From Diphasiastrum complanatum (taxonomy: Eukaryota; Streptophyta; Lycopodiopsida; Lycopodiales; Lycopodiaceae): a stretch of 64,000 nt of DNA. Numbering within the stretch: position 1 is the first letter of the stretch; every line of letters starts with the position of its first letter. Under the pieces are notes generated by a model, which saw only the letters and a program-made list of their open reading frames with translations, was not told where the DNA came from and did no database searches. Positions 1 through 64,000 of the stretch are shown piece by piece. The position numbers and the translations under genes were made by a program. The stretch covers positions 1 through 64,000 of the forward strand of contig MU831934.1 in the NCBI GenBank assembly GCA_029204225.1, written 5' to 3'.

Positions 1-3000
1 AGTGCATGTTATAATGTACATACTATTTTTGTTGTCTTCTTTTATTGATAATTTGCTTTCGATTACCCCTTCACATTATCCTCTTTCAATCCATGATTTA
101 GACAAAGACTTCATTATCCTATCTAATGAGCACGTTTGCATAGTCCCATAACAATGAGGATGTGTTGAGTGGTAAGTTACAAATGGCAATGAAAATCATA
201 GTGCAAAGAAAATAAAACATCATGTGACACTTTTCTTCTTGCATCCTACAGCGCGAAAAAAGAGTTCTAATTCTAGACTCCTCACATAGTCCACGTTAGT
301 TTCTTACAAAAATTGATTATTGCAATCCCTTTGGTCATAAAGAGAGCAACACAAATGAAATGATTTGATATTATACATTAAATGATTCATGAATGCTATT
401 GTAATAAAATCCCGCCATGTCATTCCAAAAAAGTGTGTACAGCATGGGATTTGACATGCTCTATTTAGCAAGTTGCTACTACCACAACTAACATGATTTC
501 TCATTATTTACTTACATATAATACATCTATTAGGAAGCAACAACACCACACCACTTTCTGTAGATTCTCATCATTAACCAATACATTAGCATTCATGGAC
601 ATAGTGTGATCTGAAAAATCCAGCCACCTTTACCTTTCATCCCTCGTCCAAAAAAACACATCTCTCTCAGCAATCGTTTCTCTGAAGCCCTTTCTCAGGC
701 TAGACTATCGAACGAAGCTCCCAAACTACTTGTCTTACATTTTTGGTCTAGGTTCCAAATGGTGAGGCATAACTAATAAACTGTACAACTGGAGTACCAA
801 ATCCAAGGTCTAGGATTATGTGGAATCCTATAAGTAGGATGTGGACGTAACATTTTTATCCCTTAAACAAGTTCTGTCCTCAAAACAAGAAAATAGATAG
901 AACAATTTTTTCAATTGTTCATCTTTGCTCTGAAAGTACTATATCAAATTTCAAAAATACACTAAGCAATAAAATTCTCCGATTGGGTCCAATTCTCTCT
1001 CCAATCCAATAACATCACCTTCATGCAAACGAACCACTGTGTGAATTATCACTTTACACTTGGACATCAAAATTCATCATTGTAGCAATAAGAATCATCA
1101 TATTTCCTTGAAATCCTCTGTTAATAATTAAGTATCTATTTATGGTCCATCAATTATAGATATTTAGAGTCTTATGATTCTCGTCAACTGGCTATTTCAT
1201 ACCCAAGTATAGAATTCCATCTACAACAAATTTTAGGAAATACTTCTAGCCATCAAAATTCTCTCCTGACCTTGAGCAATTTCACTGTAGAAGAGAAATA
1301 TCATCTATGAATACCACTAGGGCATTGACCCTAGGTATAGATCAAAAATATCATATTGTTAAATAACACAAGTGTATTCAATAAACCAAAAGGATTGTCA
1401 TGTGCCAAATCCAAACTAATAGCAATTACAATGGAAGTAAAGCTAATAGCAAGAAAAGTTACTATGCTTTCAAGATAGCCTATCAAAGAAAGCTAGACCT
1501 ATCTAAGGAATATATTGTGTGGCTACTGATGAGGAATGCATTCTTCTATCTTAGGCTTTTCAACAAAACAAAAATTTCTAATATATTACATCTCTAAATA
1601 CAAAAGATGAGCACTCAAGCCATACATTCTCACTCAATGCCAATAAATGGTTAACTTCATAGTAACAATAATAGCGTTGCTTTTAGGTTTCTTCACTAAA
1701 CCAAGAGAAAAGTTGCAAGTCCCATGTCTATACATAGAATCCTAACAAAAATCAAAGTTCAATATTTCAGCTCCTTACAAGAAAGAGGACACAACTCTAA
1801 CAAGTTGCATGAAGTCAACAAGATCTTTAATTATTTCTATGTCAATATCCAAATGTTGTTCGGTTGAATGTAATGTAAAAAAAATTATTTTACTAGGAAA
1901 AAATTCTCATCATAAGTCATTTTATCCAAGTGCTAATTCTATGATGTGTGCATTAAATAATTGTCAAAGTTCCCCAACAAAGCGAACTTAGCTACTGAAA
2001 ACTTAAACAAAATCATCCACTCTAGGTCATAATAGATCTCTCCAACCTACAAAGGCAAACTAAATAATCCAGTTACAAGAATTGAAATGAAGATAATGTG
2101 AAATATACTTTCAAACAAATCTTGCCCAAGAAATGGATTTGAGACATCCCAATTTATGAAGCTTTACATTTTACTCTTTTTTGGACTTATCATGTGATGA
2201 CTTACAAGAAGTTCAAAATCTCATGATATTGGAATATCATGATAATGCAATAAAAAAGCCACAGATATGGTAGCATGATCGCTATTTCAAGTTGTAAAAC
2301 TTCTACGTGCCACTTTCTAAATCTCGAATCAAAACAACAAATATTTTGATGTGTGATGATGGAGAGCACTTGGCTTGGTTGCACATGCAAAAATGGACTT
2401 GGGGTGCAACTTGTTACAATCAAGCAACAGTGCTTTATGAAAGGTCCTACATACTCGTGGAACCAGGTTCATAATATCTTGAAATTGAACTTAAAGCAAG
2501 CGTCCATATTCCACAAAAGATGTAAGAGGTTCACACTTCCCAATTTTGGACTCACAAACAAAAAGAGCACATTAATATGTCATTTTGAGGGCCACACAAA
2601 TCTATGGATGCAAAAGTATTATATGAATACAAATTTGAATATGCCCATTTGTATATGGGTCATATACTAGTTGACTGTTGGACTAGTGCTCTTGAACAAC
2701 TTGAGACCTAGCCTATAGGATATGGTAGAGAACTAAAATTGAATGGTTGAAGTACTTGCAACAATACCATAATTTTATGTATTCTTCCCAAACGATACAT
2801 TTTATGGCATATGGGTATAGACAAACTTTGGCAACTCGTGTGTTATGTGCAACTAAAGTATGGTGTCAACATTGTGCAGCACATAAGTCTCATAATAGTG
2901 TGTCTTCAGGCTTTCCACACATGCTTATTGCATATCAGACCATAGGGGAAAAGTAATTTGCTGTTACTAGACGAAGGTCCCAAGCTTACATATATGACTC

Positions 3001-3515
3001 TGAGGCATAAATCCCAAAATAATGGCCACAGTTCTAAGCCAATACATATCAGCACTTGGCTGTATAATCAGAGAGCAATAAGTCTTCAACATGCATGCAA
3101 AGATTCTTTGTAACTGCAGCCACAAAAAGGGCAATGTACATGAATTGCTCCCATTTGCCAAACGTGCAATGTAAGTGTCCTGATTGATTGCAGGGCATAC
3201 AATAAAGAAAACAATTTGATAGCAACAGATTCACTGCATTGAACTGATTTTGCTTCATGGATCACAATTATTGTAACAGACATTTAAGGTAGCACGCATA
3301 AGCTTCATGCAAGAATCTTCTTAACTCAACACATGCAGATGCCATATCGAGATAGCCTTACCGTAACAAAGGACAATAACGTGTGCCAGCGTCAATGAGC
3401 ACCATTAACACTTAGAAACAAATAGTGAAAAAGGTCTATAATGAGCATTCAGAAGCCAATGAGCAAAATGACAAGAAGAACTAGGAATAAGTTAACAGTG
3501 TATAATGTTAATGAC
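1..3515. other. Intergenic, no gene recognised
   Basis: About 3.5 kb of AT-rich sequence. The short open frames on both strands show no domain, no family motif and no convincing splice structure, so I leave them out. The only recognisable content is a short stretch near 2091-2150 that matches the leader of the copia element at 50521-55098 (listed separately). This suggests at least part of the region is old retrotransposon debris. Confidence 0.5.
2091..2150. repeat. Fragment related to copia C leader repeat
   Basis: By eye this stretch resembles the duplicated leader sequence of the copia element at 53750-53800. Both contain 'gaagataa', a GTGAAA run, 'actttcaaacaaatcttg' and 'aagaaatggatttga' in the same order with small indels. 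It looks like a detached remnant of that family. No other part of the element is evident around it. Confidence 0.5.
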
Positions 3516-3576
3516 TCAAAAATGAAAAAGGTTCTCGTGATACTCTGCAATAGAAACTTTCGATCGTGTCAAAAAA

Positions 3577-4046
3577 CTATCCAGAAAGATGCTCCTCACA
3601 ATGAGATTCAATGACAAGATCACTTGCTGGGTAGCAACGCACATGAGCACAAACCCTGCCTTTAGCTGATCATCGTCCAAAAAGGAAGCATCCGATTGAT
3701 CCACTGATCCTGACAAAATACGCCCACAACAGGAAGAGCAAGCGCCCGCACGGCAAGAATAGAGCACGTCCGCACCAGCCCCTTCTGCAGAATCCAATAA
3801 GTACTGATCATCCGGCGCATCAAACACAAGCTCGCCCTTAGGGGTCCGCAAAGTCACTTTGTGGGTAGTTGTTGCCATGGCCAAAACACGCAATCTGCAG
3901 GCCTTGAGGCCGAAAGCATTGGCACTGCTGCCATCGCCCGCCTTCATAGAGGATCTCGAAGCTTTATGGAGTGTCATAGCTCGCAAGGAGGAGGAAGGGC
4001 GTACGACGAGAGAAGACGCGCTCCCCGGTGCGGCCATCGTTTCCAT
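3577..4046 (-). CDS. Plastid-type [2Fe-2S] ferredoxin, frameshifted near C-terminus
   Basis: This encodes a plant-type ferredoxin, the soluble stromal one-electron carrier between photosystem I (or FNR in non-green plastids) and reductases. The first ~55 residues are rich in Ser, Ala, Arg and Lys and lack acidic residues, as in a plastid transit peptide. The mature part starts near [10 protein letters not shown]. Cluster ligands are visible as [12 protein letters not shown] (C-x4-C-x2-C) and a fourth Cys in FVLMCVA. FLDDDQL is also canonical. No intron is seen, and the length suits the family. Right after CVA, at about 3631-3636, the frame goes wrong: the uninterrupted frame runs on to 3516 with an unrelated tail, while the neighbouring frame reads [11 protein letters not shown]..., the expected last strand, ending at TAG 3577-3579. 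One base seems to be missing, either a real pseudogenising deletion or a sequence error. Start: ATG at 4046; a second in-frame ATG lies three codons on. Confidence 0.88.
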
Positions 4047-4240
4047 CTGCTCTCAGCCAAGGAGATGGAGAATTGCGATCCTCGACGCGGAAGCAAATAC
4101 AAGAACATCCGAACAAGAGCAAGAAGAAGAAGAAATAGAATGAATAATAGCAGATGGGCGGCGGCGGCGGCGGCTGGATGCCACATGCAATTCAAGAGGG
4201 GGACGCATAGATAGCATCCAATTTTGCATGCACTTGCTCA
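4047..4240 (-). promoter_or_regulatory. Probable 5' UTR/proximal promoter of ferredoxin
   Basis: Upstream of the ferredoxin start, the minus strand has a CT-rich run (about 4105-4140) of the sort often found in plant leader sequences, then a (GCC)n run (4156-4174) and an ATTGG/CCAAT element near 4220. I see no convincing TATA box. The limits are inferred only from position. Confidence 0.3.
4156..4174. repeat. (GCG)n trinucleotide microsatellite
   Basis: A short GCG/GGC run of about six units just upstream of the ferredoxin gene. It stands out in an otherwise AT-rich neighbourhood. Confidence 0.9.
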
Positions 4241-4399
4241 ACTCAACTTGATCAACTTTCTCACCTCCGAGGGTGTGTAAGCTTTTTTGAATCTGCCTAA
4301 GAGGATCCGTATCCTCATTATTTTAGTATGATGTGTCAAGATGTACTGGATTTAATCTTTTAAAAATTATTATTATTTGGCCTTCTTACCAAAACCATT

Positions 4400-4402
<3 letters not shown>

Positions 4403-4453
<51 letters not shown>

Positions 4454-4454
4454 G
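4403..4454. repeat. Compound (TC)n(CA)n microsatellite
   Basis: About 18 TC units run directly into about 8 CA units. The degenerate Ty3 repeat begins right after it. Confidence 0.95.
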
Positions 4455-5601
4455 TAATTGCCCCAAAGAAATAAAGACTTTTTCAGCTTTCAACTCCATA
4501 TAAACTTTAATGATATGAAATTACCAATGATCATTCTTCTTTTTGAATATTGTATGTATTTAATGTGCTAATGATTTGAGTGTGCAGGTATCCCTACTTG
4601 TAGAACTAAGAACCTATTGTGAGCCATATCTATGGTATGGAAACTGATTCTTATTTGAGGGTATGTACAGGGACTCATGAACACTAGACACCTACTTGCG
4701 GAGAACCAGAAGGTCGTGCATATGAAGAACATGGCCATTAAATCTTTGAAGGCCATACTAGTAAAACAAGGGGTTTCTTTAATCACATCGATTGTTAGAA
4801 TCAAAGGATTGCTTTAAATGCAGGTCTAGGAATGCTTTGAAAAGCAAGATGAAATAGAATCAATATAAAAGAGTTGTATCAAGATTTGTTTGACTTGAAT
4901 ACATAAAGATGAACTTTTGCATGATATGAACAAGTTAAGTAGATAAAATTTGGTATAATTTTGAATATGGCTTATCTTAGCCAATACAAGGAATATCTTG
5001 ATTCCTTATGATTTAATGTAAAAAGTTCTCCAATGCATAGAAAAAGGGAAAGATTAAGTCTTGTAAAGAAAACACATGAAAATGAAATTTTTGAATTATA
5101 AATGATGATATATGTGACGTTGAAAGTCATGAAGCCTTAAGATCAGCTAAGTGCATGATGATCTTATGACGTAAGTCCTTTGATATGTTTTGGATTCAAA
5201 TTTAAAGTCTTGTATGTAAAGAAAATTACTAATCTTGTTATAGAAGCTAAAGAACTTACAAGAATAAGAAACTAAGTAAGAAATTCGATAATTGGTTCTT
5301 GGCAATTGAACCATCTAGAATCTTGAATCCAATATGACTTTGCAAGGAAAGAAAAAGAAAAGGACTTCTTTATTGTTCCAAAATTTACGAAGTTTTCATA
5401 TTTGATAAGATCATAAGTCATGAGTGCAGAACAATGATCTTACCAAAGCGAGACCCCAGGATATGAATTTAGATCCATAAAGAAAAAATTAAGATTGAGC
5501 TGATCACTCTTGAAAATGATCTAAGAGGTTGGCACGTCCCTATAAGCAAGTGCTTGATAAGGAAACCTCCCAGATCCGAGTAGTGTCTGAATATGTCCAT
5601 T

Positions 5602-5700
5602 AAAATAGCCACCAGAACTAACTTTGGCCTATATGAGTTTCTAATGGTTCCCTTTAGTTTTACCAACGCTCTCGTCACATTCAACCGTATGATGGACATA
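5602..5700 (+). pseudogene. Ty3 reverse transcriptase remnant
   Basis: Thirty-three uninterrupted codons match the RT stretch that normally reads [26 protein letters not shown]: here the visible motifs are NFGLYEFLMVPF and TNALVTF. The preceding sequence (from about 5510) still shows a degraded D-L-R-G-W-H block. The catalytic YxDD region is absent. Confidence 0.8.
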
Positions 5701-5839
5701 CAGGAATACTTTCTACTTTCTTAAAATTTAAAATGCATGTTTAGTATGCTAACATAGTAAGGATGAACGGAGATTGAAAACTCCAAGACCACTTCATCCT
5801 TTCCCATTCCTGAATCCCCAAAGAAACATTTTTGCTATG

Positions 5840-5935
5840 AATTTTATTTCTGGGCTATCTAAAATCCAGGATGAAAATGAAATATTTTGGACTATCCTAG
5901 ATAGATTCAGTAAGCAAGATAATTTTATTTCATAG
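5840..5935 (+). pseudogene. Ty3 integrase core remnant
   Basis: The frame reads NFISGLSKIQDENEIFW and then ILDRFSKQDNF before a stop. This matches the integrase block normally written as DFIxGLPKSxG....VVVDRLTKxAHF. It lies downstream of the RT remnant in the expected pol order. Confidence 0.75.
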
Positions 5936-6555
5936 CTCAAGAAATATGAAGTAGATCCAGGAATCGAAGAGATTCTTCAACCAAAGCATATCTTAACGTA
6001 TAAGATCAGATCTGAAAGAAAGAGATTAACATAAACACTATATTTCCTCAAGTTTAAGAATCATCCAACTATGGATGCAAGATGAATGGAAGAAAACTCC
6101 TTCCAAGAATATCCAAAGATTTAAGATTCTTATTAGAGAAATATTCGTTGAGGACAACGCTTTATGCGTTGGAGGGGTGTAATTTGTAGAAAGAAATTGC
6201 CCCAAAGAAATAAAGAGTTTTTCAACTTCCAACTCTATATAGACTTTAATGATATGAAATTACCAACGATCATTATTCTTTTTTAATATTGTATGCATTT
6301 ACTGTTCTAATGATTTGATTGTGCAGGTATTACTAAATGTAGAGCTAAGAACCTATTGTGAGCCATATCTGATGGTATGGAAATTGATTCTTCTTTGAGG
6401 GTATGTACAGGTACTCATGAAAGTGCTTGAAGGACAAGAACAAGAATAAGAAGCCTTCTAGGCTTAAGGACTGACCTTTCTTTGAGGGTATTTGCAGGTA
6501 CTTATGAAAGTGCCAGAAGAACAAGAAGCTTTCTAAGCTTAAGATAGTAAACAAA

Positions 6556-6651
6556 GAAGACTCAGAGGAGTCTAGAAAGAAAGCTTATTTCTAAGTCTAT
6601 AATGAAGGCTCAGAGGAGTCTATAAAGAAGGCTTATTACTAAGTCTATAAT
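6556..6651. repeat. 48-bp tandem duplication
   Basis: Two adjacent 48-bp units beginning 'gaag[a/g]ctcagaggagtct' and ending 'taagtctataat', with a few mismatches. They lie in the AT-rich tract after the second Ty3 repeat. A looser pair of 'gtacaggtactcatgaaagtg'-like segments lies just upstream (about 6403 and 6491). Confidence 0.85.
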
Positions 6652-7715
6652 GAAGGACAAGGCCAAGGGACTGAACACCCTATTAACCTTGGCATATGTT
6701 TTGTGATGATTGAATGAGTTTGGAGTTGCAGGTACAGTACACATGCAGCAGCAGGCCGTACTTTCACACGTGTGAAGAGTTTTGGAGCTAATTCATGGAG
6801 TTCAAGCCAAGATAAGCTAGGAATTAATGCATTGATTAGTAATCTAGCTTCTAGATCTTGTTTGGATCTTAAGTAGGTGCTTTCTCCATCATTTCTAGGA
6901 TTAAATGGGATTATTTTGCTGTATTTTTATCATGGCATGCCTATCAAATGGATACTACGAATCCACATCTGATCCTATGATATAAATAGAAGAATTAACA
7001 TGGTTAAATATTACATCCTAATCCTTTCTGGTTAATGATAAGCTTCAAACCCCTACTGATGCATTAATCTAGGGACAAGCTTCCGTCAACTAATAGATCC
7101 AATGTAATCCACGTATCATATTCCACTTCTAACCTCACAATTGACATCCAAACTTGCGAATAACTCAATGGTTAGAAGATTACATTTATTAATTCAATTA
7201 AATGAATTTAATCCAGGAAATTAATATCCAATATTAAGCAATTATTTATAGGGATTACCGAAATCCTAACTGTGAAATACATTTTCGGATCACACTTACT
7301 ACCTCTGATGTCCACTCTTCTTCCCTCTTTAGAATTTTCAGTTCCCTGAAAATCTATTTCAGCTAAGGTACCAAGAAGATGTAACGACATTAGTAAATGT
7401 TTAGAAATTAATTATTGTAGGAAAAAGTCTAAAACGATTTCATTTTTATCCTATACTTGGGCTGAATATCTGATATATCAAAAATCATTTACTAGTATGT
7501 GAAACAGTACGAGTCTGATCTTTTGAATATAATTCATCATAGGATTTTACTGGAAATGAAATCAGTTATGTAATTCTTATTATAAATTTTCCAATAAAAT
7601 TAGACTATTTTTCTTTTTATTAACTGGTTTGGCATTACTCTGTTAATATTGACAAAACCTATCCAAACATAGAATATGAAATTACATGAATGGAAATCCC
7701 ACCAATAAGATTTCA
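6652..7715. other. No recognisable feature
   Basis: AT-rich sequence between the Ty3 remnant and copia element A. Nothing coding is recognised. A short G-box-like palindrome, cacacgtgtg, sits near 6770 with no gene next to it. Confidence 0.5.
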
Positions 7716-7826
7716 GTAATTCTTGAATCCTGGGGGTTGATCCAGATAGACCTCTTCGTCTAGCTTGCCATGCAAGAAGGTTGTCTTCTCGTCCACAATG
7801 TGGATCATAAGGTCATAAGCTGCTGC
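7716..7826 (-). pseudogene. Copia A reverse transcriptase stub
   Basis: On the minus strand, HIVDEKTTFLHGKLDEE followed by VYLDQPPGF is the well known copia RT block (VDVKTAFLNG...MEQPPGF). It joins integrase directly through an internal deletion and ends in a stop just after PPGFKNY. Confidence 0.85.
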
Positions 7827-8492
7827 ATATGCAAATAACAGTTGGGCTTTTTACCCCACCATAACTCGTGTGGTGTTGTATGAGGGACACCAAACTTGCA
7901 TGTCCTATTCTGGATGTATGCGGCTGTAGCTACTGCTTTAGCCCACGATACCCTTGGAGCCTTCGAGTAGGCCATCATGCATCTGGCTGCTTCCATCAGG
8001 AACCTGTTCTTTCTTTCTGCAACACTATTGTGTTGCGGTGTGTAGGCTGCAGTTCTTCTGTGAATGATACCACAATCATTGCAGAAGTCAGTAAAGTGAT
8101 TCGAGATGTATTCACCACCTCGATCTATTCTGATCTGTTTAACCTTGTTGCATGAATTTATCAAGTGCTTCAAATTTATTCTGAATAAAATACACTATGA
8201 CAAATTTACTATAATCATTAATGAAAGTTATATAATATTTTGAACCTCCTACTGAGATCACATTGAATGGTCCGCAGATGTCAGAATGCACTAACTCCAG
8301 AATCTTGGTCATTTGGTAGGAGTCTTTGATGAATGGAGTGCGTGACATCTTGCCCTTCAAACATGCATCACAGGTGGTCGAATTGGTTGCATTCGAGATG
8401 CTGACCCCTGTTATCGCTCCATGATGGCTTGCTTGATAAAGTGTCATTAAGTTCATGTGGCAGAGTTTCTTGTGCCATAGAGTGTCTGGCAT
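7805..8492 (-). pseudogene. Copia A integrase
   Basis: Two overlapping frames together cover the GAG-pre-integrase HHCC zone (LWHKKLCHMN...CDACLKGKMSR), the first catalytic Asp (LVHSDICGPF), the second (IRIDRGGEY), and the Glu zone (AERKNRFLMEAARCMM). A frame change is needed around 8150. The core is followed by GVPHTTPHELWWGKKPN and then jumps into RT sequence, so the C-terminal domain is deleted. Confidence 0.87.
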
Positions 8493-8504
8493 GTCATCAT
8501 GAGT

Positions 8505-9152
8505 CTAATGCACCTGATCTGCAGGTAGGCGTACCTTCAAATGGTATATATTTCCTTTCCTTCTGTCTTGAGCGATCAATGTACTGGTACTGGCATCAAC
8601 CACGTTGCATGCTTCGTTAGAAAACGTCACAAGTATTCCTGCATATGCTATTCTTGCTATAGAAAGCAAGTCTTGTTGCAGTGTAGGCACGAACAGAATG
8701 TCTTCGAGTCGTCTGTCTCTGTCGTTGGTGTTGAGCCATAGTGAACCAATACTGTTCACTTGATGTTTAGATCCATCTCCAAGAACTATTAATCTTGAAG
8801 GATCTGCACTTCTGAAATCAGACATAATTCGTCTTGATGTCACGAAGTGCGAGGTGGCTCCTGAATCTAGAATCACCTCATGTGTGTCAGATGTTGATGC
8901 TGCACACACGTCTTCACAGATATAGGCGGTCGAACAAATTCTGTTCGTTCTTTCTTCGCCCATTTTTGAGCTCTTGGGATCCTCGACATAGGATGAACTA
9001 TTGTTGTTCTCCTGTCTGTTCTGTGCTGATTTGTTCCTCGGATTTTGGCGGCAATCCACGACTACATGACCTTTCTTGTGGCAGTGGATACACTCAATCT
9101 TTGGACTGAGCCAGCATGTATCAACTGTATGCCCGTCTCTTCTGCATCTCAT
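8505..9152 (-). pseudogene. Copia A zinc knuckle and protease
   Basis: This 215-codon segment carries two CCHC-like knuckles (CRRDGHTVDTC, then CIHCHKKGHVVVDC), a linker, and the retroviral-type aspartic protease with the active-site motif VILDSGATSHF. It continues into the region before integrase (LFVPTLQQDLLSIARI). It is the gag-to-pol junction of copia A and stays open for its full length, but is separated from gag and integrase by frame changes. Confidence 0.85.
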
Positions 9153-9584
9153 GCAAGTCTTCTTGTCTGCACCTTGCTGTTTCGACCTCCCTTTACTCTT
9201 CTAGTTGCCTTTGCTGGTCCCCTCTGCTTGCTGATCATGATCCTGCCTCTAATTCGACTCCCTATTAGGCTTAAATTGTTTCTTGGATTTTTCTTTGTTG
9301 TCGTAGAGGGCTTGGTCAGAACCATCTTTGTGATCAAGATGTTCTCTCGCCTCGACTTCCTCTCGAATCTCGACAATTGCCTTTTCGAGGTTCATGGCAG
9401 GATCTTTCGTGAGCAAGGTCTTTGTCGTCTAGAATGATTTAGGTAAGGCTCTCAACAAGTATGTGAGCTACTTCTCAGCTGAGACTGCGTTCTCTGCTCC
9501 AGAGTTATATAGTGATAGAAATAGATCCTTCATCTTTCTTACGAAAGAAGTGAGGTCTTTCCCATCCCACTATAGATTCTTCAG

Positions 9585-9923
9585 CTAATCTTTCAGCATC
9601 ATGATTTGCCTTTTGGATTTCATCTGAAATCTTGTAAGGAATGCATCCCACATCTCCTTAGCTTTGGAGAGTGTAGCCAGGTCAAGTGGGAGATTATCTT
9701 TGATGGATGAAGACAGCAAGGCTACTGCCTTGTCATTTTTCTCCCTCCACTCAAATAGCTCCTTGTCTGATGTCGTAGGCATCTCTTCTGTGCCATCCAC
9801 CCAGGCGAATAAACCTTCGCCCTTGAGTATTAGTGATGTCTTAACTTTCCAGACTAGAAAGTTAGATCCTGAAGAATCAAAAACTGTGTAGATCTTGCTC
9901 TGCATATTGCTGATTGAAGCCAT
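9585..9923 (-). pseudogene. Copia A gag, N-terminal part
   Basis: A 112-codon frame starting MASISNMQSK shows the usual copia gag pattern: a substrate-like start (FDSSGSNFLVWKVKTSLILKG), an acidic loop, then KNDKAVALLSSSI and AKEMWDAFLTRF. The protein would form the capsid-like shell of the virus-like particle. The frame is lost after MMLKD, and the middle of gag (9376-9149 and nearby) lies in other frames. Confidence 0.8.
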
Positions 9924-10029
9924 TGTTTATGGAGTTTGTTCTCTTGTTGATGGCTGTTTGTCTGAATGCTTGGCCTCCTGAATCTGATAGCTTCTTGGCT
10001 ACGTCAGATTATGACAAGATAGATTGGTA

Positions 10030-10042
10030 GGCTCTGATTCCA
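10030..10042 (-). other. Copia A primer binding site
   Basis: On the minus strand this reads TGGAATCAGAGCC, one base off the usual TGGTATCAGAGCC, which pairs with the 3' end of initiator tRNA-Met. It sits about 105 bases upstream of the gag start. Confidence 0.85.
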
Positions 10043-10046
10043 CTAA

Positions 10047-10726
10047 TGCATCAGGATGAGAGAAGCAATCGTGAAAGCGAAACACAGTCGCGAAAGCAAA
10101 ACAATCGCAAATAGTTCAGGTGGAGTTCAGATGCGATCGCTGGTCACTAGTAGTTGAATCACTCCTACAGTCCTCCAAAATGTAGTTAGGCACTGCTGAT
10201 CTATGTTTGCTGAATTAATGTAGCATTCAACAAATTCAACCAAGGTGCGAAATTGAATAAATGAGAGAGTCAGACATACGAATAACAACATACACATTTG
10301 CATTCAAGATCATACATCATAGAAGGTGACATGTGCACAATGGCTACAAGATCATCTATTGATTTTCTCTCGATTCGTCAAGCACTGCATGCAAATCCAC
10401 GCAGTGCGTTGGCGTGAGATAAATACAGTTCTCTCACGAGTGGATGTCTCACTTACTAGCGGAGCTGTGGATCTCTATGGATCCTGCTCACAGAACTCAT
10501 CTTGCATGCAGGCGTACTTCTTGTCTGTATTTCGTCTTGATTGCTTACTAGCATCAGACTACTTTTCTGTATATGTGTATCTCTCTATCAAGTATCATCC
10601 AATAAGTATATAGTCGCTCTCTATAACTTTTAAGATTAGAGTAATTAAATCTACAACTTATCAGAAAATTACAAGAGTGACGGATTAGCCATGACCTAGC
10701 GTGTATCTGGTGATGTCATGCCATCA
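10047..10726 (-). mobile_element. Probable 5' LTR of copia A (limits tentative)
   Basis: Sequence beyond the primer site should be the 5' LTR. A TG...CA span with inverted ends (tgcatca... / ...ccatca on the + strand) fits 10047-10726, but no partner LTR survives in the window, so the outer limit is a guess. Confidence 0.35.
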
Positions 10727-11235
10727 GATCAGATATCTGTACTTCTGAATACTTGCTTGATCTTACTGGTACCCTTTGGAGAGTGAGGGCAGAAAAGGTT
10801 TTGCGACGTTTATCGTGTCACGTCGTTGGTTTCGTTTCCGTCATCTGACTTTCTCGTGTTGGACCGCAAAAGATTCTCATTCATGAATCGTTCGTGTTCG
10901 TGTCTTCCTGTCAGGTATTCGTGAAACTTTTGTGCTTCGTGTCTCTTGACTTTCGTGTTCGCGAACATCTTCATCAGGCAGAGGCTGAAAGCTAGCAAAG
11001 CTTTGTAAATAGAAACGTTTTGTTTCTTCACCACCCATACTCCTACTCCCTCGGTAGCATCGTCATCATCAAACGCATCCACTCTATCCATAGAACTGTT
11101 GTTGGATCAAATGACAAAATTACACAAACAGCAGATGGAGCAGCAACTCATAGTGTAGTTTAATCAAAAATTGAAAGCCTTATAAGGAGCTATAGCAACA
11201 ACGCCACATGTACCGGAACCAACCCAGCTACAGTA
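10727..11235. other. No recognisable gene
   Basis: A 93-codon open frame on the minus strand (10810-11091) shows no family motif. It is acidic near its start (DAFDDDDATE) and otherwise low in features. It may be part of an LTR or a remnant, and I assign no function. Confidence 0.4.
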
Positions 11236-11999
11236 TCCACGATGTGAGAATGTATGGCTTGATTATATTTGATCAAAAAACCCATTTGCAACCAATGGTG
11301 TGCTTGTTGGATGGAAGATCCACAAGCTCTTATGTCTTGTTGGTCATCAAAGCATCATATTCCTCCTTCATGGCTAGAAACCATTCATTCAAATTGAGTG
11401 CATCATATACATCCTTTGGCTCCTCATGTGAAACAAAATAAGCACAATTAGTGGAGTTGAGTTCCACTTGCTTGCCTTTATCTCCATATGTAAGCCTCCT
11501 AGGCTCGGATCTTTCTCTTTGTGACCTCCTTGGTGAAAAGATTCGAGGTGACTCTTCCTCAATTCTCGGCCCCATCTCTCCATGGTAGTCTTCAAGGGTG
11601 ATGATAGGATAATCCTTTTGAGAATCTTTGATCTCGGCCTCCTCAAAGATGTATTTTTGATTCTCATAGATATAACATTTCTACTCTCAATTGTAACTGA
11701 GGTAGAGGGAACATAAATTTTGTAAGCCTTCTTGTTGGATGAATATCCAACCATGATTCCTTTGATAGAATCAGGATCATCTCTTTTCCTTGTTTTCAAG
11801 GGTACATGAACAAAGCAAGCACATCCAAGAACTCTAAAGAAAGAACATTGGAAAGTGATAGAACTTTAGAAGAAGCAAGTTTCAATGGAATGTTGCCAAT
11901 TCCTTCAATAGAGCACTCATGATCATTTGCAGCATTAATAGATCTTTTAAGTCCTTTATAAGGTACAATAGAGTCAAAAGACTCCTTTGAACAGCACAT
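11236..11999 (-). pseudogene. Copia B protease tail, integrase C-terminus and RT start
   Basis: From 11999 the frame covers the region after the protease, then (around 11796) switches to the integrase C-terminal block KGIMVGYSSNKKAYK with a linker rich in Arg and Ser, and then to the start of RT (EPKDVYDALNLNEW, EEYDALMTNKT, then a stop and ELVDLPSNKHTIGC). The catalytic integrase core and most of RT are absent. Confidence 0.78.
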
Positions 12000-12023
12000 A
12001 TGTGAAGAAGCTCCACTATCTAT

Positions 12024-12461
12024 CTACCAAGCTCCATCTTTCTTGAAGGGTGATGAAGAAAAGCCTGACACCATGAGTGATCCTTCTCCATCACTTGCAA
12101 TGAAATCTTCTTCTTTCTCATTAGAGAGATTTGCTTGTTTGAGTTGATTTTTCTTTTTGAAGCAATTAGAGACATAGTGCCCCTTCTTGCCACAAAAGAA
12201 ACACTTGACTTTCTTCTTCTTGGTCTTCGAAGTAGGAGGATGAGATGAGTCATCCTTTTCACCATCTTTGTCTCTTTCCTTGGCTTTGTCTTTGTTGAAT
12301 GTTTGAGAAAACTGGTTGTTGCTCCTTCCTTTATGCTTGTCCTTGACAAAGAGGGCTTTGTCACTTCCAATATGCTCTAGTTTGTTCATCCTAGACAGTT
12401 TGTAACTTTGCCTAGCTTCTTCAAAGATGAGAATTCCTTGAAGAGTTTCCAAATTGGGCAA
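12024..12461 (-). pseudogene. Copia B gag C-terminus with zinc knuckle
   Basis: A 145-codon frame with a single CCHC knuckle, CFFCGKKGHYVSNC, preceded by a lysine-rich stretch and followed by an acidic linker. It ends at TAG 12024-12026 directly before IDSGASSHMC, the protease active site, which lies in the same frame. The stop therefore replaces the residue before IDSGAS. Confidence 0.85.
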
Positions 12462-12532
12462 CTCCTCCTTAATGGCAAAGGATTGAACAAGATTATCATA
12501 GTCATCTTTTAAGCCATTTAGAATGACTTGTA

Positions 12533-12898
12533 CTAACTCATCTTGATTGATTGTGACACCAACACAAGCAAGCTCCCTATGAAGATTTTTACTCTCAAAA
12601 CATAATTTGATGCACTCTCCTCACTTTTTTGAAAACTTTGGAAAATTTTATTTCTAAGAGTGAGTATTCTAGAAGTGTTCTTAGCTTCATAGATGGACTT
12701 AAGTGCATCCCAAGCATCTATAGCTGTGGCGCAAGATCCTATCTCTCTCAGAATTTCATTAGAGACATTCATCTTAATGAAATGTAGAGCCATTCTAGCT
12801 CTCTTCTTGTACTTTGGTATTTCAAGCTGTGCTTGAGGCTCCTCCTCAATACCAAGTACTATGTCCATAACATTCTGGAGTATTAAAATAGACTCCAT
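12533..12898 (-). pseudogene. Copia B gag
   Basis: This 121-codon frame carries the copia gag core: YKKRARMALHFIKMNVSN, AWDALKSIYE, NTSRILTLRNK and SEESASNYVLRVK. The start and end are lost to frame changes. The matching region of element C (53614-51434) is intact and shows what is missing. Confidence 0.82.
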
Positions 12899-13732
12899 CC
12901 TTACCTTCCATATTGAGTAATTAGAGGTACTTAGTCTCTTTCACCTACTTCTAGGAGATATTCTGCCACATATGCCATATTGTGAAGACTTCTTAGTTAT
13001 TGGACAATTATATGTTTAAGCTTGTTCCAATCAGACTTAATGTTGCTACTCTCTTTCACTATAGGTATTTTCAAGGATGTGCTATCTTTCTATGTGAAAA
13101 AACTTGCAACTGTATTTGAGACAGATCTCAAATATTTCTCAAAACAAGATAATCTAGATCAGACACTCAAAATGGATTGAGGAACTTAGACAAGTTTGAA
13201 TTATACTTTTGGCACGTGTTAGATGCTCCAAAAAAAAACACAAATGATTCTCAGAAGACTCAAAGGTGTTCAATAACATGAACTTTGTCTTGATCTTCAG
13301 TTTCTTGTGTAGGATACTCAAAACAATGGATTAAGAATCAAGCAAGATTGAATCAAATCAAAAAGTGGTCACTCGGATTTTGGACCTCTCCCTATCCTCT
13401 TTAAGAGCTTATAACTCTTGATAGGCACATCAGATTGATTTGGGATCAATTTCTATGAAACGTACTCTTCATAAGCTTTCCACCAAGCTATAAGACCACT
13501 ATCTTTCGACCAAATAGCAAGGAGATAAAGGGGACTAAAAATCTTTGATTTTCACACATGCAGAATTCCAAAATTCCGTACAATCACTGTTCTGACCTGA
13601 AAATTCAGTTTCTATCCACTTTGATCCAAACACTTTTCAAGGAAAGGTAAAGAAAAGTGATTAACTGTTTTTTTTCTTGAATTAGCTCACAAATTCTTGA
13701 ACAGTCAGAGATAATAGCATGCAAAGCTTAAT

Positions 13733-13747
13733 TTGGCTCTGATACCA
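13733..13747 (-). other. Copia B primer binding site
   Basis: Minus-strand TGGTATCAGAGCCAA, the standard plant copia site for initiator tRNA-Met, abutting an LTR end (TTTTGTCA on the minus strand). Confidence 0.92.
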
Positions 13748-14410
13748 TGACAAAATTTCCAGCAAGTTCACACGTGTGGGAATGATCCACAAATGTGATT
13801 GATCTTATTAAGCTTTATGATTAGCACAAAAAACTGATTCTAGATTGAATAGCAAGATCTAGTACATAATTTAATGGCTTAATCACAATCTAGCATGCTA
13901 AGAATCAGAGAATGATAGCTTTGATTTCAAGAGAGTAAAAGTACAAGAATTTAGAATATGAGCATAAGCCTCAACACGAGTTAGAGAGAGAAAGAGAGAG
14001 AGATATTCAAGCATATATTGGTGTAGATCCAAAATGGCATGGAATAGCTTCAAAGCTTGGTTCTTCATCAAAGATTATGAGAATAGCTACACATATTTAT
14101 GGAGTTTGAGGTAGCTCAAGGTAGAACCACATCCATCCACCTTTCATCCACATCTAAAGTGAAAACTAGAGTCTAAGTGACATTTGTCACATCTTATGCA
14201 TGCATTTCTACCTACTTTTATCAAGTGTCATTTGTCTATCTAGAATTGTACAAATAATCATGCATGTGTCCATTTCACTTTGTGCATGCCTTGCCTGTCA
14301 CTATGGATCACTTACAACAATTGCATGTGATATGCCACGAGTTTCTACAAGCATATTAATGACATTTCTAAGTCTACAATCTATATGCAAGTTGTATACT
14401 ACCAACTAGA
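13748..14410 (-). mobile_element. Probable 5' LTR of copia B (outer limit uncertain)
   Basis: The sequence begins tgacaaaatttcc directly against the primer site, as an LTR end should. The far end is not fixed because no second copy is visible. The span up to about 14410 has no coding content and includes a GA-rich run near 13985-14003. Confidence 0.4.
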
Positions 14411-14524
14411 CTTGAGAAACCCATGATATAGCTCGAGTTCCTTCTAGGCCAAATTTGGCATTTAAATTATGAAACAACATACTTGCATAGCAAAAAAGTT
14501 TGTAGCAAGCCTAAAGTCAAGATA

Positions 14525-14809
14525 GATGATTTTTCATTTTCAACACAAACGGCATCACCTTATAGGCATAGGTTCCCCATTCTGTGGCGAATGTTGTCTT
14601 GTGTTGATCTTGCGGCGCTATTTTCACCTAATTGTAGCACTGAAACCATCCTGGAAATTGTAGGCTTCTGCTCCTACTACTCTGTCTAGAACACTTTTCG
14701 TAAATGGTAAGGAAAAATGATCCTTCTTGGTGACTGCATTTAACGCTTTCAAGTTCACACAGATGCGCATTTTACCGTTCTTCTTGGGTATTATGACTAT
14801 TGGCGACAC
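14525..14809 (-). pseudogene. Ty3 RT N-terminal fragment
   Basis: RT motifs are MSPIVIIPKKNGKMRICVN and LKALNAVTKKDHFSLPF, then AYNFQDGFS. A TAG at 14628-14630 falls where the sister element has Gln (YNQVKIAP), after which the frame continues to about 14525. Confidence 0.85.
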
Positions 14810-15124
14810 CCATTTTGTGTGCTCGATTTCATAGATGAAATCAATATCTAGCAGTTTCTACAACTCTTGCTTGATCAGCTCTGTGTAGTTCGGGTTGCAA
14901 CGGTAGTAGCGACTCACCTTGGAGACTGCTCCATCCACCAAGGGTATGCTATGCTGGACTACGGTTGGTGGGATACCCTTCAGATCACTGTAATTTCACT
15001 TGAAACAATCCATGTATTCCACCAATAACGAACATAGTCTTCTGAATTGAGTGGGTGTTAACTATTCTCCCACATGCACGATCTTCTCTTCTTCACCTGG
15101 CTCAGCAAGATTCATAGGTTGCAT

Positions 15125-16132
15125 TCATGCAGGTCCTTCGAAGACTTGCTCCGCTGGTTCCTGACTTTGATTAGGTTCTCTTTGAGATTGTGACATCATT
15201 ATTACTACTTCGTCTAAGGTATAGTTCTTGAAGGTCTCAGGCATCTCGTGAACAGGCATTCGACGGGATTCCTCTTTCAGCATGTTGATCTTAGTTCGAC
15301 TCGTAATTTTTGGATTTTTCATCATCTATGAGAAAGATGATGCTGCATCTGAGTCCATTTGGATTGACTTTAAGGAGTCCAATTTCTTTTTTCCTTTTCT
15401 GCTCACATAGTTGGGTTCATCCTTGTTGTCTTTCTGTGGAACTGGTGTGACATTCGCTTCATGATTACGAATATCCACATCCACCTTAGCTATGGCCTCC
15501 TCTGGTAGATCGCTCCATCGGATCACATGGTTATAACGTTGTCTCAACTGGTTCTTCTTGTTGGCAGATGCCTTGGGTGGGTCTATCTTGGAAACTTTAG
15601 CCATTGTGGATTTCTGTGGTGGCTGAGCTGGTACTTTCTTCGTTCCATAACAATTTGGGTCCACATGTTGCAGGACCTGCTCATCAGTTAGCTCAATCTC
15701 TTTGTTGTAGGTAAAAGCATATTGCCAAGGGACTAAATCATCAGCCACGGGGTTTTCAATAGCTTCTGCTGACAGCCATGCTACATTGATCATGTTCACC
15801 CCGAAAGTGATTGGTGTGTCCAATGTATATCACTTGGGTGAAGATGTGTTGGGTTCAAGATCTGAATCATGTTGACATGCATGCCCAGCCATATAGTCAA
15901 CAGTTGCCAATGCATCCGTCCATCTCATGATATCTGTTTCAAAGTCGTAATGACCTCCCCTAGCTTGCCTTGGGCGATCAATTGTATGATCAGTGGTGGA
16001 CGATTCATCATCACCTTTTGGTGTAATTGGTTTCACCGCCCACGTGGTTGGATCGACCTTTACCGCCTGTTCTATGTTTTCGAAGGTGAGTTTTTCAATT
16101 TTCCAGTTGTAAACCACTTGCGCAATCTTCAA
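15125..16132 (-). pseudogene. Ty3 protease-RT linker region
   Basis: Three open stretches (15125-15325, 15326-15823, 15830-16132) align in order with 24950-25830 of the nested Ty3 element: shared words include VELTDEQ/IELTDEQ, HMDP/HVDP, TTDHT.DRP and ATVD/ATID. These are the poorly conserved linkers of this Ty3 lineage. They are separated by single stops or frame changes. Confidence 0.75.
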
Positions 16133-16140
16133 CCACAGTC

Positions 16141-16430
16141 TTCCTAGTAATATGCAGTAGGCAGAAGGGGGAAGGGGACTCTGGTATGTCCATCACCACA
16201 AAAGTGATCACAAACTACATTCCCACTATTTGTATTGGGATGTTGTCAACTACACCTTTTGGTTTAACACATGATTGATCTGCTAGTTTGATGGCAAATC
16301 TCGCTGGCTTCAATCCTTGCAGACCCCATTTCTAGAGCAAAGTAGTGGAGATCAAATTTACACCTGATCCTCTATCTACCACTGCTGCCTTGTCCTTGAA
16401 TCTCTTGTGCTTGATTGGCAGGGTGATCTG
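16141..16430 (-). pseudogene. Ty3 aspartic protease fragment
   Basis: The minus-strand translation gives VVDRGSGVNLIST, AIKLADQS and FVITFVVMDIPE, matching the protease of the nested element (VIDGGSGVNLIST, VIKLADQT, FVITFIVMDLPE). The active-site Asp is present. One stop interrupts it where the sister has RTKWGL. Confidence 0.75.
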
Positions 16431-16880
16431 GTGTTACTGGCTCTGCTTCAGCTTTGGCCCATTCAGCCAGGAGGCTCTTGGCTTGTGGCGCAATCTACAG
16501 TAATTTTTCAAGGGATAAGTTAACACGGCTTTCTAGCAAACTTGTGAGCACTTTAGTGTGTTGAGGACTTCATAGCTTTCCTTGAGCAGACGTCGGAGAC
16601 TTCGATGTCAAGGAAGTCGATGACGTGGAAGTCGAGGACTTGCAGCTTCCCTTTGATCATATGTCGAAGTCGGAGACTTCGATGATGTGGATGTCGAGGA
16701 CTTCAATGTTGAGGCCAGGGTCAAAACCATTTGTCAGAAAAAGTCGATGGCGGGCATGTCGATGTAGACTACATCGACTTTCCTTGTATTTCTATAGACT
16801 GTAAAAATATTTACAATAGCAAAATGAATGGATCTAGATTAGTAAAGAGAGATAGGGATGAAGAGAATAGAAATCCAACA

Positions 16881-16897
16881 CCCCCCCCCCCCCCCCC
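16881..16897 (-). other. Copia Y polypurine tract: 17 G (C on + strand)
   Basis: An uninterrupted run of 17 C on the + strand. On the minus strand it reads G17 then TGTTGGATTTC, i.e. a polypurine tract directly before an LTR start. It lies just after the RNase H frame of copia Y. The LTR it primes lies left of 16880, but its other end is not resolved. Confidence 0.8.
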
Positions 16898-17701
16898 TTA
16901 ATCTAGATCCTTGAATGTCTTGATTTGTAAATTCAAGATAGCACAAAAATTCTTGTGTGCTTTTGGATTCAATCCCTTTGTAAATATGTCAACTGCCATG
17001 TACTGGGTTCTGCAAAATTTCAGATTGAGTATCATGCTTCTAAAGTAGTGATATCTGATTTCGATGTGCTTACTCCTAGAATAAAATCTAGGATTGATGG
17101 ATAATGCAATAGCACTCTGATTATCAGATTGTATCATTGTTGGAGCAGATTGTACGAGACCAATATCAGACAATAAATTTCTCAACCAGATTGCCTCTTT
17201 GCTAGCTTGAGAGGTTGCAATGTATTCAGTTTCTATGGAAGACATTGCAATGGAGGTCTGCTTTTGACTATTCCAAGATATTGGACCATTGTTGAGCATA
17301 AAAACGTATCCAGAAGTTGATTTTCTGGTGTCGATATCACTTGCCCAATTTGCATCTGTATATCCATGAAGAGTATGGATATTGGATGGATCTCCATCAC
17401 CATAATAGATGCATAGGTCCACAGTAGCTCATACATATTTGATTACTCTGAAAAGAGCTTTCCAATGGATCATGCCAGGATCGGCCATGTACTGACTCAA
17501 GGAACTGATGGCGTATGCAAGATCTGGCATGGTTGAGATCATTGCATACATCAGGGATCCGATAATAGACTGATATGGATACCCCTCCATTTTTGCCTTC
17601 TCCTCATTGGTCTGAGGGCAATCTTCCTTGGATAATCTGAGACCTGAATCCATGGGATTATGTATAGGCTTGCGATTCATAAAATTGAATTTCATCAACA
17701 A
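16898..17701 (-). pseudogene. Copia Y RT tail and RNase H
   Basis: The 17701-17429 frame shows the end of RT (KPIHNPMDSGLRL, YQSIIGSLMYAM, PDLAYAISSLSQYM). The 17422-16898 frame is RNase H (GYTDANWASDIDTRKSTSGYVFML, SSIETEYIA, SDNQSAIALS, RSKHIEIRYHYFR). Only one base change separates the two. The catalytic Asp/Glu pattern (TDAN, E in TEY, SDN) is retained. Confidence 0.88.
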
Positions 17702-17774
17702 ATTATAAAAGTACCTATGTTGTCTTCTACAACAACATAAGAAAGTAGCAGCTGAATAGAGGTGTGCTTGATGC

Positions 17775-18167
17775 CTAGGCTGAAGCTCTCAAAGTAGTCG
17801 ATGTTGGAAATTGAGAAAACCCCCTTGCCACAAGTCGAGCTTTCCTTCTGTCGATGCTGTCGTCTACTTTGTATTTGATCTTAAAGATCCATTTGCAGTC
17901 GATAATCTTTTTGTTTGATGGCAGGTCGATGACAGTCCAAGTGTTGTTCCTCAACAATGAGTTGTACTCTTTGTCCATTGCTTCTTTCCAGAGATTTGAG
18001 TCGGCCTGTGACAAAGTTTCTTCAACTGTGGTTGGATCCTGAATAGAATAGTGAGCAAATTCATTGTATATTGGACAGGCTGAGAGCGAATTCTTGATGA
18101 TCTCCTGGTTGAAGCTTCTGGTTGTAAAGTCTGACTCTTTGTCGATTGTGTCAGCTATGTCGGACAC
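17775..18167 (-). pseudogene. Copia Y reverse transcriptase, N-terminal part
   Basis: The frame includes EETLSQADSNLWKEAMDKEY, NNTWTVIDLPSNKKIIDCKW and RKARLVARGFSQ, the standard start of copia RT. It is then frameshifted, and the sequence jumps from the ...LLLSYVVVED-like block (about 17730) to the RT tail. The FLNG and YVDD blocks are deleted, so this copy cannot encode active RT. Confidence 0.85.
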
Positions 18168-18914
18168 ATTGATGACTGCTCTTGAGTTGCAGTCTCTTTA
18201 TCTTCTTCTGGATTTGATTGTATAGGATGACTACAAGAAGGAATGGAAATTGCCTTACGAGAAGAGTCAGTTGTCGGGGCAGAAATTGTGGACTGCATTT
18301 GGCCCTTGCCCTTTAAATCAATAAATTGATCTTTGATAAAAGTCACATCCCTATTAGTGAAAACTTTACAGGTGTCTATGTTATACAGTCTATACATTCC
18401 ATCAAAATTGAAAAAGCCAACAAACATTGTTTTAAAAGAATGTTCATTAAGTTTCTTTCTGTTGTCCTTCGGGACATGAGCATAACTTGTGCATCCAAAT
18501 ACTTTCAAATATTTGATTAAAATCTCATAAGGAGTTTTGTTTGTTAGGAACATCCTTAGCTATACATCGATTCAACAAATAAGTTGATGTTGAAACAACA
18601 TGTTGCCAAAATGATTTGGGCAAAGAAGCATGTGTGATCATGCATTTAGCATACTAAGGTCCTGTTCTTCCTTTCGGCCAGTCCATTTGACTATGGAGAA
18701 TAGGAAGCAACAAACTGTTGTTCAATGCCATTGGCTGAGTAGTAATCATTGAATTCAGTTGAAATGTATTCTTCTCCATCCTCACTCCTGAGAGCTTTGA
18801 TTCTTTTGTATGTCTGCAACTCAGCATTCTCCTTAAATTTCTTGAAGAACTAGAAGGCTTCAGATTTGTGCTTTAGGAAATAGACAACAGTGCTCCTACA
18901 ATATTCATCTATGA
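18155..18914 (-). pseudogene. Copia Y integrase, downstream half
   Basis: From 18914 the minus strand continues integrase as TFIDEYCRSTVVYF, then RSEDGEEYISTEF (second Asp), SNGLAERKNRT (Glu) and, after frame changes, NKTPYEILIKYLKVFGCTS (18553 down). Two TAG codons (18850-18852 and 18691-18693) stand where the family has Gln (EAFQFF, YSPQSNG). Confidence 0.87.
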
Positions 18915-18919
18915 AAGTA
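18915..18919. repeat. Target site duplication AAGTA (left)
   Basis: The five bases next to the left end of the Ty3 element, repeated exactly at 30002-30006. Removing the element and one copy restores the copia integrase frame. Confidence 0.95.
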
Positions 18920-19665
18920 TGTAGTGGGTTTCTTTCCTTGCCTAACCTGAATCCAAGATCTAGTCAATCTAGCATCAAAGAGACGAAGTTAGTTGTCACG
19001 CATAGGTTCGTTCCCATGAGAGCGATAGTATAGTTCAGATTTCAACATGAATGGAGGATCTAACACTAACATCCATTAACACTAAGCATTAACACTACAT
19101 CCATTAACCCTAAATCAACAACAATGATAGAAACTTACTCTTCTCTCTCTCCCTTTCTCTCTCACAAAAATCATAAGAAATAGCAATCTCAATAATGATC
19201 AAATCCAACAATTAGCAAAATCCAAAGAAAGCATGAGAAATGGAGGAAAAGAAAGGAAGAGCAAGGACATTCATCAATCCATTTCTAAAGAGAACCAATC
19301 TGCTTTATTGAAATGAGAAAATGAACATCAGGAATAACTCGAGTTGGTCTCTTTTTATAGTAGAGAGGAGGACCCTGGCCTCTGAATCCTATTGGTCCAG
19401 TCTTGCCTCTCTTTTATTCAAATTTAAAAAAGTGTGAAAACCATCAGAACTGGAGGGAAACCCAACGTTATTCACTAACTTGACAATTAGGCCCTATGAC
19501 ATTAAAAGTCCCGCAAAAAGGCCTAAAGTCCTTTTATTGACTTTTAACTAATCAATCAAATAACTATGTGATCATTGGGTTGGAGTTACACATGCAGGGT
19601 GCCAAATCCCTCTCACTTATTAACTAGGGTTAGGGTTGCCTTGGGATCCGCAAACCCTCCAACAG
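18920..19665 (-). repeat. Ty3 3' LTR
   Basis: Starts tgtagtgggtttc and ends accctccaaca on the + strand. It is nearly identical to 29255-30001. The minus-strand purine-rich stretch just outside (TTGGTGGGAGATAC, 19666-19680) is the likely polypurine tract. Confidence 0.95.
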
Positions 19666-19825
19666 TATCTCCCACCAAAACTGGTGGCGGTCCCACGACA
19701 CCTGCAATATGCAGTTATCGGGGACTTTTATTGGCTTCGCGCCGAATCTTAATTAAATGATACTGCACTTTCTCCATAAAGTCAAGGCGTGCAGTATTGA
19801 AATCTAGCATATTGCACTGCCTTAT

Positions 19826-21521
19826 CTACTTGATCCTATGCGGTTGCAGGGAGCTGATGTAGGTTTCCAAGCAATCAGCTTGTTGCTGGGCCAATTTCTT
19901 TTTGCTTTTAGCCTTTTCTTCATGTTGCTTGGCTATCTTCACCTCTCGATCCAGCTAGACAATTTTCTGGCTGATCAAAGTGTTTTCGGATCCTAAATCA
20001 GAGATCCTCTGTTCCATTTCCTTCTTCTTATCCAGCATAGATTGGATCACTTGTCCAAGGCTTGAAACTAATCCGAGAGCATCACCAGAATCGACAATTG
20101 TGGAGGTGGCAGCAGCAGGAGACCTTGATAAAACTGTCATTGGTAGGCGTGGAATAGGTGCCAAGGTCTCTTCTTCTTCAAAAATATCCTCATCTTCAAA
20201 CCCTTCAGGCACCGTGGCGTCGAACTGCTTTGGTGACTTTACAGCTGTGTCGACCCGAAGTGTGGTTGGGCTACCCTGTGTGGGTGGTTGCTGACTGGCA
20301 TCTTCGACACCAACAGTAGTTTCATGGATATGCCCGAATCCTCTTCCAGGGGATTGGGGTTCAAAGGGCGTTGGGCTCTGGGGCATTTCAAAGATTTCGG
20401 TGGCCCCAAGGGGGTCGGAATCATCGAACATATCCATGAAGAGCTGTGTGTTGGGTGAGGTTGCTTCGGTGTGCGGGGGTGAGGCGGCCTGGGCCAGCCG
20501 TGATAGGAATGGTAGGTCCAATGGTCACATACTGTCCTTGTATGGGAGTAGAGGCGAGGGAAGCATCAGAGGCAGGGGGAATGGGAAGTTCAGTGCGAAC
20601 AGCAGCAGGAGGTGGAAGCGCAGCTGATGAGGTATGCCTAGTACGTCGTCATGATGCGGAAGGCGAGTCAAGAATTACGATCTCGCTGCATGGACGACGA
20701 TGACTATGAGAACTTGAGGCCTGGTGAGATGACTCGGCCGGTGCTTCTTCATAAACCGAAAGCACAGAATTCAGGTTGAAGCCATGGATTCTGTTTTCTA
20801 AGTGAGAAGCGGCTAAGAGGGACAATAGAGAGTCAACGGCGAACTGTTGCTTTGTATTGGCCTATATAGCTCGCTTGAACTCACCAGAAATAGTCTTGAA
20901 CTAGTTATATGGTTCAAGAGGGGCTTTGGTCAACTTTATGTGGGATTCCACTATCCTGTGAAGGATTTGAGATGTGATGCGGTCTTTCCTGAGGTTGCCA
21001 ACCATCAGAAAAGGATTCAACAACTGGGCAGCGGCGTGGATGGAAGGCTCAGTGATGGCTTCCAGAACGTAGCCATCATTAGTCCAGTGCAGATCGTTGG
21101 TGAGGTCGATGTATGGCTTGATGGCCTGTTTGGCGTGCTTGTGATTGGGTGAGACTTGCGTACTAGATGAGATTCCTATAGCTGCAAGTGCGGCCTCAGT
21201 GACACGCACCTTGTGTGTGGCTCCTTGGAAGGTGATATAAAACTTGGATTTTTCTTCCTTCCACGTATTGAAGGCAAGAGTGATGAAATCCATATTGATG
21301 CGTCCCGAAAAGGCTCTCTCATGAATACCCATTGTAGTAAGAGTGACCATGCTTGTGCTAGGAAGAATCATGATGTCTGTTGCAGATGGGACATCACGAT
21401 GGATAGTATAGCGCAGAGACTGGGAAATATCAGTAGACGACATGATGATCAGAAAGGAATTATAACCACGTGAGAGTGTATCAAAAGGCAATGTAGGAAA
21501 TGTGGAAGGCTTTGGTCGCAA
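19826..21521 (-). pseudogene. Ty3 extra 3' reading frame(s), coiled-coil tail
   Basis: Between integrase and the 3' LTR the minus strand is largely open. The 21521-20901 frame (206 codons, starting MRPKPSTFPTL) contains AFSGRINMDFITLAF and FYITFQGATHKVRVTEAAL, reminiscent of the poorly characterised extra ORFs of plant Tat/Athila elements. After TAG at 20901 it continues, with another TAG at 20862, through a Ser/Pro-rich region. The 20521-19955 frame is acidic and Pro-rich, then enters a coiled coil (DKKKEMEQRISDLGSEN). TAG at 19955-19957 interrupts it, but the frame runs 43 codons further (LDREVKIAKQHEEKAKSKKK) to a stop at 19826. At least one frameshift lies between the two. An env-like or accessory role is possible but unproven: no signal peptide or membrane span is seen. 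Confidence 0.6.
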
Positions 21522-22181
21522 GAAAAATTCGCAAGAGCTTCGCTAGCACAAGTGAGGAATGAATCGAATTCAGCCAACTTATAGGTGAATTTGGTGGGTC
21601 CATTACACTGAATAGTAGTTGGGCTGATCAATTCTGAACAAAAATTTACAAGCATGTACAATACTGTAAAAATAGGCTATAAAAATCTCGGTGAAGGTTT
21701 CTAGAGATCTGAACCTATCAGGCGAACGTTTTCTAGGGCTGGCGAAGGATGAACCTTCACCCAGAAGGGTCCTTCATCCAGGTACTGTCATAAATGTTTT
21801 TTTTTCACAATCTGAACCTATGGACAACCTAATTTTGACATTTTAAGATCGTCTAGCAGGTCGGCAAAGGTTCATAATGACGTTATGATACTCGGCGAAG
21901 GATCCCAAAATGGCATATCACTGAACATTCACCTGACTCAAAAATTTAATGTGGATGTACAGTCTGAGAGCTCAGCGAAGGTTTGTGATACTGTATTGGC
22001 CAAATCTGCCCAAAACAGTGATTTTCTAAGTCATTTTCCATAAAAATACTGTGACTTCTTGACTTTCGCTCATCAGTCTTTCTTTAATTTTTTTTTTATT
22101 GTCTTTTTCCAAAAAAAGTCAGCGAATTAATTACTGAAAACAAAAAATTAAAAAACAAATAAAATGAAAAATATATTGAGA

Positions 22182-22961
22182 TCAGATTTGCTGAACTGGC
22201 GGAGCAGGCTGTCGAAACTTGCGTAATCGGCTGCTATCAAATCGTTTTCCATCCAAGTGCTCAAGAATTACTGCGTCATAGTTTAGGATTTCCTTCACTT
22301 TATACGGGCCATCCCCAATAAACTTCAACTTACCCTTGATCAGCTTGGTTTTGTACATCAATGCAAGATCTCCTGCTTCCAGATCTTTCTTGTGCAATCG
22401 ACGATCGTGCCATGCCTTGCGGCGGGCTTTCTCTGCTGCTGAGGCATGAACAGCCATCAATCGAGTTTCACATAATTTGTGCAACGCTTCATGACGAAGT
22501 TGTAAAGACTGATCCTCATTTAATCGTTCCATTGCTGCTATGCGTAAAGATGGGTTTAAAAATTCAATTGGCATAACAACGTCTTGACCATAAACCAGTT
22601 GAAAAGGTGTTTGATTTGTACTATTTTTGTAAGCCATTCTGAATGCCCATAATGCTGCGTATAGTTTATGTTCCCAATCTAAGCGACTTGCTTCAACTGT
22701 CTTTGTAATAATGGTGCAGAGAATCTTGTTTGAAGATTCAGCTTGGCCATTCCCTCTAGGATAATAGGGAGTACTAAATCTGTGTATAACAAAAAAATCT
22801 TCCAGTAAACACTTTATTGTTTGATTAACAAAGTGTGTACCCCGATCACTGACAATTTCGATCGGACATCCAAATCTGATTATAATATTTTCATATAGAA
22901 ACTTCACCGTAGATTTCGCATCAGCCACTTTGACAACTTTGGCTTCAACCCACTTGGTCAT
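22182..22961 (-). pseudogene. Ty3 integrase core and C-terminus
   Basis: The frame reads MTKWVEAKVVKVADAKST (the first Asp lies just upstream in ATDYMTKW), then EIVSDRGTHF (second Asp), and STPYYPRGNGQAESSNK (catalytic Glu). The C-terminus has the GPY/F-type motif GDGPYKVKEI and ends QPAPPVQQI. It is 259 codons uninterrupted, and it inserts element cDNA into the host genome. It is separated from the HHCC zone by a frame change near 22960-23106. Confidence 0.9.
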
Positions 22962-23105
22962 ATAATCAGTTGCAACGATAATGTAGCGGGCCTGAGATCC
23001 TTGAGCAGCAGGATGAATAGGACCAACATAATCCAGTCCCCAATTTTCAAACGGTGCTTGCGATAAAATTGGATGTAAGGGTTCATAATTTTGTCGAGTA
23101 GGCCG

Positions 23106-23717
23106 TCATGCTCGCTGGCAGACATCACATGTCTGAATAAAATTTTTTGTGTCCTTATGAAGCGTAGGCCACCAACAACCGGATTGCAAAAGTTTGTGAA
23201 CAGTAATATTTGTAGAGAAGTGTCCTCCACCCATTCCATCATGTGAAAACATGATTAGATCTGGTACTTCATGCGGTAGAACACATCTTCGTAAAATATT
23301 ATCTGATTCACAACGATACAATTGTCCTGTAATTAATTGATAAGGTTGAGCCTTATGAATCAATTGTCTTTTCTGTACTTTTGTCAAAGAGTCATTCGAT
23401 TGTCCTAGCATCAGGTACTCAACAATATCTGCCACCCACTCAGGTACTGCTTCAACATAGAACAACACAGTTTCATCATCTACTTCAGTATTAACTGGTG
23501 CGGATTCAATTTGTGAAACATGATCGGCTAGATAATGTTGCTTCTCCTTTCTGACCACAATTCGAAAGTCAAATTCAGTTAATAATAATAACCATCTTGC
23601 AATACGTCCAGTATTACACGTCTTATTTACCAAGTAAAGTAACGGTTGATGATCCGTATAAAATGCAAAGTGTGTTTCCATGAGGTAGTGACGAAATTTC
23701 CAAACAGAAAAAATCAT
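23106..23717 (-). pseudogene. Ty3 RNase H and integrase zinc domain
   Basis: The frame begins in RNase H (FAFYTDHQPLLYL, VADHVSQIE-type ADHVSQIE) and ends in the integrase HHCC zone (MFSHDGMGGGHF...TCDVCQRA). It is 203 codons without a stop. The His/Cys ligands H, H, C and C are visible. Confidence 0.88.
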
Positions 23718-23872
23718 GGCTAACGCTTCACATTCTGCTGTTGAATAATTCTTCTATGGATCTGTAAACTGTCTGCTTGCAAATCGTATAGGATAATCCT
23801 TCTTATAGTCACCTAGCTGCGTCAAAACTGATCCAATGGCATATTTTGAGGCATCCGTATAAACATGAAACT

Positions 23873-25068
23873 CTAATGTCCAATATGGAGAACGTAGTAT
23901 TGGTGTTGAAGATAATGTTTTTTTAACTTTTCAAAGGCTTCTAACGCCTCTACTGTCCAAATAGGAACAATAGTTAATTTGTATATAGGTCGTGCTAAAT
24001 CCGCAAAGAAGATAATAAAAATTCGATAGTAGTTCGCATGACCCATAAACACATAAACTCCTCGAATTGTTGCTGGCGGTGGCAATTCCACAATAACTTT
24101 GATCTTAGAGTAATCGGTGGCAATACCATGTCTTGATATCACATATCCAAGCACCACTCCGTGAGAAACCCATATCTGGCATTTTTCTAGATTTAGAGAA
24201 ATCTGATATTTGCGGCATCTTTCAAAGAGTTTCTCCAATCGATCCAGGTGGTCTGTATTTGTACTATGAACTCCCAAGTCGTCCAAGTAAATTTCAAGGA
24301 ATTTCTGCAGATAATCTTTAAAGGCAAATTGCATTACTCTTTGGAATGAACTTGGTGCATTAAGAGTCCAAACGACATTACTTTGTAAGCATAGGTGTCC
24401 CATTCTGTTGCAAAAGCAGTTTTGTGGCGATCGGCAGGTGCAATCTTAACCTGGTTGTAACCACTAAATCCATCTAGGAAACTATAAGCTTTCGCTCCAG
24501 TAAGATGATCCAAAATGCCTTCAGTAAAAGGTAACGGAAAGTGATCCTTTCATGTCACTTTATTCAATGCTTTGAGATTCACACAGATTCGCAATTTCTC
24601 ATTTTTCTTAGGAACAATGACAATCGGTGAAATCCATTTGGTATGCTCGATCTCATAAATGAAATCGGCGTCAAGAAATCTCTGAAGTTCTTTCTTTATC
24701 AGATCTGCCACATTAGGATTACAGCGATAGAACTTTGAAACCTTTGGTACTGCATCAGGTACTAAAGGTATGGTATGTTCAATGACTGATGTCGGAATAC
24801 CCTTCAAATCTTGATAAGTCCATGCAAAACAATCTTGATACTTACTAAGTAGCAAACAGAGTGCTTGATACTGTTTAGGAGTAAGTTGTGTTCCCACTTG
24901 TACAATCTTTTTCGGTTCTCCTGGTTCTGCAAGATTCATTGGTTGCGTCCTAGTTGGGCCATCGTAAACCTCTTTAGATTCCGGCATGTGTTCTTCAGGT
25001 TCACGATGTGCTTTAGGTAACATGATAACCACATCATCCAGTGTATAACGTTTAAAATGCTCTGGCAT
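23873..25068 (-). pseudogene. Ty3 reverse transcriptase
   Basis: The 25068-24550 frame includes the template-entry part (KFYRCNPNVADLIKKELQRF, SPIVIVPKKNEKLRICVNLK). A TGA near 24550 stands where the family has Arg (VTRKDHF; CGA to TGA), and the reading continues to the 24403-23873 frame with the catalytic motif EIYLDDLGVHS (near 24280). The YLDD core is intact. Frame changes near 24410 and 23870 disrupt the polyprotein. Confidence 0.88.
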
Positions 25069-25320
25069 ATCATGCTGGACTACATTTGCTTGTTCTTTTT
25101 CGAAAGGACTTGTCTTGGCTCTTCGTTTAGTCTTCTTAGCAAGAATTGATCGTGGAGGTGATGACTTTCAGGATGATAAATCTTTCTTCACAGGTGAAGA
25201 CTTCCTAGACGATGATGTCTTGCTGGAGATCTGACTTGAGGAATCATTCTTGACTTTTCCTTTGCCATTATCCAATAGAGGTGGCACTTCCTTAAAATCG
25301 ATCTTTTGAGGGGGATTTTT

Positions 25321-25830
25321 CTATTTCAGGACCGTATTATAATGTTGCTTTGTTTGTTTCTTCGTCATCAAACCTGCCATCCTGTCTCCCTTCAATATAA
25401 CTGCTTTGGACGATTTGATTGTTGGTTCATCAGGAACATTACGCATTTCAAATCTGGTCGGATCCATATGATGTAGAATTTGCTCATCCGTAAGTTCTAC
25501 ATTGTCATCATAAGTTAAGGCATGGCTCATTGGTATGAGATCATCCTCAATTGGATCTGGTATAGGTTCCGTTGATATCCAAGCTACATTCAACACATTT
25601 AGTGGAAACCTGATTGGTGTATCCAAAGTTCAATCTAACAAGGAAATCTCGCTCATCTCTGATTGAATATCTTGTTGACACATATATCCTGCTGTACAAT
25701 CAATTGTTGCAAGAGCTTCGTTCCAATTGACAGTATCCGTTTGAGAATCGTAATGAACTCCCAATTTTTTCTCTGGTCGATCACAAGTGTGATCCGTTGT
25801 TGATGAATCGTCATCCGCTTTTTGAACCAC
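25321..25830 (-). pseudogene. Ty3 protease-RT linker
   Basis: Two open stretches (25830-25630 and 25626-25321) encode the same linker seen in the fragment at 15326-16132: DSSTTDHTCDRP, NEALATIDCTAGYMC, then DTPIRFPLNVLNVAW and VELTDEQILHHMDP. No enzymatic motif. The conservation between two copies suggests a structural or cleavage linker. Confidence 0.7.
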
Positions 25831-25905
25831 TGGCTTGATAGTCCAAGTCGTAGGATCAATTTTAACTGCACTTTCACGATTTTCAAAAGTGATTTTGTCG
25901 GTACC

Positions 25906-26589
25906 TCAGTTATGAATTACTTGCTCAACTCGTAACCATGGACGTCCTAAGAGAACTCGGTAGACATTTGGTGCTTCTGGTAAGTCCATCACGATGAAAG
26001 TAATGACGAACTGTACTCCTGCAATCCTGACAGGTATATCTTCCACCATTCTTCGTGGATGAACCGTCGTTTGATCAGCTAGCTTAATAACAAAAGTAGC
26101 AGGCTTAATCTTTGTAAGGCCCCATTTTGTACGTAGCTTTGTAGAAATCAGGTTAACTCCTGAACCGCCGTCTATCACAGCTACTTCTTTAGAAAATTGT
26201 CTATGTTGTATCGGCAGAGTGATATTCTTTTGTTCACTTTCCCAAGCGGCTCCAACATGGAGTACATCGTTAGATTCTTCAAATCCAACACAAAAAAGAG
26301 GCTCCTGATGGTCTTCTAATTCTTCTTGAGCTAACTTTTGCGCTAAGATTTCTTTTGCTTTTGGCACCAACTTTAGGAACTCTCCCAATGAAATATTGAT
26401 CTTGCTAGACAAAATATTCATGAGTAATTTTGTATGTGGTGCTTCAGGTTCAGTCATCTTGAAGGGTTCTTTGTGATGATGTAATTGATCATTCATATCC
26501 ATACGTAAATTTTTTGGAGGCTGCAATGGTGAAGACCGAACTTCAACTGTTACTTTAGCAGCTTCAAGTTCCTCTTCTTCTTGCTCCAC
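25906..26589 (-). pseudogene. Ty3 aspartic protease
   Basis: A 227-codon frame with the protease active site VIDGGSGVNLIST and the supporting blocks VIKLADQTTVHPRR and FVITFIVMDLPEAPNV followed by LLGRPWLR. It matures the gag-pol polyprotein. It sits after the gag zinc knuckles and before the linker and RT. Confidence 0.87.
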
Positions 26590-26809
26590 TGTCTCATATC
26601 CTGATATCTTTGTTTTTCTGCATTAAGATTTGGATAGACTTCCGATGCTGTTGGTGTATCGTTCAATGGTATAGAATCAGCAGGTACTGAATCCACTACT
26701 GGTTCTTTTGGCTTTTGTGCTCTAGTGACCACCATCAAGGGTGCACTTGGTTTATTATGAGCTATCGATCCTTGCTTGATTGTTATCAAATTTACAGGTG
26801 CTGTAGCCG

Positions 26810-28172
26810 GTGGTGGCTTTGGTCTTGCTGGACAGTCTTTATAGCAATGCCCATATCCACAATCACGACAGAATGGTAAAATTTTCCTTTATTTGGACAT
26901 TCTGCAACTCTGTGATTTTCTCCACATGCAAAGCATCCAAGTGGTGCTCTGGCCCAATTTCTCGAGGCTTGTTGTTGAGCAGCAGCATAAATGGCATACT
27001 ATTCTGAAGATCTACCTTCCTGATCATTACCATAGCTCCATTGCTCAGCACTTCCGTAAGGTTCTGGTTCCATCAAATTGGCAGGAGGAGCGGAGTGTTT
27101 TGGTGGGACAGGCAAAGCTAGACGATCCGGGTATCCAAGAGTAGATTGTCATAGTCTTGCTGTTGGATTGCCTCCATATTGTGGATTCGATATCCCATCT
27201 GGGCATACCGTTGTTGAATTATCCAAGGGTTGAAGTTGCAAAAGGTAGTCTTATGGTAAGGTGAATTACACAGATAGCAAACACTGATTTTCATTCGTTT
27301 TTTCAATTGAAGACACTCGTTCACTGTGTGATTTTCTGTACAAATAGAACACCAAACATTTTCCGTGGTAGGAAAAGTCTTTGCAAACTTCTCATGTTCC
27401 TTGTTCGCTTCTCTGTGGAAATTTTCCAATGCTTTGATCTTCTCATCAAATTGCAACTGCAACTTTTCCATCTGTTTCTGATGGGTCTTCCCAAGTTTCT
27501 CGAACTCATTGAGCATCATTTCTGCAGTAGCATTGACATTCGTTGATGCAATAGTAGTGGATGTCGTAGTAGTCTGCCCTGCTGTATAAGGCAACATACT
27601 GACATTCGGCTGATCATTTGAATCTTCATCCTCCTCCCGAATTGCATCATCCATCGCATTTTGCAAAAGAAAAACTCATTATCACGTTTCAGTTCACGTC
27701 TGATCCGTTTAGGTAGACTTGACAAAAACCACATAATCATGGCATTTTCATTAATCAGCTCAGGCTCACATTCAGATCAAAGACGTTTCACCCTTTCGAT
27801 GTAATCTCGAACCATTTCCCGCTTTCCCATTTTAATTTTATCTAAAAGTAGGAAAGGGTCTTCCATAAACTTCCGCAGTTTGAACCGTGTGATAAGGGCT
27901 CGTTTAACAACCTCCCAATCTGTACGCTCAGTTTCATCTTGGTTATAGTACCACTCTTGTGTTGCGTCTGTTAAGGCCATAGGAAACAACTTAAGTTTAT
28001 CTTGAGGATAGATCTCACCATAGATCTCACAGGATTCAACATAGATCTGAAAAAATCTAACTGGATCTGTCAATCCATTATATTTGGGTAGATCCAATCG
28101 GGGTGCTCTTCTAACAATAATTGGATTGACCTCCTGTGGAGCACCTCCAGAAGCAGCTCCAGGGGCAGCCAT
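26810..28172 (-). pseudogene. Ty3 gag with four zinc-knuckle-like motifs
   Basis: The gag core (28172-27777) begins MAAPGAASGGAPQEVNP and carries LDLPKYNGLTDPVRFF, QEWYYNQDETERTDWE and DYIERVKRL, the retrotransposon gag fold. The next frame (27666-27118) has a coiled coil and two knuckles, CSICTENHTVNEC and CYLCNSPYHKTTFC. Downstream, in the stretch 26960-26820, two more appear: CFACGENHRVAEC and, after a frameshift, CRDCGYGHCYKDC. Four motifs is more than the usual one or two. Frameshifts separate the blocks. Confidence 0.85.
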
Positions 28173-29230
28173 CTTACAAACTTAGATCAAATCGATAATG
28201 TGATTGGATATAGATTTTTCCAAAAACCTATCTCATATTAGATCTGCTAGCTCTATTCCACTTTTCAAGAATCTGATTCTATATGATGAAAACCTACCCA
28301 AAATTCCATCAATCGATACTTCTCAAAAATGATAAATCTTTCAGAGTCTAATTTAGAATATATCAGATTTGATCCAAATTTTGACAGAGACTTGATCTGG
28401 AAAATCAGAAAATAAAAATAGGACCGGTGAAGGTTCTCTAGGCGAAGGTTGTCTCGGCGAAGGTTCAACAGTGCTAGTTTGGGATAAAAACTCTCTGAAC
28501 ACTTTTCTAGCAATTTCTTGGGAAATAACCTTCGCCGACTTTTCAGATGGAAGTTCTGACACAGATAAAATTATGGACAATCGAACAAAGGTTTCTAACA
28601 CAAGAAAATACAATTTTTGTAATCTGACGAGGGTAAAAATCAAGATTTTTTATGATCTAACCAAGATGAATCTTCGTCAAACTCAAAAATAGTAGTGTAC
28701 TATAAATAGAATATTCTGGAAACTTGGCGAAGGTTCTGGCGAAGGATCAAGAGTAATACTGGTAATTTTGCAAAAAAGTGACTTTTTTGGCAAAAATATG
28801 ACAATATGACAACCGATCATCTGGAAACCTTTCTATTTTTGGTATTATTCTTCGCCGACCTGGCAGTAGATAGATCTGAATCACATCTAAGCATAGTGAA
28901 TTGGGCGAAGGTTCTTTTTCTGTATTGTTTAGGAGTTCTGAGCTCTGATGACGCTTTCTATCTCTTTTTGACCAAATTTGACAGATTTGACCGATTTTTG
29001 TTATTTTCTCTGATATCTCAGATCCAAATGGATCTTAAGATTGGTGGTCTGAATAGCTTTCCCTATTTAATAATCAGATTAGATTTCAAACAAGCAAATC
29101 CACTCAAATCGAGCAAAATCAATCTCAAACTAACCCTACAATGCAGTTTTAACACTATTCATGCCACGACAAGATGCCTAATGCAAGCTAACCTCAACCA
29201 AAACATGCTGCAAACTGAAAAATTGGCGTA
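28173..29230 (-). other. Ty3 leader with repeated GGCGAAGGTT motif
   Basis: Non-coding leader between the primer site and gag, containing many copies of GGCGAAGGTT in either orientation (28421-28434, 28441, 28456, inverted 28527, 28726, 28738, inverted 28850, 28904). The same motif recurs in the stretch after integrase (21688-21983). Confidence 0.85.
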
Positions 29231-29250
29231 GCTCCCCGGCAATGGCGCCA
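29231..29250 (-). other. Ty3 primer binding site
   Basis: Minus strand TGGCGCCATTGCCGGGG(A), separated from the LTR end by four bases. It resembles the TGGCGCCGTTGCCGGGG type which, from memory, pairs with tRNA-Asp in Athila-like elements. Confidence 0.85.
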
Positions 29251-29254
29251 AAAT

Positions 29255-30001
29255 TGTAGTGGGTTTCTTTCCTTGCCTAACTTGAATCCAAGATCTAGTC
29301 AATTTAGCATCAAAGAGACGAAGTTAGTTGTCACGCGTAGGTTCGTTCCCATGAGAGCGATAGTATAGTTCAGATTTCAACATGAATGGAGGATCTAACA
29401 CTAACATCCATTAACACTAAGCATTAACACTACATCCATTAACCCTAAATCAACAACAATGATAGAAACTTACTCTTCTCTCTCTCCCTTTCTCTCTCAC
29501 AAAAAGCATAAGAAATAGCAATCCCAATAATGATCAAATCCAACAATTAGCAAAATCCAAAGAAAGCATGAGAAATGGAGGAAAAGAAAGGAAGAGCAAG
29601 GACATTCATCAATCCATTTCTAAAGAGGACCAATCTGCTTTATTGAAATGAGGAAATGAACATCAGGAATAACTCGAGTTGGTCCCTTTTTATAGTAGAG
29701 AGGAGGACCCTGGCCTCTGAATCCTATTGGTCCAGTCTTGCCTCTCTTTTTATTCAAATTTAAAAAAATTGTGGGAACCATCAAAATTGGCGGGAGACCC
29801 AACTTTATTCACTAACTTGACAATTAGGCCCTGCGACATTAAAAGTCCCGCAAAAAGGCCTAAAGTCCTTTTATTGACTTTTAACTAATCAATCAAATAA
29901 CTATGTGATCATTGGGTTGGACTTACACACGCAGGGTGCCAGATCCCTCTCACTTATTAACTAGGGTTAGAGTTGCCTTGGGATCCGCAAACCCTCCAAC
30001 A
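29255..30001 (-). repeat. Ty3 5' LTR
   Basis: Partner of 18920-19665: same TG...CA ends, 747 bp, about two dozen differences by eye. Followed by the right copy of AAGTA. Confidence 0.95.
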
Positions 30002-30006
30002 AAGTA
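30002..30006. repeat. Target site duplication AAGTA (right)
   Basis: Exact copy of 18915-18919. Confidence 0.95.
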
Positions 30007-30305
30007 ATAAAGAACTTTCCATCAAGTAACGATGGTGTCTGCATTGGGCCACATATATCAGTATGCACAATGTCTAATAGATATCTAGAAATGTGTTCTT
30101 GATTTGACCTGAATGGCCTCCTTGCCTGCTTTCCTTTGATACAACTTGAGCAGACAGGGGGATTGACAACTTTACAGTCTAAATCAAGAACTGAAGAATG
30201 TTTAGACATGTTACCTATTGATGTATAGTTAAGGTGACCAAGTCTATAATGCCAAATCACTTCTTTATTCAGATATGTTGAACTTCTTAAAGCACGATCA
30301 GTCAC
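30007..30305 (-). pseudogene. Copia Y integrase, upstream half
   Basis: The pre-integrase zinc zone (IWHYRLGHLNYTSI...VCSSCIKGKQARR) leads to the first catalytic Asp (IVHTDICGPM) and ends at DGKFFIT, where the Ty3 element interrupts it. The remainder is at 18914 and below. Confidence 0.9.
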
Positions 30306-30418
30306 AGCATTACAATGACTAAGCCTATAGAGATATCCTTGTCTCTTTTCGAGTGCAAGAACTCTCCTACTCTTATCAAGAATTTGACAAAAATATGTCT
30401 GAAACTCTACCCTATGTT

Positions 30419-30796
30419 CTAAATCTGTGATTCGACTGACTGATAGTATAATGTTGTTAGATTCGAGACATACAATACATTTGGCACAAGCTTCGTCATT
30501 CCATTCTGAAAGTTCATCCTAATAGTACCGTCACCTTCAATTATGTGGGAGCTATTGTCTCCGAGGTGAATGAATTTCTTGGTGCTATAGGCCGAATAGT
30601 CGATAAACCACTCTTGATGGCTTGTCATGTGTTGTGTTGCTCCAGAATTGAGGAACCATTCCTCTGACTGTTCGACATGGCGATGGCTCACCATGAAGAC
30701 TTCCTGCTCATCATCATCTTCGATCTTTTGCTTGGTGTCGGCTGCATGAGCTTGCTGATCCGGCTTCTTCTTCTTATTGTCGTTACTGAATGTCAA
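30419..30796 (-). pseudogene. Copia Y protease
   Basis: The frame shows EEWFLNSGATQHMTSH, the copia protease active site with Asn in place of the catalytic Asp (normally DSGAT), then FIHLGDNSSHIIEGDG and KLVPNVLYVSNL. The loss of the Asp alone would inactivate it. A knuckle region lies just upstream in another frame. Confidence 0.85.
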
Positions 30797-31014
30797 GACT
30801 TGATAGTCTTGGATCTCATAATTTACCTGCAGAAGAGTCTTTTCTTGTTGTTTTGAGCAGGTGACTGATTTTGGGACTTCTGTGACTGCTTTTGATTGTC
30901 GTCATTTTGTTTGACAGCTTCCTTCTTCTGTTGCTTCTTTGAGCCCTTATTTGAGAATAATGCTTGTGAGTCGTTGATGGAGGATGAAGATGATCCACCT
31001 CTTCTTGTTTCCTC

Positions 31015-31521
31015 CTAGAGCAACATAATTATGACTCTGGATAATGTGATGTATGAGTGTGTGAAAACCATCATCACCCAATTTTCATAGGAAGATGGTA
31101 ACCCTGACAATAAGGTCATTACAACATCAGAGTCTTCAATTGCTGAACTGATTGTTGTCATCTGATCCATTAGAGTCTTAAATTCATTTATGTGATTATG
31201 AAAAAAATCGCCATCTGACATTCTGAGAGAGAGGAATTTTCTCCTCAGATGCAGCTTCAAAGTGACATCTCTCACTTCATATAATGTACTCAATATATCC
31301 CAAGCTTCTTTCAATGATTGGGCGTTTCTGATATGACGAGCGACTATTTCCCACAGTTCTTTGGCCATCAGTACTACTCTTATTTTGAAGTTCCATAAAT
31401 GGTAATTCGAACCATCCAATTTTTCTACCATTAGAGCAGACTGTGATTGTGAATCCATTTGGAATTTCAAGACGAGTATATGCAGATAGTATATTAATAT
31501 GACTGAAAATAATAGTAGCAA
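31015..31521 (-). pseudogene. Copia Y gag
   Basis: The gag core starts at MDSQSQSALMVEKLDGSNY, followed by HLWNFKIRVVLMAKELWE, LKEAWDILSTLYEVRD and LLSGLPSSYENWV. The N-terminal extension of the frame (MLLLFSVILIYY) comes from the leader and is unlikely to be translated. The same family as the gag at 32201-32779 and at 46956. Confidence 0.85.
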
Positions 31522-31567
31522 CTGCCTACACTATATGCTCTGGATCTATCTTTAGGAATCAGAGAAG

Positions 31568-31579
31568 GAGCTCTGATAC
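31568..31579 (-). other. Copia Y primer binding site
   Basis: Minus strand TGGTATCAGAGC next to an LTR end AATCCCAGCA. The 5' LTR begins at 31580 but is cut short within about 130 bases by element X sequence. Confidence 0.85.
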
Positions 31580-31708
31580 CATGCTGGGATTCGATAGGTG
31601 GATTAACCTTCAATGCTTGTTGCAAAAAAAGCAGCAGCATGGAATCCTCGGTGCATGAAACTAAGTCTATCAATTTAGTAATCAGACCAACTTCAAAGTT
31701 TTTGAATT

Positions 31709-33016
31709 CTATCCTACTTGATTGATCATAGCTTCAAAGTTGCTAGATCGACTAAGTTGATTCCCTAGCCATGCACAAATTACCTTGAATACATAATTTA
31801 GCTTTATGGAAGCGTTGCATCGACAGGTCATATGTTGAATAGCTCCAGAATCCAAAAACCAAGAATTATCCAATAGTGTCTTTTGGTCTTTAACCATAAA
31901 TGCTCCTTCGTCCATGTCGAGATATGGAGATGTTGTGATTGCATTCGCCTGTTGATCTGGTGACTTGCTGGCATTCTTTGCTTTGAGCACCCTGCAATCT
32001 TGGATCTCATTATTAGTGCGCTTGCAATACTTACAGAACATCTTCTTTTTCGACTGTGATTTGATAATTGTTCTTGACTTTGCGTTGATTTTTTATTGGA
32101 TGCGGATTGCTTAGAGCTTTTTAGCTTCTATCGTTTTGAGCCTTTGTTGACATATAGAGCTTGAGATGATGAAGTCAACGAAGCATCTTGACTTCTTCGA
32201 TTATCTTCTTGCAACAATATAGATAACTCTATTGAGAGTTAAATTTGAGTGTGTCGATATGATCATCACCCAGTTCTCATATGTGGAGGGCAAGATTGAA
32301 AGCAATGTCATAATTGTGTCTTGATCATCTATGAACGATCCGACAGCGGCCATTTGTTGCAAGAGATTCTTAAACTGGTTAATGTGATTCTGAAGTGAAT
32401 CACCATTCGACATCTTGAGTGTGAAAAATTTCCTTCGTAGATGTAACTTAGAAGTTAAGTCTCTCACATCATATAGTGGACTCAAGATGTCTCATAATTC
32501 TTTTGAAGTTTGAGCTTCGAATATGTGGCCAATCTGAGTGTCTGATATATTGAGAATAATAAGTGCGAAAGTTGTACCATCCTTTGATTTTCACTTTGAG
32601 TCGGTTGTGGTGTCTTTAAGCTTCACTTCTGTACTGGTGACAACATCCCACAACTCGTTGGCGATTAGCAAGGTCTTCATCTTAAATTTCCACAAGTAGT
32701 AGATCTTAAATTTCCACAAGTAGTAGTTGGATCCATTCAGCTTGTCTACGATAAGACCAACTTTACTTTGAGAATCCATCTGGAACTTTAGTCTGTCGAC
32801 AAATCGATGACGTTAAGAGAGAGATGTCATGTTGCGTGCTACAATTGGAAATCAATTATCTAATACTGAAATTTGATACCACAAATTGAAGAATATGATA
32901 CTGTGAAAAAGTATCTAATGATATCGTGAAATATATCAAGTATTAGGGCTCTGGTATTATAGACCGCTATGATATCATGAAGGTACTAGCATATTAAATA
33001 ATACGCTCTGATACCA
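31709..33016 (-). mobile_element. Copia fragment X (gag to protease)
   Basis: A second copia of the same family as Y, cut off after the protease active site. Gag starts at 32779 (MDSQSKVGLIVDKLNGSNYY), continues at 32485-32201 (SPLYDVRDLTSKLHLRRKFF), and the 32041-31709 frame has a knuckle start (CKYCKRTNNEIQDC) and WFLDSGAIQHMT. Its primer site is at 33005-33016. A 24-bp tandem duplication around 32679-32726 repeats YYLWKFK in gag. Confidence 0.82.
33005..33016 (-). other. Copia X primer binding site
   Basis: Minus strand TGGTATCAGAGC, directly against an LTR end (CTTTCCAACA on the minus strand). Confidence 0.88.
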
Positions 33017-33830
33017 TGTTGGAAAGAGGTAATAGCAATAACGACAAGTCGAAGGTTATGAACGACTTATCGAGTGCAGCATAATAAAGCCTTCTTTCCT
33101 AATGCATGCCTACGCCTATCAATATTAAACAAAACATAATGACAAAAGTCACGTTCAATCTTTTAGGAATTAATTTTGAAATCGCTAGCACTAAAGTGAT
33201 TATGAAGCCAAACAATGAAGTATTGAATTAGCAGACAAGATTATCAATTACAAAACAATCACAGAGATGCATACATTCTGACATAATACTGAACGCATAA
33301 AAAGGAGTAGATTGATTCAGCATGTAGCATGTACAAAATCAGATGATGATGAGCACAAGTCAATTGCGGATAGAAATCGCGTACTTTAAGCTATCTCAGA
33401 GTAACTGAAACTCTGTTCGATTGCGTTTCCGCTGATAAGCAGTAAGGGCGAGTAGCAATACTCTAATGAACTCTGAAAGAAAAGCTAAGCTAGAAAGTTG
33501 AGCAAGAGTTTATTTTTTTGTGTTTGATGATCAACGATTTATACCAAGCAATTGACGCACGTCCAATAGGACAACTATTAGGTCGTAGATCGCAATAGCC
33601 AGTTGGCCATAGTGAGCTGGCATCCATCCAGTCAGGATTTCCCGAAAATTTACTTGCTAATCAGTTAGGGCAAGTTTGTAGCTTCAATTCAATTGGAACA
33701 ATAATTGTCTTTCATTCTATAGTTCGGACTATGTCCGATTTGTCGGATCCACCTGTTAGCGATTCCCGAGTATTTCTTCAGATTGTGGAAAAACAGATAT
33801 AAAACTGTAGAACTAGATAATAGAGTGGAT
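33017..33830 (-). mobile_element. Probable 5' LTR of copia X (outer limit uncertain)
   Basis: Begins tgttggaaagaggtaatag next to the primer site. No partner is visible and no clear CA end is fixed, so the right limit is a guess. Nothing coding is seen. Confidence 0.35.
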
Positions 33831-35534
33831 GAAGATTAAAGATTGATTATTCGATAACTAGGAGAATAATCTAACAGAGATAGACATACAATAGAAGAAG
33901 AAAGGTTCTCCACACCAAAAGAGAACATCATCATTAGTTTCTCTATGCTGGTACAACCATTTATAGCAAGGATTATGTCTAGAAATGCAACACCATCAAG
34001 TTTACTATGTGCTGGAAAAGTCTTGCCCAAAAATTAAGCCTTGATAAATATCAATGTTGAATATTACATTGGATAATAAGAGTCCCCAAATGAAATTTCA
34101 ACCACCTAGTCATGTATGATTTGATTTGAGAACTTTTTCTTCTTTAATGTAGCGATGGACATCAACTATCATGTAGCTTATTAAAATGCTAGCATATAAT
34201 GTGAATTAAATGCATACAATTAAATTATATGATTACACGCACGATAGCATGAGTGAATCCAAAATATCTAATTTCAAAGAACTATCTCATGAGTACTTGT
34301 AATTGAAGGAATCTATTGCAAGAAGTTGTATCGTTGATGGTTGAATAAAATGATAGACAAAGGTTCTTGCTTCTACCATGCTTTTAAGATTTTTTGGCCT
34401 CAAATTGCTCAAAATGGCAAGCGCATAGACAACATAATCAAGGTAAACTATTCAATTGATCGTGTGGTGGATGTGATTTCATGAAACATGCTTAAATTTC
34501 GTGAATAGATTGGCCCCATTGAAGACAAATGATAAAATAACAAGGCGATATTTTTGTCAATGTTTTGATTGTTACTTCTAAAAAAATCTATATGCTCGCA
34601 AGACCTCTTGCATTCTACATAGAATAGATTTTAAGGTTTTAGCACTATATAGTATTATTTGCTATGTTTTGAGGCCCTTGGTTTGAAAGCTCCTAAATAG
34701 ATCATAAAAAATTCATATGTATGCTAATAGTATACAAAAAGATCTTGTCACTTCATCTTAGTTTTGACATATAGAAATGTTATTTTTCTCTTATGTGCCC
34801 ATTTACATGGCTGATTTTTAATAAAAATAATATACTGTGTTTAAGATCATCAAGGATGTAGCACTTTATGATGTTGTCAAACTCAACATGTAAGCATACC
34901 ACTAATTTCTGAAATGGAGGGGCCACATATATATCAAATCTGTCAATCCCTAAGACAAAGGGGGCATACAATACATAGCATGTGATATGCATAAATTGGC
35001 CAAACCACACTCTTTCTCTCCCTCATTGATGATGTGAAGAAGAAGCAAAGGAAAACAATCATACCTCTATTCCGACTAATAGCTCTCCTTTTATGCTCAT
35101 CTTATAGTGTTAACGGCCTCCCATAAACTCCCACGGTTGGGATTTTCCCAACCCTCTTGTATCAACGGTGCGATCTCATCTTGGACTAGATCTGTGTGCC
35201 ACTTCTGCCCAGGTGCGACGTCGGATCCTCAGCGACGGTGAATTCGTGGTAGAGGTAGGCCTCTAGGGGCAAGGGTGGGGTGGAATTTTGTTTGGCAGTT
35301 TAGGGGGTTTTGAGTCATAATAGGAGGAGGAGGAGATTTTTACCGTTGGTCTCGCAAACGGCTAGCTCTGGGATCATCAGGCCTTTCTGTTCTACTAAGT
35401 AATTTTGGTTACTAATTTGCTTCTCAAAGGAGATTAAGCATTGGTGGGTGTGGAAATTGATCCCCATCTCAGGAATTTTGTGTGACGATCCACTTCAAGG
35501 ATCTTGCAACAAAGGCAATTGGGCTGAAAGGACT

Positions 35535-35623
<89 letters not shown>

Positions 35624-36042
35624 GAGACAGAATTTTTGTACATACCTAGATTCACAGGTTGCATATTCAGAAACAATCTGCAGAATTCTTCATTTGAACC
35701 GCCTCTCAAACCAATTTTCTGCCTTGTTGCAATTGCAGCCGTAAATTGGCAATCAAAACCCATCTCTTTCAATCCCATTTCGTTGAATTCCTTTGGCATT
35801 CGTTCGAAATCCCAATTCCTACAGTGAATTTGTTGAGTCTTCAGCTCAAACCAGTTGGAAGAGTTCATCCACAACAATATATCGGTAGAAATGAATTAGC
35901 AGAGCCGACGGTGACAACCGATGTATAGCAGACCAGGAAGGCATTTCAAAGAGGTAGCCTGTAAGCAGGGAGACTCTTTTGATAGCAGCCAAAATTGACA
36001 CTTGAGCTTTTCCTCGTGATATTTCGCACCACTGCGAAAAAA
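33831..36042. other. Intergenic; upstream region of the TPR gene
   Basis: AT-rich to about 35080, then a more GC-rich kilobase before the TPR gene, where promoter and leader are expected. Apart from the (TC)n run I recognise nothing. Ser-Leu and Arg-Glu repeat frames here are artefacts of that run. Confidence 0.45.
35543..35620. repeat. (TC)n microsatellite upstream of the TPR gene
   Basis: About 39 uninterrupted TC units, 420 bases before the TPR start codon. CT runs are common in plant leaders and promoters, and the location makes a 5' UTR or promoter position likely. Confidence 0.95.
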
Positions 36043-38407
36043 ATGTGGAACGATCAACACCTTCTTGCTCCAGGGCAGCTTTCGATCGGACAAAGAATTT
36101 CAAAGTCTGCACCATGTTCTCCTTTGAAACCTCTCATCCCGAAAAGAATTTCGTCTCGTCCAGATGCGTTTCACGTCATACACAAAGTACCTGTCGGGGA
36201 TTCTCCATACGTGAAGGCAAAACACGTTCAGGTTAGAATCATCACTCTCCCTTTACATCAACTATCAGGCAGCGAACAAGAAAGCAGTATCGGTTGTCCA
36301 GTTTTTATGCGATTGAATTTTCGTCGTGATCTGCTAAACGGATTTGTTTGTTGCTGGTAGCTGGTGGATAAGGATCCGGAGAAGGCTATTGCCTTGTTTT
36401 GGGCTGCCATCAACGCGGGAGATAGGGTGGACAGTGCACTAAAAGACATGGCCATTGTCATGAAGCAGCAGAACCGACCAGAAGAAGCCATAGAAGCTAT
36501 TAAGTCTCTTCGCAGTCGCTGCTCTGATCAAGCACAGGAATCGCTGGATAATGTCTTACTTGACTTGTACAAGGTAGAAACTAAGAACACTGGCGCTACG
36601 CACATGTTCGTGAAGAGTTACATTTTATGGTTGAAATGGTTGTATTACAGCAAAGATCTTCGATGTATATGATATTTGACTTATTCACTTGTTCAATTGA
36701 TTATTACAGAGGTGCGGACGATTGGATGATCAAATAGCTTTGCTCAAGCACAAGCTGAACCTTATTCACCAGGGATTGGCATTCAATGGCAAGCGAACTA
36801 AGACAGCTCGCTCCCAAGGCAAAAAGTTTCAAGTATCTATCGAGCAGGAAGCCACTCGTCTCCTGGTAATTTATCAGATTCAACGTGTTTGTTTCTTTTT
36901 GTTTCTTTTCGATACTTTCAGTTGCTTTTAACGAGATTTTTAACCGGTGTTTTTATCATAATTCTGGTTTCTTTATGTACAGGGGAACCTAGGATGGGCC
37001 TATATGCAACAAGCAAACTACGAGGCTGCAGAAGCAGTTTACAGGTATATATGGTCGATAAAACATGATCTGTTCCATCTCTTCCTGGGAATGTATTGTC
37101 TTTGAAATGTGCTTTAGTCCTTCGGCTGATACATCTTTGCTCGTTTTTGCAGGAAAGCATTGTCAATCGAGCCCGACAACAATAAAGTGTGCAACCTAGG
37201 GATTTGTCTCATGAAACAAGGCAGGCTAGAAGAGGCAAAAGCCATGTTGCAAAGTGTCACTCCGGCCTGCTCAGACAGCCGCTGGGGATCGGACTCCCAT
37301 CTGAAGTCCTATGAACGCGCTCAGCAGATGCTGCTCGAGATGGAAAATTCCAGCAATTCAGCCGTCGATTCTCTACAAACCAATTCGTCCCTTGCTTGGT
37401 CCTCGCTCTCCGGGTTGCCTGTGCAGATTCCCCTCGAACGTCATCTGAACCTTAAAAACCACGATGTACCGTTTCCTTCAAATTCTATCCAATCTTCTAC
37501 TTTGGATCATTCCATGTTCTCGACTTACGTCGATGCCTGGGATGATGAAGAAGGAGACAACGCCTCTGCAGATGAAAACATCAATACCAACAACATACAA
37601 GGAAATGTTAATCCGGTTCAAGAGCCGCAGATACATTGGAATCGAGAGCATAAACTGGAGAACGTGCGTAAAGAGAAGTGGGAAGATCAGAATCAGATTT
37701 CTCACACTGCTCGATGTCCTCCGTTGCAGCAACAAAATAGCCATGACCTCACTGAGGCTTCTCCCTTCACCTTGCACGCTATGCCAAAGTCCACACTGCA
37801 ATCAAAAACGGATAATAATGTTTTCTCTCACTCAGCAACGGCAACAGGATTTCGAGACAACCAAGAAAGGCTACCTCTGGCTTTTGACAGGACAAACAAC
37901 TACTCGGTCAAAGCAGCCAACGCATCTCCTCTTGTTCTGTCAGGGCTTTCAAAAGGTAACTCCAAAACGCTCCCAGTAAAACCAGAGCACTGGAGAGCCT
38001 CAACACTCCAGGAAAACAAACCATCACCAAGAAGGATTCTCACTTTCGACTCCAGCAATACCAGTTTTCCTATTAATGCAGTCGGTGGGACTAATTCAAC
38101 TGGAGGTATGACTAGCACCGCTCTTGTTGAGGACGTGATGGAGGAGATGACCAAAAAAAGCTTGGAAGATCTTGGATTTGTTGATACTTCTGACGCAGAT
38201 ATGGCATTCCCGCAACCCATTTCAGTGGGTATCACTGCGAAGACCGTAGACAACGATCTACAGAGCCTGTCAAGCGATCTGCTTCTCGCCTCACAGACAT
38301 CTTCAATGGATCTTGAGAGGAAATACCGCCGAAGGCTGCAGGTTTTCCTGGATATGACCATGCCAGCTAGCCAGCCACCAGCAAGTATAAATTTTCCAAT
38401 CTTGTAA
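36043..38407 (+). CDS. TPR protein, MS5/TDM/SDI (POLLENLESS3-like) family
   Basis: Five exons with GT-AG introns: 36043-36231, 36361-36573, 36710-36865, 36983-37044 and 37153-38407, giving 624 residues. The family signature is at residues 40-63 (DAFHVIHKVPVGDSPYVKAK), followed by TPR-like helices (LFWAAINAGDRVDSALKDM; GNLGWAYMQQANYEAAEAV; NLGICLMKQGRLEEAKAML) to about residue 260. The remaining ~360 residues are low-complexity, rich in Ser, Asn and Gln, with an acidic patch (DAWDDEEGDN) and a conserved-looking end (RKYRRRLQVF). In Arabidopsis, relatives act in meiotic exit (MS5/TDM1) or in the sulphur-deficiency response (SDI). The long tail is more like the MS5/TDM side, but I cannot choose. 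ATG at 36043 is the nearest in-frame start to the signature. A GTAAGT overlaps the stop region, so one more exon cannot be excluded. Confidence 0.85.
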
Positions 38408-39452
38408 GTATCATACCACAAAAGTCCGTAAATACTATGGTACTAGGATCATACATCTGGCTCAACCAACCTCCATGTTCATTACAAACATATCTTCTAG
38501 TTTGGAAATGAGAGAAACAAAGGTAATGAATGGCAAAGAGGACGGTTGAAAAGACATTATGCTATTAGATAGATCTCAGGAAAATCAGGTCTTGAAGAGC
38601 TCAACTGTGAACAATCTCCCAAAGGTTTGACTTATTATTAGTTTTCGTGGAATTGAGCTCTTTACCAGAAACATCGTCACCATGTAAACTACGATTAGAC
38701 AATAGTTACCACCACAATGGGAAAAGGTAGGCAGATAAAAGATGTTGTACATATTTAGAAACGACATTTGGCAGTCATGCTGCTCTCTTTTCGTGACGTT
38801 TTCGTATCGTTGCTTCTACAACAAGAGGAAGGAGTTCAGAGAGCCCGCATATATTCTTGAGCCTGAAATGAAATGCCAATCAGAAAAAGATTGTTACGAC
38901 AGAGAGAGAAGAAAAATGCATAATTGAATTGGAGGTTGCTGCTCCAGTATGCCAAGACATGGACAACCGATACTCAAAACATACCTATACATACAATACA
39001 TTGATCATTCTTTGTGAAATTCAAGCGATATCTCATTCTTTGTGAAATTCAAACGATATCTATGAAATTATCAAATAAATTGTCCTGTTACAAGTTCACA
39101 TCGTCTATCGCTTGCAGCATTTGATAATTTTGATTTGACACCGATTTTCTTGAACCATAGAAAGCACTATTTCTCTTTTAAACCTTAAAATCTGCACAAA
39201 AGCTATAGTAATCACTAATCCCCATGGCTATATGTGTACGGAAGCTACCACCAAGGCTGTACGGAAGTTGCCCACCAAGCTGACTTTGATTAATAAGTAA
39301 TGATCATGATGGATATTTTTTACATGGCTTCCATGACCAGCTATGTTGTTGACTTGTCACATTGTCATTTGTTGTGAGGAAGAAACTAGATAGGGTTTTC
39401 ATGAATGCACATATGTTGGCATTGCTTGCGACGTACACACGAGGATGAAAAA

Positions 39453-39577
39453 GGCCCAGGCCCATCCAACAATGCATTTGAAGGGATTGACATGCCAATT
39501 ACTGTCAAACACCATCCAAGGTGTTGCTCTCCCCCCTCTCTCCTTGCCCTTCCCTTCATTGTTGGATGGAAGGGCCC
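39453..39577. repeat. Inverted repeat (hairpin) 1
   Basis: Left arm ggcccaggcccatccaac continues aatg; the right arm, reversed, reads gggcccttccatccaacaat. The two arms match over about 20 bases around a loop of about 80 bases. The core GGCCC..CCATCCAA is shared with the hairpin at 40161. Confidence 0.75.
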
Positions 39578-40129
39578 TAGCACTGCCACAATAGTGGCAT
39601 TGCAGAATACGCACGCTGCTCCCATTTGAAGTTGAGTGTTAGACATTGCATGGGCACATGGCATTAAATGCCTATGCAAAGTCTAGTGAAAGGCGTACAC
39701 AATGTAACTTTTTCTTATATATCACAAAAAGAAATTGTGCGACTGGTGTGCCTCTCATGACTCTTGCAACTCTTGCATAACACACCATACATAGCGGAAA
39801 GCCTTTTATAAAAGAATACATCATGCACAAGAATACAAAATTCTAGAAGAATCGCTCGACTGCTCATGCATCTTGAAATATTCGCTCGACTGCCCATGCA
39901 TCTTGAAAGATTTAACAGTGCACAATCCAATGGTAAAAAATAGCAAAAAAGTGCATTACGTCAGCAAAAAAGTGCATCCATGGACTAGACATGTCCTGAA
40001 ATGATTTGTCGGTCCCCTGGCTTGCAGCTGCCACTGCTCGACAGATTTTTTCCAACACCGGTCCTCTCCATGGACATTACCTAGTGGAATGTCATTTTGG
40101 CCGCTCCCAAAGCAAGAAGGAGCTGCTTA

Positions 40130-40160
40130 AGGAGTGCACTCCATGTGCACATGCACTCCT
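40130..40160. repeat. Short perfect hairpin
   Basis: Arms aggagtgca and tgcactcct flank a 13-base loop that itself holds the palindrome atgtgcacat. It abuts hairpin 2. Confidence 0.8.
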
Positions 40161-40236
40161 GGCCCACTCCATCCAATGGTGATGGATAGGGCTAAGGGAA
40201 AAACAAGAGATATCTTCCCTTGGATGGAGAGGGGCC
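40161..40236. repeat. Inverted repeat (hairpin) 2
   Basis: Arms ggcccactccatccaa and, reversed, ggcccctctccatccaa, about 16 bases each, around a 43-base loop. It shares its arm core with hairpin 1, 0.6 kb away. Confidence 0.78.
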
Positions 40237-41935
40237 TCTATGCACAGCAGAGGCACTGTAGCTGCACCTGCGACACACTCTCTAATGAGAGCCAGCAAGA
40301 AGGGTATTGCAATCTTTTGAAAAAAAAATTAGGTGCCATCTTCACGATGACCTATAGCATAATCTTATTTTTTAATGCTTTGAATTCACAATTTCAAATT
40401 TTGAGCTTTTTTGAGATGTTTTGCATGTTTTGTTAACAAGTAAGCTACACGTGCACATAAATGTCTTTACCAGTTGAAAAATGCATGTTGTGCACTTGCG
40501 ATTGCCTTACCAGTTAGAAATCTACATGTGTAATGCATACTGAGTTAGAAATGTGTTTGTGGGTCTTTGCATGCGAGAAAAGTCTCTTATTTCAAAGCTT
40601 CATGCTAATTGGGAACTAGATGTAGTGATGCTTGATTTAGCGTTCAATGCCTACTTTGAACTGGATGAGACATCTTAAGAGGTGGGCGGAGCAGTTCAAG
40701 AGTTAGCAAATTTTGTCGTAAAAATCATTCATTGCCTCTGCAATACAAAAGGTGGATCACACAATGATTTGGAGTCTAGGAAGGTGGGAAGAGAGATCGT
40801 GCACTCATTGGTACCTAAATAGGCATCAATAAAGAACTGAGCAAATTTTTTACAGTTTTCTTTATGCATGCAAGCTTTTTCACTATGTCTCTTAATTCAT
40901 TTTGATCTTGTGTTGAGATCCTAAGTGGTGGGGCATGGTATATGCAGTCTTGATTTAATTCCTTTGAAGTTTGAATATAAATGTACAATTAAAACTTGCT
41001 AACATTTTTAGATTTCAAGGTTGCTAATATATATAGTTCAAGTTGAAGATTTTTTTTGAACAAAGACAACTAATTATAACAATTTTGAAGAAGTTACAAG
41101 GAACTATGAATAATGGTCAAGTTTGACTTATCTTACAACCATACACTATGGTTGTTACCATTATCAATCTAAGTTTAAATAATACTGTATTGGATATGCA
41201 CAAATTTAAATAATACTCTAGTTTCCATGTTGCACAAGACAACTTTTTGGCCTTGCCTTGCAAAGGCAATACTATGTGTTGAGGTCGTCAATGGAGTTTG
41301 AAAAAAAGTCAACGTTAAAGGATACTTTATGGTGACATCCTTGAGTTATAAGACATGAACCTTATTTGAGGACTAAACTAACATGCATGTGTTCTCATTA
41401 AAAGAGTTCTTACTAACGACATGCAAACAAGGCATGATACATAAGGCCAAAACAACAAAACATGCCAATGGTTCTTCTAGAGGGTGTTCAATGCAACAAA
41501 GGAAATAAAAATTAGCCCTAACATGGCATACCAAACAAGGGTAATCTGTGGTTTATTAATTTGAAGTTTTTCTGTACGCTCCGTATGAACATTGATCTTG
41601 CTTCAATGATTTTCCTTCTCTTCTTAATAGAGTTTTCGTTGTTGTTTATTGTGGCTCTATTAATTTGTGTTTCCACCTGATTAAGATTTGACCCTTGGAA
41701 TCAGGTGAATCTGAATTACATAGAGTGCAGTTCATTCCAGTTAATCAAATGAATCAAATCTCGTTTCGATTTTGAATCAATCGCTGCCAATCTAGATTTG
41801 AAAGAATTAGCCTACAAAAAGGCCTACAAAATCTTTTACATATGATGCGGCTGTTGCAGCTCTTGAAGTTTCCTTCTATTTTGTTGTAGCTCAACATGGA
41901 AGCTCTCCCCACAAAGTCATCGCCCGACACGTCGT

Positions 41936-43511
41936 ATGGCTAGGTTGTACGTACATGCATGCAAAAGCTGGAGTCAAGATAGGAGAGCCAGTTGTGCTAG
42001 AAGTTGTGTCTTCCTTCAGATCAACCCCCTCGATTCACAACTCTCTCCCGACACCCTGGCTTGGATGCACCTCATCCATCTTTCGCCACCTCGCCAAGGC
42101 TCCTCACCTCCCACGTCTCCATCCATTTTCTAAACCGTCTTCCAATTTCCCACCATTCCTGTCATCCCCTCTTTCGAGCAGTCCGTTCTTACTCCTCTCC
42201 ACACCACTTCTCTCACACCTCCCACCTCTCCCCTGAAAGCTACCGAGGGCTACAACCGTTGCCTGATGACGCATTTGTGCAAACAACGTATGCAACATCG
42301 CCTGATCATGCTGACCCCACCGCATCTGACGGCATGCAATCACTAGAAAAGCTGATTGAAGACGGCGACACAATATTGGTCGTCCGGGCTACATCACAAC
42401 AAGCCCCTACTAGCACCACCATATCGGCCGGTCCCACAGACATTTCAACAACCTACCAAATCTTGGGCACATTTGTCTAGGAGGCGGTAGCCACAAGAAC
42501 AAAAATTGGACGACCGAGTATTGGAGTTGGCCACAAGTAATACCCAGCTGCGGGCATAAATCGGCCAACTCCAGCAAGATCTGCTGATTGCCCAACAACA
42601 CGAGCAAGTAGAGAAATCCGAAGTGCAGAAACTCAAAAATCATGAAGCCAATCTCCAAGGGTACATCACGGCCTTCTCAAAGTCTACCATGGATGCTCAG
42701 TTGAAGCTCCAAGAGATCCAGCAGTAGCTCACACAACATCTCACTCCACTCCAGACACAACTCTCAATGTTGGAAATAGAAAACCTATGCATGGGAGCGG
42801 AAGTGACAACCCTATAAGCAGAAAAGATGGCCTGGCTCACACAACCCACACCTACCAATAGACCACTCAACCAAGCTGAGGTGGATCTCCTCACAAAGTA
42901 GGTGTAGGTGGACAACGACAAATTTGCCAAGTACTAGGCTAAGTTTGACAATTACCGACACGAGGCAATGCAGGAGTTAGCACAGGCAAAGAATGCCTTG
43001 AAGGCGTGCCAGAAGCACATGGAGCAGCAGCCTCAACTGGCCCCTGTTGTGATTCCACCGCACCAATCAAATACATTGCCACCCCCAGCTCCAACCAAGA
43101 CAAGGGAAAACAAGCAGAGGGACTAAATGTACAAGATCAAGGCTCAGATGTAGCCGACGCTAGTGATCAAGACCTAAGCCAAGGAATAGATCTGAGCCAA
43201 AGCCAAGAAGAGTGCCAAGCCTCCACAACTCAAGGCTCGCGATCCGTATCTGCCAGCTGTGTTTTTCGTCGAGCGAAGTCCATGGAAAAGAAAATTAACG
43301 AATTCTTAGCCAAACATCTCCATGACTCCTTACGAGGCGGCTAGCAGATATCTTTTTATGCCCAAACAATCAAGGGCAACGAGCTGAAAGCTCTTCCCAC
43401 ACTCCAATCACAAATAGAGTGGCGCCAACAACTCTTCGAGCGAGACCCTACGGCCATCAGGGCCTATGTGACAAGTCCACGCCAATTGAGGATGAATGTG
43501 CATTTCCTCCC
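41936..43511 (+). pseudogene. Coiled-coil protein pseudogene, 5' part
   Basis: A decayed + strand reading frame. The early part (42004-42477) is Pro/Ser-rich. From about 42500, in another frame, comes a strong coiled coil (QKLDDRVLELATSNTQL; IGQLQQDLLIAQQHEQVEK; MDAQLKLQEIQQ). The next open part (43006-43344) is Gln/Ser/Asp-rich and ends in KSMEKKINEFLAKHL. At least five TAG codons stand where a Gln would continue the coil. The last words before the copia insertion (RQLRMNVHFLP) continue in frame at 47813. I do not recognise the family. It could be an accessory ORF of a Ty3 element or a host gene. Confidence 0.5.
43507..43511. repeat. Target site duplication CTCCC (left)
   Basis: Exact repeat of 47808-47812, flanking the copia element at 43512-47807. 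Confidence 0.92.
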
Positions 43512-44309
43512 TGTCGTAAAACGGTGGTCATGAGCGCAACAGAGGCTCGGTTACTCAGAGCGTTGGCTTGTAGGAACGGAAACGCAACAGTTAGTAGCAG
43601 AAATATTCAAGTAGAAAAATTCATACAGTTTGCACAAACTAACGACACAGTAGTGAGACAACAATTCCACTCTGATAAAAATCAACAATGAGTACAATGG
43701 CTTGAAGTAATAACTTTAGCTTGTTGAGCGTGATAACGCTGGCTACATATAACTTTGATTGGAGTAGAAATTCCCAAAAATTAACACTTACATAGCTTGA
43801 TTCAACTAATATAGAGATTTACAAGAGAGAAAATATCTTACAAGCCTTTAAGGCTATTTATGCCAATTTTTGCATATGTACAAAAGTTGGTAACCGTCAA
43901 CCGCCTTTGGGATATTTGTTTGTCCAGCTGTTTTTAGGGTTACTCATAAGTTGATGAAGTCGGTCAACCAAAAATACGAGAAAAAACAAAAAAGGCAAAA
44001 GTGCCTTAAAAATGATTTCTAAGGTATTCTGGCCACTTGGCCAATGTGTCGCATTTTTTTGCTAAGGAGCGAAAAAGACGAAGGTGCCTTTAAAAATGAT
44101 TTCCAAGGTATTATGGCCACTTGGCCAGAGTGTCGCATTTTTTGCTAAGGAGCGAAAAAGGCAAAGGTGTCTTAAAATGATTTCTAAGGCATAGAAAATC
44201 TCAAAGGAAAAAAATGTGAAGGCTTAAAAATATGTTGTCGGCCTTTGGTTTTTCAGGATGCTCATTACTTGAACAATTTGTTTGAAGGCTGAGCATAAGA
44301 AATCTAACA
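43512..44309 (-). repeat. 3' LTR of the inverted-pol copia element
   Basis: Starts tgtcgtaaaacggtgg and ends gaaatctaaca. Nearly colinear with 47011-47807, sharing internal triplicate-like blocks around 'atttctaaggtatt.tggccacttggcca'. Confidence 0.93.
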
Positions 44310-44320
44310 CTCCCCCTTAA
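44310..44320 (-). other. Polypurine tract
   Basis: Minus strand TTAAGGGGGAG immediately before the LTR start TGTTAGATTTC. Confidence 0.88.
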
Positions 44321-44538
44321 TGTGGATCCTGAAAAACTTTGATCTTCAGATTTAACATATCGTTAAATCTGAGATGTTGCTCCTTTGATAGAGCCATTGT
44401 GAAGTAATCTGCTGCCATGTGATTTGTTCTGCAGAAAATCAATACTACTTCCTTATTGTGCACTTTCTCTCTAAGGTAGTGATACCTGATTTCTATATGT
44501 TTGCTTCGAGAGTGAGAACTCGGATTGAGGAACAACAT
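44317..44538 (-). pseudogene. Copia RNase H end
   Basis: The frame reads NPSSHSRSKHIEIRYHYLRE then LIFCRTNHMAADYFTMAL, the C-terminal part of copia RNase H. It breaks into plus-strand protease sequence at about 44545. Confidence 0.87.
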
Positions 44539-44544
44539 AAAATC

Positions 44545-46510
44545 AATTTCTGGTATCCGAGACTCCGGAGCAACACAACATATGACTCACCATCACGATT
44601 GGTTCAAAGACTACAAGTCGTTCACCCACTCTCAAGTTGTGCAACTTGGAGACAACTCATCGCATTCAATCAAGTTTGAAGGAACAGTCAGAGTTGAATT
44701 CAAAAGAGGTGGTCAAACGAATCTGCTCTCACTTAGCAGAATCATCGATTCAGATTGAATGGTCAAATTCGATACAAAAGACTGCACAATCCTTGAGAAA
44801 TCCCAGAAGGTTCTAGCCTACGGAAGAAGAAGCGGCTATCTTTACAAACTCAGCCATTGCTATTCTTCTAACAATCAAGCTCTTCACATAGCCACTTCTG
44901 AATCAACTGATATGTTGTGGCATCACAGACTTGGCCATCTTAACTACAACAGTATTCAACAAATGTCAGCTCAGAATCTAGTACAAGACCTGCCTTCAGT
45001 CGCGCAAGCCAACTTCTCCATGCGAAAGCTGTATTATCAGCAAGCATGCTAGAAGTCCCTTCAGTTCATACATCCAAGGGCTTGCTTGGCCTTGTACACA
45101 GCGACATTTGTGGCCCGATGCAGACTGCTGCCACATGGGGAGATCTCTATTTCCTAACCTTCATCGACGACTTCTCTCGAAGGACTGCAACCTACTATAT
45201 GAAGAACAAATCCGAAGCATTCAAGTTCTTCAAGCAGTTCAAGGCATCTGCAGAAAACCAGACCTAGAGAAATATCAAGGCTCTACGCACAGATGGAGAG
45301 GGAGAGTACACCTCCACAGAATTCAAGGAGTTCTGCAAGGCCAACATGATACTTCAACAATACACGACCAGATACTCACCTCAGTCCAATAGTGTAGTTG
45401 AGCGGAAGAACCGGACACTCATCGAAAGTGCCAAGAACATGATGGCCCATGCCTCTCTTCCAAAGAAGTTCTAGGCAGAAGTTGTTACTACAGCTGCCTA
45501 CTTATAGAATCGATCTATTACCAAAGCCCTGAATGGCAAGACACCTTATGAGGTGTGGACATGATCAAAACCATCACTCAAACAAATTCAAGTGTTTGGA
45601 TGCATCGCTTTCGTTCAGAGCCCTAAGGATCTAAGAAGAAAGCTAGATGACGAGAGTAGAAAAATGATTTTCATCGGCTATTCCCAAAATCACAAGGCAT
45701 ACAAGCTCTACAATTTGGATACCGAGAAGGCATTCACCAGTAAAGATGTCATTTTCTTGGAAGACCAATTCCTTGACCACAAAGGAAAAGCTGCTGGTAA
45801 TTTTGACTCACGGATCGAGCAACAAGTCAATTCTGATCTAGAGATTCAACTGCAAAATTTCGACACTGACTCAGAAGATGAGTCAGAACCTCAACTAGTC
45901 AACCCACATCTGAGGACAGAAGTTCACCAGGAGGTCGAACAGGTCCAGACAGCCTCCATCCAGATTTATGAATGATCCGACCTGCTACTTTGTACAAGAA
46001 CCGACCACAGTCTTTGAGGCAATGTCTACTCTTGATGTTGACTAGTGGAAATTAGAGATGGACACCGAATTCGATTCTCTTATGGAGAATCAAACATGGA
46101 CACTCACGGAGTTGCCAAAGGATCGGAAACCAATTCCATGCAAATGGATATTCAAGGCAAAGTACGATGCTGAAAGAAGGCTAAATCGTTACAAGGCCAG
46201 GCTAGTTGCCAAAGGCTTTTTCCAGATTCTAGATCTGGATTATTTAGAAACCTTCAGCCCAATCATCAAACATGCGTCGATCCGACGCCTACTCTCCTTT
46301 GTAGCTATAGCAGATCTCGAAGCTCATTAGATGGATGTCCAGACCACTTTTCTCAATGGAACCATCGAAGAGGAAATATATATGACACAGCCAGAGGGAT
46401 ATGAACTCAACGATAAGCAACATCACCTTGTATGTAGAATTCACAAGGCACTTTATGGGCTGAAACAGTCACCTAGAGTTTAGTTTCAGAAGATCAACAC
46501 ATTTCTGATA
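44545..46510 (+). pseudogene. Inverted copia protease-integrase-RT block
   Basis: On the plus strand: protease (RDSGATQHMTHHHDW), pre-integrase zone (LWHHRLGHLNYNSIQQM), integrase Asp (LVHSDICGPM), a second Asp zone (ALRTDGEGEY), Glu zone (VERKNRTL), C-terminus (IQVFGCIAFVQSPKD; FIGYSQNHKAYKL), then RT ([52 protein letters not shown]). It ends at FLIENA near 46505. Stops at 45472, 45505, 46043, 46328 and 46481 are all TAG where the family has Trp or Gln. The YVDD motif is absent. Confidence 0.9.
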
Positions 46511-46514
46511 GAGA

Positions 46515-46956
46515 ATGCTTCAGACATTCTGAGGTTGAAGAAGTTCTTCCTCAGATGGAGCTTGGATGTAACGTCTCTAATGTCATAGAGAGTTGCTAGG
46601 ATGTCCCATGCATTCTTAGTTGTCTAAGCAGCACGTATGTGGCTGATCTGAGTGTCCTTGATGTTGAGGGTGATCATGGCAAACGCTTTGCCATCTCTCA
46701 GTCTCCACTTGGTGATGACGGCTACATCACCTTCTGGTTTGAGTTCTGTGCCATCAACGATGTCCCACAGTTCTTTGGCTAGAAGTATAACCTTCATTGA
46801 ATTTCCAGAGATGGTAGTTATCTCCATCGAGTTTATCAATGAGAGATGAACTGGATGAAGGATCCATTCTGGTTGAACGAGTCCATTGGTAGAAACAACG
46901 ACTGTCGAAATATTGTTGACTGTGCATTTGCTAGAAAGACGTCTTGATAGAAACAA
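46515..46956 (-). pseudogene. Copia gag (inverted-pol element)
   Basis: Gag words are INSMEITTISGNSMKVILLAKELWDIVDGTE, with WDILATLYDIRDVTSKLHL continuing after the stop at 46624, a copia gag of the X/Y family. It is cut at about 46515 by the inversion joint. Confidence 0.83.
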
Positions 46957-47000
46957 GACTGATAATCCGTAGTAAAAATGCAGATTGCTGAAATGTCTGC

Positions 47001-47010
47001 TTTGATACCA
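47001..47010 (-). other. Primer binding site
   Basis: Minus strand TGGTATCAAA, directly abutting the 5' LTR. One or two bases differ from the usual TGGTATCAGAGC. Confidence 0.8.
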
Positions 47011-47807
47011 TGTCGAAAAACGGTGGTCGTGAGCGCAGCGGAGGCTCGATTACTCAGAGCTTTGGCTTGTAGGAACGGAAACGCAGTAGTTAGCAGCAAA
47101 AATATTCAAGTAGAAGAATTCATACAGTTTGCACAAACGAACGACGCAGTAGTGAGACAAAAATTGCACTCTGATAAAAAAACAATGGCTTGAAGTAATA
47201 ACTTTAGCTTGTTGAGCATGATAACGCTGGCTACAGATAACTCTGATTGGAAAAGAAATTCTCAAAAATTAACACTTACATAGTTTGATTCAGCTAATAT
47301 AGAGATTTACAAGAGAGAAAATATCTTACAAGCCTTTAAGGCTATTTATGCTAGTCTTTGCATATGTACAAAAGTTGGTAACCGTCAATCGCCTTTGGGA
47401 TATTTGTTTGTCCAGCTGTTTTTAGGGCTACTCATAAGTTGACGAAGTTGATCAACCAAAAATGCGGAGAAAAATGAAAAAGACGAAAGTGCCTTGAAAA
47501 TGATTTCTAAGGTATTTTGGCCACTTGGCCAGTGTGTCGCATTTTTTGCTAAGGAGCAAAAAAGACGAAAAAGTCGAAGGTGCCTTTAAAAATGATTTCC
47601 AAGGTATTCTCGCCATTTGGCCAGTGTGTCGCATTTTTTGCTAAGGAGCGAAAAAGACGAAGGTGTCATAAAATGATTTCTAAGGCATAGAAAATCTCAA
47701 AGGAAAAAAAAAAGTGAAGTCCTAAAAATATGTTGTTGACCTTTGGTTTTTCAGGATGCTCATTACTTGAACGATTTGTTTTAAGGTTGAGCATAAGAAA
47801 TCTAACA
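47011..47807 (-). repeat. 5' LTR of the inverted-pol copia element
   Basis: Partner of 43512-44309. About the same length, a few percent different, with the same TG...CA ends. Followed by CTCCC. Confidence 0.93.
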
Positions 47808-47921
47808 CTCCCCTACACACACGATGATCTAAATGGGTGTACTGCGGCACTCCCTTGGACCAGATCACGATCCATAATTGCAATTGGCCAAGTATTCCTT
47901 CTGAGTACGGATGAACCTTAA
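47808..47921 (+). pseudogene. Coiled-coil protein pseudogene, 3' end, with target duplication
   Basis: The right copy of CTCCC (47808-47812) is followed by an open frame (YTHDDLNGCTAALPW ... STDEP, stop at 47919-47921) that continues exactly the frame broken at 43511. It is therefore the last exon portion of the disrupted pseudogene. Confidence 0.7.
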
Positions 47922-48058
47922 TGCCCGTTATAAATGGTCATTTAATGGGTCCAAATCATTGGACATAGATTTTGAAAGACACGCGCTCTGTTCAGATAAG
48001 GGGATAAAGTAGTTCCAATTTTTGGTGAAAAATATGTTCATTTTTTGAGGAGTTTTTT

Positions 48059-48155
48059 ATGTGAATACTGATTGTGGATATCGTGAATACTGATCATGAA
48101 TATTGTGAATATTGATCGTGAATATTGATCGGGACTATCTTGAATATTGATCTCT
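48059..48155. repeat. Short minisatellite, GTGAATATTGATC units
   Basis: Five imperfect copies of gaatactgat/gaatattgat alternate with roughly ten-base spacers, giving irregular spacing of about 13-23 bases. Confidence 0.7.
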
Positions 48156-49867
48156 TAATCTTCAACAAGTTCAAAGACAAAGTATAAGTTTTCCAAAACG
48201 TTTGATGAAATTGACAATTTGTGTTTGGTACAATCTAAAGCATCTTATTAAATGATTGAAAATAGCCAAGAAACAAGAAAAACTATTAGTCCAATGCATT
48301 TATTCCGAGATCAAGCCGTGCATCCCGATACTAGAAGTGGCTTATTTGTCGGTCAAATTTGGGTGAAGTATGAGTAGTACAACTATATACAAAAAATCTT
48401 TGAAATTTGATTTGATTGACGAAAGTGGCAATGATACAATCACTCTTTGTTGACAAAAATTATTTTCACAAGTATATATATTTGGAATTATTTTTATTGT
48501 ATTTCAATTAGAGATTTTGGGGTGGTTGATAAAAATTTGAAGGGTGAAGGAAGAATCTCAAATTATACTCTCATTTTACAACCATCTACAACAATTCAAC
48601 ACTTATTTGAAATTTTTTTCCAAGAATAATCTTCAAAAGTTGTAGGAAAATTGCAAGAAAATCATACAACAGAATCTTGGAAGAAATGAGCTCGCATTGC
48701 TAGCAACATGAGCTATTACAATAATTGAAGTTGGACAACATTATTCATACTAACTCTTAGGCCAAAATGGGCCAATAATTAAAATGGAAAATGTATACAT
48801 GTTAAGCTAATGTAGAGGGGCTTTTGGCCTAAATGATTATGAAGGTTGAGTACGTGTTTGTATAAGATTTTATGCGAATTAATATTCTTGGTGGGGTCAT
48901 TGTAAGCGATTGCAATTTGCATGTAAGGTCAAAATGTTAAAAAGGTCCTATAGTATATTTAGCAATGTAAAGATTGATGCATTAGGATTAAGAAAAAGTC
49001 ATTTTCGGGTTTGTTATTAAGGCAGTCGAAGAGTCATTCTCAATTATTAACATGATGACCAAAAAAAAGAGAAATGACTTGGAGACCCATTTTTTTTAAT
49101 TTTTTTTAATTTTTTTTTTAAAGTAAAATTTAAAATGCTTCAAATAAATATATTGTAATGTTAAAAAAATGTTGTATTTTGCAAGAAAATAATTCAAGCT
49201 ACAAAAATTTGGTCAATAGATTTTCATAAATAACTTAAAATTAGCTTATACCAAATAATAATACTATTCAAAATAAAATCATTAGATACACAACCACTAA
49301 AATAACTAGAAAATACTTTTTGTTTATTTAAAACAAAAGTTATAGCTTTTTTTTTTTGAAATTTTAAAAGTTTTTTAAATTATAATTCTTGTATCAAAAA
49401 AAAATATTTTTTAAATTATGATAAAAATTTTAATCAATATTTTTAAAAGTTTTAATTTTTTAAAATATCTACTTATATCTACATAAGCTCATTGAATATT
49501 TAAACATTAGATAAATGCAAATGAAATTACTTTACAATAATCGAGATTAAATGATTTGCAAAAATATTTAAATCACCCTAAAAAAATCTTTTCATTTTTT
49601 AAAATTTTCAACAATATTTTTTTTTTACAAAAAATACTATAAAAACACATCCAGAATAAAAATATTATAAACTTGACAAATCGTTATAATTTTAATTTTT
49701 GATAATGATTATCAATGTTAAAAATTTTAAAATATTTCAAATTCTTAATTTTAAACCATTAAAAAACAAATTTAAGAACATTAAATCAATCAAAAAGATT
49801 TCAAAACACAATACATCAAAAAATATAAACGCAATTATTTTTCAAAACAAAAGAGAATTTTTTATTC
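48156..49867. other. AT-rich intergenic tract, no gene recognised
   Basis: Very AT-rich, with long T and A runs (49085-49130, 49355-49420, 49615-49640). No domain is recognised in the short frames. It adjoins the 3' end of the methyltransferase remnant. Confidence 0.5.
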
Positions 49868-50520
49868 TCAAAAATCATCGAGGTCATTTACATCTTTTTC
49901 TTTTTCTTGAGTAGCTGCTGTACTTTCAAGTGGCACCTCTTCTACAATTTTCTCGACTACTGTAACCACATTGTAATCTTGAACCAAGACATCAGCAAAT
50001 TCTCCTGTGTCGCCTACTTTTTCGCTAGCAGGAGGCTAAGGTTCCTTGGACAAGGGAATTATTGTATCCTCGCTATCTAAACTCTTTCTCATCTCAGATA
50101 GTTCATCTAGCAAAATTGAAAGAGATTTCATTCTCATTTTTACAAAATCAACTAAATTAGTATCTAGATCTACTATAGCAACATGTCTGCCTTTCTGAAC
50201 AGCACATGCGCTTGTAGTGCCGCTACAGCTAAATAAATCCAAAACCCAATCAGCTGGGTGTGAAAAAATGTCAATTAAATGATTAATTAATTGTTGTGGC
50301 TTTTGGTAGGGACAAGCCACGAAACCCGTCATTGGATTTTTTAATTTTTTCGTCACGGTTGGATACTGGAACAAGTTTGCAAAACTTGTCAGTTTGGAAG
50401 TGCTGTAATGAAGCATCGAACGTTTGCCATCCAAAGAATAATAACCGATGGTTATGTATTTTATTTCATTACAAGTAAAATATTTTATGTATGTCGTACT
50501 CCTCTCGAGTTCTTGAAATT
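49868..50520 (-). pseudogene. DNA N4/N6-methyltransferase, C-terminal part
   Basis: The minus-strand frame shows the C-terminal half of a beta-class DNA methyltransferase: CPYQKPQQLINHLIDIF (motif X-like), then ADWVLDLFSCSGTTSACAV (motif I, AdoMet binding; FSGSGTT in the family), then GRHVAIVDLD. In beta-class enzymes motif I follows the catalytic DPPY/SPPW motif, which should lie in upstream exons and is not seen. After a TAG at 50036-50038 (Gln expected) the frame runs 55 codons to an acidic end (VNDLDDF, stop 49868-49870). The 5' side is cut by copia C; the frame resumes at 55099, after a 3' splice site. N4-cytosine methyltransferases are known from the liverwort Marchantia. Whether this is an orthologue or a transposon-borne copy is open. 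Confidence 0.72.
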
Positions 50521-51223
50521 TGTGAAAGTACTGTACTTTAGGACCATAAATGGATCTACAAAAGATCCACAAGAGTGATTGGATGCTTGCTTAACAATCT
50601 ATCAAAAAACTAGACACAAAAAAGTTGATCTAGATTGGCAATTTAACAAACAACAAGCATTAACAATCAAAAGCATTGATAAACATTGAGATCCGAGCCC
50701 ACACGTGTGTACTATAGGCTATACTACGGCCTTCAACCTGAGAAACAAGTAGAAATTGATTTGGTTTCATTTGGATCACAAAAACTCAATGTACATAGTG
50801 AACTAGCTTGAGATTGCCAATAAGCTCCAAAAAAAATTTCTATCTTCTCACTATGGAGAGAGGGAATACATAGCAAATTCGACTTCCTTCTTGAAGTTAG
50901 GTGGATTTCCAGCATGTAATAAGGAAGTTAACTCACTCTCCTTGACCTAAAATGAAACCCTAGTCTATTTCCTAGAGTTATGCTTGGTAGGTAGCTAGTT
51001 GGTCAAATTTTCACCTTAAACTTAGGTGTAGGTCCTATAAAGTAGGTATGACCACCAAATAGACATGACCAACTCTCTTGACTTGACCTAACCTACATTA
51101 GGATGGGTTTCCCATGTGGCATCATGGCCTCACATGTGTGGGACCCACTTGTGTACACAATTTACACTATTCTACATGGTTTTTGATCAAGCTAGATTTG
51201 CCAATTTTTGGCAATTCTTCACA
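50521..51223 (-). repeat. Copia C 3' LTR
   Basis: Matches 54396-55098 over its full length. Ends tgtgaaagtactg and gcaattcttcaca. The minus-strand sequence just outside is GAGGAGGAG, the polypurine tract. Confidence 0.97.
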
Positions 51224-51433
51224 CTCCTCCTCAAATTTAGCTTGATCTATTTACAATTCTCTTGATAGATGAATGAAATCTTTTAGAAGTGTCTAAAAAA
51301 TCCAGCTACAAACAAGGAACTTTTGAGACTCCAATAGAGAATGATGTCCATGAAGGACCTTTCACCACCTCTTAGAGGATCCCTTACAAGATGTTCCATA
51401 AATGTGTCTATATACATGTAGCACACTTCAAAA

Positions 51434-53614
51434 CTAAACATCATGCCAAGCCATGGATTCCAAGGCATTTTGTGCACTTGAAGATACATCAATTAAAATA
51501 TTAAGTGCATAAATAATGTTGCCAAAGACAACTTGTCTTGCTTGATCCATATGATTGAGCCTAGATGGCTCCATCTTGATACTCAAGGTTTTTCTTGGAG
51601 TCCTCGGGTCTTGAGCTTGCTCCTCCACTTGACTTGACTCCAGACCATCAATGAATTTAATAAGGTGTTGATCCAAAGGTGCTTCTTCAAGTTTACAAAT
51701 CTTCCACTCTTGAAAGATCACATTTCCACCATTGACAAATTCTTTGGTTGAAAACAAGTAGATTCTACAATCTCTACTTGAAGAGCAAAACACTACCATT
51801 ATTCCTATCATTGAAATAGGATAATCTTTGGTCCTTACATTGGAATGATCATGCACAAAGCATGTGGACCCAAAGATTTCCAATACAAATGATATTTCAT
51901 CTTTTATGACACTATTCAAACTATTACAAAAATAGTTATCCAATGAAATTGCTTTATCAACAACAAATGTAGATTTCAAAGCATCACATTTCATTGTCTT
52001 TTCATACAAAGTAATAAACACCATGAATCTTAAAGGTAAGAAACAAGTCACCTCATGTCTACTAATACTTTCCAAAAAGTATTCAGAAATAGTAGACTCT
52101 CCAATGCTCACCACCCTTGCAAGATGCACACTTGAATGGACAATTTGCATGCAATTTGATGACTCGGACATTGTCATTGAGGACTCCCTTGGAACTCTCA
52201 TGCTTTGAGGCTGATCCTCAAAATCTTCCTCCTTTTGATGCTCCTCCTCAATGCAAGCAAGATCACACTTTGCCAAGATCTCCTCTTGAGTGATCTCCTC
52301 CTTTGCCAAGCTCATTCTTTCAAAAGCAACACTAGCTTCCAACTTAAACAATCTTCCATGTTTAAATCCCTTTGCAATGCAAACATCATTCTTCAAGATG
52401 AAGCAAACACCATGCTGAAAGTGGACATCCAAACCACTTTCTAAGAGTAGACCAACACTAAGCATATTCTTGGTGATTGATGGTACATAAAGGACATTTT
52501 CTAGATCCATGCATTTTGAGGATTCTAGACACAAAGAGATGGTGCCAACACCATTTGTCCTACACTCTTCATCATTTGCAGTAAAGCCAAACTTTTTAGC
52601 ATCATTGAATGAGTGTAATGTTGAGAAAAAGTCCTTTTCACAAGACACGTGGGAGCTAGCCCCACTGTCAATCCACCAATTGTCTCTTGAATTGCTATTG
52701 CTTGTTGGTGAGGATGTAGATGCCATCAAGAATACATCTACTTCATCCTCCTCCCCCTCCTTTGCAAGGTTTCCTTGTTTGTCCTCCTCCACTTGTGCTC
52801 TTAGCCTCTTGTAACATTTAGATGCATAATGCCCCTTCTTTCCACAAAAGAAGCATTTTTGCTTTGACTTGTCCTTTGAGCTTGATGCATCATCCTCTTC
52901 TTTGGCCTCCTTTGGATGCTTCTTCTTTCCATTGGTCTTCTTTTTGCCCTTGAATGAGAAATTGGCTTTCTCATCACCATCCTGCAACGACAAGGAACTC
53001 ATCCTAGATTTTGCATGGAGCATCTTACACTCTTCAGCCACTAATACACTGTGAAGTTTTTCTATAGTTGGCAAAGTGTCTTGGATGGCAAAACTTTGGA
53101 CCAAATTTGCAAAGTCATCTCCTAGACCATTAAGGACAATTTGTACAAGCTCTCCATCATGAATCTTCTCTCCAATGGAAGCCAACTCCCTATTTAGAGA
53201 CTTGATTCTGAGTACATAATCCTGTGCACTCTCCTCACTTCTCCTCATGCTTTGCAAAATTTGATTTCTAAGCATAAGAACTCTAGAAGTGTTGCTAGAC
53301 TCGTAGATTGATTTTAAAGACTCCCAATCCTCTTTAGCATTAGTACAAGCTGATACTTCTCTCAACAAATCATTGCTCACATTCATCTTCACACAATGAA
53401 GTGCAAGCCTAGATCTCTTCTTGTATCTAGCTAACTCCTGTGCACCTAGAGGTTCATCTTCATCTTCAATCAAGAACTCATAAAGGTCTTGGAGCACTAA
53501 GAGTGACTCCATTCTAACCTTCCAAATAGCATAATTTGTAGAATTCAACCTCTCACTAGCTTCTAGAAGGTATGCTCCAGCAGATCCCATCTTACTAGTG
53601 ACTTCTACAAACAA
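51434..53614 (-). CDS. Copia C gag-protease ORF with degenerate integrase tail
   Basis: A 726-codon uninterrupted frame. Residues ~1-220: gag (LNSTNYAIWKVRMESLL; YKKRSRLALHCVKMNVSN; SEESAQDYVLRIK). Around 260: knuckle CFFCGKKGHYASKC. Around 315: protease DNWWIDSGASSHVS, with an intact Asp. After about 440 the sequence loses the integrase HHCC and DDE motifs; only distant echoes of the integrase C-terminus remain (LEIFGSTCFVHDHSN; FSTKEFVNGGNVIF). It could supply its own capsid and protease but needs integrase and RT in trans. It stays open through the degenerate tail, which is notable. A second in-frame ATG (MGSAGAYLLEASERLN) is the more gag-like start. Confidence 0.85.
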   Translation of the reverse strand: MFVEVTSKMGSAGAYLLEASERLNSTNYAIWKVRMESLLVLQDLYEFLIEDEDEPLGAQELARYKKRSRLALHCVKMNVSNDLLREVSACTNAKEDWESLKSIYESSNTSRVLMLRNQILQSMRRSEESAQDYVLRIKSLNRELASIGEKIHDGELVQIVLNGLGDDFANLVQSFAIQDTLPTIEKLHSVLVAEECKMLHAKSRMSSLSLQDGDEKANFSFKGKKKTNGKKKHPKEAKEEDDASSSKDKSKQKCFFCGKKGHYASKCYKRLRAQVEEDKQGNLAKEGEEDEVDVFLMASTSSPTSNSNSRDNWWIDSGASSHVSCEKDFFSTLHSFNDAKKFGFTANDEECRTNGVGTISLCLESSKCMDLENVLYVPSITKNMLSVGLLLESGLDVHFQHGVCFILKNDVCIAKGFKHGRLFKLEASVAFERMSLAKEEITQEEILAKCDLACIEEEHQKEEDFEDQPQSMRVPRESSMTMSESSNCMQIVHSSVHLARVVSIGESTISEYFLESISRHEVTCFLPLRFMVFITLYEKTMKCDALKSTFVVDKAISLDNYFCNSLNSVIKDEISFVLEIFGSTCFVHDHSNVRTKDYPISMIGIMVVFCSSSRDCRIYLFSTKEFVNGGNVIFQEWKICKLEEAPLDQHLIKFIDGLESSQVEEQAQDPRTPRKTLSIKMEPSRLNHMDQARQVVFGNIIYALNILIDVSSSAQNALESMAWHDV

Positions 53615-53962
53615 GAAATAGATTTGATTGACTTGAAACTCACAAAGGTCTCACACTTGCAGTGTTTCACTCAAATTTGATTTCTAATCCAACAAATGGA
53701 CTTATAAGCACAGTTCTATCACTCCCTCACAAAGCTGGAATGAAGATAAGATGAAGTGAAAACTACTTTCAAACAAATCTTGCCAAGAAATGGATTTGAT
53801 TGTCTCTAGAAACTCACTAAGGTCTCTCTCTTGTAGTTTTTCACTCAAATTAGATTTCTAATCCAACAAATGGACTTATAATCTCAATTCCAGCACTCCC
53901 TCACAAAGTTGGAATGAAGATAAGATGATGTGAAATCTACTTACAATCAAATCTTGCCAAAT
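53612..53962. repeat. 174-bp tandem duplication in copia C leader
   Basis: Two adjacent copies carry the same words (gatttgattg, ctaatccaacaaatggactt, ccctcacaaag.tggaatga, caaatcttgcca) 174 bases apart, with moderate divergence. It lies between the gag start and the primer site. A related scrap is at 2091-2150. Confidence 0.85.
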
Positions 53963-54380
53963 TTGGCTATTTTTGGACAAAAAAATGACTTAATCTCTTT
54001 CTTCCTTCTTGGTGTACTTTCAAGACCTGTTTTTAACCTTAATAGGACTTGGACTCAGCCTAGATTAATTAGATTCCATGAAACAAATTCAAATCTAATC
54101 AATGGCAAATGATCTTGGTAGATTATCCTAGAATCTCCACCAAAAATTACACCAATAGCTCACAAATTGAATTTTTTTGGATCAAATGAATACCATGCAT
54201 TAAATGCAGGTTTAGAGGTGCCCACACATGTGGACAGTACGGATTTGGACCCCTACCAAGTTTGGGATCAAATCTCCTCACCAAAATCAAGATTCTAACT
54301 TGCCCTCTCAATACTAGCTTTTAGCACCAAAACTTGCTAAAAATGGATTTGCATTAGATCAATGGCTTATGCTCTTGTAC

Positions 54381-54395
54381 TTGGCTCTGATACCA
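54381..54395 (-). other. Copia C primer binding site
   Basis: Minus strand TGGTATCAGAGCCAA, adjoining the 5' LTR with no gap. Confidence 0.95.
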
Positions 54396-55098
54396 TGTGA
54401 AAGTACTGTACTTTAGGACCATAAATGGATCTACAAAAGATCCACAAGAGTGATTGGATGTTTGCTTAACAATCTATCAAAAAACTAGACACAAAAAAGT
54501 TGATCTAGATTGGCAATTTAACAAACAACAAGCATTAACAATCAAAAGCATTGATAAACATTGAAATCCGAGACCACACGTGTGTACTACAGGCTGTAGT
54601 ACGGCCTTCAACCTGAGAAACAAGTAGAAATTGATTTGGTTTCATTTGGATCACAAAAACTCAATGAACATAGTGAACTAGCTTGAGATTGCCAATAAGC
54701 TCCAAAAAAATTTTCTATCTTCTCACTATGGAGAGAGGGAATACATAGCAAATTCGACTTCCTTCTTGAAGTTAGGTGGATTTCCAGCATGTAATAAGGA
54801 AGTTAACTCACTCTCCTTGACCTAAAATGAAACCCTAGTCTATTTCCTAGAGTTATGCTTGGTAGGTAGCTAGTTGGTCAAATTTTCACCTTAAAGTTAG
54901 GTGTAGGTCCTATAAAGTAGGGATGACCACCAAATAGACATGACCAACTTTCTTGACTTGACCTAACCTACATTAGGATGGGTTTCCCATGTGGCATCAT
55001 GGCCTCACATGTGTGGGACCCACTTGTGTACACAATTTACACTATTCTACATGGTTTTTGATCAAGCTAGATTTGTCAATTTTTGGCAATTCTTCACA
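54396..55098 (-). repeat. Copia C 5' LTR
   Basis: Partner of 50521-51223, same length and ends, about a dozen mismatches by eye. Confidence 0.97.
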
Positions 55099-55250
55099 AC
55101 ATTGAGCTTGTACCTGACATGAAACATTACAAGTAAAATAAATTTAAAATTTTAACTTTAAAATAAAAATTTTAAAATAAATTATGAATTAAAATACAAA
55201 TTAATAATTCAGAAAAAACTTACCACACAGCTTACAAAGACAGATCATAA
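55099..55250 (-). pseudogene. Methyltransferase upstream exon fragments and intron
   Basis: On the minus strand, sequence after a 3' splice site (CATGTCAG, about 55118) reads VQAQ and continues in the frame of the methyltransferase part at 50520 once the copia insertion is removed. Further upstream an AT-rich intron of about 107 bases is bounded by a good 5' site, GTAAGT (about 55225). The exon before that is short of open frame (a stop 8 codons upstream), so the gene was already broken or its structure is incomplete here. Confidence 0.45.
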
Positions 55251-55800
55251 GTTGAAGGTAGAGTTCAACAATAAGAAGTGTCAAATCAAGGACGTGAAAC
55301 AGGGAGCAACAAGCCTAGAAAGTAACTGGTTGATTAAAATTTCCAGTGGCTAACATGTCTTAAATATTGTTTGGCAGCATCCTTAGAGTTAGGATTGACC
55401 CAAGAGTAGGTTTAGGGTCAAGGTCGGCGTGAGGTGAGGTGATTCGTGACAACTCAGTCCCGATACAAGCTGTGAGTTGTGGCAACTCGGTCCTGACGCA
55501 AGCTGGAGGTCTCGAGGGTCCTATGAGGCGGGGGTCTCGAAAAGAAAATTATTTAAGGACCATAGTCCAAGCATAACTCACCTCATCTGCGAATTCAGAA
55601 GCACACATGCTGCCAGAGCTCTCGCTACGACAAAGTCACGGCTTTCTATAGGATATTGCATACGTGCTCACTCACAGATTTTTTGACGGTAAGATTATTG
55701 TCATTTTTTAACTTTGTTCTATGCTTAGCATGGGTATTAAATTATTGCATTAGTAAATATTCATGTTTTAATTAGTATTCATCTTCTTCAAACTAGGGTG
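55251..55800. other. Intergenic, divergent side of methyltransferase remnant
   Basis: Somewhat GC-richer sequence with two similar segments 'gaggt.ctcgagg/ggggtctcgaaa' and 'caactcagtcc.gat/caactcggtcctga' near 55440-55540. No coding sequence recognised. Confidence 0.45.
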
Positions 55801-56243
55801 ACCTATGCTCAACATAGGTGGTTGCACGAGTCCTCTCTACTAACCTATGCCGAGCATAGATTGTGTTCGGGTCCTTAGTAACAACCTTTGCTCAACATAG
55901 GAAGCCGGCGGGATTTTTCTATTCTTACCTACTTGCTAACCTATGCTGAGCATAGGTTGCATCTCTGGTCCTCTTCTAACCTATGCTCAACATAGGTTAG
56001 CAAGCAGATTGCGAATACATCCTATGCTGAGCATAGGTGGGACTAGAGCGCGCGAGTAACGACCTATGTTGAGCATAGGTTGCATCTCTGGTCCTCTTCT
56101 AACCTATGCTCAGCATAGGTCATCACTCGCATGCTCTAGTCCCAACTATGCTCAGCATAGGATGTCTTCGCAATCTACTTGCTAACCTATACTGAGCATA
56201 GGTTAGAAGAGGACTAAAGATGCAACCTATGCTCAACATAGGT
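55801..56243. repeat. Array of eleven 19-bp palindromes, ~41-bp period
   Basis: Consensus ACCTATGCTSAGCATAGGT, a perfect palindrome around the central base. Copies start at 55801, 55843, 55884, 55939, 55979, 56020, 56062, 56102, 56144, 56185 and 56225. Start-to-start distances are 42, 41, 55, 40, 41, 42, 40, 42, 41 and 40. Most copies have 0-3 differences. Spacers of 21-23 bases fall mainly into three types that recur, some in reverse: A (55958, 56081, reversed 56204), B (55998, reversed 56163), C (56039, reversed 56121). The palindromes are thus units of a larger inverted repeat. It lies between the divergent methyltransferase and DUF7869-type genes, where binding sites for a dimeric protein would make sense. 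Confidence 0.95.
55939..56243. repeat. 305-bp imperfect palindrome within the array
   Basis: Arms 55939-56080 and 56102-56243 (142 bases each) are reverse complements with few mismatches, around a 21-base centre (56081-56101). Palindromes 4-7 pair with 11-8, and spacers A, B, C pair with their reversed copies. Confidence 0.9.
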
Positions 56244-56473
56244 CGCTACTCGTGTTTTTCCTGTTTTACAAGACTTAGTCTGAGAAAAGTGATACTTTTG
56301 AGATGTTTTTGTAAGAAAATGTGTTAAATTTTTAGTTTTGATTTTTAAAGAATTTTTCACAAAAACTGCTTGTCTTATTAAAGTTTTCAGTATTTTCATT
56401 CGGGTAGTGATTTAAATTTTTTTAAAGAATCTTTTTCTTTGCGGATTTTCAATTGTCTTTGATAATTTTCGAA

Positions 56474-58672
56474 ATGTCGAGGATATCTTTCAAAATTTTG
56501 GATAAACCTCAAGATATTCCACTGAAAGATATAAAGAAAGTCATGTATTACTTCACTAGAGGGGTCAACAACACAAAGATATTTTCACTTGTCGGATAAT
56601 TTTACAAAATTCAAAATATTTTTGATGTACAAAAAGTTTGCCAAACAAAAAATATTCCCTATTTGAGTTACTCATATTTTCTTAGAATTTGAAAAAGAGA
56701 TTTTGGACTGGTAAAGATTTCCAAAAAATCACGAATGACAGTATGCTCCACTTGCGAGTTGTTAAAGTCTGCAAAACAACTTGCAAAGACCAATGACGAG
56801 AAAGTTAAATATTAATCAAATTTGTCATTCATTTTAATACTTTTTGTTTTGAAAAAATTTATGTTGCAGTCTTTTTGAATATCATTATGGTATGATCTTT
56901 ATTCTATTAAATAAGTGAATCATTGTATTTTCAATGGATGCTGCAAAAGCTCTTCAACTGCACAAAGATCAACAAACAGTTGAAAGACAAAAATTGGCCA
57001 AGCATCGAAAGAAATGTTTGGAATGTCCACAAAAATATCTGGGCCTTGTTATTGATGGCATGGATCAGAAGAAAACTATGTTGTTCATTTTGTCAGACTG
57101 CCCAAAAATTTGAACGAGGCAGATTTTATTCAGGTTCATTTCGTTGAAGCACTTGTGTTTAATGGCACTTTGGAGTCCAAGGTCTTTTTTAATTATCCCA
57201 ATGTTCGAAATAATCCAAATTTGACGATCACCATTGTACATAAGATAATTTGCGAATTTGGTGAAACTCTTCCATAAATACTTTATTTGCAACTTGACAA
57301 CACTGCTAGGGAAAATAAAAACCAAATTGTTTTTGCATACTTGTCCATGCTAGTGGAGAAATTTTTTTCAAAAAAATAAAAATAGGATTTTTGTTGGTAG
57401 GATATACCCACGATCAAATTGGTCAAATGTTTAGTTGCTTTTCTAAGAGGTTGAGACGCAAAAAAGCATTTTCTTTACCAATACTTCAAAGCATTGTTGA
57501 GGAATCATATGTGCCAAAGCCAAACGTGTCATTAATCATACACACATATGATTTTTGTTATTATGTTAAGGCGTCCAATGAAACAGAGCGATGAGTAGCT
57601 AATATTAATGATATTAGCTTTCAGCACCAGTTTAAAATCAAATGTTACGAATCAGACATTATATTATTATGGGGCAAACTATTTTCAAATTCAGTTTCAT
57701 GGCTACCTCTTGAAGGAGTTCAATTTTTGCTTAACATTCCATCGACTCAAATCGAGCTTGCTGTGTTGTCTCCCTTGAAGTCCTTGCTAGAAGAACAAAA
57801 GGCGCAAAGAGAACATCGTGACATTGATCCATTTGCCTCATTAAATTTTTTGGAATCAAGTATTCAAGCAATTTATCATTTTTTTGATGAGTTTGATCAA
57901 CATTGGTGGATGGACTTTTTCGAGGAACAAAAAATCAGTTTGCTCAATTTCGAACATACATCAACAACTCAAGAATTTCATTGGCCTCATAAATTAGGAA
58001 CATCAACTACAACTGTCGAACCTTCAGATCTTTCTCGAAATAATGATTTCTTGCAGCTTGTGCAAGGTGAGGAACGTGAAATTTATGTGGGCTCAAGGAA
58101 GAATAGGCAAAGTGTAAAAGCTGCAAAATGAAATGGCGCGGTGATTTGAATGAAATCCAAATTGGAAGCCTTGTTGCACTTCTAGCTTTAGAAAACAATG
58201 AAGGACATCCATTTTGGATAGTACTTGATTTTATTCAAAATAGCAATCAAACAAAAGTACTACGTGTCCATTAGTTGTGCACCACTTCAACGAATGCTTT
58301 TTTGGGAAGGTACGAACTCGAAATGTTGCAAGTAGATCCAAAGGGCAAGAGAAAGAGATTGCCAAAAAAATCAACCAAGAGTCGATGATTTGAATCTACA
58401 GGATGTACATGTTTTGGCATTTAATTTTGAATTAACAATGACCAATCATCTACGAAAGTCCACTATATCTATATTGAAAGAATGACTTGGATTACTGGAA
58501 AAACCATCATCCTCCACTCGTCATCAACAGAGAAAAGCTGATTTACAAGGTTTTTTTGTCAACATTAGACGTGGATTCTTAGGAAGATATGCCAATTGAC
58601 TCTGATGAAGAAGACGGGTCTTCCACTTCATCAGCCGAAAACGAGAGTGTTGAGAATATGTCAAGTTCTTAA
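56474..58672 (+). pseudogene. DUF7869-type DDE-like gene, broken
   Basis: Read in several frames, the plus strand gives an ordered series: MSRISFKILDKPQD (56474), a C-x2-C stretch (VCSTCELLKSAKQLAKTNDE, about 56730-56810), YLGLVIDGMDQKKT (about 57040), VRNNPNLTITIVHKI (57210), LQLDNTARENKN (57290), LLVGYTHDQIGQMFSCFSKR (57390), a longer open part (57727-58131, LNIPSTQIELAVLSPLKSL), then GSLVALLALENNEGHPFW (58165) and an acidic C-terminus (DSDEEDGSSTSS, stop 58670). The words IDGMDQ, LDNTARENKN and GxTHDxID/GQMFS are what I remember of proteins annotated with DUF7869, likely RNase H-fold, transposase-related. Here frameshifts (about 57105, 57365, 58130) and stops make it a pseudogene. Intron positions are unresolved. 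Confidence 0.7.
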
Positions 58673-59840
58673 TTGAGAGGCATCAGTGAAAATTCCTTGG
58701 AAAATGTACTTTAAAAAAAAGAATGTGCAAATATAATTTAAGTTGTTATGTATTTCAATGGGATTTCGAGTTTCAAAAATCATTTGTTCTCTTGAATTAT
58801 TATTTCATGTGTAATTATGATGGTTTTATGAAGTTTGCAATAAAAAACTTGTAGTTCTTTATTTAAAATATGCATTTTTTGGCTTTTTTTTAAAAATAAA
58901 ATTTAGAGATTTACTAAAAAAATCCGTGATTTTGGCCTAAAACTAGGACTATTAAAAAACACCAAAAAAGATTACTCTTTTTGAGGTCAAAGTCCCAAAA
59001 CAAATGTCATTGTTTATTTACAAAAGTTTATTCGATCTCAAATGAACGCAAACAAGGCAGTTGCGGTACTTTGTGAGTTTACTAAGCTTGTTTGCAATAA
59101 GTTGAGTTTGTGTACAAATAGGACAACTTCAAGTGAAGTAGGGGTTGTTGCTGATTATTGAATGTCATATCATTTACATTTGATGATCAATAAAGGGGTG
59201 AGAGCCAATCGATTATGCGGTGTCTTACAGACTCTAATGTTTGCGTTGTAGGCAGCGATAAGCATATGCCTTGCTTAAGAACTTTTGAGCAGTAGCAACT
59301 AGAGGTTGTGTTGTACTCTGTATTGTGTTGAGCTGTAATAATTGTATCACGGATTTATTCCGATCATGGTGTTGTTGGGTTGTTGTAAATGATGTATTGT
59401 TTATTTCTACAATACTGTTTATTCCCATTGCATATTGTAGGATTATGTTTATATGTATTTGGCTACAACGGTGTATTCTAAAATCCTGTAATGGGTAAGG
59501 TAGTTAGGCGTTAATTTTATCCCCTAAAGGCTAATACTTTTTTGGTTCTGTTTGCTGGCTAGTTTCGGTTTGAGTTGTGAATCTGGATAGCAATAACTTC
59601 CAGTTGTGAGTTGAATTGTCATTGGTTGCTGAGAATTTGACACAGATGTCTTCTGGAGCCAGTACTTAAGATCCATGACGTACTAGAGTGCTTCGCAAAA
59701 TGGACGTCATATCTGTGGGACGCACTTGCGCGACGACGTGCCAATGCTTCCAGTGGAAGCGACGACCCGAATATGCACATACACCAATTTTTGGTTGTTT
59801 GTCAAGCAAATAAGGAAACATAAGATATTCGCATGTTGGA
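58673..59840. other. Intergenic, no gene recognised
   Basis: AT-rich to about 58990. The part from 59040 to 59640 has LTR-like composition and leads into a gag remnant, so it may include the LTR and leader of that element. No primer site or LTR limits were found. Confidence 0.4.
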
Positions 59841-59841
59841 G

Positions 59842-60612
59842 TTATTTCCAATTAAGCTGAAGGGGAATGCATTACAATGGTATTCTCAGTATGGCTTGCA
59901 AGAATTTCAGAATTGGGAGGACTTAAAGAGGGCCTAGGGCCTTTTTGAAGCGATATTGGAAACAACATGAGAATGAAGAAATTCTCGATAAGCTTCAAGC
60001 GATTAAGCAGCAGAAGAAGGAAGATGTACTAGCGTGTACTAGCGTACATCCAACAATTTAAGATGCTAGAAAAGCAGTTTCAAGAGCCGTTGACAGATGT
60101 AAAACGTTTGAAAATTTTCTAACATGGTTTGCATAAAGTACTCAAGAGGGGTACTACATCCTTGTGGTCAAGGATTGGAACGTATTGTCAAGGCAGCTCG
60201 GCAATTAGAAGAGGAAAAAATGTGGAAGAATTATCGTAAGCACCACAAACATCACAGACGAAGTGATTTATTTGATTTAGATTCAGATACGGATTCTGCA
60301 TCATCCACTTGAATCTGACTTTAAGTCTTCATCTTTCAACGAAGGAATTTTTTTTTTAAAAAAAACATAAAAAGAAGAATGAAAACAAGGAAAAGACACT
60401 TGCTCAAAATGATGAGGTGGTCACTACGGAATTCCGACAAGCTGGGATGCGGTTTTGCAGAAATTGCAATCAGGAAGGTCCTTATAGTAATGAATGTCTG
60501 AATGGCACACGATATTGTGTCATTTGCAATATGTATAATCACTGGACCAATGATTGCAAAATATTGCAGAGTGCACATACCACAGGAGCATTTGCGGTAC
60601 AGCCGCAGTAGC
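59842..60612 (+). pseudogene. Ty3-type gag remnant with zinc knuckles
   Basis: The plus strand shows ELFPIKLKGNALQWYSQY and LQEFQNWEDLKR, then (after a frame change) HENEEILDKLQAIKQQKKED, QQFKMLEKQFQEPL and, at the end, two knuckles: CRNCNQEGPYSNEC and CVICNMYNHWTNDC. This is a retrotransposon gag with several stops. No protease or pol follows, so only the gag part survives. Confidence 0.75.
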
Positions 60613-61436
60613 AGCAACAACTACAAGTTAGAAATCAGGTTGTGATTTGATTCATTAGTGTAAGCTCTAAATGTGAATTGTAATTAGTGTACAGTTAGTC
60701 ATATTATTGTATTTGGTTGTTACCAGGACTTGACCCACCATCGCCCCCTTGCTGGAATGTTGCCCTGGCGCCCACCTTGGCATGCCAGTGCCCCGGAGAC
60801 TAGGGTCGATCACACACTTGAAAAGTAACCTTCTCAGCTTTTTTAATAATAAAGTGGGATTTTCTCAAACTGACTCTGATTACCTTCTAGGTTTCAGCGT
60901 TCGGTAAAAGCGCCAGTTGTAAGGCCGCTTCAAACTTTTTGATATGGCATATAGCGAGGGTCGTATCCCGGGTGTCATCGGGACCATTCGGTCCTAGACG
61001 CTAGCGGTATGCTGTCGGGACCATTCGGTCTAGGAATTGGTTGTCTCCATATCTATTGTGGCTTGTGGTTCTGAGTGTTCCTTGCATGAACGTGAATGGG
61101 TTAAGCTCTTAGGGAACGACGGGCTCTAACCTGTTAGTTGAGTTGGATGGCTTGCTTGGGTGGAAGTTAGTTGTTTATGGATGTCCAGTCTGGGGTGGGG
61201 CCAAGTTGGCTTCTAGCACCTGTGACGAAGCTTTGAGTTGGTTAAGTCCGATGTAGGTCAGACAACTTGCTGGATGTTACTCGTTTGTAACGAAGCTTCA
61301 AGTTAGTTAAGTTGGGCGGCTTGCTTGGAGGGAAGTCACCCATATCGGGACCACCGGTTTGGCATGGCGCCAAGTTGGATCTCAATGTTGGTTTTCGAAC
61401 TTCCGACTCCTTTTGGGATGCTTGCACAAATATGTG
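60613..61436. repeat. GC-richer stretch with imperfect direct repeats
   Basis: Contains two exact copies of tcgggaccattcggtc (60978-60993, 61015-61030) and a looser pair of larger units (about 61140-61250 and 61290-61385) sharing ggcttgcttgg.tggaagt, ggcgccaagttgg-like and cgaagctt words. It ends before a primer-site-like sequence at 61437. Possibly an LTR or leader of an unrecognised element. Confidence 0.45.
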
Positions 61437-61452
61437 ATATCAGAGCCAACTG
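61437..61452 (+). other. Primer-binding-site-like sequence
   Basis: tgatatcagagccaac resembles TGGTATCAGAGCC with one mismatch at its start. Without an identified LTR or gag beside it the assignment is weak. Confidence 0.4.
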
Positions 61453-61919
61453 GCCGGTCAGCTATGCGGATCTTACATGGATGGCCATTGTTTGGGGTTC
61501 ATCAAGACAACTGTTGTGCAAGGTGCTGCCCACAGTGTAAGCACGGGTGCGTCCACGGTCGAGGTGGTCGGCAGAACGAGAGACTTGATGAGTCAAGGTG
61601 TTGTCCTTGAGGAGTAAACACGGTCACTACCCGCGGTTCGGGCCTGGCATTGTTTGCACATAGGACAAATGAGGCAGGGTGCTGCCATTAGATTGGTGTA
61701 TGTCAGAAATAGTGAACTCCTCCAACTTTGCCGAAGGACGAAAAGATCTCGAAGGCCGAATCGAACATTGAACCGAAGGTCGGACACATCCCAAAGGCCG
61801 AAGGAGAAGTGTTCGAGGTTCGTCCCAACAACCAAATGACAAAAACACATTGGAGGAAAAGACGAACCAAAAGAAAACAATTCGAGCTAACAATTGGCAG
61901 CTTGACTAGCGTGGAGTCT

Positions 61920-62315
61920 TGTACCAATACACTTAGTCGCCAGAAATGATTATAACATAGGGTACTAACTAATTGATTAGTGTAAATTGTCTTGTAAACT
62001 CCGCATAGTGAATATATATACGCGAGATAGATAGCCACAATTAAGTAGTGGATAGTGGAGAGATCAACTATGCATGAAAGTTTGCCAATGAGCAGAACAT
62101 ACCAAATTCGTGAGAGGAGAGACAGGCCGCCAACGTGCGGGACACTGATCAACTCACTCAATCTAAGACACAAATGCAATTACTCTCTTACAATCCATCT
62201 CTCATTATTCGTGTCGATTTGTTGATTGAATGCTTCATGGTTTGTGATCTGTAGTTGCCTACTTAGGATCCTACAAACAATCAAATTTTTGCAAAAGATA
62301 AACAGAAACTCTACA
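61920..62315 (+). mobile_element. Probable 5' LTR of copia D
   Basis: A TGTA...TACA span of 396 bases ending directly at a primer site, with a TATA-like AATATATATA at 62011-62020 inside. No second copy is in the window. Confidence 0.6.
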
Positions 62316-62332
62316 TGGTATCAGAGCAGCTT
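62316..62332 (+). other. Copia D primer binding site
   Basis: tggtatcagagcagctt, the initiator tRNA-Met type site, immediately after ...ctaca. Confidence 0.9.
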
Positions 62333-62348
62333 CTCTAGGCAACACAAT

Positions 62349-62995
62349 ATAGCTACAACGATCCAAACAAAAATAGCAATCCATCTTGATGGCGCAGACT
62401 ACAGAATATGGAAATTCAAAATCAAAACGCTTCTAAAAGGTGAAGGCATCTGGTCGGTGACCGCCGAACTCAAAGAAGAACAGCCTCCAGAGGGAGACCC
62501 GAGGAGAGATAAATGGATCAAAAAGGATGAGCGCGCTATGGCAATCATCATTTCGTCCATTACTGAAGAAATACTCATGCAGATTGAAGACTGTGAGAGC
62601 AGCCATGAAGCGTGGAAAAGACTAAAACAGAAGTACGAACATTGTTGGGACATGCAAAGTTGCCAGGAGCTCTCTATATTCCTTCACTAAGAAAAGATCT
62701 ACTATTAGTCTCGAAGATGGTAAATTGGAATTCGAGTTCTGTTCGATGGCAATGTATGTCGGATGATTGAGAAAACAACAGAGAAGGTAACCTCTACCAA
62801 GCAAAGATAATCATCACAACTGATAGCATACTAAATGCGTCAGAGAATGAAGATCAACTCTAGCACCGAAGGATATATCATCTGAACATGAGGAGCCTAT
62901 ACGAAATGAGTAGAAGGGAGATTGTCACAGGTCTAAAAGTATCCAGACCCGACACTGAATTCTGTGAAGCCTACTCTTATGTCCATGGCCAGTAA
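62349..62995 (+). pseudogene. Copia D gag and pre-integrase fragments
   Basis: Gag reads ATTIQTKIAIHLDGADYRIW, FKIKTLLKGEGIWS, ERAMAIIISSITEEILMQIE and SHEAWKRLKQKYE up to about 62640. The expected start codon at 62349 is ATA instead of ATG. Downstream the reading picks up at the pre-integrase zone (62861-62992: TAG in place of Trp, then HRRIYHLNMRSLYEMSRREI and PDTEFCEAYS). The knuckle and protease between them are lost, and so is everything after. Confidence 0.8.
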
Positions 62996-63495
62996 GTAGG
63001 ATTCAGTATACTCCTAGTCTTGGATACACGGTACTCCAGTAAATCAAGCTGTTAGTTATGCCACTTCATACTAGATGTGACCTAAAAGTAACTAATATCC
63101 TTGTGAGGCCCATAACACACTAAATGGAGTTTACACAAGGTATGAGACAATGTATGCATGTGTAGAGTTATCAATAGCAATTCCATGAATAGTTGGTCCA
63201 TGCTTAGAACTCTATTCTGGGTGAATCTATGTATAGGGAACTTAGGGCTATGCATGGCTATGTGCCCAAGTTGCTTTTGGCTCTATATGTTGAGGCCAAA
63301 CTCACCCTACTCCTCATTGTGATCATTGATTCGTTGCCAAAGTTTCACTCTACCTTCATGCTTCTGATTCCTTGGCTTGGGGGTGAAGCTTCTAGAGTTG
63401 ATTGGTTGCTTCTACTTGGTTGGGTGGTTGCTTCATAGTGTGTTTTTCATTGTGTTTTATCTTGTAAGCAGGATCTTAGAGAGCTTCCCTTATAT
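62996..63495. other. No gene recognised; possible LTR
   Basis: The sequence ends at a primer site at 63496, so its right part is presumably an LTR. A 69-codon open frame (63229-63438) has no family motif. Confidence 0.4.
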
Positions 63496-63513
63496 TGGTA
63501 TCAGAGCCAAGGC
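63496..63513 (+). other. Copia-type primer binding site
   Basis: tggtatcagagccaaggc is a perfect initiator tRNA-Met site. The element it belongs to runs to the right, and only leader sequence is in the window (to 64000). Confidence 0.85.
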
Positions 63514-64000
63514 TTACGAAGATTGTAGAACATGGAGAAGGGCTACCTTTCATCGAAAGTTCAGATTGGATCCATGGAATTTCTCTTCCAAGGTGGATAG
63601 CAAGGTTGCAAGTGCGTGTTCTATCCCGGTTTTAATTTGCATGTTCCTAAGGTCCATTACTCTTGGGATTCTTTGTGGTTTTTTGGAGAATTGTCTTTGA
63701 AGGCCAATTTGTGATGTTTTTTTGGAGCTTTTTCTTGTGTAGATCAAATTTTTGGTAGATCTGAATTTCCAGCAAGTGTACTTTCGTTTTAGGGTTCATT
63801 AATGATGAAATTAATGATGCATGTCGGTTCTTTCCAATGATTATGATTCTAGGCTATGTTTTGGTCCAAATCACTTGGTTTTTCATGCTTTTTGGCACAA
63901 CATAGATAGTAAGAACCAAAATCTAACAAGATCAGACCAATTAGATGATTATAATTCTGTCAATCCGTTTGCATGTGTTAGAGAAAGAGTTGTATGTCAT
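63514..64000 (+). other. Leader of a truncated-by-window element
   Basis: Sequence following a copia primer site, with no recognisable gag before the window ends. I see no motif in it. Confidence 0.4.

What the first reader, a model, noticed from the sequence alone, without database searches (positions are those of the whole stretch)
55801..56243. Eleven 19-bp palindromes at ~41-bp spacing between two divergent genes
The consensus ACCTATGCTSAGCATAGGT is self-complementary around one base. It recurs eleven times with steps of 40-42 bases (one of 55). Forty-one bases is close to four helical turns, so dimeric proteins bound at each copy would sit on the same face of the DNA. The sequence is not a plain tandem repeat: spacers differ in three recurring types. 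I know no plant satellite, MITE or promoter element of this design. A subterminal or centromere-like transposase-binding array, or an operator for a self-regulating DNA-binding protein, would fit.
Basis: partly seen in the sequence, partly recalled or inferred. Interest (0 to 1): 0.88.

Follow-up and report, generated by a model that had tools for sequence, protein, structure and literature searches.

The report
Mirrored palindrome array in plant transposon
A run of about twelve near-identical 19-letter palindromes turns out to be a built-in part of a high-copy plant jumping gene, sitting between its transposase-like gene and its own bacterial-type DNA-methylating enzyme gene, most likely as a shared control switch for both.

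Summary
Eleven 19-bp palindromes lie at 55801-56243, with a decayed twelfth at 55717. The genome holds 8291 copies with up to 3 mismatches, against 67 for the reversed control. Twelve of 20 loci sampled by palindrome share the spacing 84-42-41-54/55-40 wholly or nearly. Arrays belong to a DNA transposon (8.5 kb in L014) with short imperfect terminal repeats, an apparent 4-bp target duplication and at least 758 right ends. It carries two divergent genes: DUF7869, modelled as a transposase-like fold plus a BAH domain, and an N6/N4-type DNA methyltransferase. The mirrored array lies between their starts. Of 12 loci chosen by DUF7869 alone, 7 carry it. Outside a central CHG site, palindromes are 94.9% identical, spacers 76.8%; in a diverged copy 92.0% against 57.6%. 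Best reading: an operator array for a dimeric protein, probably element-encoded, controlling both genes, comparable to VANDAL/VANC motif arrays. The binding protein is inferred, not shown. The window copy is broken: array flipped, Copia inserted. Closest superfamily by anatomy: Sola, which could not be tested by sequence.

The parts
49045..49048 (.). apparent 4-bp target-site duplication, left copy (TATT)
   Evidence: right copy at 59015-59018
49049..59014 (.). whole (rearranged) transposon copy, ends AACATGATGACC... and ...GTCATTGTT, with a nested Copia element
   Evidence: outermost window matches to related loci begin at 49043-49049 and end at 59010-59019; termini read
49868..50520 (-). C-terminal part of the N6/N4-type DNA methyltransferase (PF01555), with an in-frame stop
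   Evidence: 69% identity to P0001
50521..55098 (-). nested Copia LTR retrotransposon; LTRs 50521-51223 and 54396-55098 (98.3% identical), TSD AAATT/ACATT (4 of 5); not part of the element
55099..55229 (-). continuation of the methyltransferase gene region beyond the Copia insertion (matches L014 8373-8235); 55230-55303 matched none of the 20 loci
55304..55716 (.). DUF7869-side flank of the array (promoter/leader side of the transposase-like gene in L014); flipped in the window
55717..55735 (.). degenerate twelfth palindrome
   Evidence: an outer copy 84 bp away recurs in other loci
55801..56243 (.). array of eleven 19-bp palindromes (55801, 55843, 55884, 55939, 55979, 56020, 56062, 56102, 56144, 56185, 56225)
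55939..56243 (.). inverted-repeat core of the array (143-nt arms, 91% complementary)
56474..56578 (+). start of methyltransferase exon 1 (MSRISFKILDKPQDIPLKDIKKVMYYFT...), travelling with the flipped array
   Evidence: read by eye beside L014 ORF 5406-5855; alignment
56579..58720 (+). DUF7869 transposase-like pseudogene (stops and frameshifts); 3' limit approximate
   Evidence: junction 56578|56579

Best explanation
The array is the central control region of a high-copy plant DNA transposon. In the most complete copy seen the transposase-like gene (DUF7869) runs one way and a DNA methyltransferase gene the other, and 12 or so palindromes lie between their starts. Each palindrome is, by inference, the binding site of a protein dimer. 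The mirror-symmetric layout gives both genes the same set of sites, so one bound protein can switch or protect both together. Shown: that array and genes form one element, gene order, mirror symmetry, recurring spacing, and constraint on palindromes more than on spacers. Inferred: that a protein binds, that it is element-encoded (DUF7869 or the methyltransferase product), and that the effect is joint regulation and/or protection from host silencing.
For: 8291 palindromes genome-wide against 67 control. The same spacing, whole or nearly, in 12 of 20 palindrome-selected loci. 15 of 20 of those loci carry the element's exons, 7 of them both genes. Selection by DUF7869 alone gives full arrays in 7 of 12 loci. 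In L014 the array (4709-5247) lies between the DUF7869 N-terminal ORF (4202-3372, minus) and the methyltransferase first ORF (5406-5855, plus). Palindrome positions outside the CHG site are 94.9% identical, spacers 76.8%, flanks 81.7 and 84.9%; diverged copy L017 against the rest: 92.0, 57.6, 73.1, 72.3%. C-to-T/G-to-A change at CHH-context positions: 3.1% in palindromes, 6.5% in spacers, 8.3% in flanks. Three more palindromes sit ahead of the methyltransferase ORF at 7781 in L014, in a probable intron, much as VANC motifs sit in VANDAL introns. DUF7869 models as a transposase/integrase-like fold.
Against: No protein-binding, expression or methylation data. Pfam found no DNA-binding domain in the L014 ORFs of either gene. 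Among five close L014-type copies the contrast is small: palindromes 95.3%, spacers 89.8%, flanks 92.9 and 91.9%. In the DUF7869-selected set the left flank is as conserved as the palindromes (89.2% against 86.1%; spacers 71.5%, right flank 81.9%). Five of 20 loci (L007, L009, L010, L023, L024) have palindromes without these genes, and 28-bp-step arrays (429 junctions) occur in another context. Five of 12 DUF7869 loci lack a full array. A host factor could be the binder.
Confidence: 0.62

Rival explanations
1. Host transcription-factor sites: the element hijacks a host dimeric factor, and the palindromes are host enhancer sites rather than targets of an element protein.
For: The same palindrome occurs in arrays of a different spacing (28 bp) and context (L007, L009), as expected if a host protein reads it; constraint data do not say who binds.
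Against: 15 of 20 sampled palindrome loci carry exons of this one element family. Single sites in host promoters were not looked for, so this is weak.
Confidence: 0.2
2. Transposition enhancer or pairing site: the transposase binds the internal array to assemble or align the ends, like the internal activator of phage Mu (recalled, not looked up), with regulation secondary.
For: The element encodes a transposase-like protein and the array is internal, between divergent genes.
Against: The array is 3.8 and 4.2 kb from the ends in L014, and no palindrome with up to 4 mismatches lies near those ends.
Confidence: 0.08
3. Hairpin/siRNA source: the inverted-repeat array is transcribed into a long hairpin that feeds small RNAs, with no protein binding.
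For: Inverted repeats of 80-88% identity over 242-414 bp in the five other copies tested.
Against: A hairpin needs pairing along the whole arm, yet spacers diverge faster than palindromes.
Confidence: 0.05
4. Neutral tandem repeat carried along by the transposon.
For: Array length and mirror centre vary between copies (window type against L014 type); among close copies palindromes and spacers differ little in conservation.
Against: Between L017 and the rest palindromes stay at 92.0% while spacers fall to 57.6%, and the spacing recurs.
Confidence: 0.05

Closest known systems
VANDAL21 motif arrays bound by VANC21 (Arabidopsis; PMC5735166, passages read)
   Same: Transposon-borne arrays of a short motif in non-coding regions, upstream of one gene and in introns of others; arrays gain and lose units; for the related VANC6 the motif is also found in an unrelated element.
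   Different: VANC21's motif YAGTATTAY is 9 bp and is arrayed in one orientation; here it is a 19-bp dyad in a mirror-symmetric array between two divergent genes, and the second gene is a DNA methyltransferase.
Spm/En (CACTA) TnpA-motif subterminal repeats (recalled; papers seen only in search listing)
   Same: Many copies of a short motif near the promoter of a plant transposon.
   Different: Spm arrays are subterminal and ends begin CACTA (recalled); here the array is central and the ends are AACAYGATGAC.
Sola superfamily (PMC10741241, passages read)
   Same: DDD-type transposase, 4-bp TSDs, TIRs from 11 bp, mostly 2-9 kb, found in moss and metazoans and not common in flowering plants.
   Different: No Sola sequence was available to compare; a methyltransferase partner and palindrome arrays are not mentioned in the passages read.
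Bacterial DNA methyltransferases RsrI, CcrM, MboII (beta class: recalled)
   Same: The element's enzyme matches them in the PDB sequence set (E 1e-6 to 4e-4) and PF01555.
   Different: Here an apparently intron-split gene of a plant transposon; only the C-terminal catalytic part matches.

Membership tests
Sola superfamily | DDD transposase | tested here: inconclusive
Sola superfamily | 4-bp target-site duplication | tested here: inconclusive
   Four copies with both ends: window and L005 TATT/TATT; L020 TCTA/TCCA; L014 unclear in a GA repeat
Sola superfamily | TIRs of 11 bp or more | tested here: inconclusive
   AACATGATGAC / AACACGATGAC, 10 of 11 matching
Sola superfamily | size mostly 2-9 kb | tested here: met
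   L014 copy 947-9491, 8.5 kb
Sola superfamily | sequence homology to Sola transposases | not testable with these tools
   no Sola reference sequence held
VANDAL (MULE) with VANC | MULE-type transposase or VANC gene | tested here: inconclusive
   Pfam finds DUF7869 and PF01555 only in the element's ORFs; VANC was not searched for as such
VANDAL (MULE) with VANC | clustered short motif in non-coding regions of the element | tested here: met
   but palindromic, not one-directional
CACTA (Spm/En) | termini CACTA and subterminal arrays (recalled) | tested here: not met
   ends AACAYGATGAC; array 3.8/4.2 kb from the ends in L014
CRISPR array | unique spacers between repeats | tested here: not met
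   spacers A, B, C recur in both orientations
ordinary satellite | tandem monomer arrays without link to genes | tested here: not met
   linked to the two-gene element in 15 of 20 and 7 of 12 loci; L007 does look satellite-like

The most novel reading that the evidence does not exclude
The array is the target of an element-encoded epigenetic switch: the transposase-like DUF7869 protein (catalytic domain plus BAH chromatin-reader domain) and/or the element's own bacterial-type DNA methyltransferase act on the mirrored palindromes to keep the divergent promoter open against host CG/CHG methylation, so that a plant transposon carries its own DNA-marking system together with its recognition array.
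Probability: 0.27. Interest if true: 0.88.

Novelty: new variant of a known kind. Interest (0 to 1): 0.7.

Why it matters
Motif arrays that let a plant transposon counter silencing are described for VANDALs (PMC5735166). This would be a different design: palindromic sites, mirrored around a divergent promoter, in an element that also carries a prokaryote-type DNA methyltransferase. It also gives DUF7869, which no paper in the held library names, a concrete role: a transposase-like protein with a BAH domain. The 19-mer is a ready probe for finding the binding protein.

Full report
1. The observation. Spacers 4-10 are of three types, each present in both orientations, so that 55939-56243 is a near-perfect inverted repeat. 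TRF sees a 123-bp higher-order unit, 3 x 41.

2. The window. Left of the array is a C-terminal DNA methyltransferase fragment (PF01555) on the minus strand, separated from the array by a Copia retrotransposon (50521-55098; LTRs 98.3% identical). Right of it is a DUF7869 (PF25273) pseudogene on the plus strand. DUF7869 relatives occur in a fern (Adiantum), a liverwort (Riccia), molluscs, sea urchins and cnidarians (97 proteins at E 0.001). No paper in the held library names DUF7869.

4. The genome. The own genome (1.74 Gb, 5176 contigs) holds 8291 palindromes with up to 3 mismatches against 67 for the reversed pattern. I fetched 20 loci of 10 kb at the first listed places, all on contig C1 and all chosen for an exact palindrome. 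With up to 4 mismatches, 8 of 20 show 84-42-41-(53 to 55)-(39 or 40) in one or the other direction (L006, L008, L011, L012, L013, L014, L015, L018); L017 and L022 lack only the outer copy; L010 and L021 differ in one step by 2-5 bp: 12 of 20 in all. L005, L016, L019 and L020 share parts of it. L007 and L009 have 28-bp steps, and L023 and L024 (near-duplicates) have 84-77-56. Five copies tested are mirror-symmetric (80-88% over 242-414 bp), but the mirror centre differs: spacer C in L014, spacer A in the window.

5. The element. The outermost window-to-locus alignments begin at 49043-49049 and end at 59010-59019. At those points are termini AACATGATGACC... and ...GTCATCGTGTT (GTCATTGTT in the window), an 11-bp inverted repeat with 10 matches. 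Four copies show both ends: TATT/TATT (window), TATT/TATT (L005), TCTA/TCCA (L020), and an unclear one inside a GA repeat (L014). The right terminus occurs 758 times with up to 3 mismatches against 0 control. In L014 (947-9491) DUF7869 runs leftwards (ORFs 4202-3372, 3360-2188, 2263-1109) and the methyltransferase runs rightwards in pieces from 5406 to 9030; the array at 4709-5247 lies between their starts. tblastn with these ORFs finds element exons in 15 of 20 loci: 7 with both genes (L005, L012, L013, L014, L018, L019, L020), 8 with one (L006, L008, L011, L015, L016, L017, L021, L022), and 5 with none (L007, L009, L010, L023, L024). A genome search with DUF7869 protein alone gives 158 match pieces, a lower bound. 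From these I picked 12 loci by hand for diversity and fetched 3.5 kb upstream of each gene: 7 have full arrays (7 or more palindromes), 3 have one or two, and 2 have none. So array and genes belong to one element.

6. The window copy. The segment 55304-56578, which carries the array and the start of methyltransferase exon 1, lies the other way round relative to both gene fragments when compared with L014, with junctions at 55304 and 56578|56579; 55230-55303 matched none of the 20 loci. The middle of the methyltransferase gene and the N-terminus of DUF7869 are missing.

7. Constraint. In the part of the array shared by both array types (19 rows), palindrome positions outside the three CHG-site positions are 94.9% identical pairwise, spacers 76.8%, flanks 81.7 and 84.9%; the CHG-site positions are only 74.3%. 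For the diverged copy L017 against the rest the figures are 92.0, 57.6, 73.1, 72.3 and 68.0%. Among five close L014-type copies the contrast is small: 95.3, 89.8, 92.9, 91.9 and 82.5%. In the DUF7869-selected set, over whole arrays, it is 86.1 against 71.5%, left flank 89.2, right flank 81.9; that comparison mixes array types. C-to-T/G-to-A decay is high at CG and CHG positions everywhere and low at CHH positions in palindromes (3.1% against 6.5 in spacers and 8.3 in flanks). I read this as host methylation decay of dead copies over a site that live lineages had to keep. The palindromes contain no CG positions. The central CTG/CAG explains the commonest palindrome variants.

8. Further sites. 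Three palindromes (steps 53 and 77-84) recur 1.2-2.4 kb from the main array on the methyltransferase side (L013, L014, L018, L020, L034). In L014 they lie between a possible donor and the acceptor ...TTTTCCTTTTCAG ahead of the next ORF (splice sites read by eye). Single copies or pairs about 70 bp apart lie near the DUF7869 start.

9. Phasing. Palindrome positions phase at 10.35-10.4 bp (R 0.87 for L014 and L028, 0.76 for the window; null 95% point 0.57 for random steps of 35-59), but R is 0.42-0.43 at 10.5. Variants with 34/30 or 34/26 steps (L020, L035, L036) and the 28-bp arrays do not fit, so the same-face idea is only partly supported.

10. How it most likely works. A dimeric protein bound to the array controls both genes at once. 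The element makes two candidate proteins; Pfam recognised no DNA-binding domain in either. The closest working analogy is VANC21 of VANDAL21, which binds clustered motifs upstream of one gene and in introns of others and relieves silencing (PMC5735166, passages). The present motif is palindromic and the array mirrored, unlike VANC21's one-directional motifs. By anatomy the element resembles the Sola superfamily (DDD transposase, 4-bp TSD, TIR from 11 bp, mostly 2-9 kb, in moss and metazoans; PMC10741241, passages), but no Sola sequence could be compared. The methyltransferase matches bacterial enzymes (PF01555; RsrI, CcrM and MboII in the PDB).

11. Limits. Loci L005-L024 come from the first listed exact matches on one large contig; L025-L036 were chosen by hand. 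Counts from the genome search are lower bounds where the tool says so; the methyltransferase and the left ends were not counted, because those requests did not complete. Copies are related by descent, so the Fisher value overstates independence. Binding, expression and methylation were not measured.

Noticed in passing
L007 4340-5135 and L009 5029-5164; genome-wide: The same palindrome at 28-bp steps (L009 26-32) with short spacers in a different context; 429 junctions CATAGGTCGAGAGAGGACCTATG with up to 2 mismatches, 0 in control. In L007 they sit in a ~190-bp tandem repeat. Owner unknown.
   Followed up: partly
L009 5122-6379 (minus): Two ORFs without a Pfam match above its cut-off beside the 28-bp-type palindromes; possibly the gene of another element.
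   Followed up: partly
L009 1838-2968 (plus): A 376-aa ORF with a core histone domain (PF00125, E 1.8e-22) followed by a long extension.
   Followed up: no
window 50521-55098: Copia element with LTRs 98.3% identical over 703 bp, inserted in the transposon.
   Followed up: yes
window 18920-19664 and 29255-30001; 43509-44315 and 47008-47813: Direct repeats, 96.8% and 89.9% identical, perhaps LTR pairs of further retrotransposons.
   Followed up: no
window 3516-4052 (minus) and 37130-38407 (plus): Probable host genes: a 2Fe-2S ferredoxin-type ORF (PF00111) and a TPR protein (PF14559).
   Followed up: no
window 55439-55505: A 33-bp unit in two tandem copies beside the array, in the DUF7869-side flank.
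   Followed up: no
protein P0023 (Adiantum nelumboides): Annotated protein that joins an rve integrase domain to DUF7869, perhaps a gene-model fusion.
   Followed up: no
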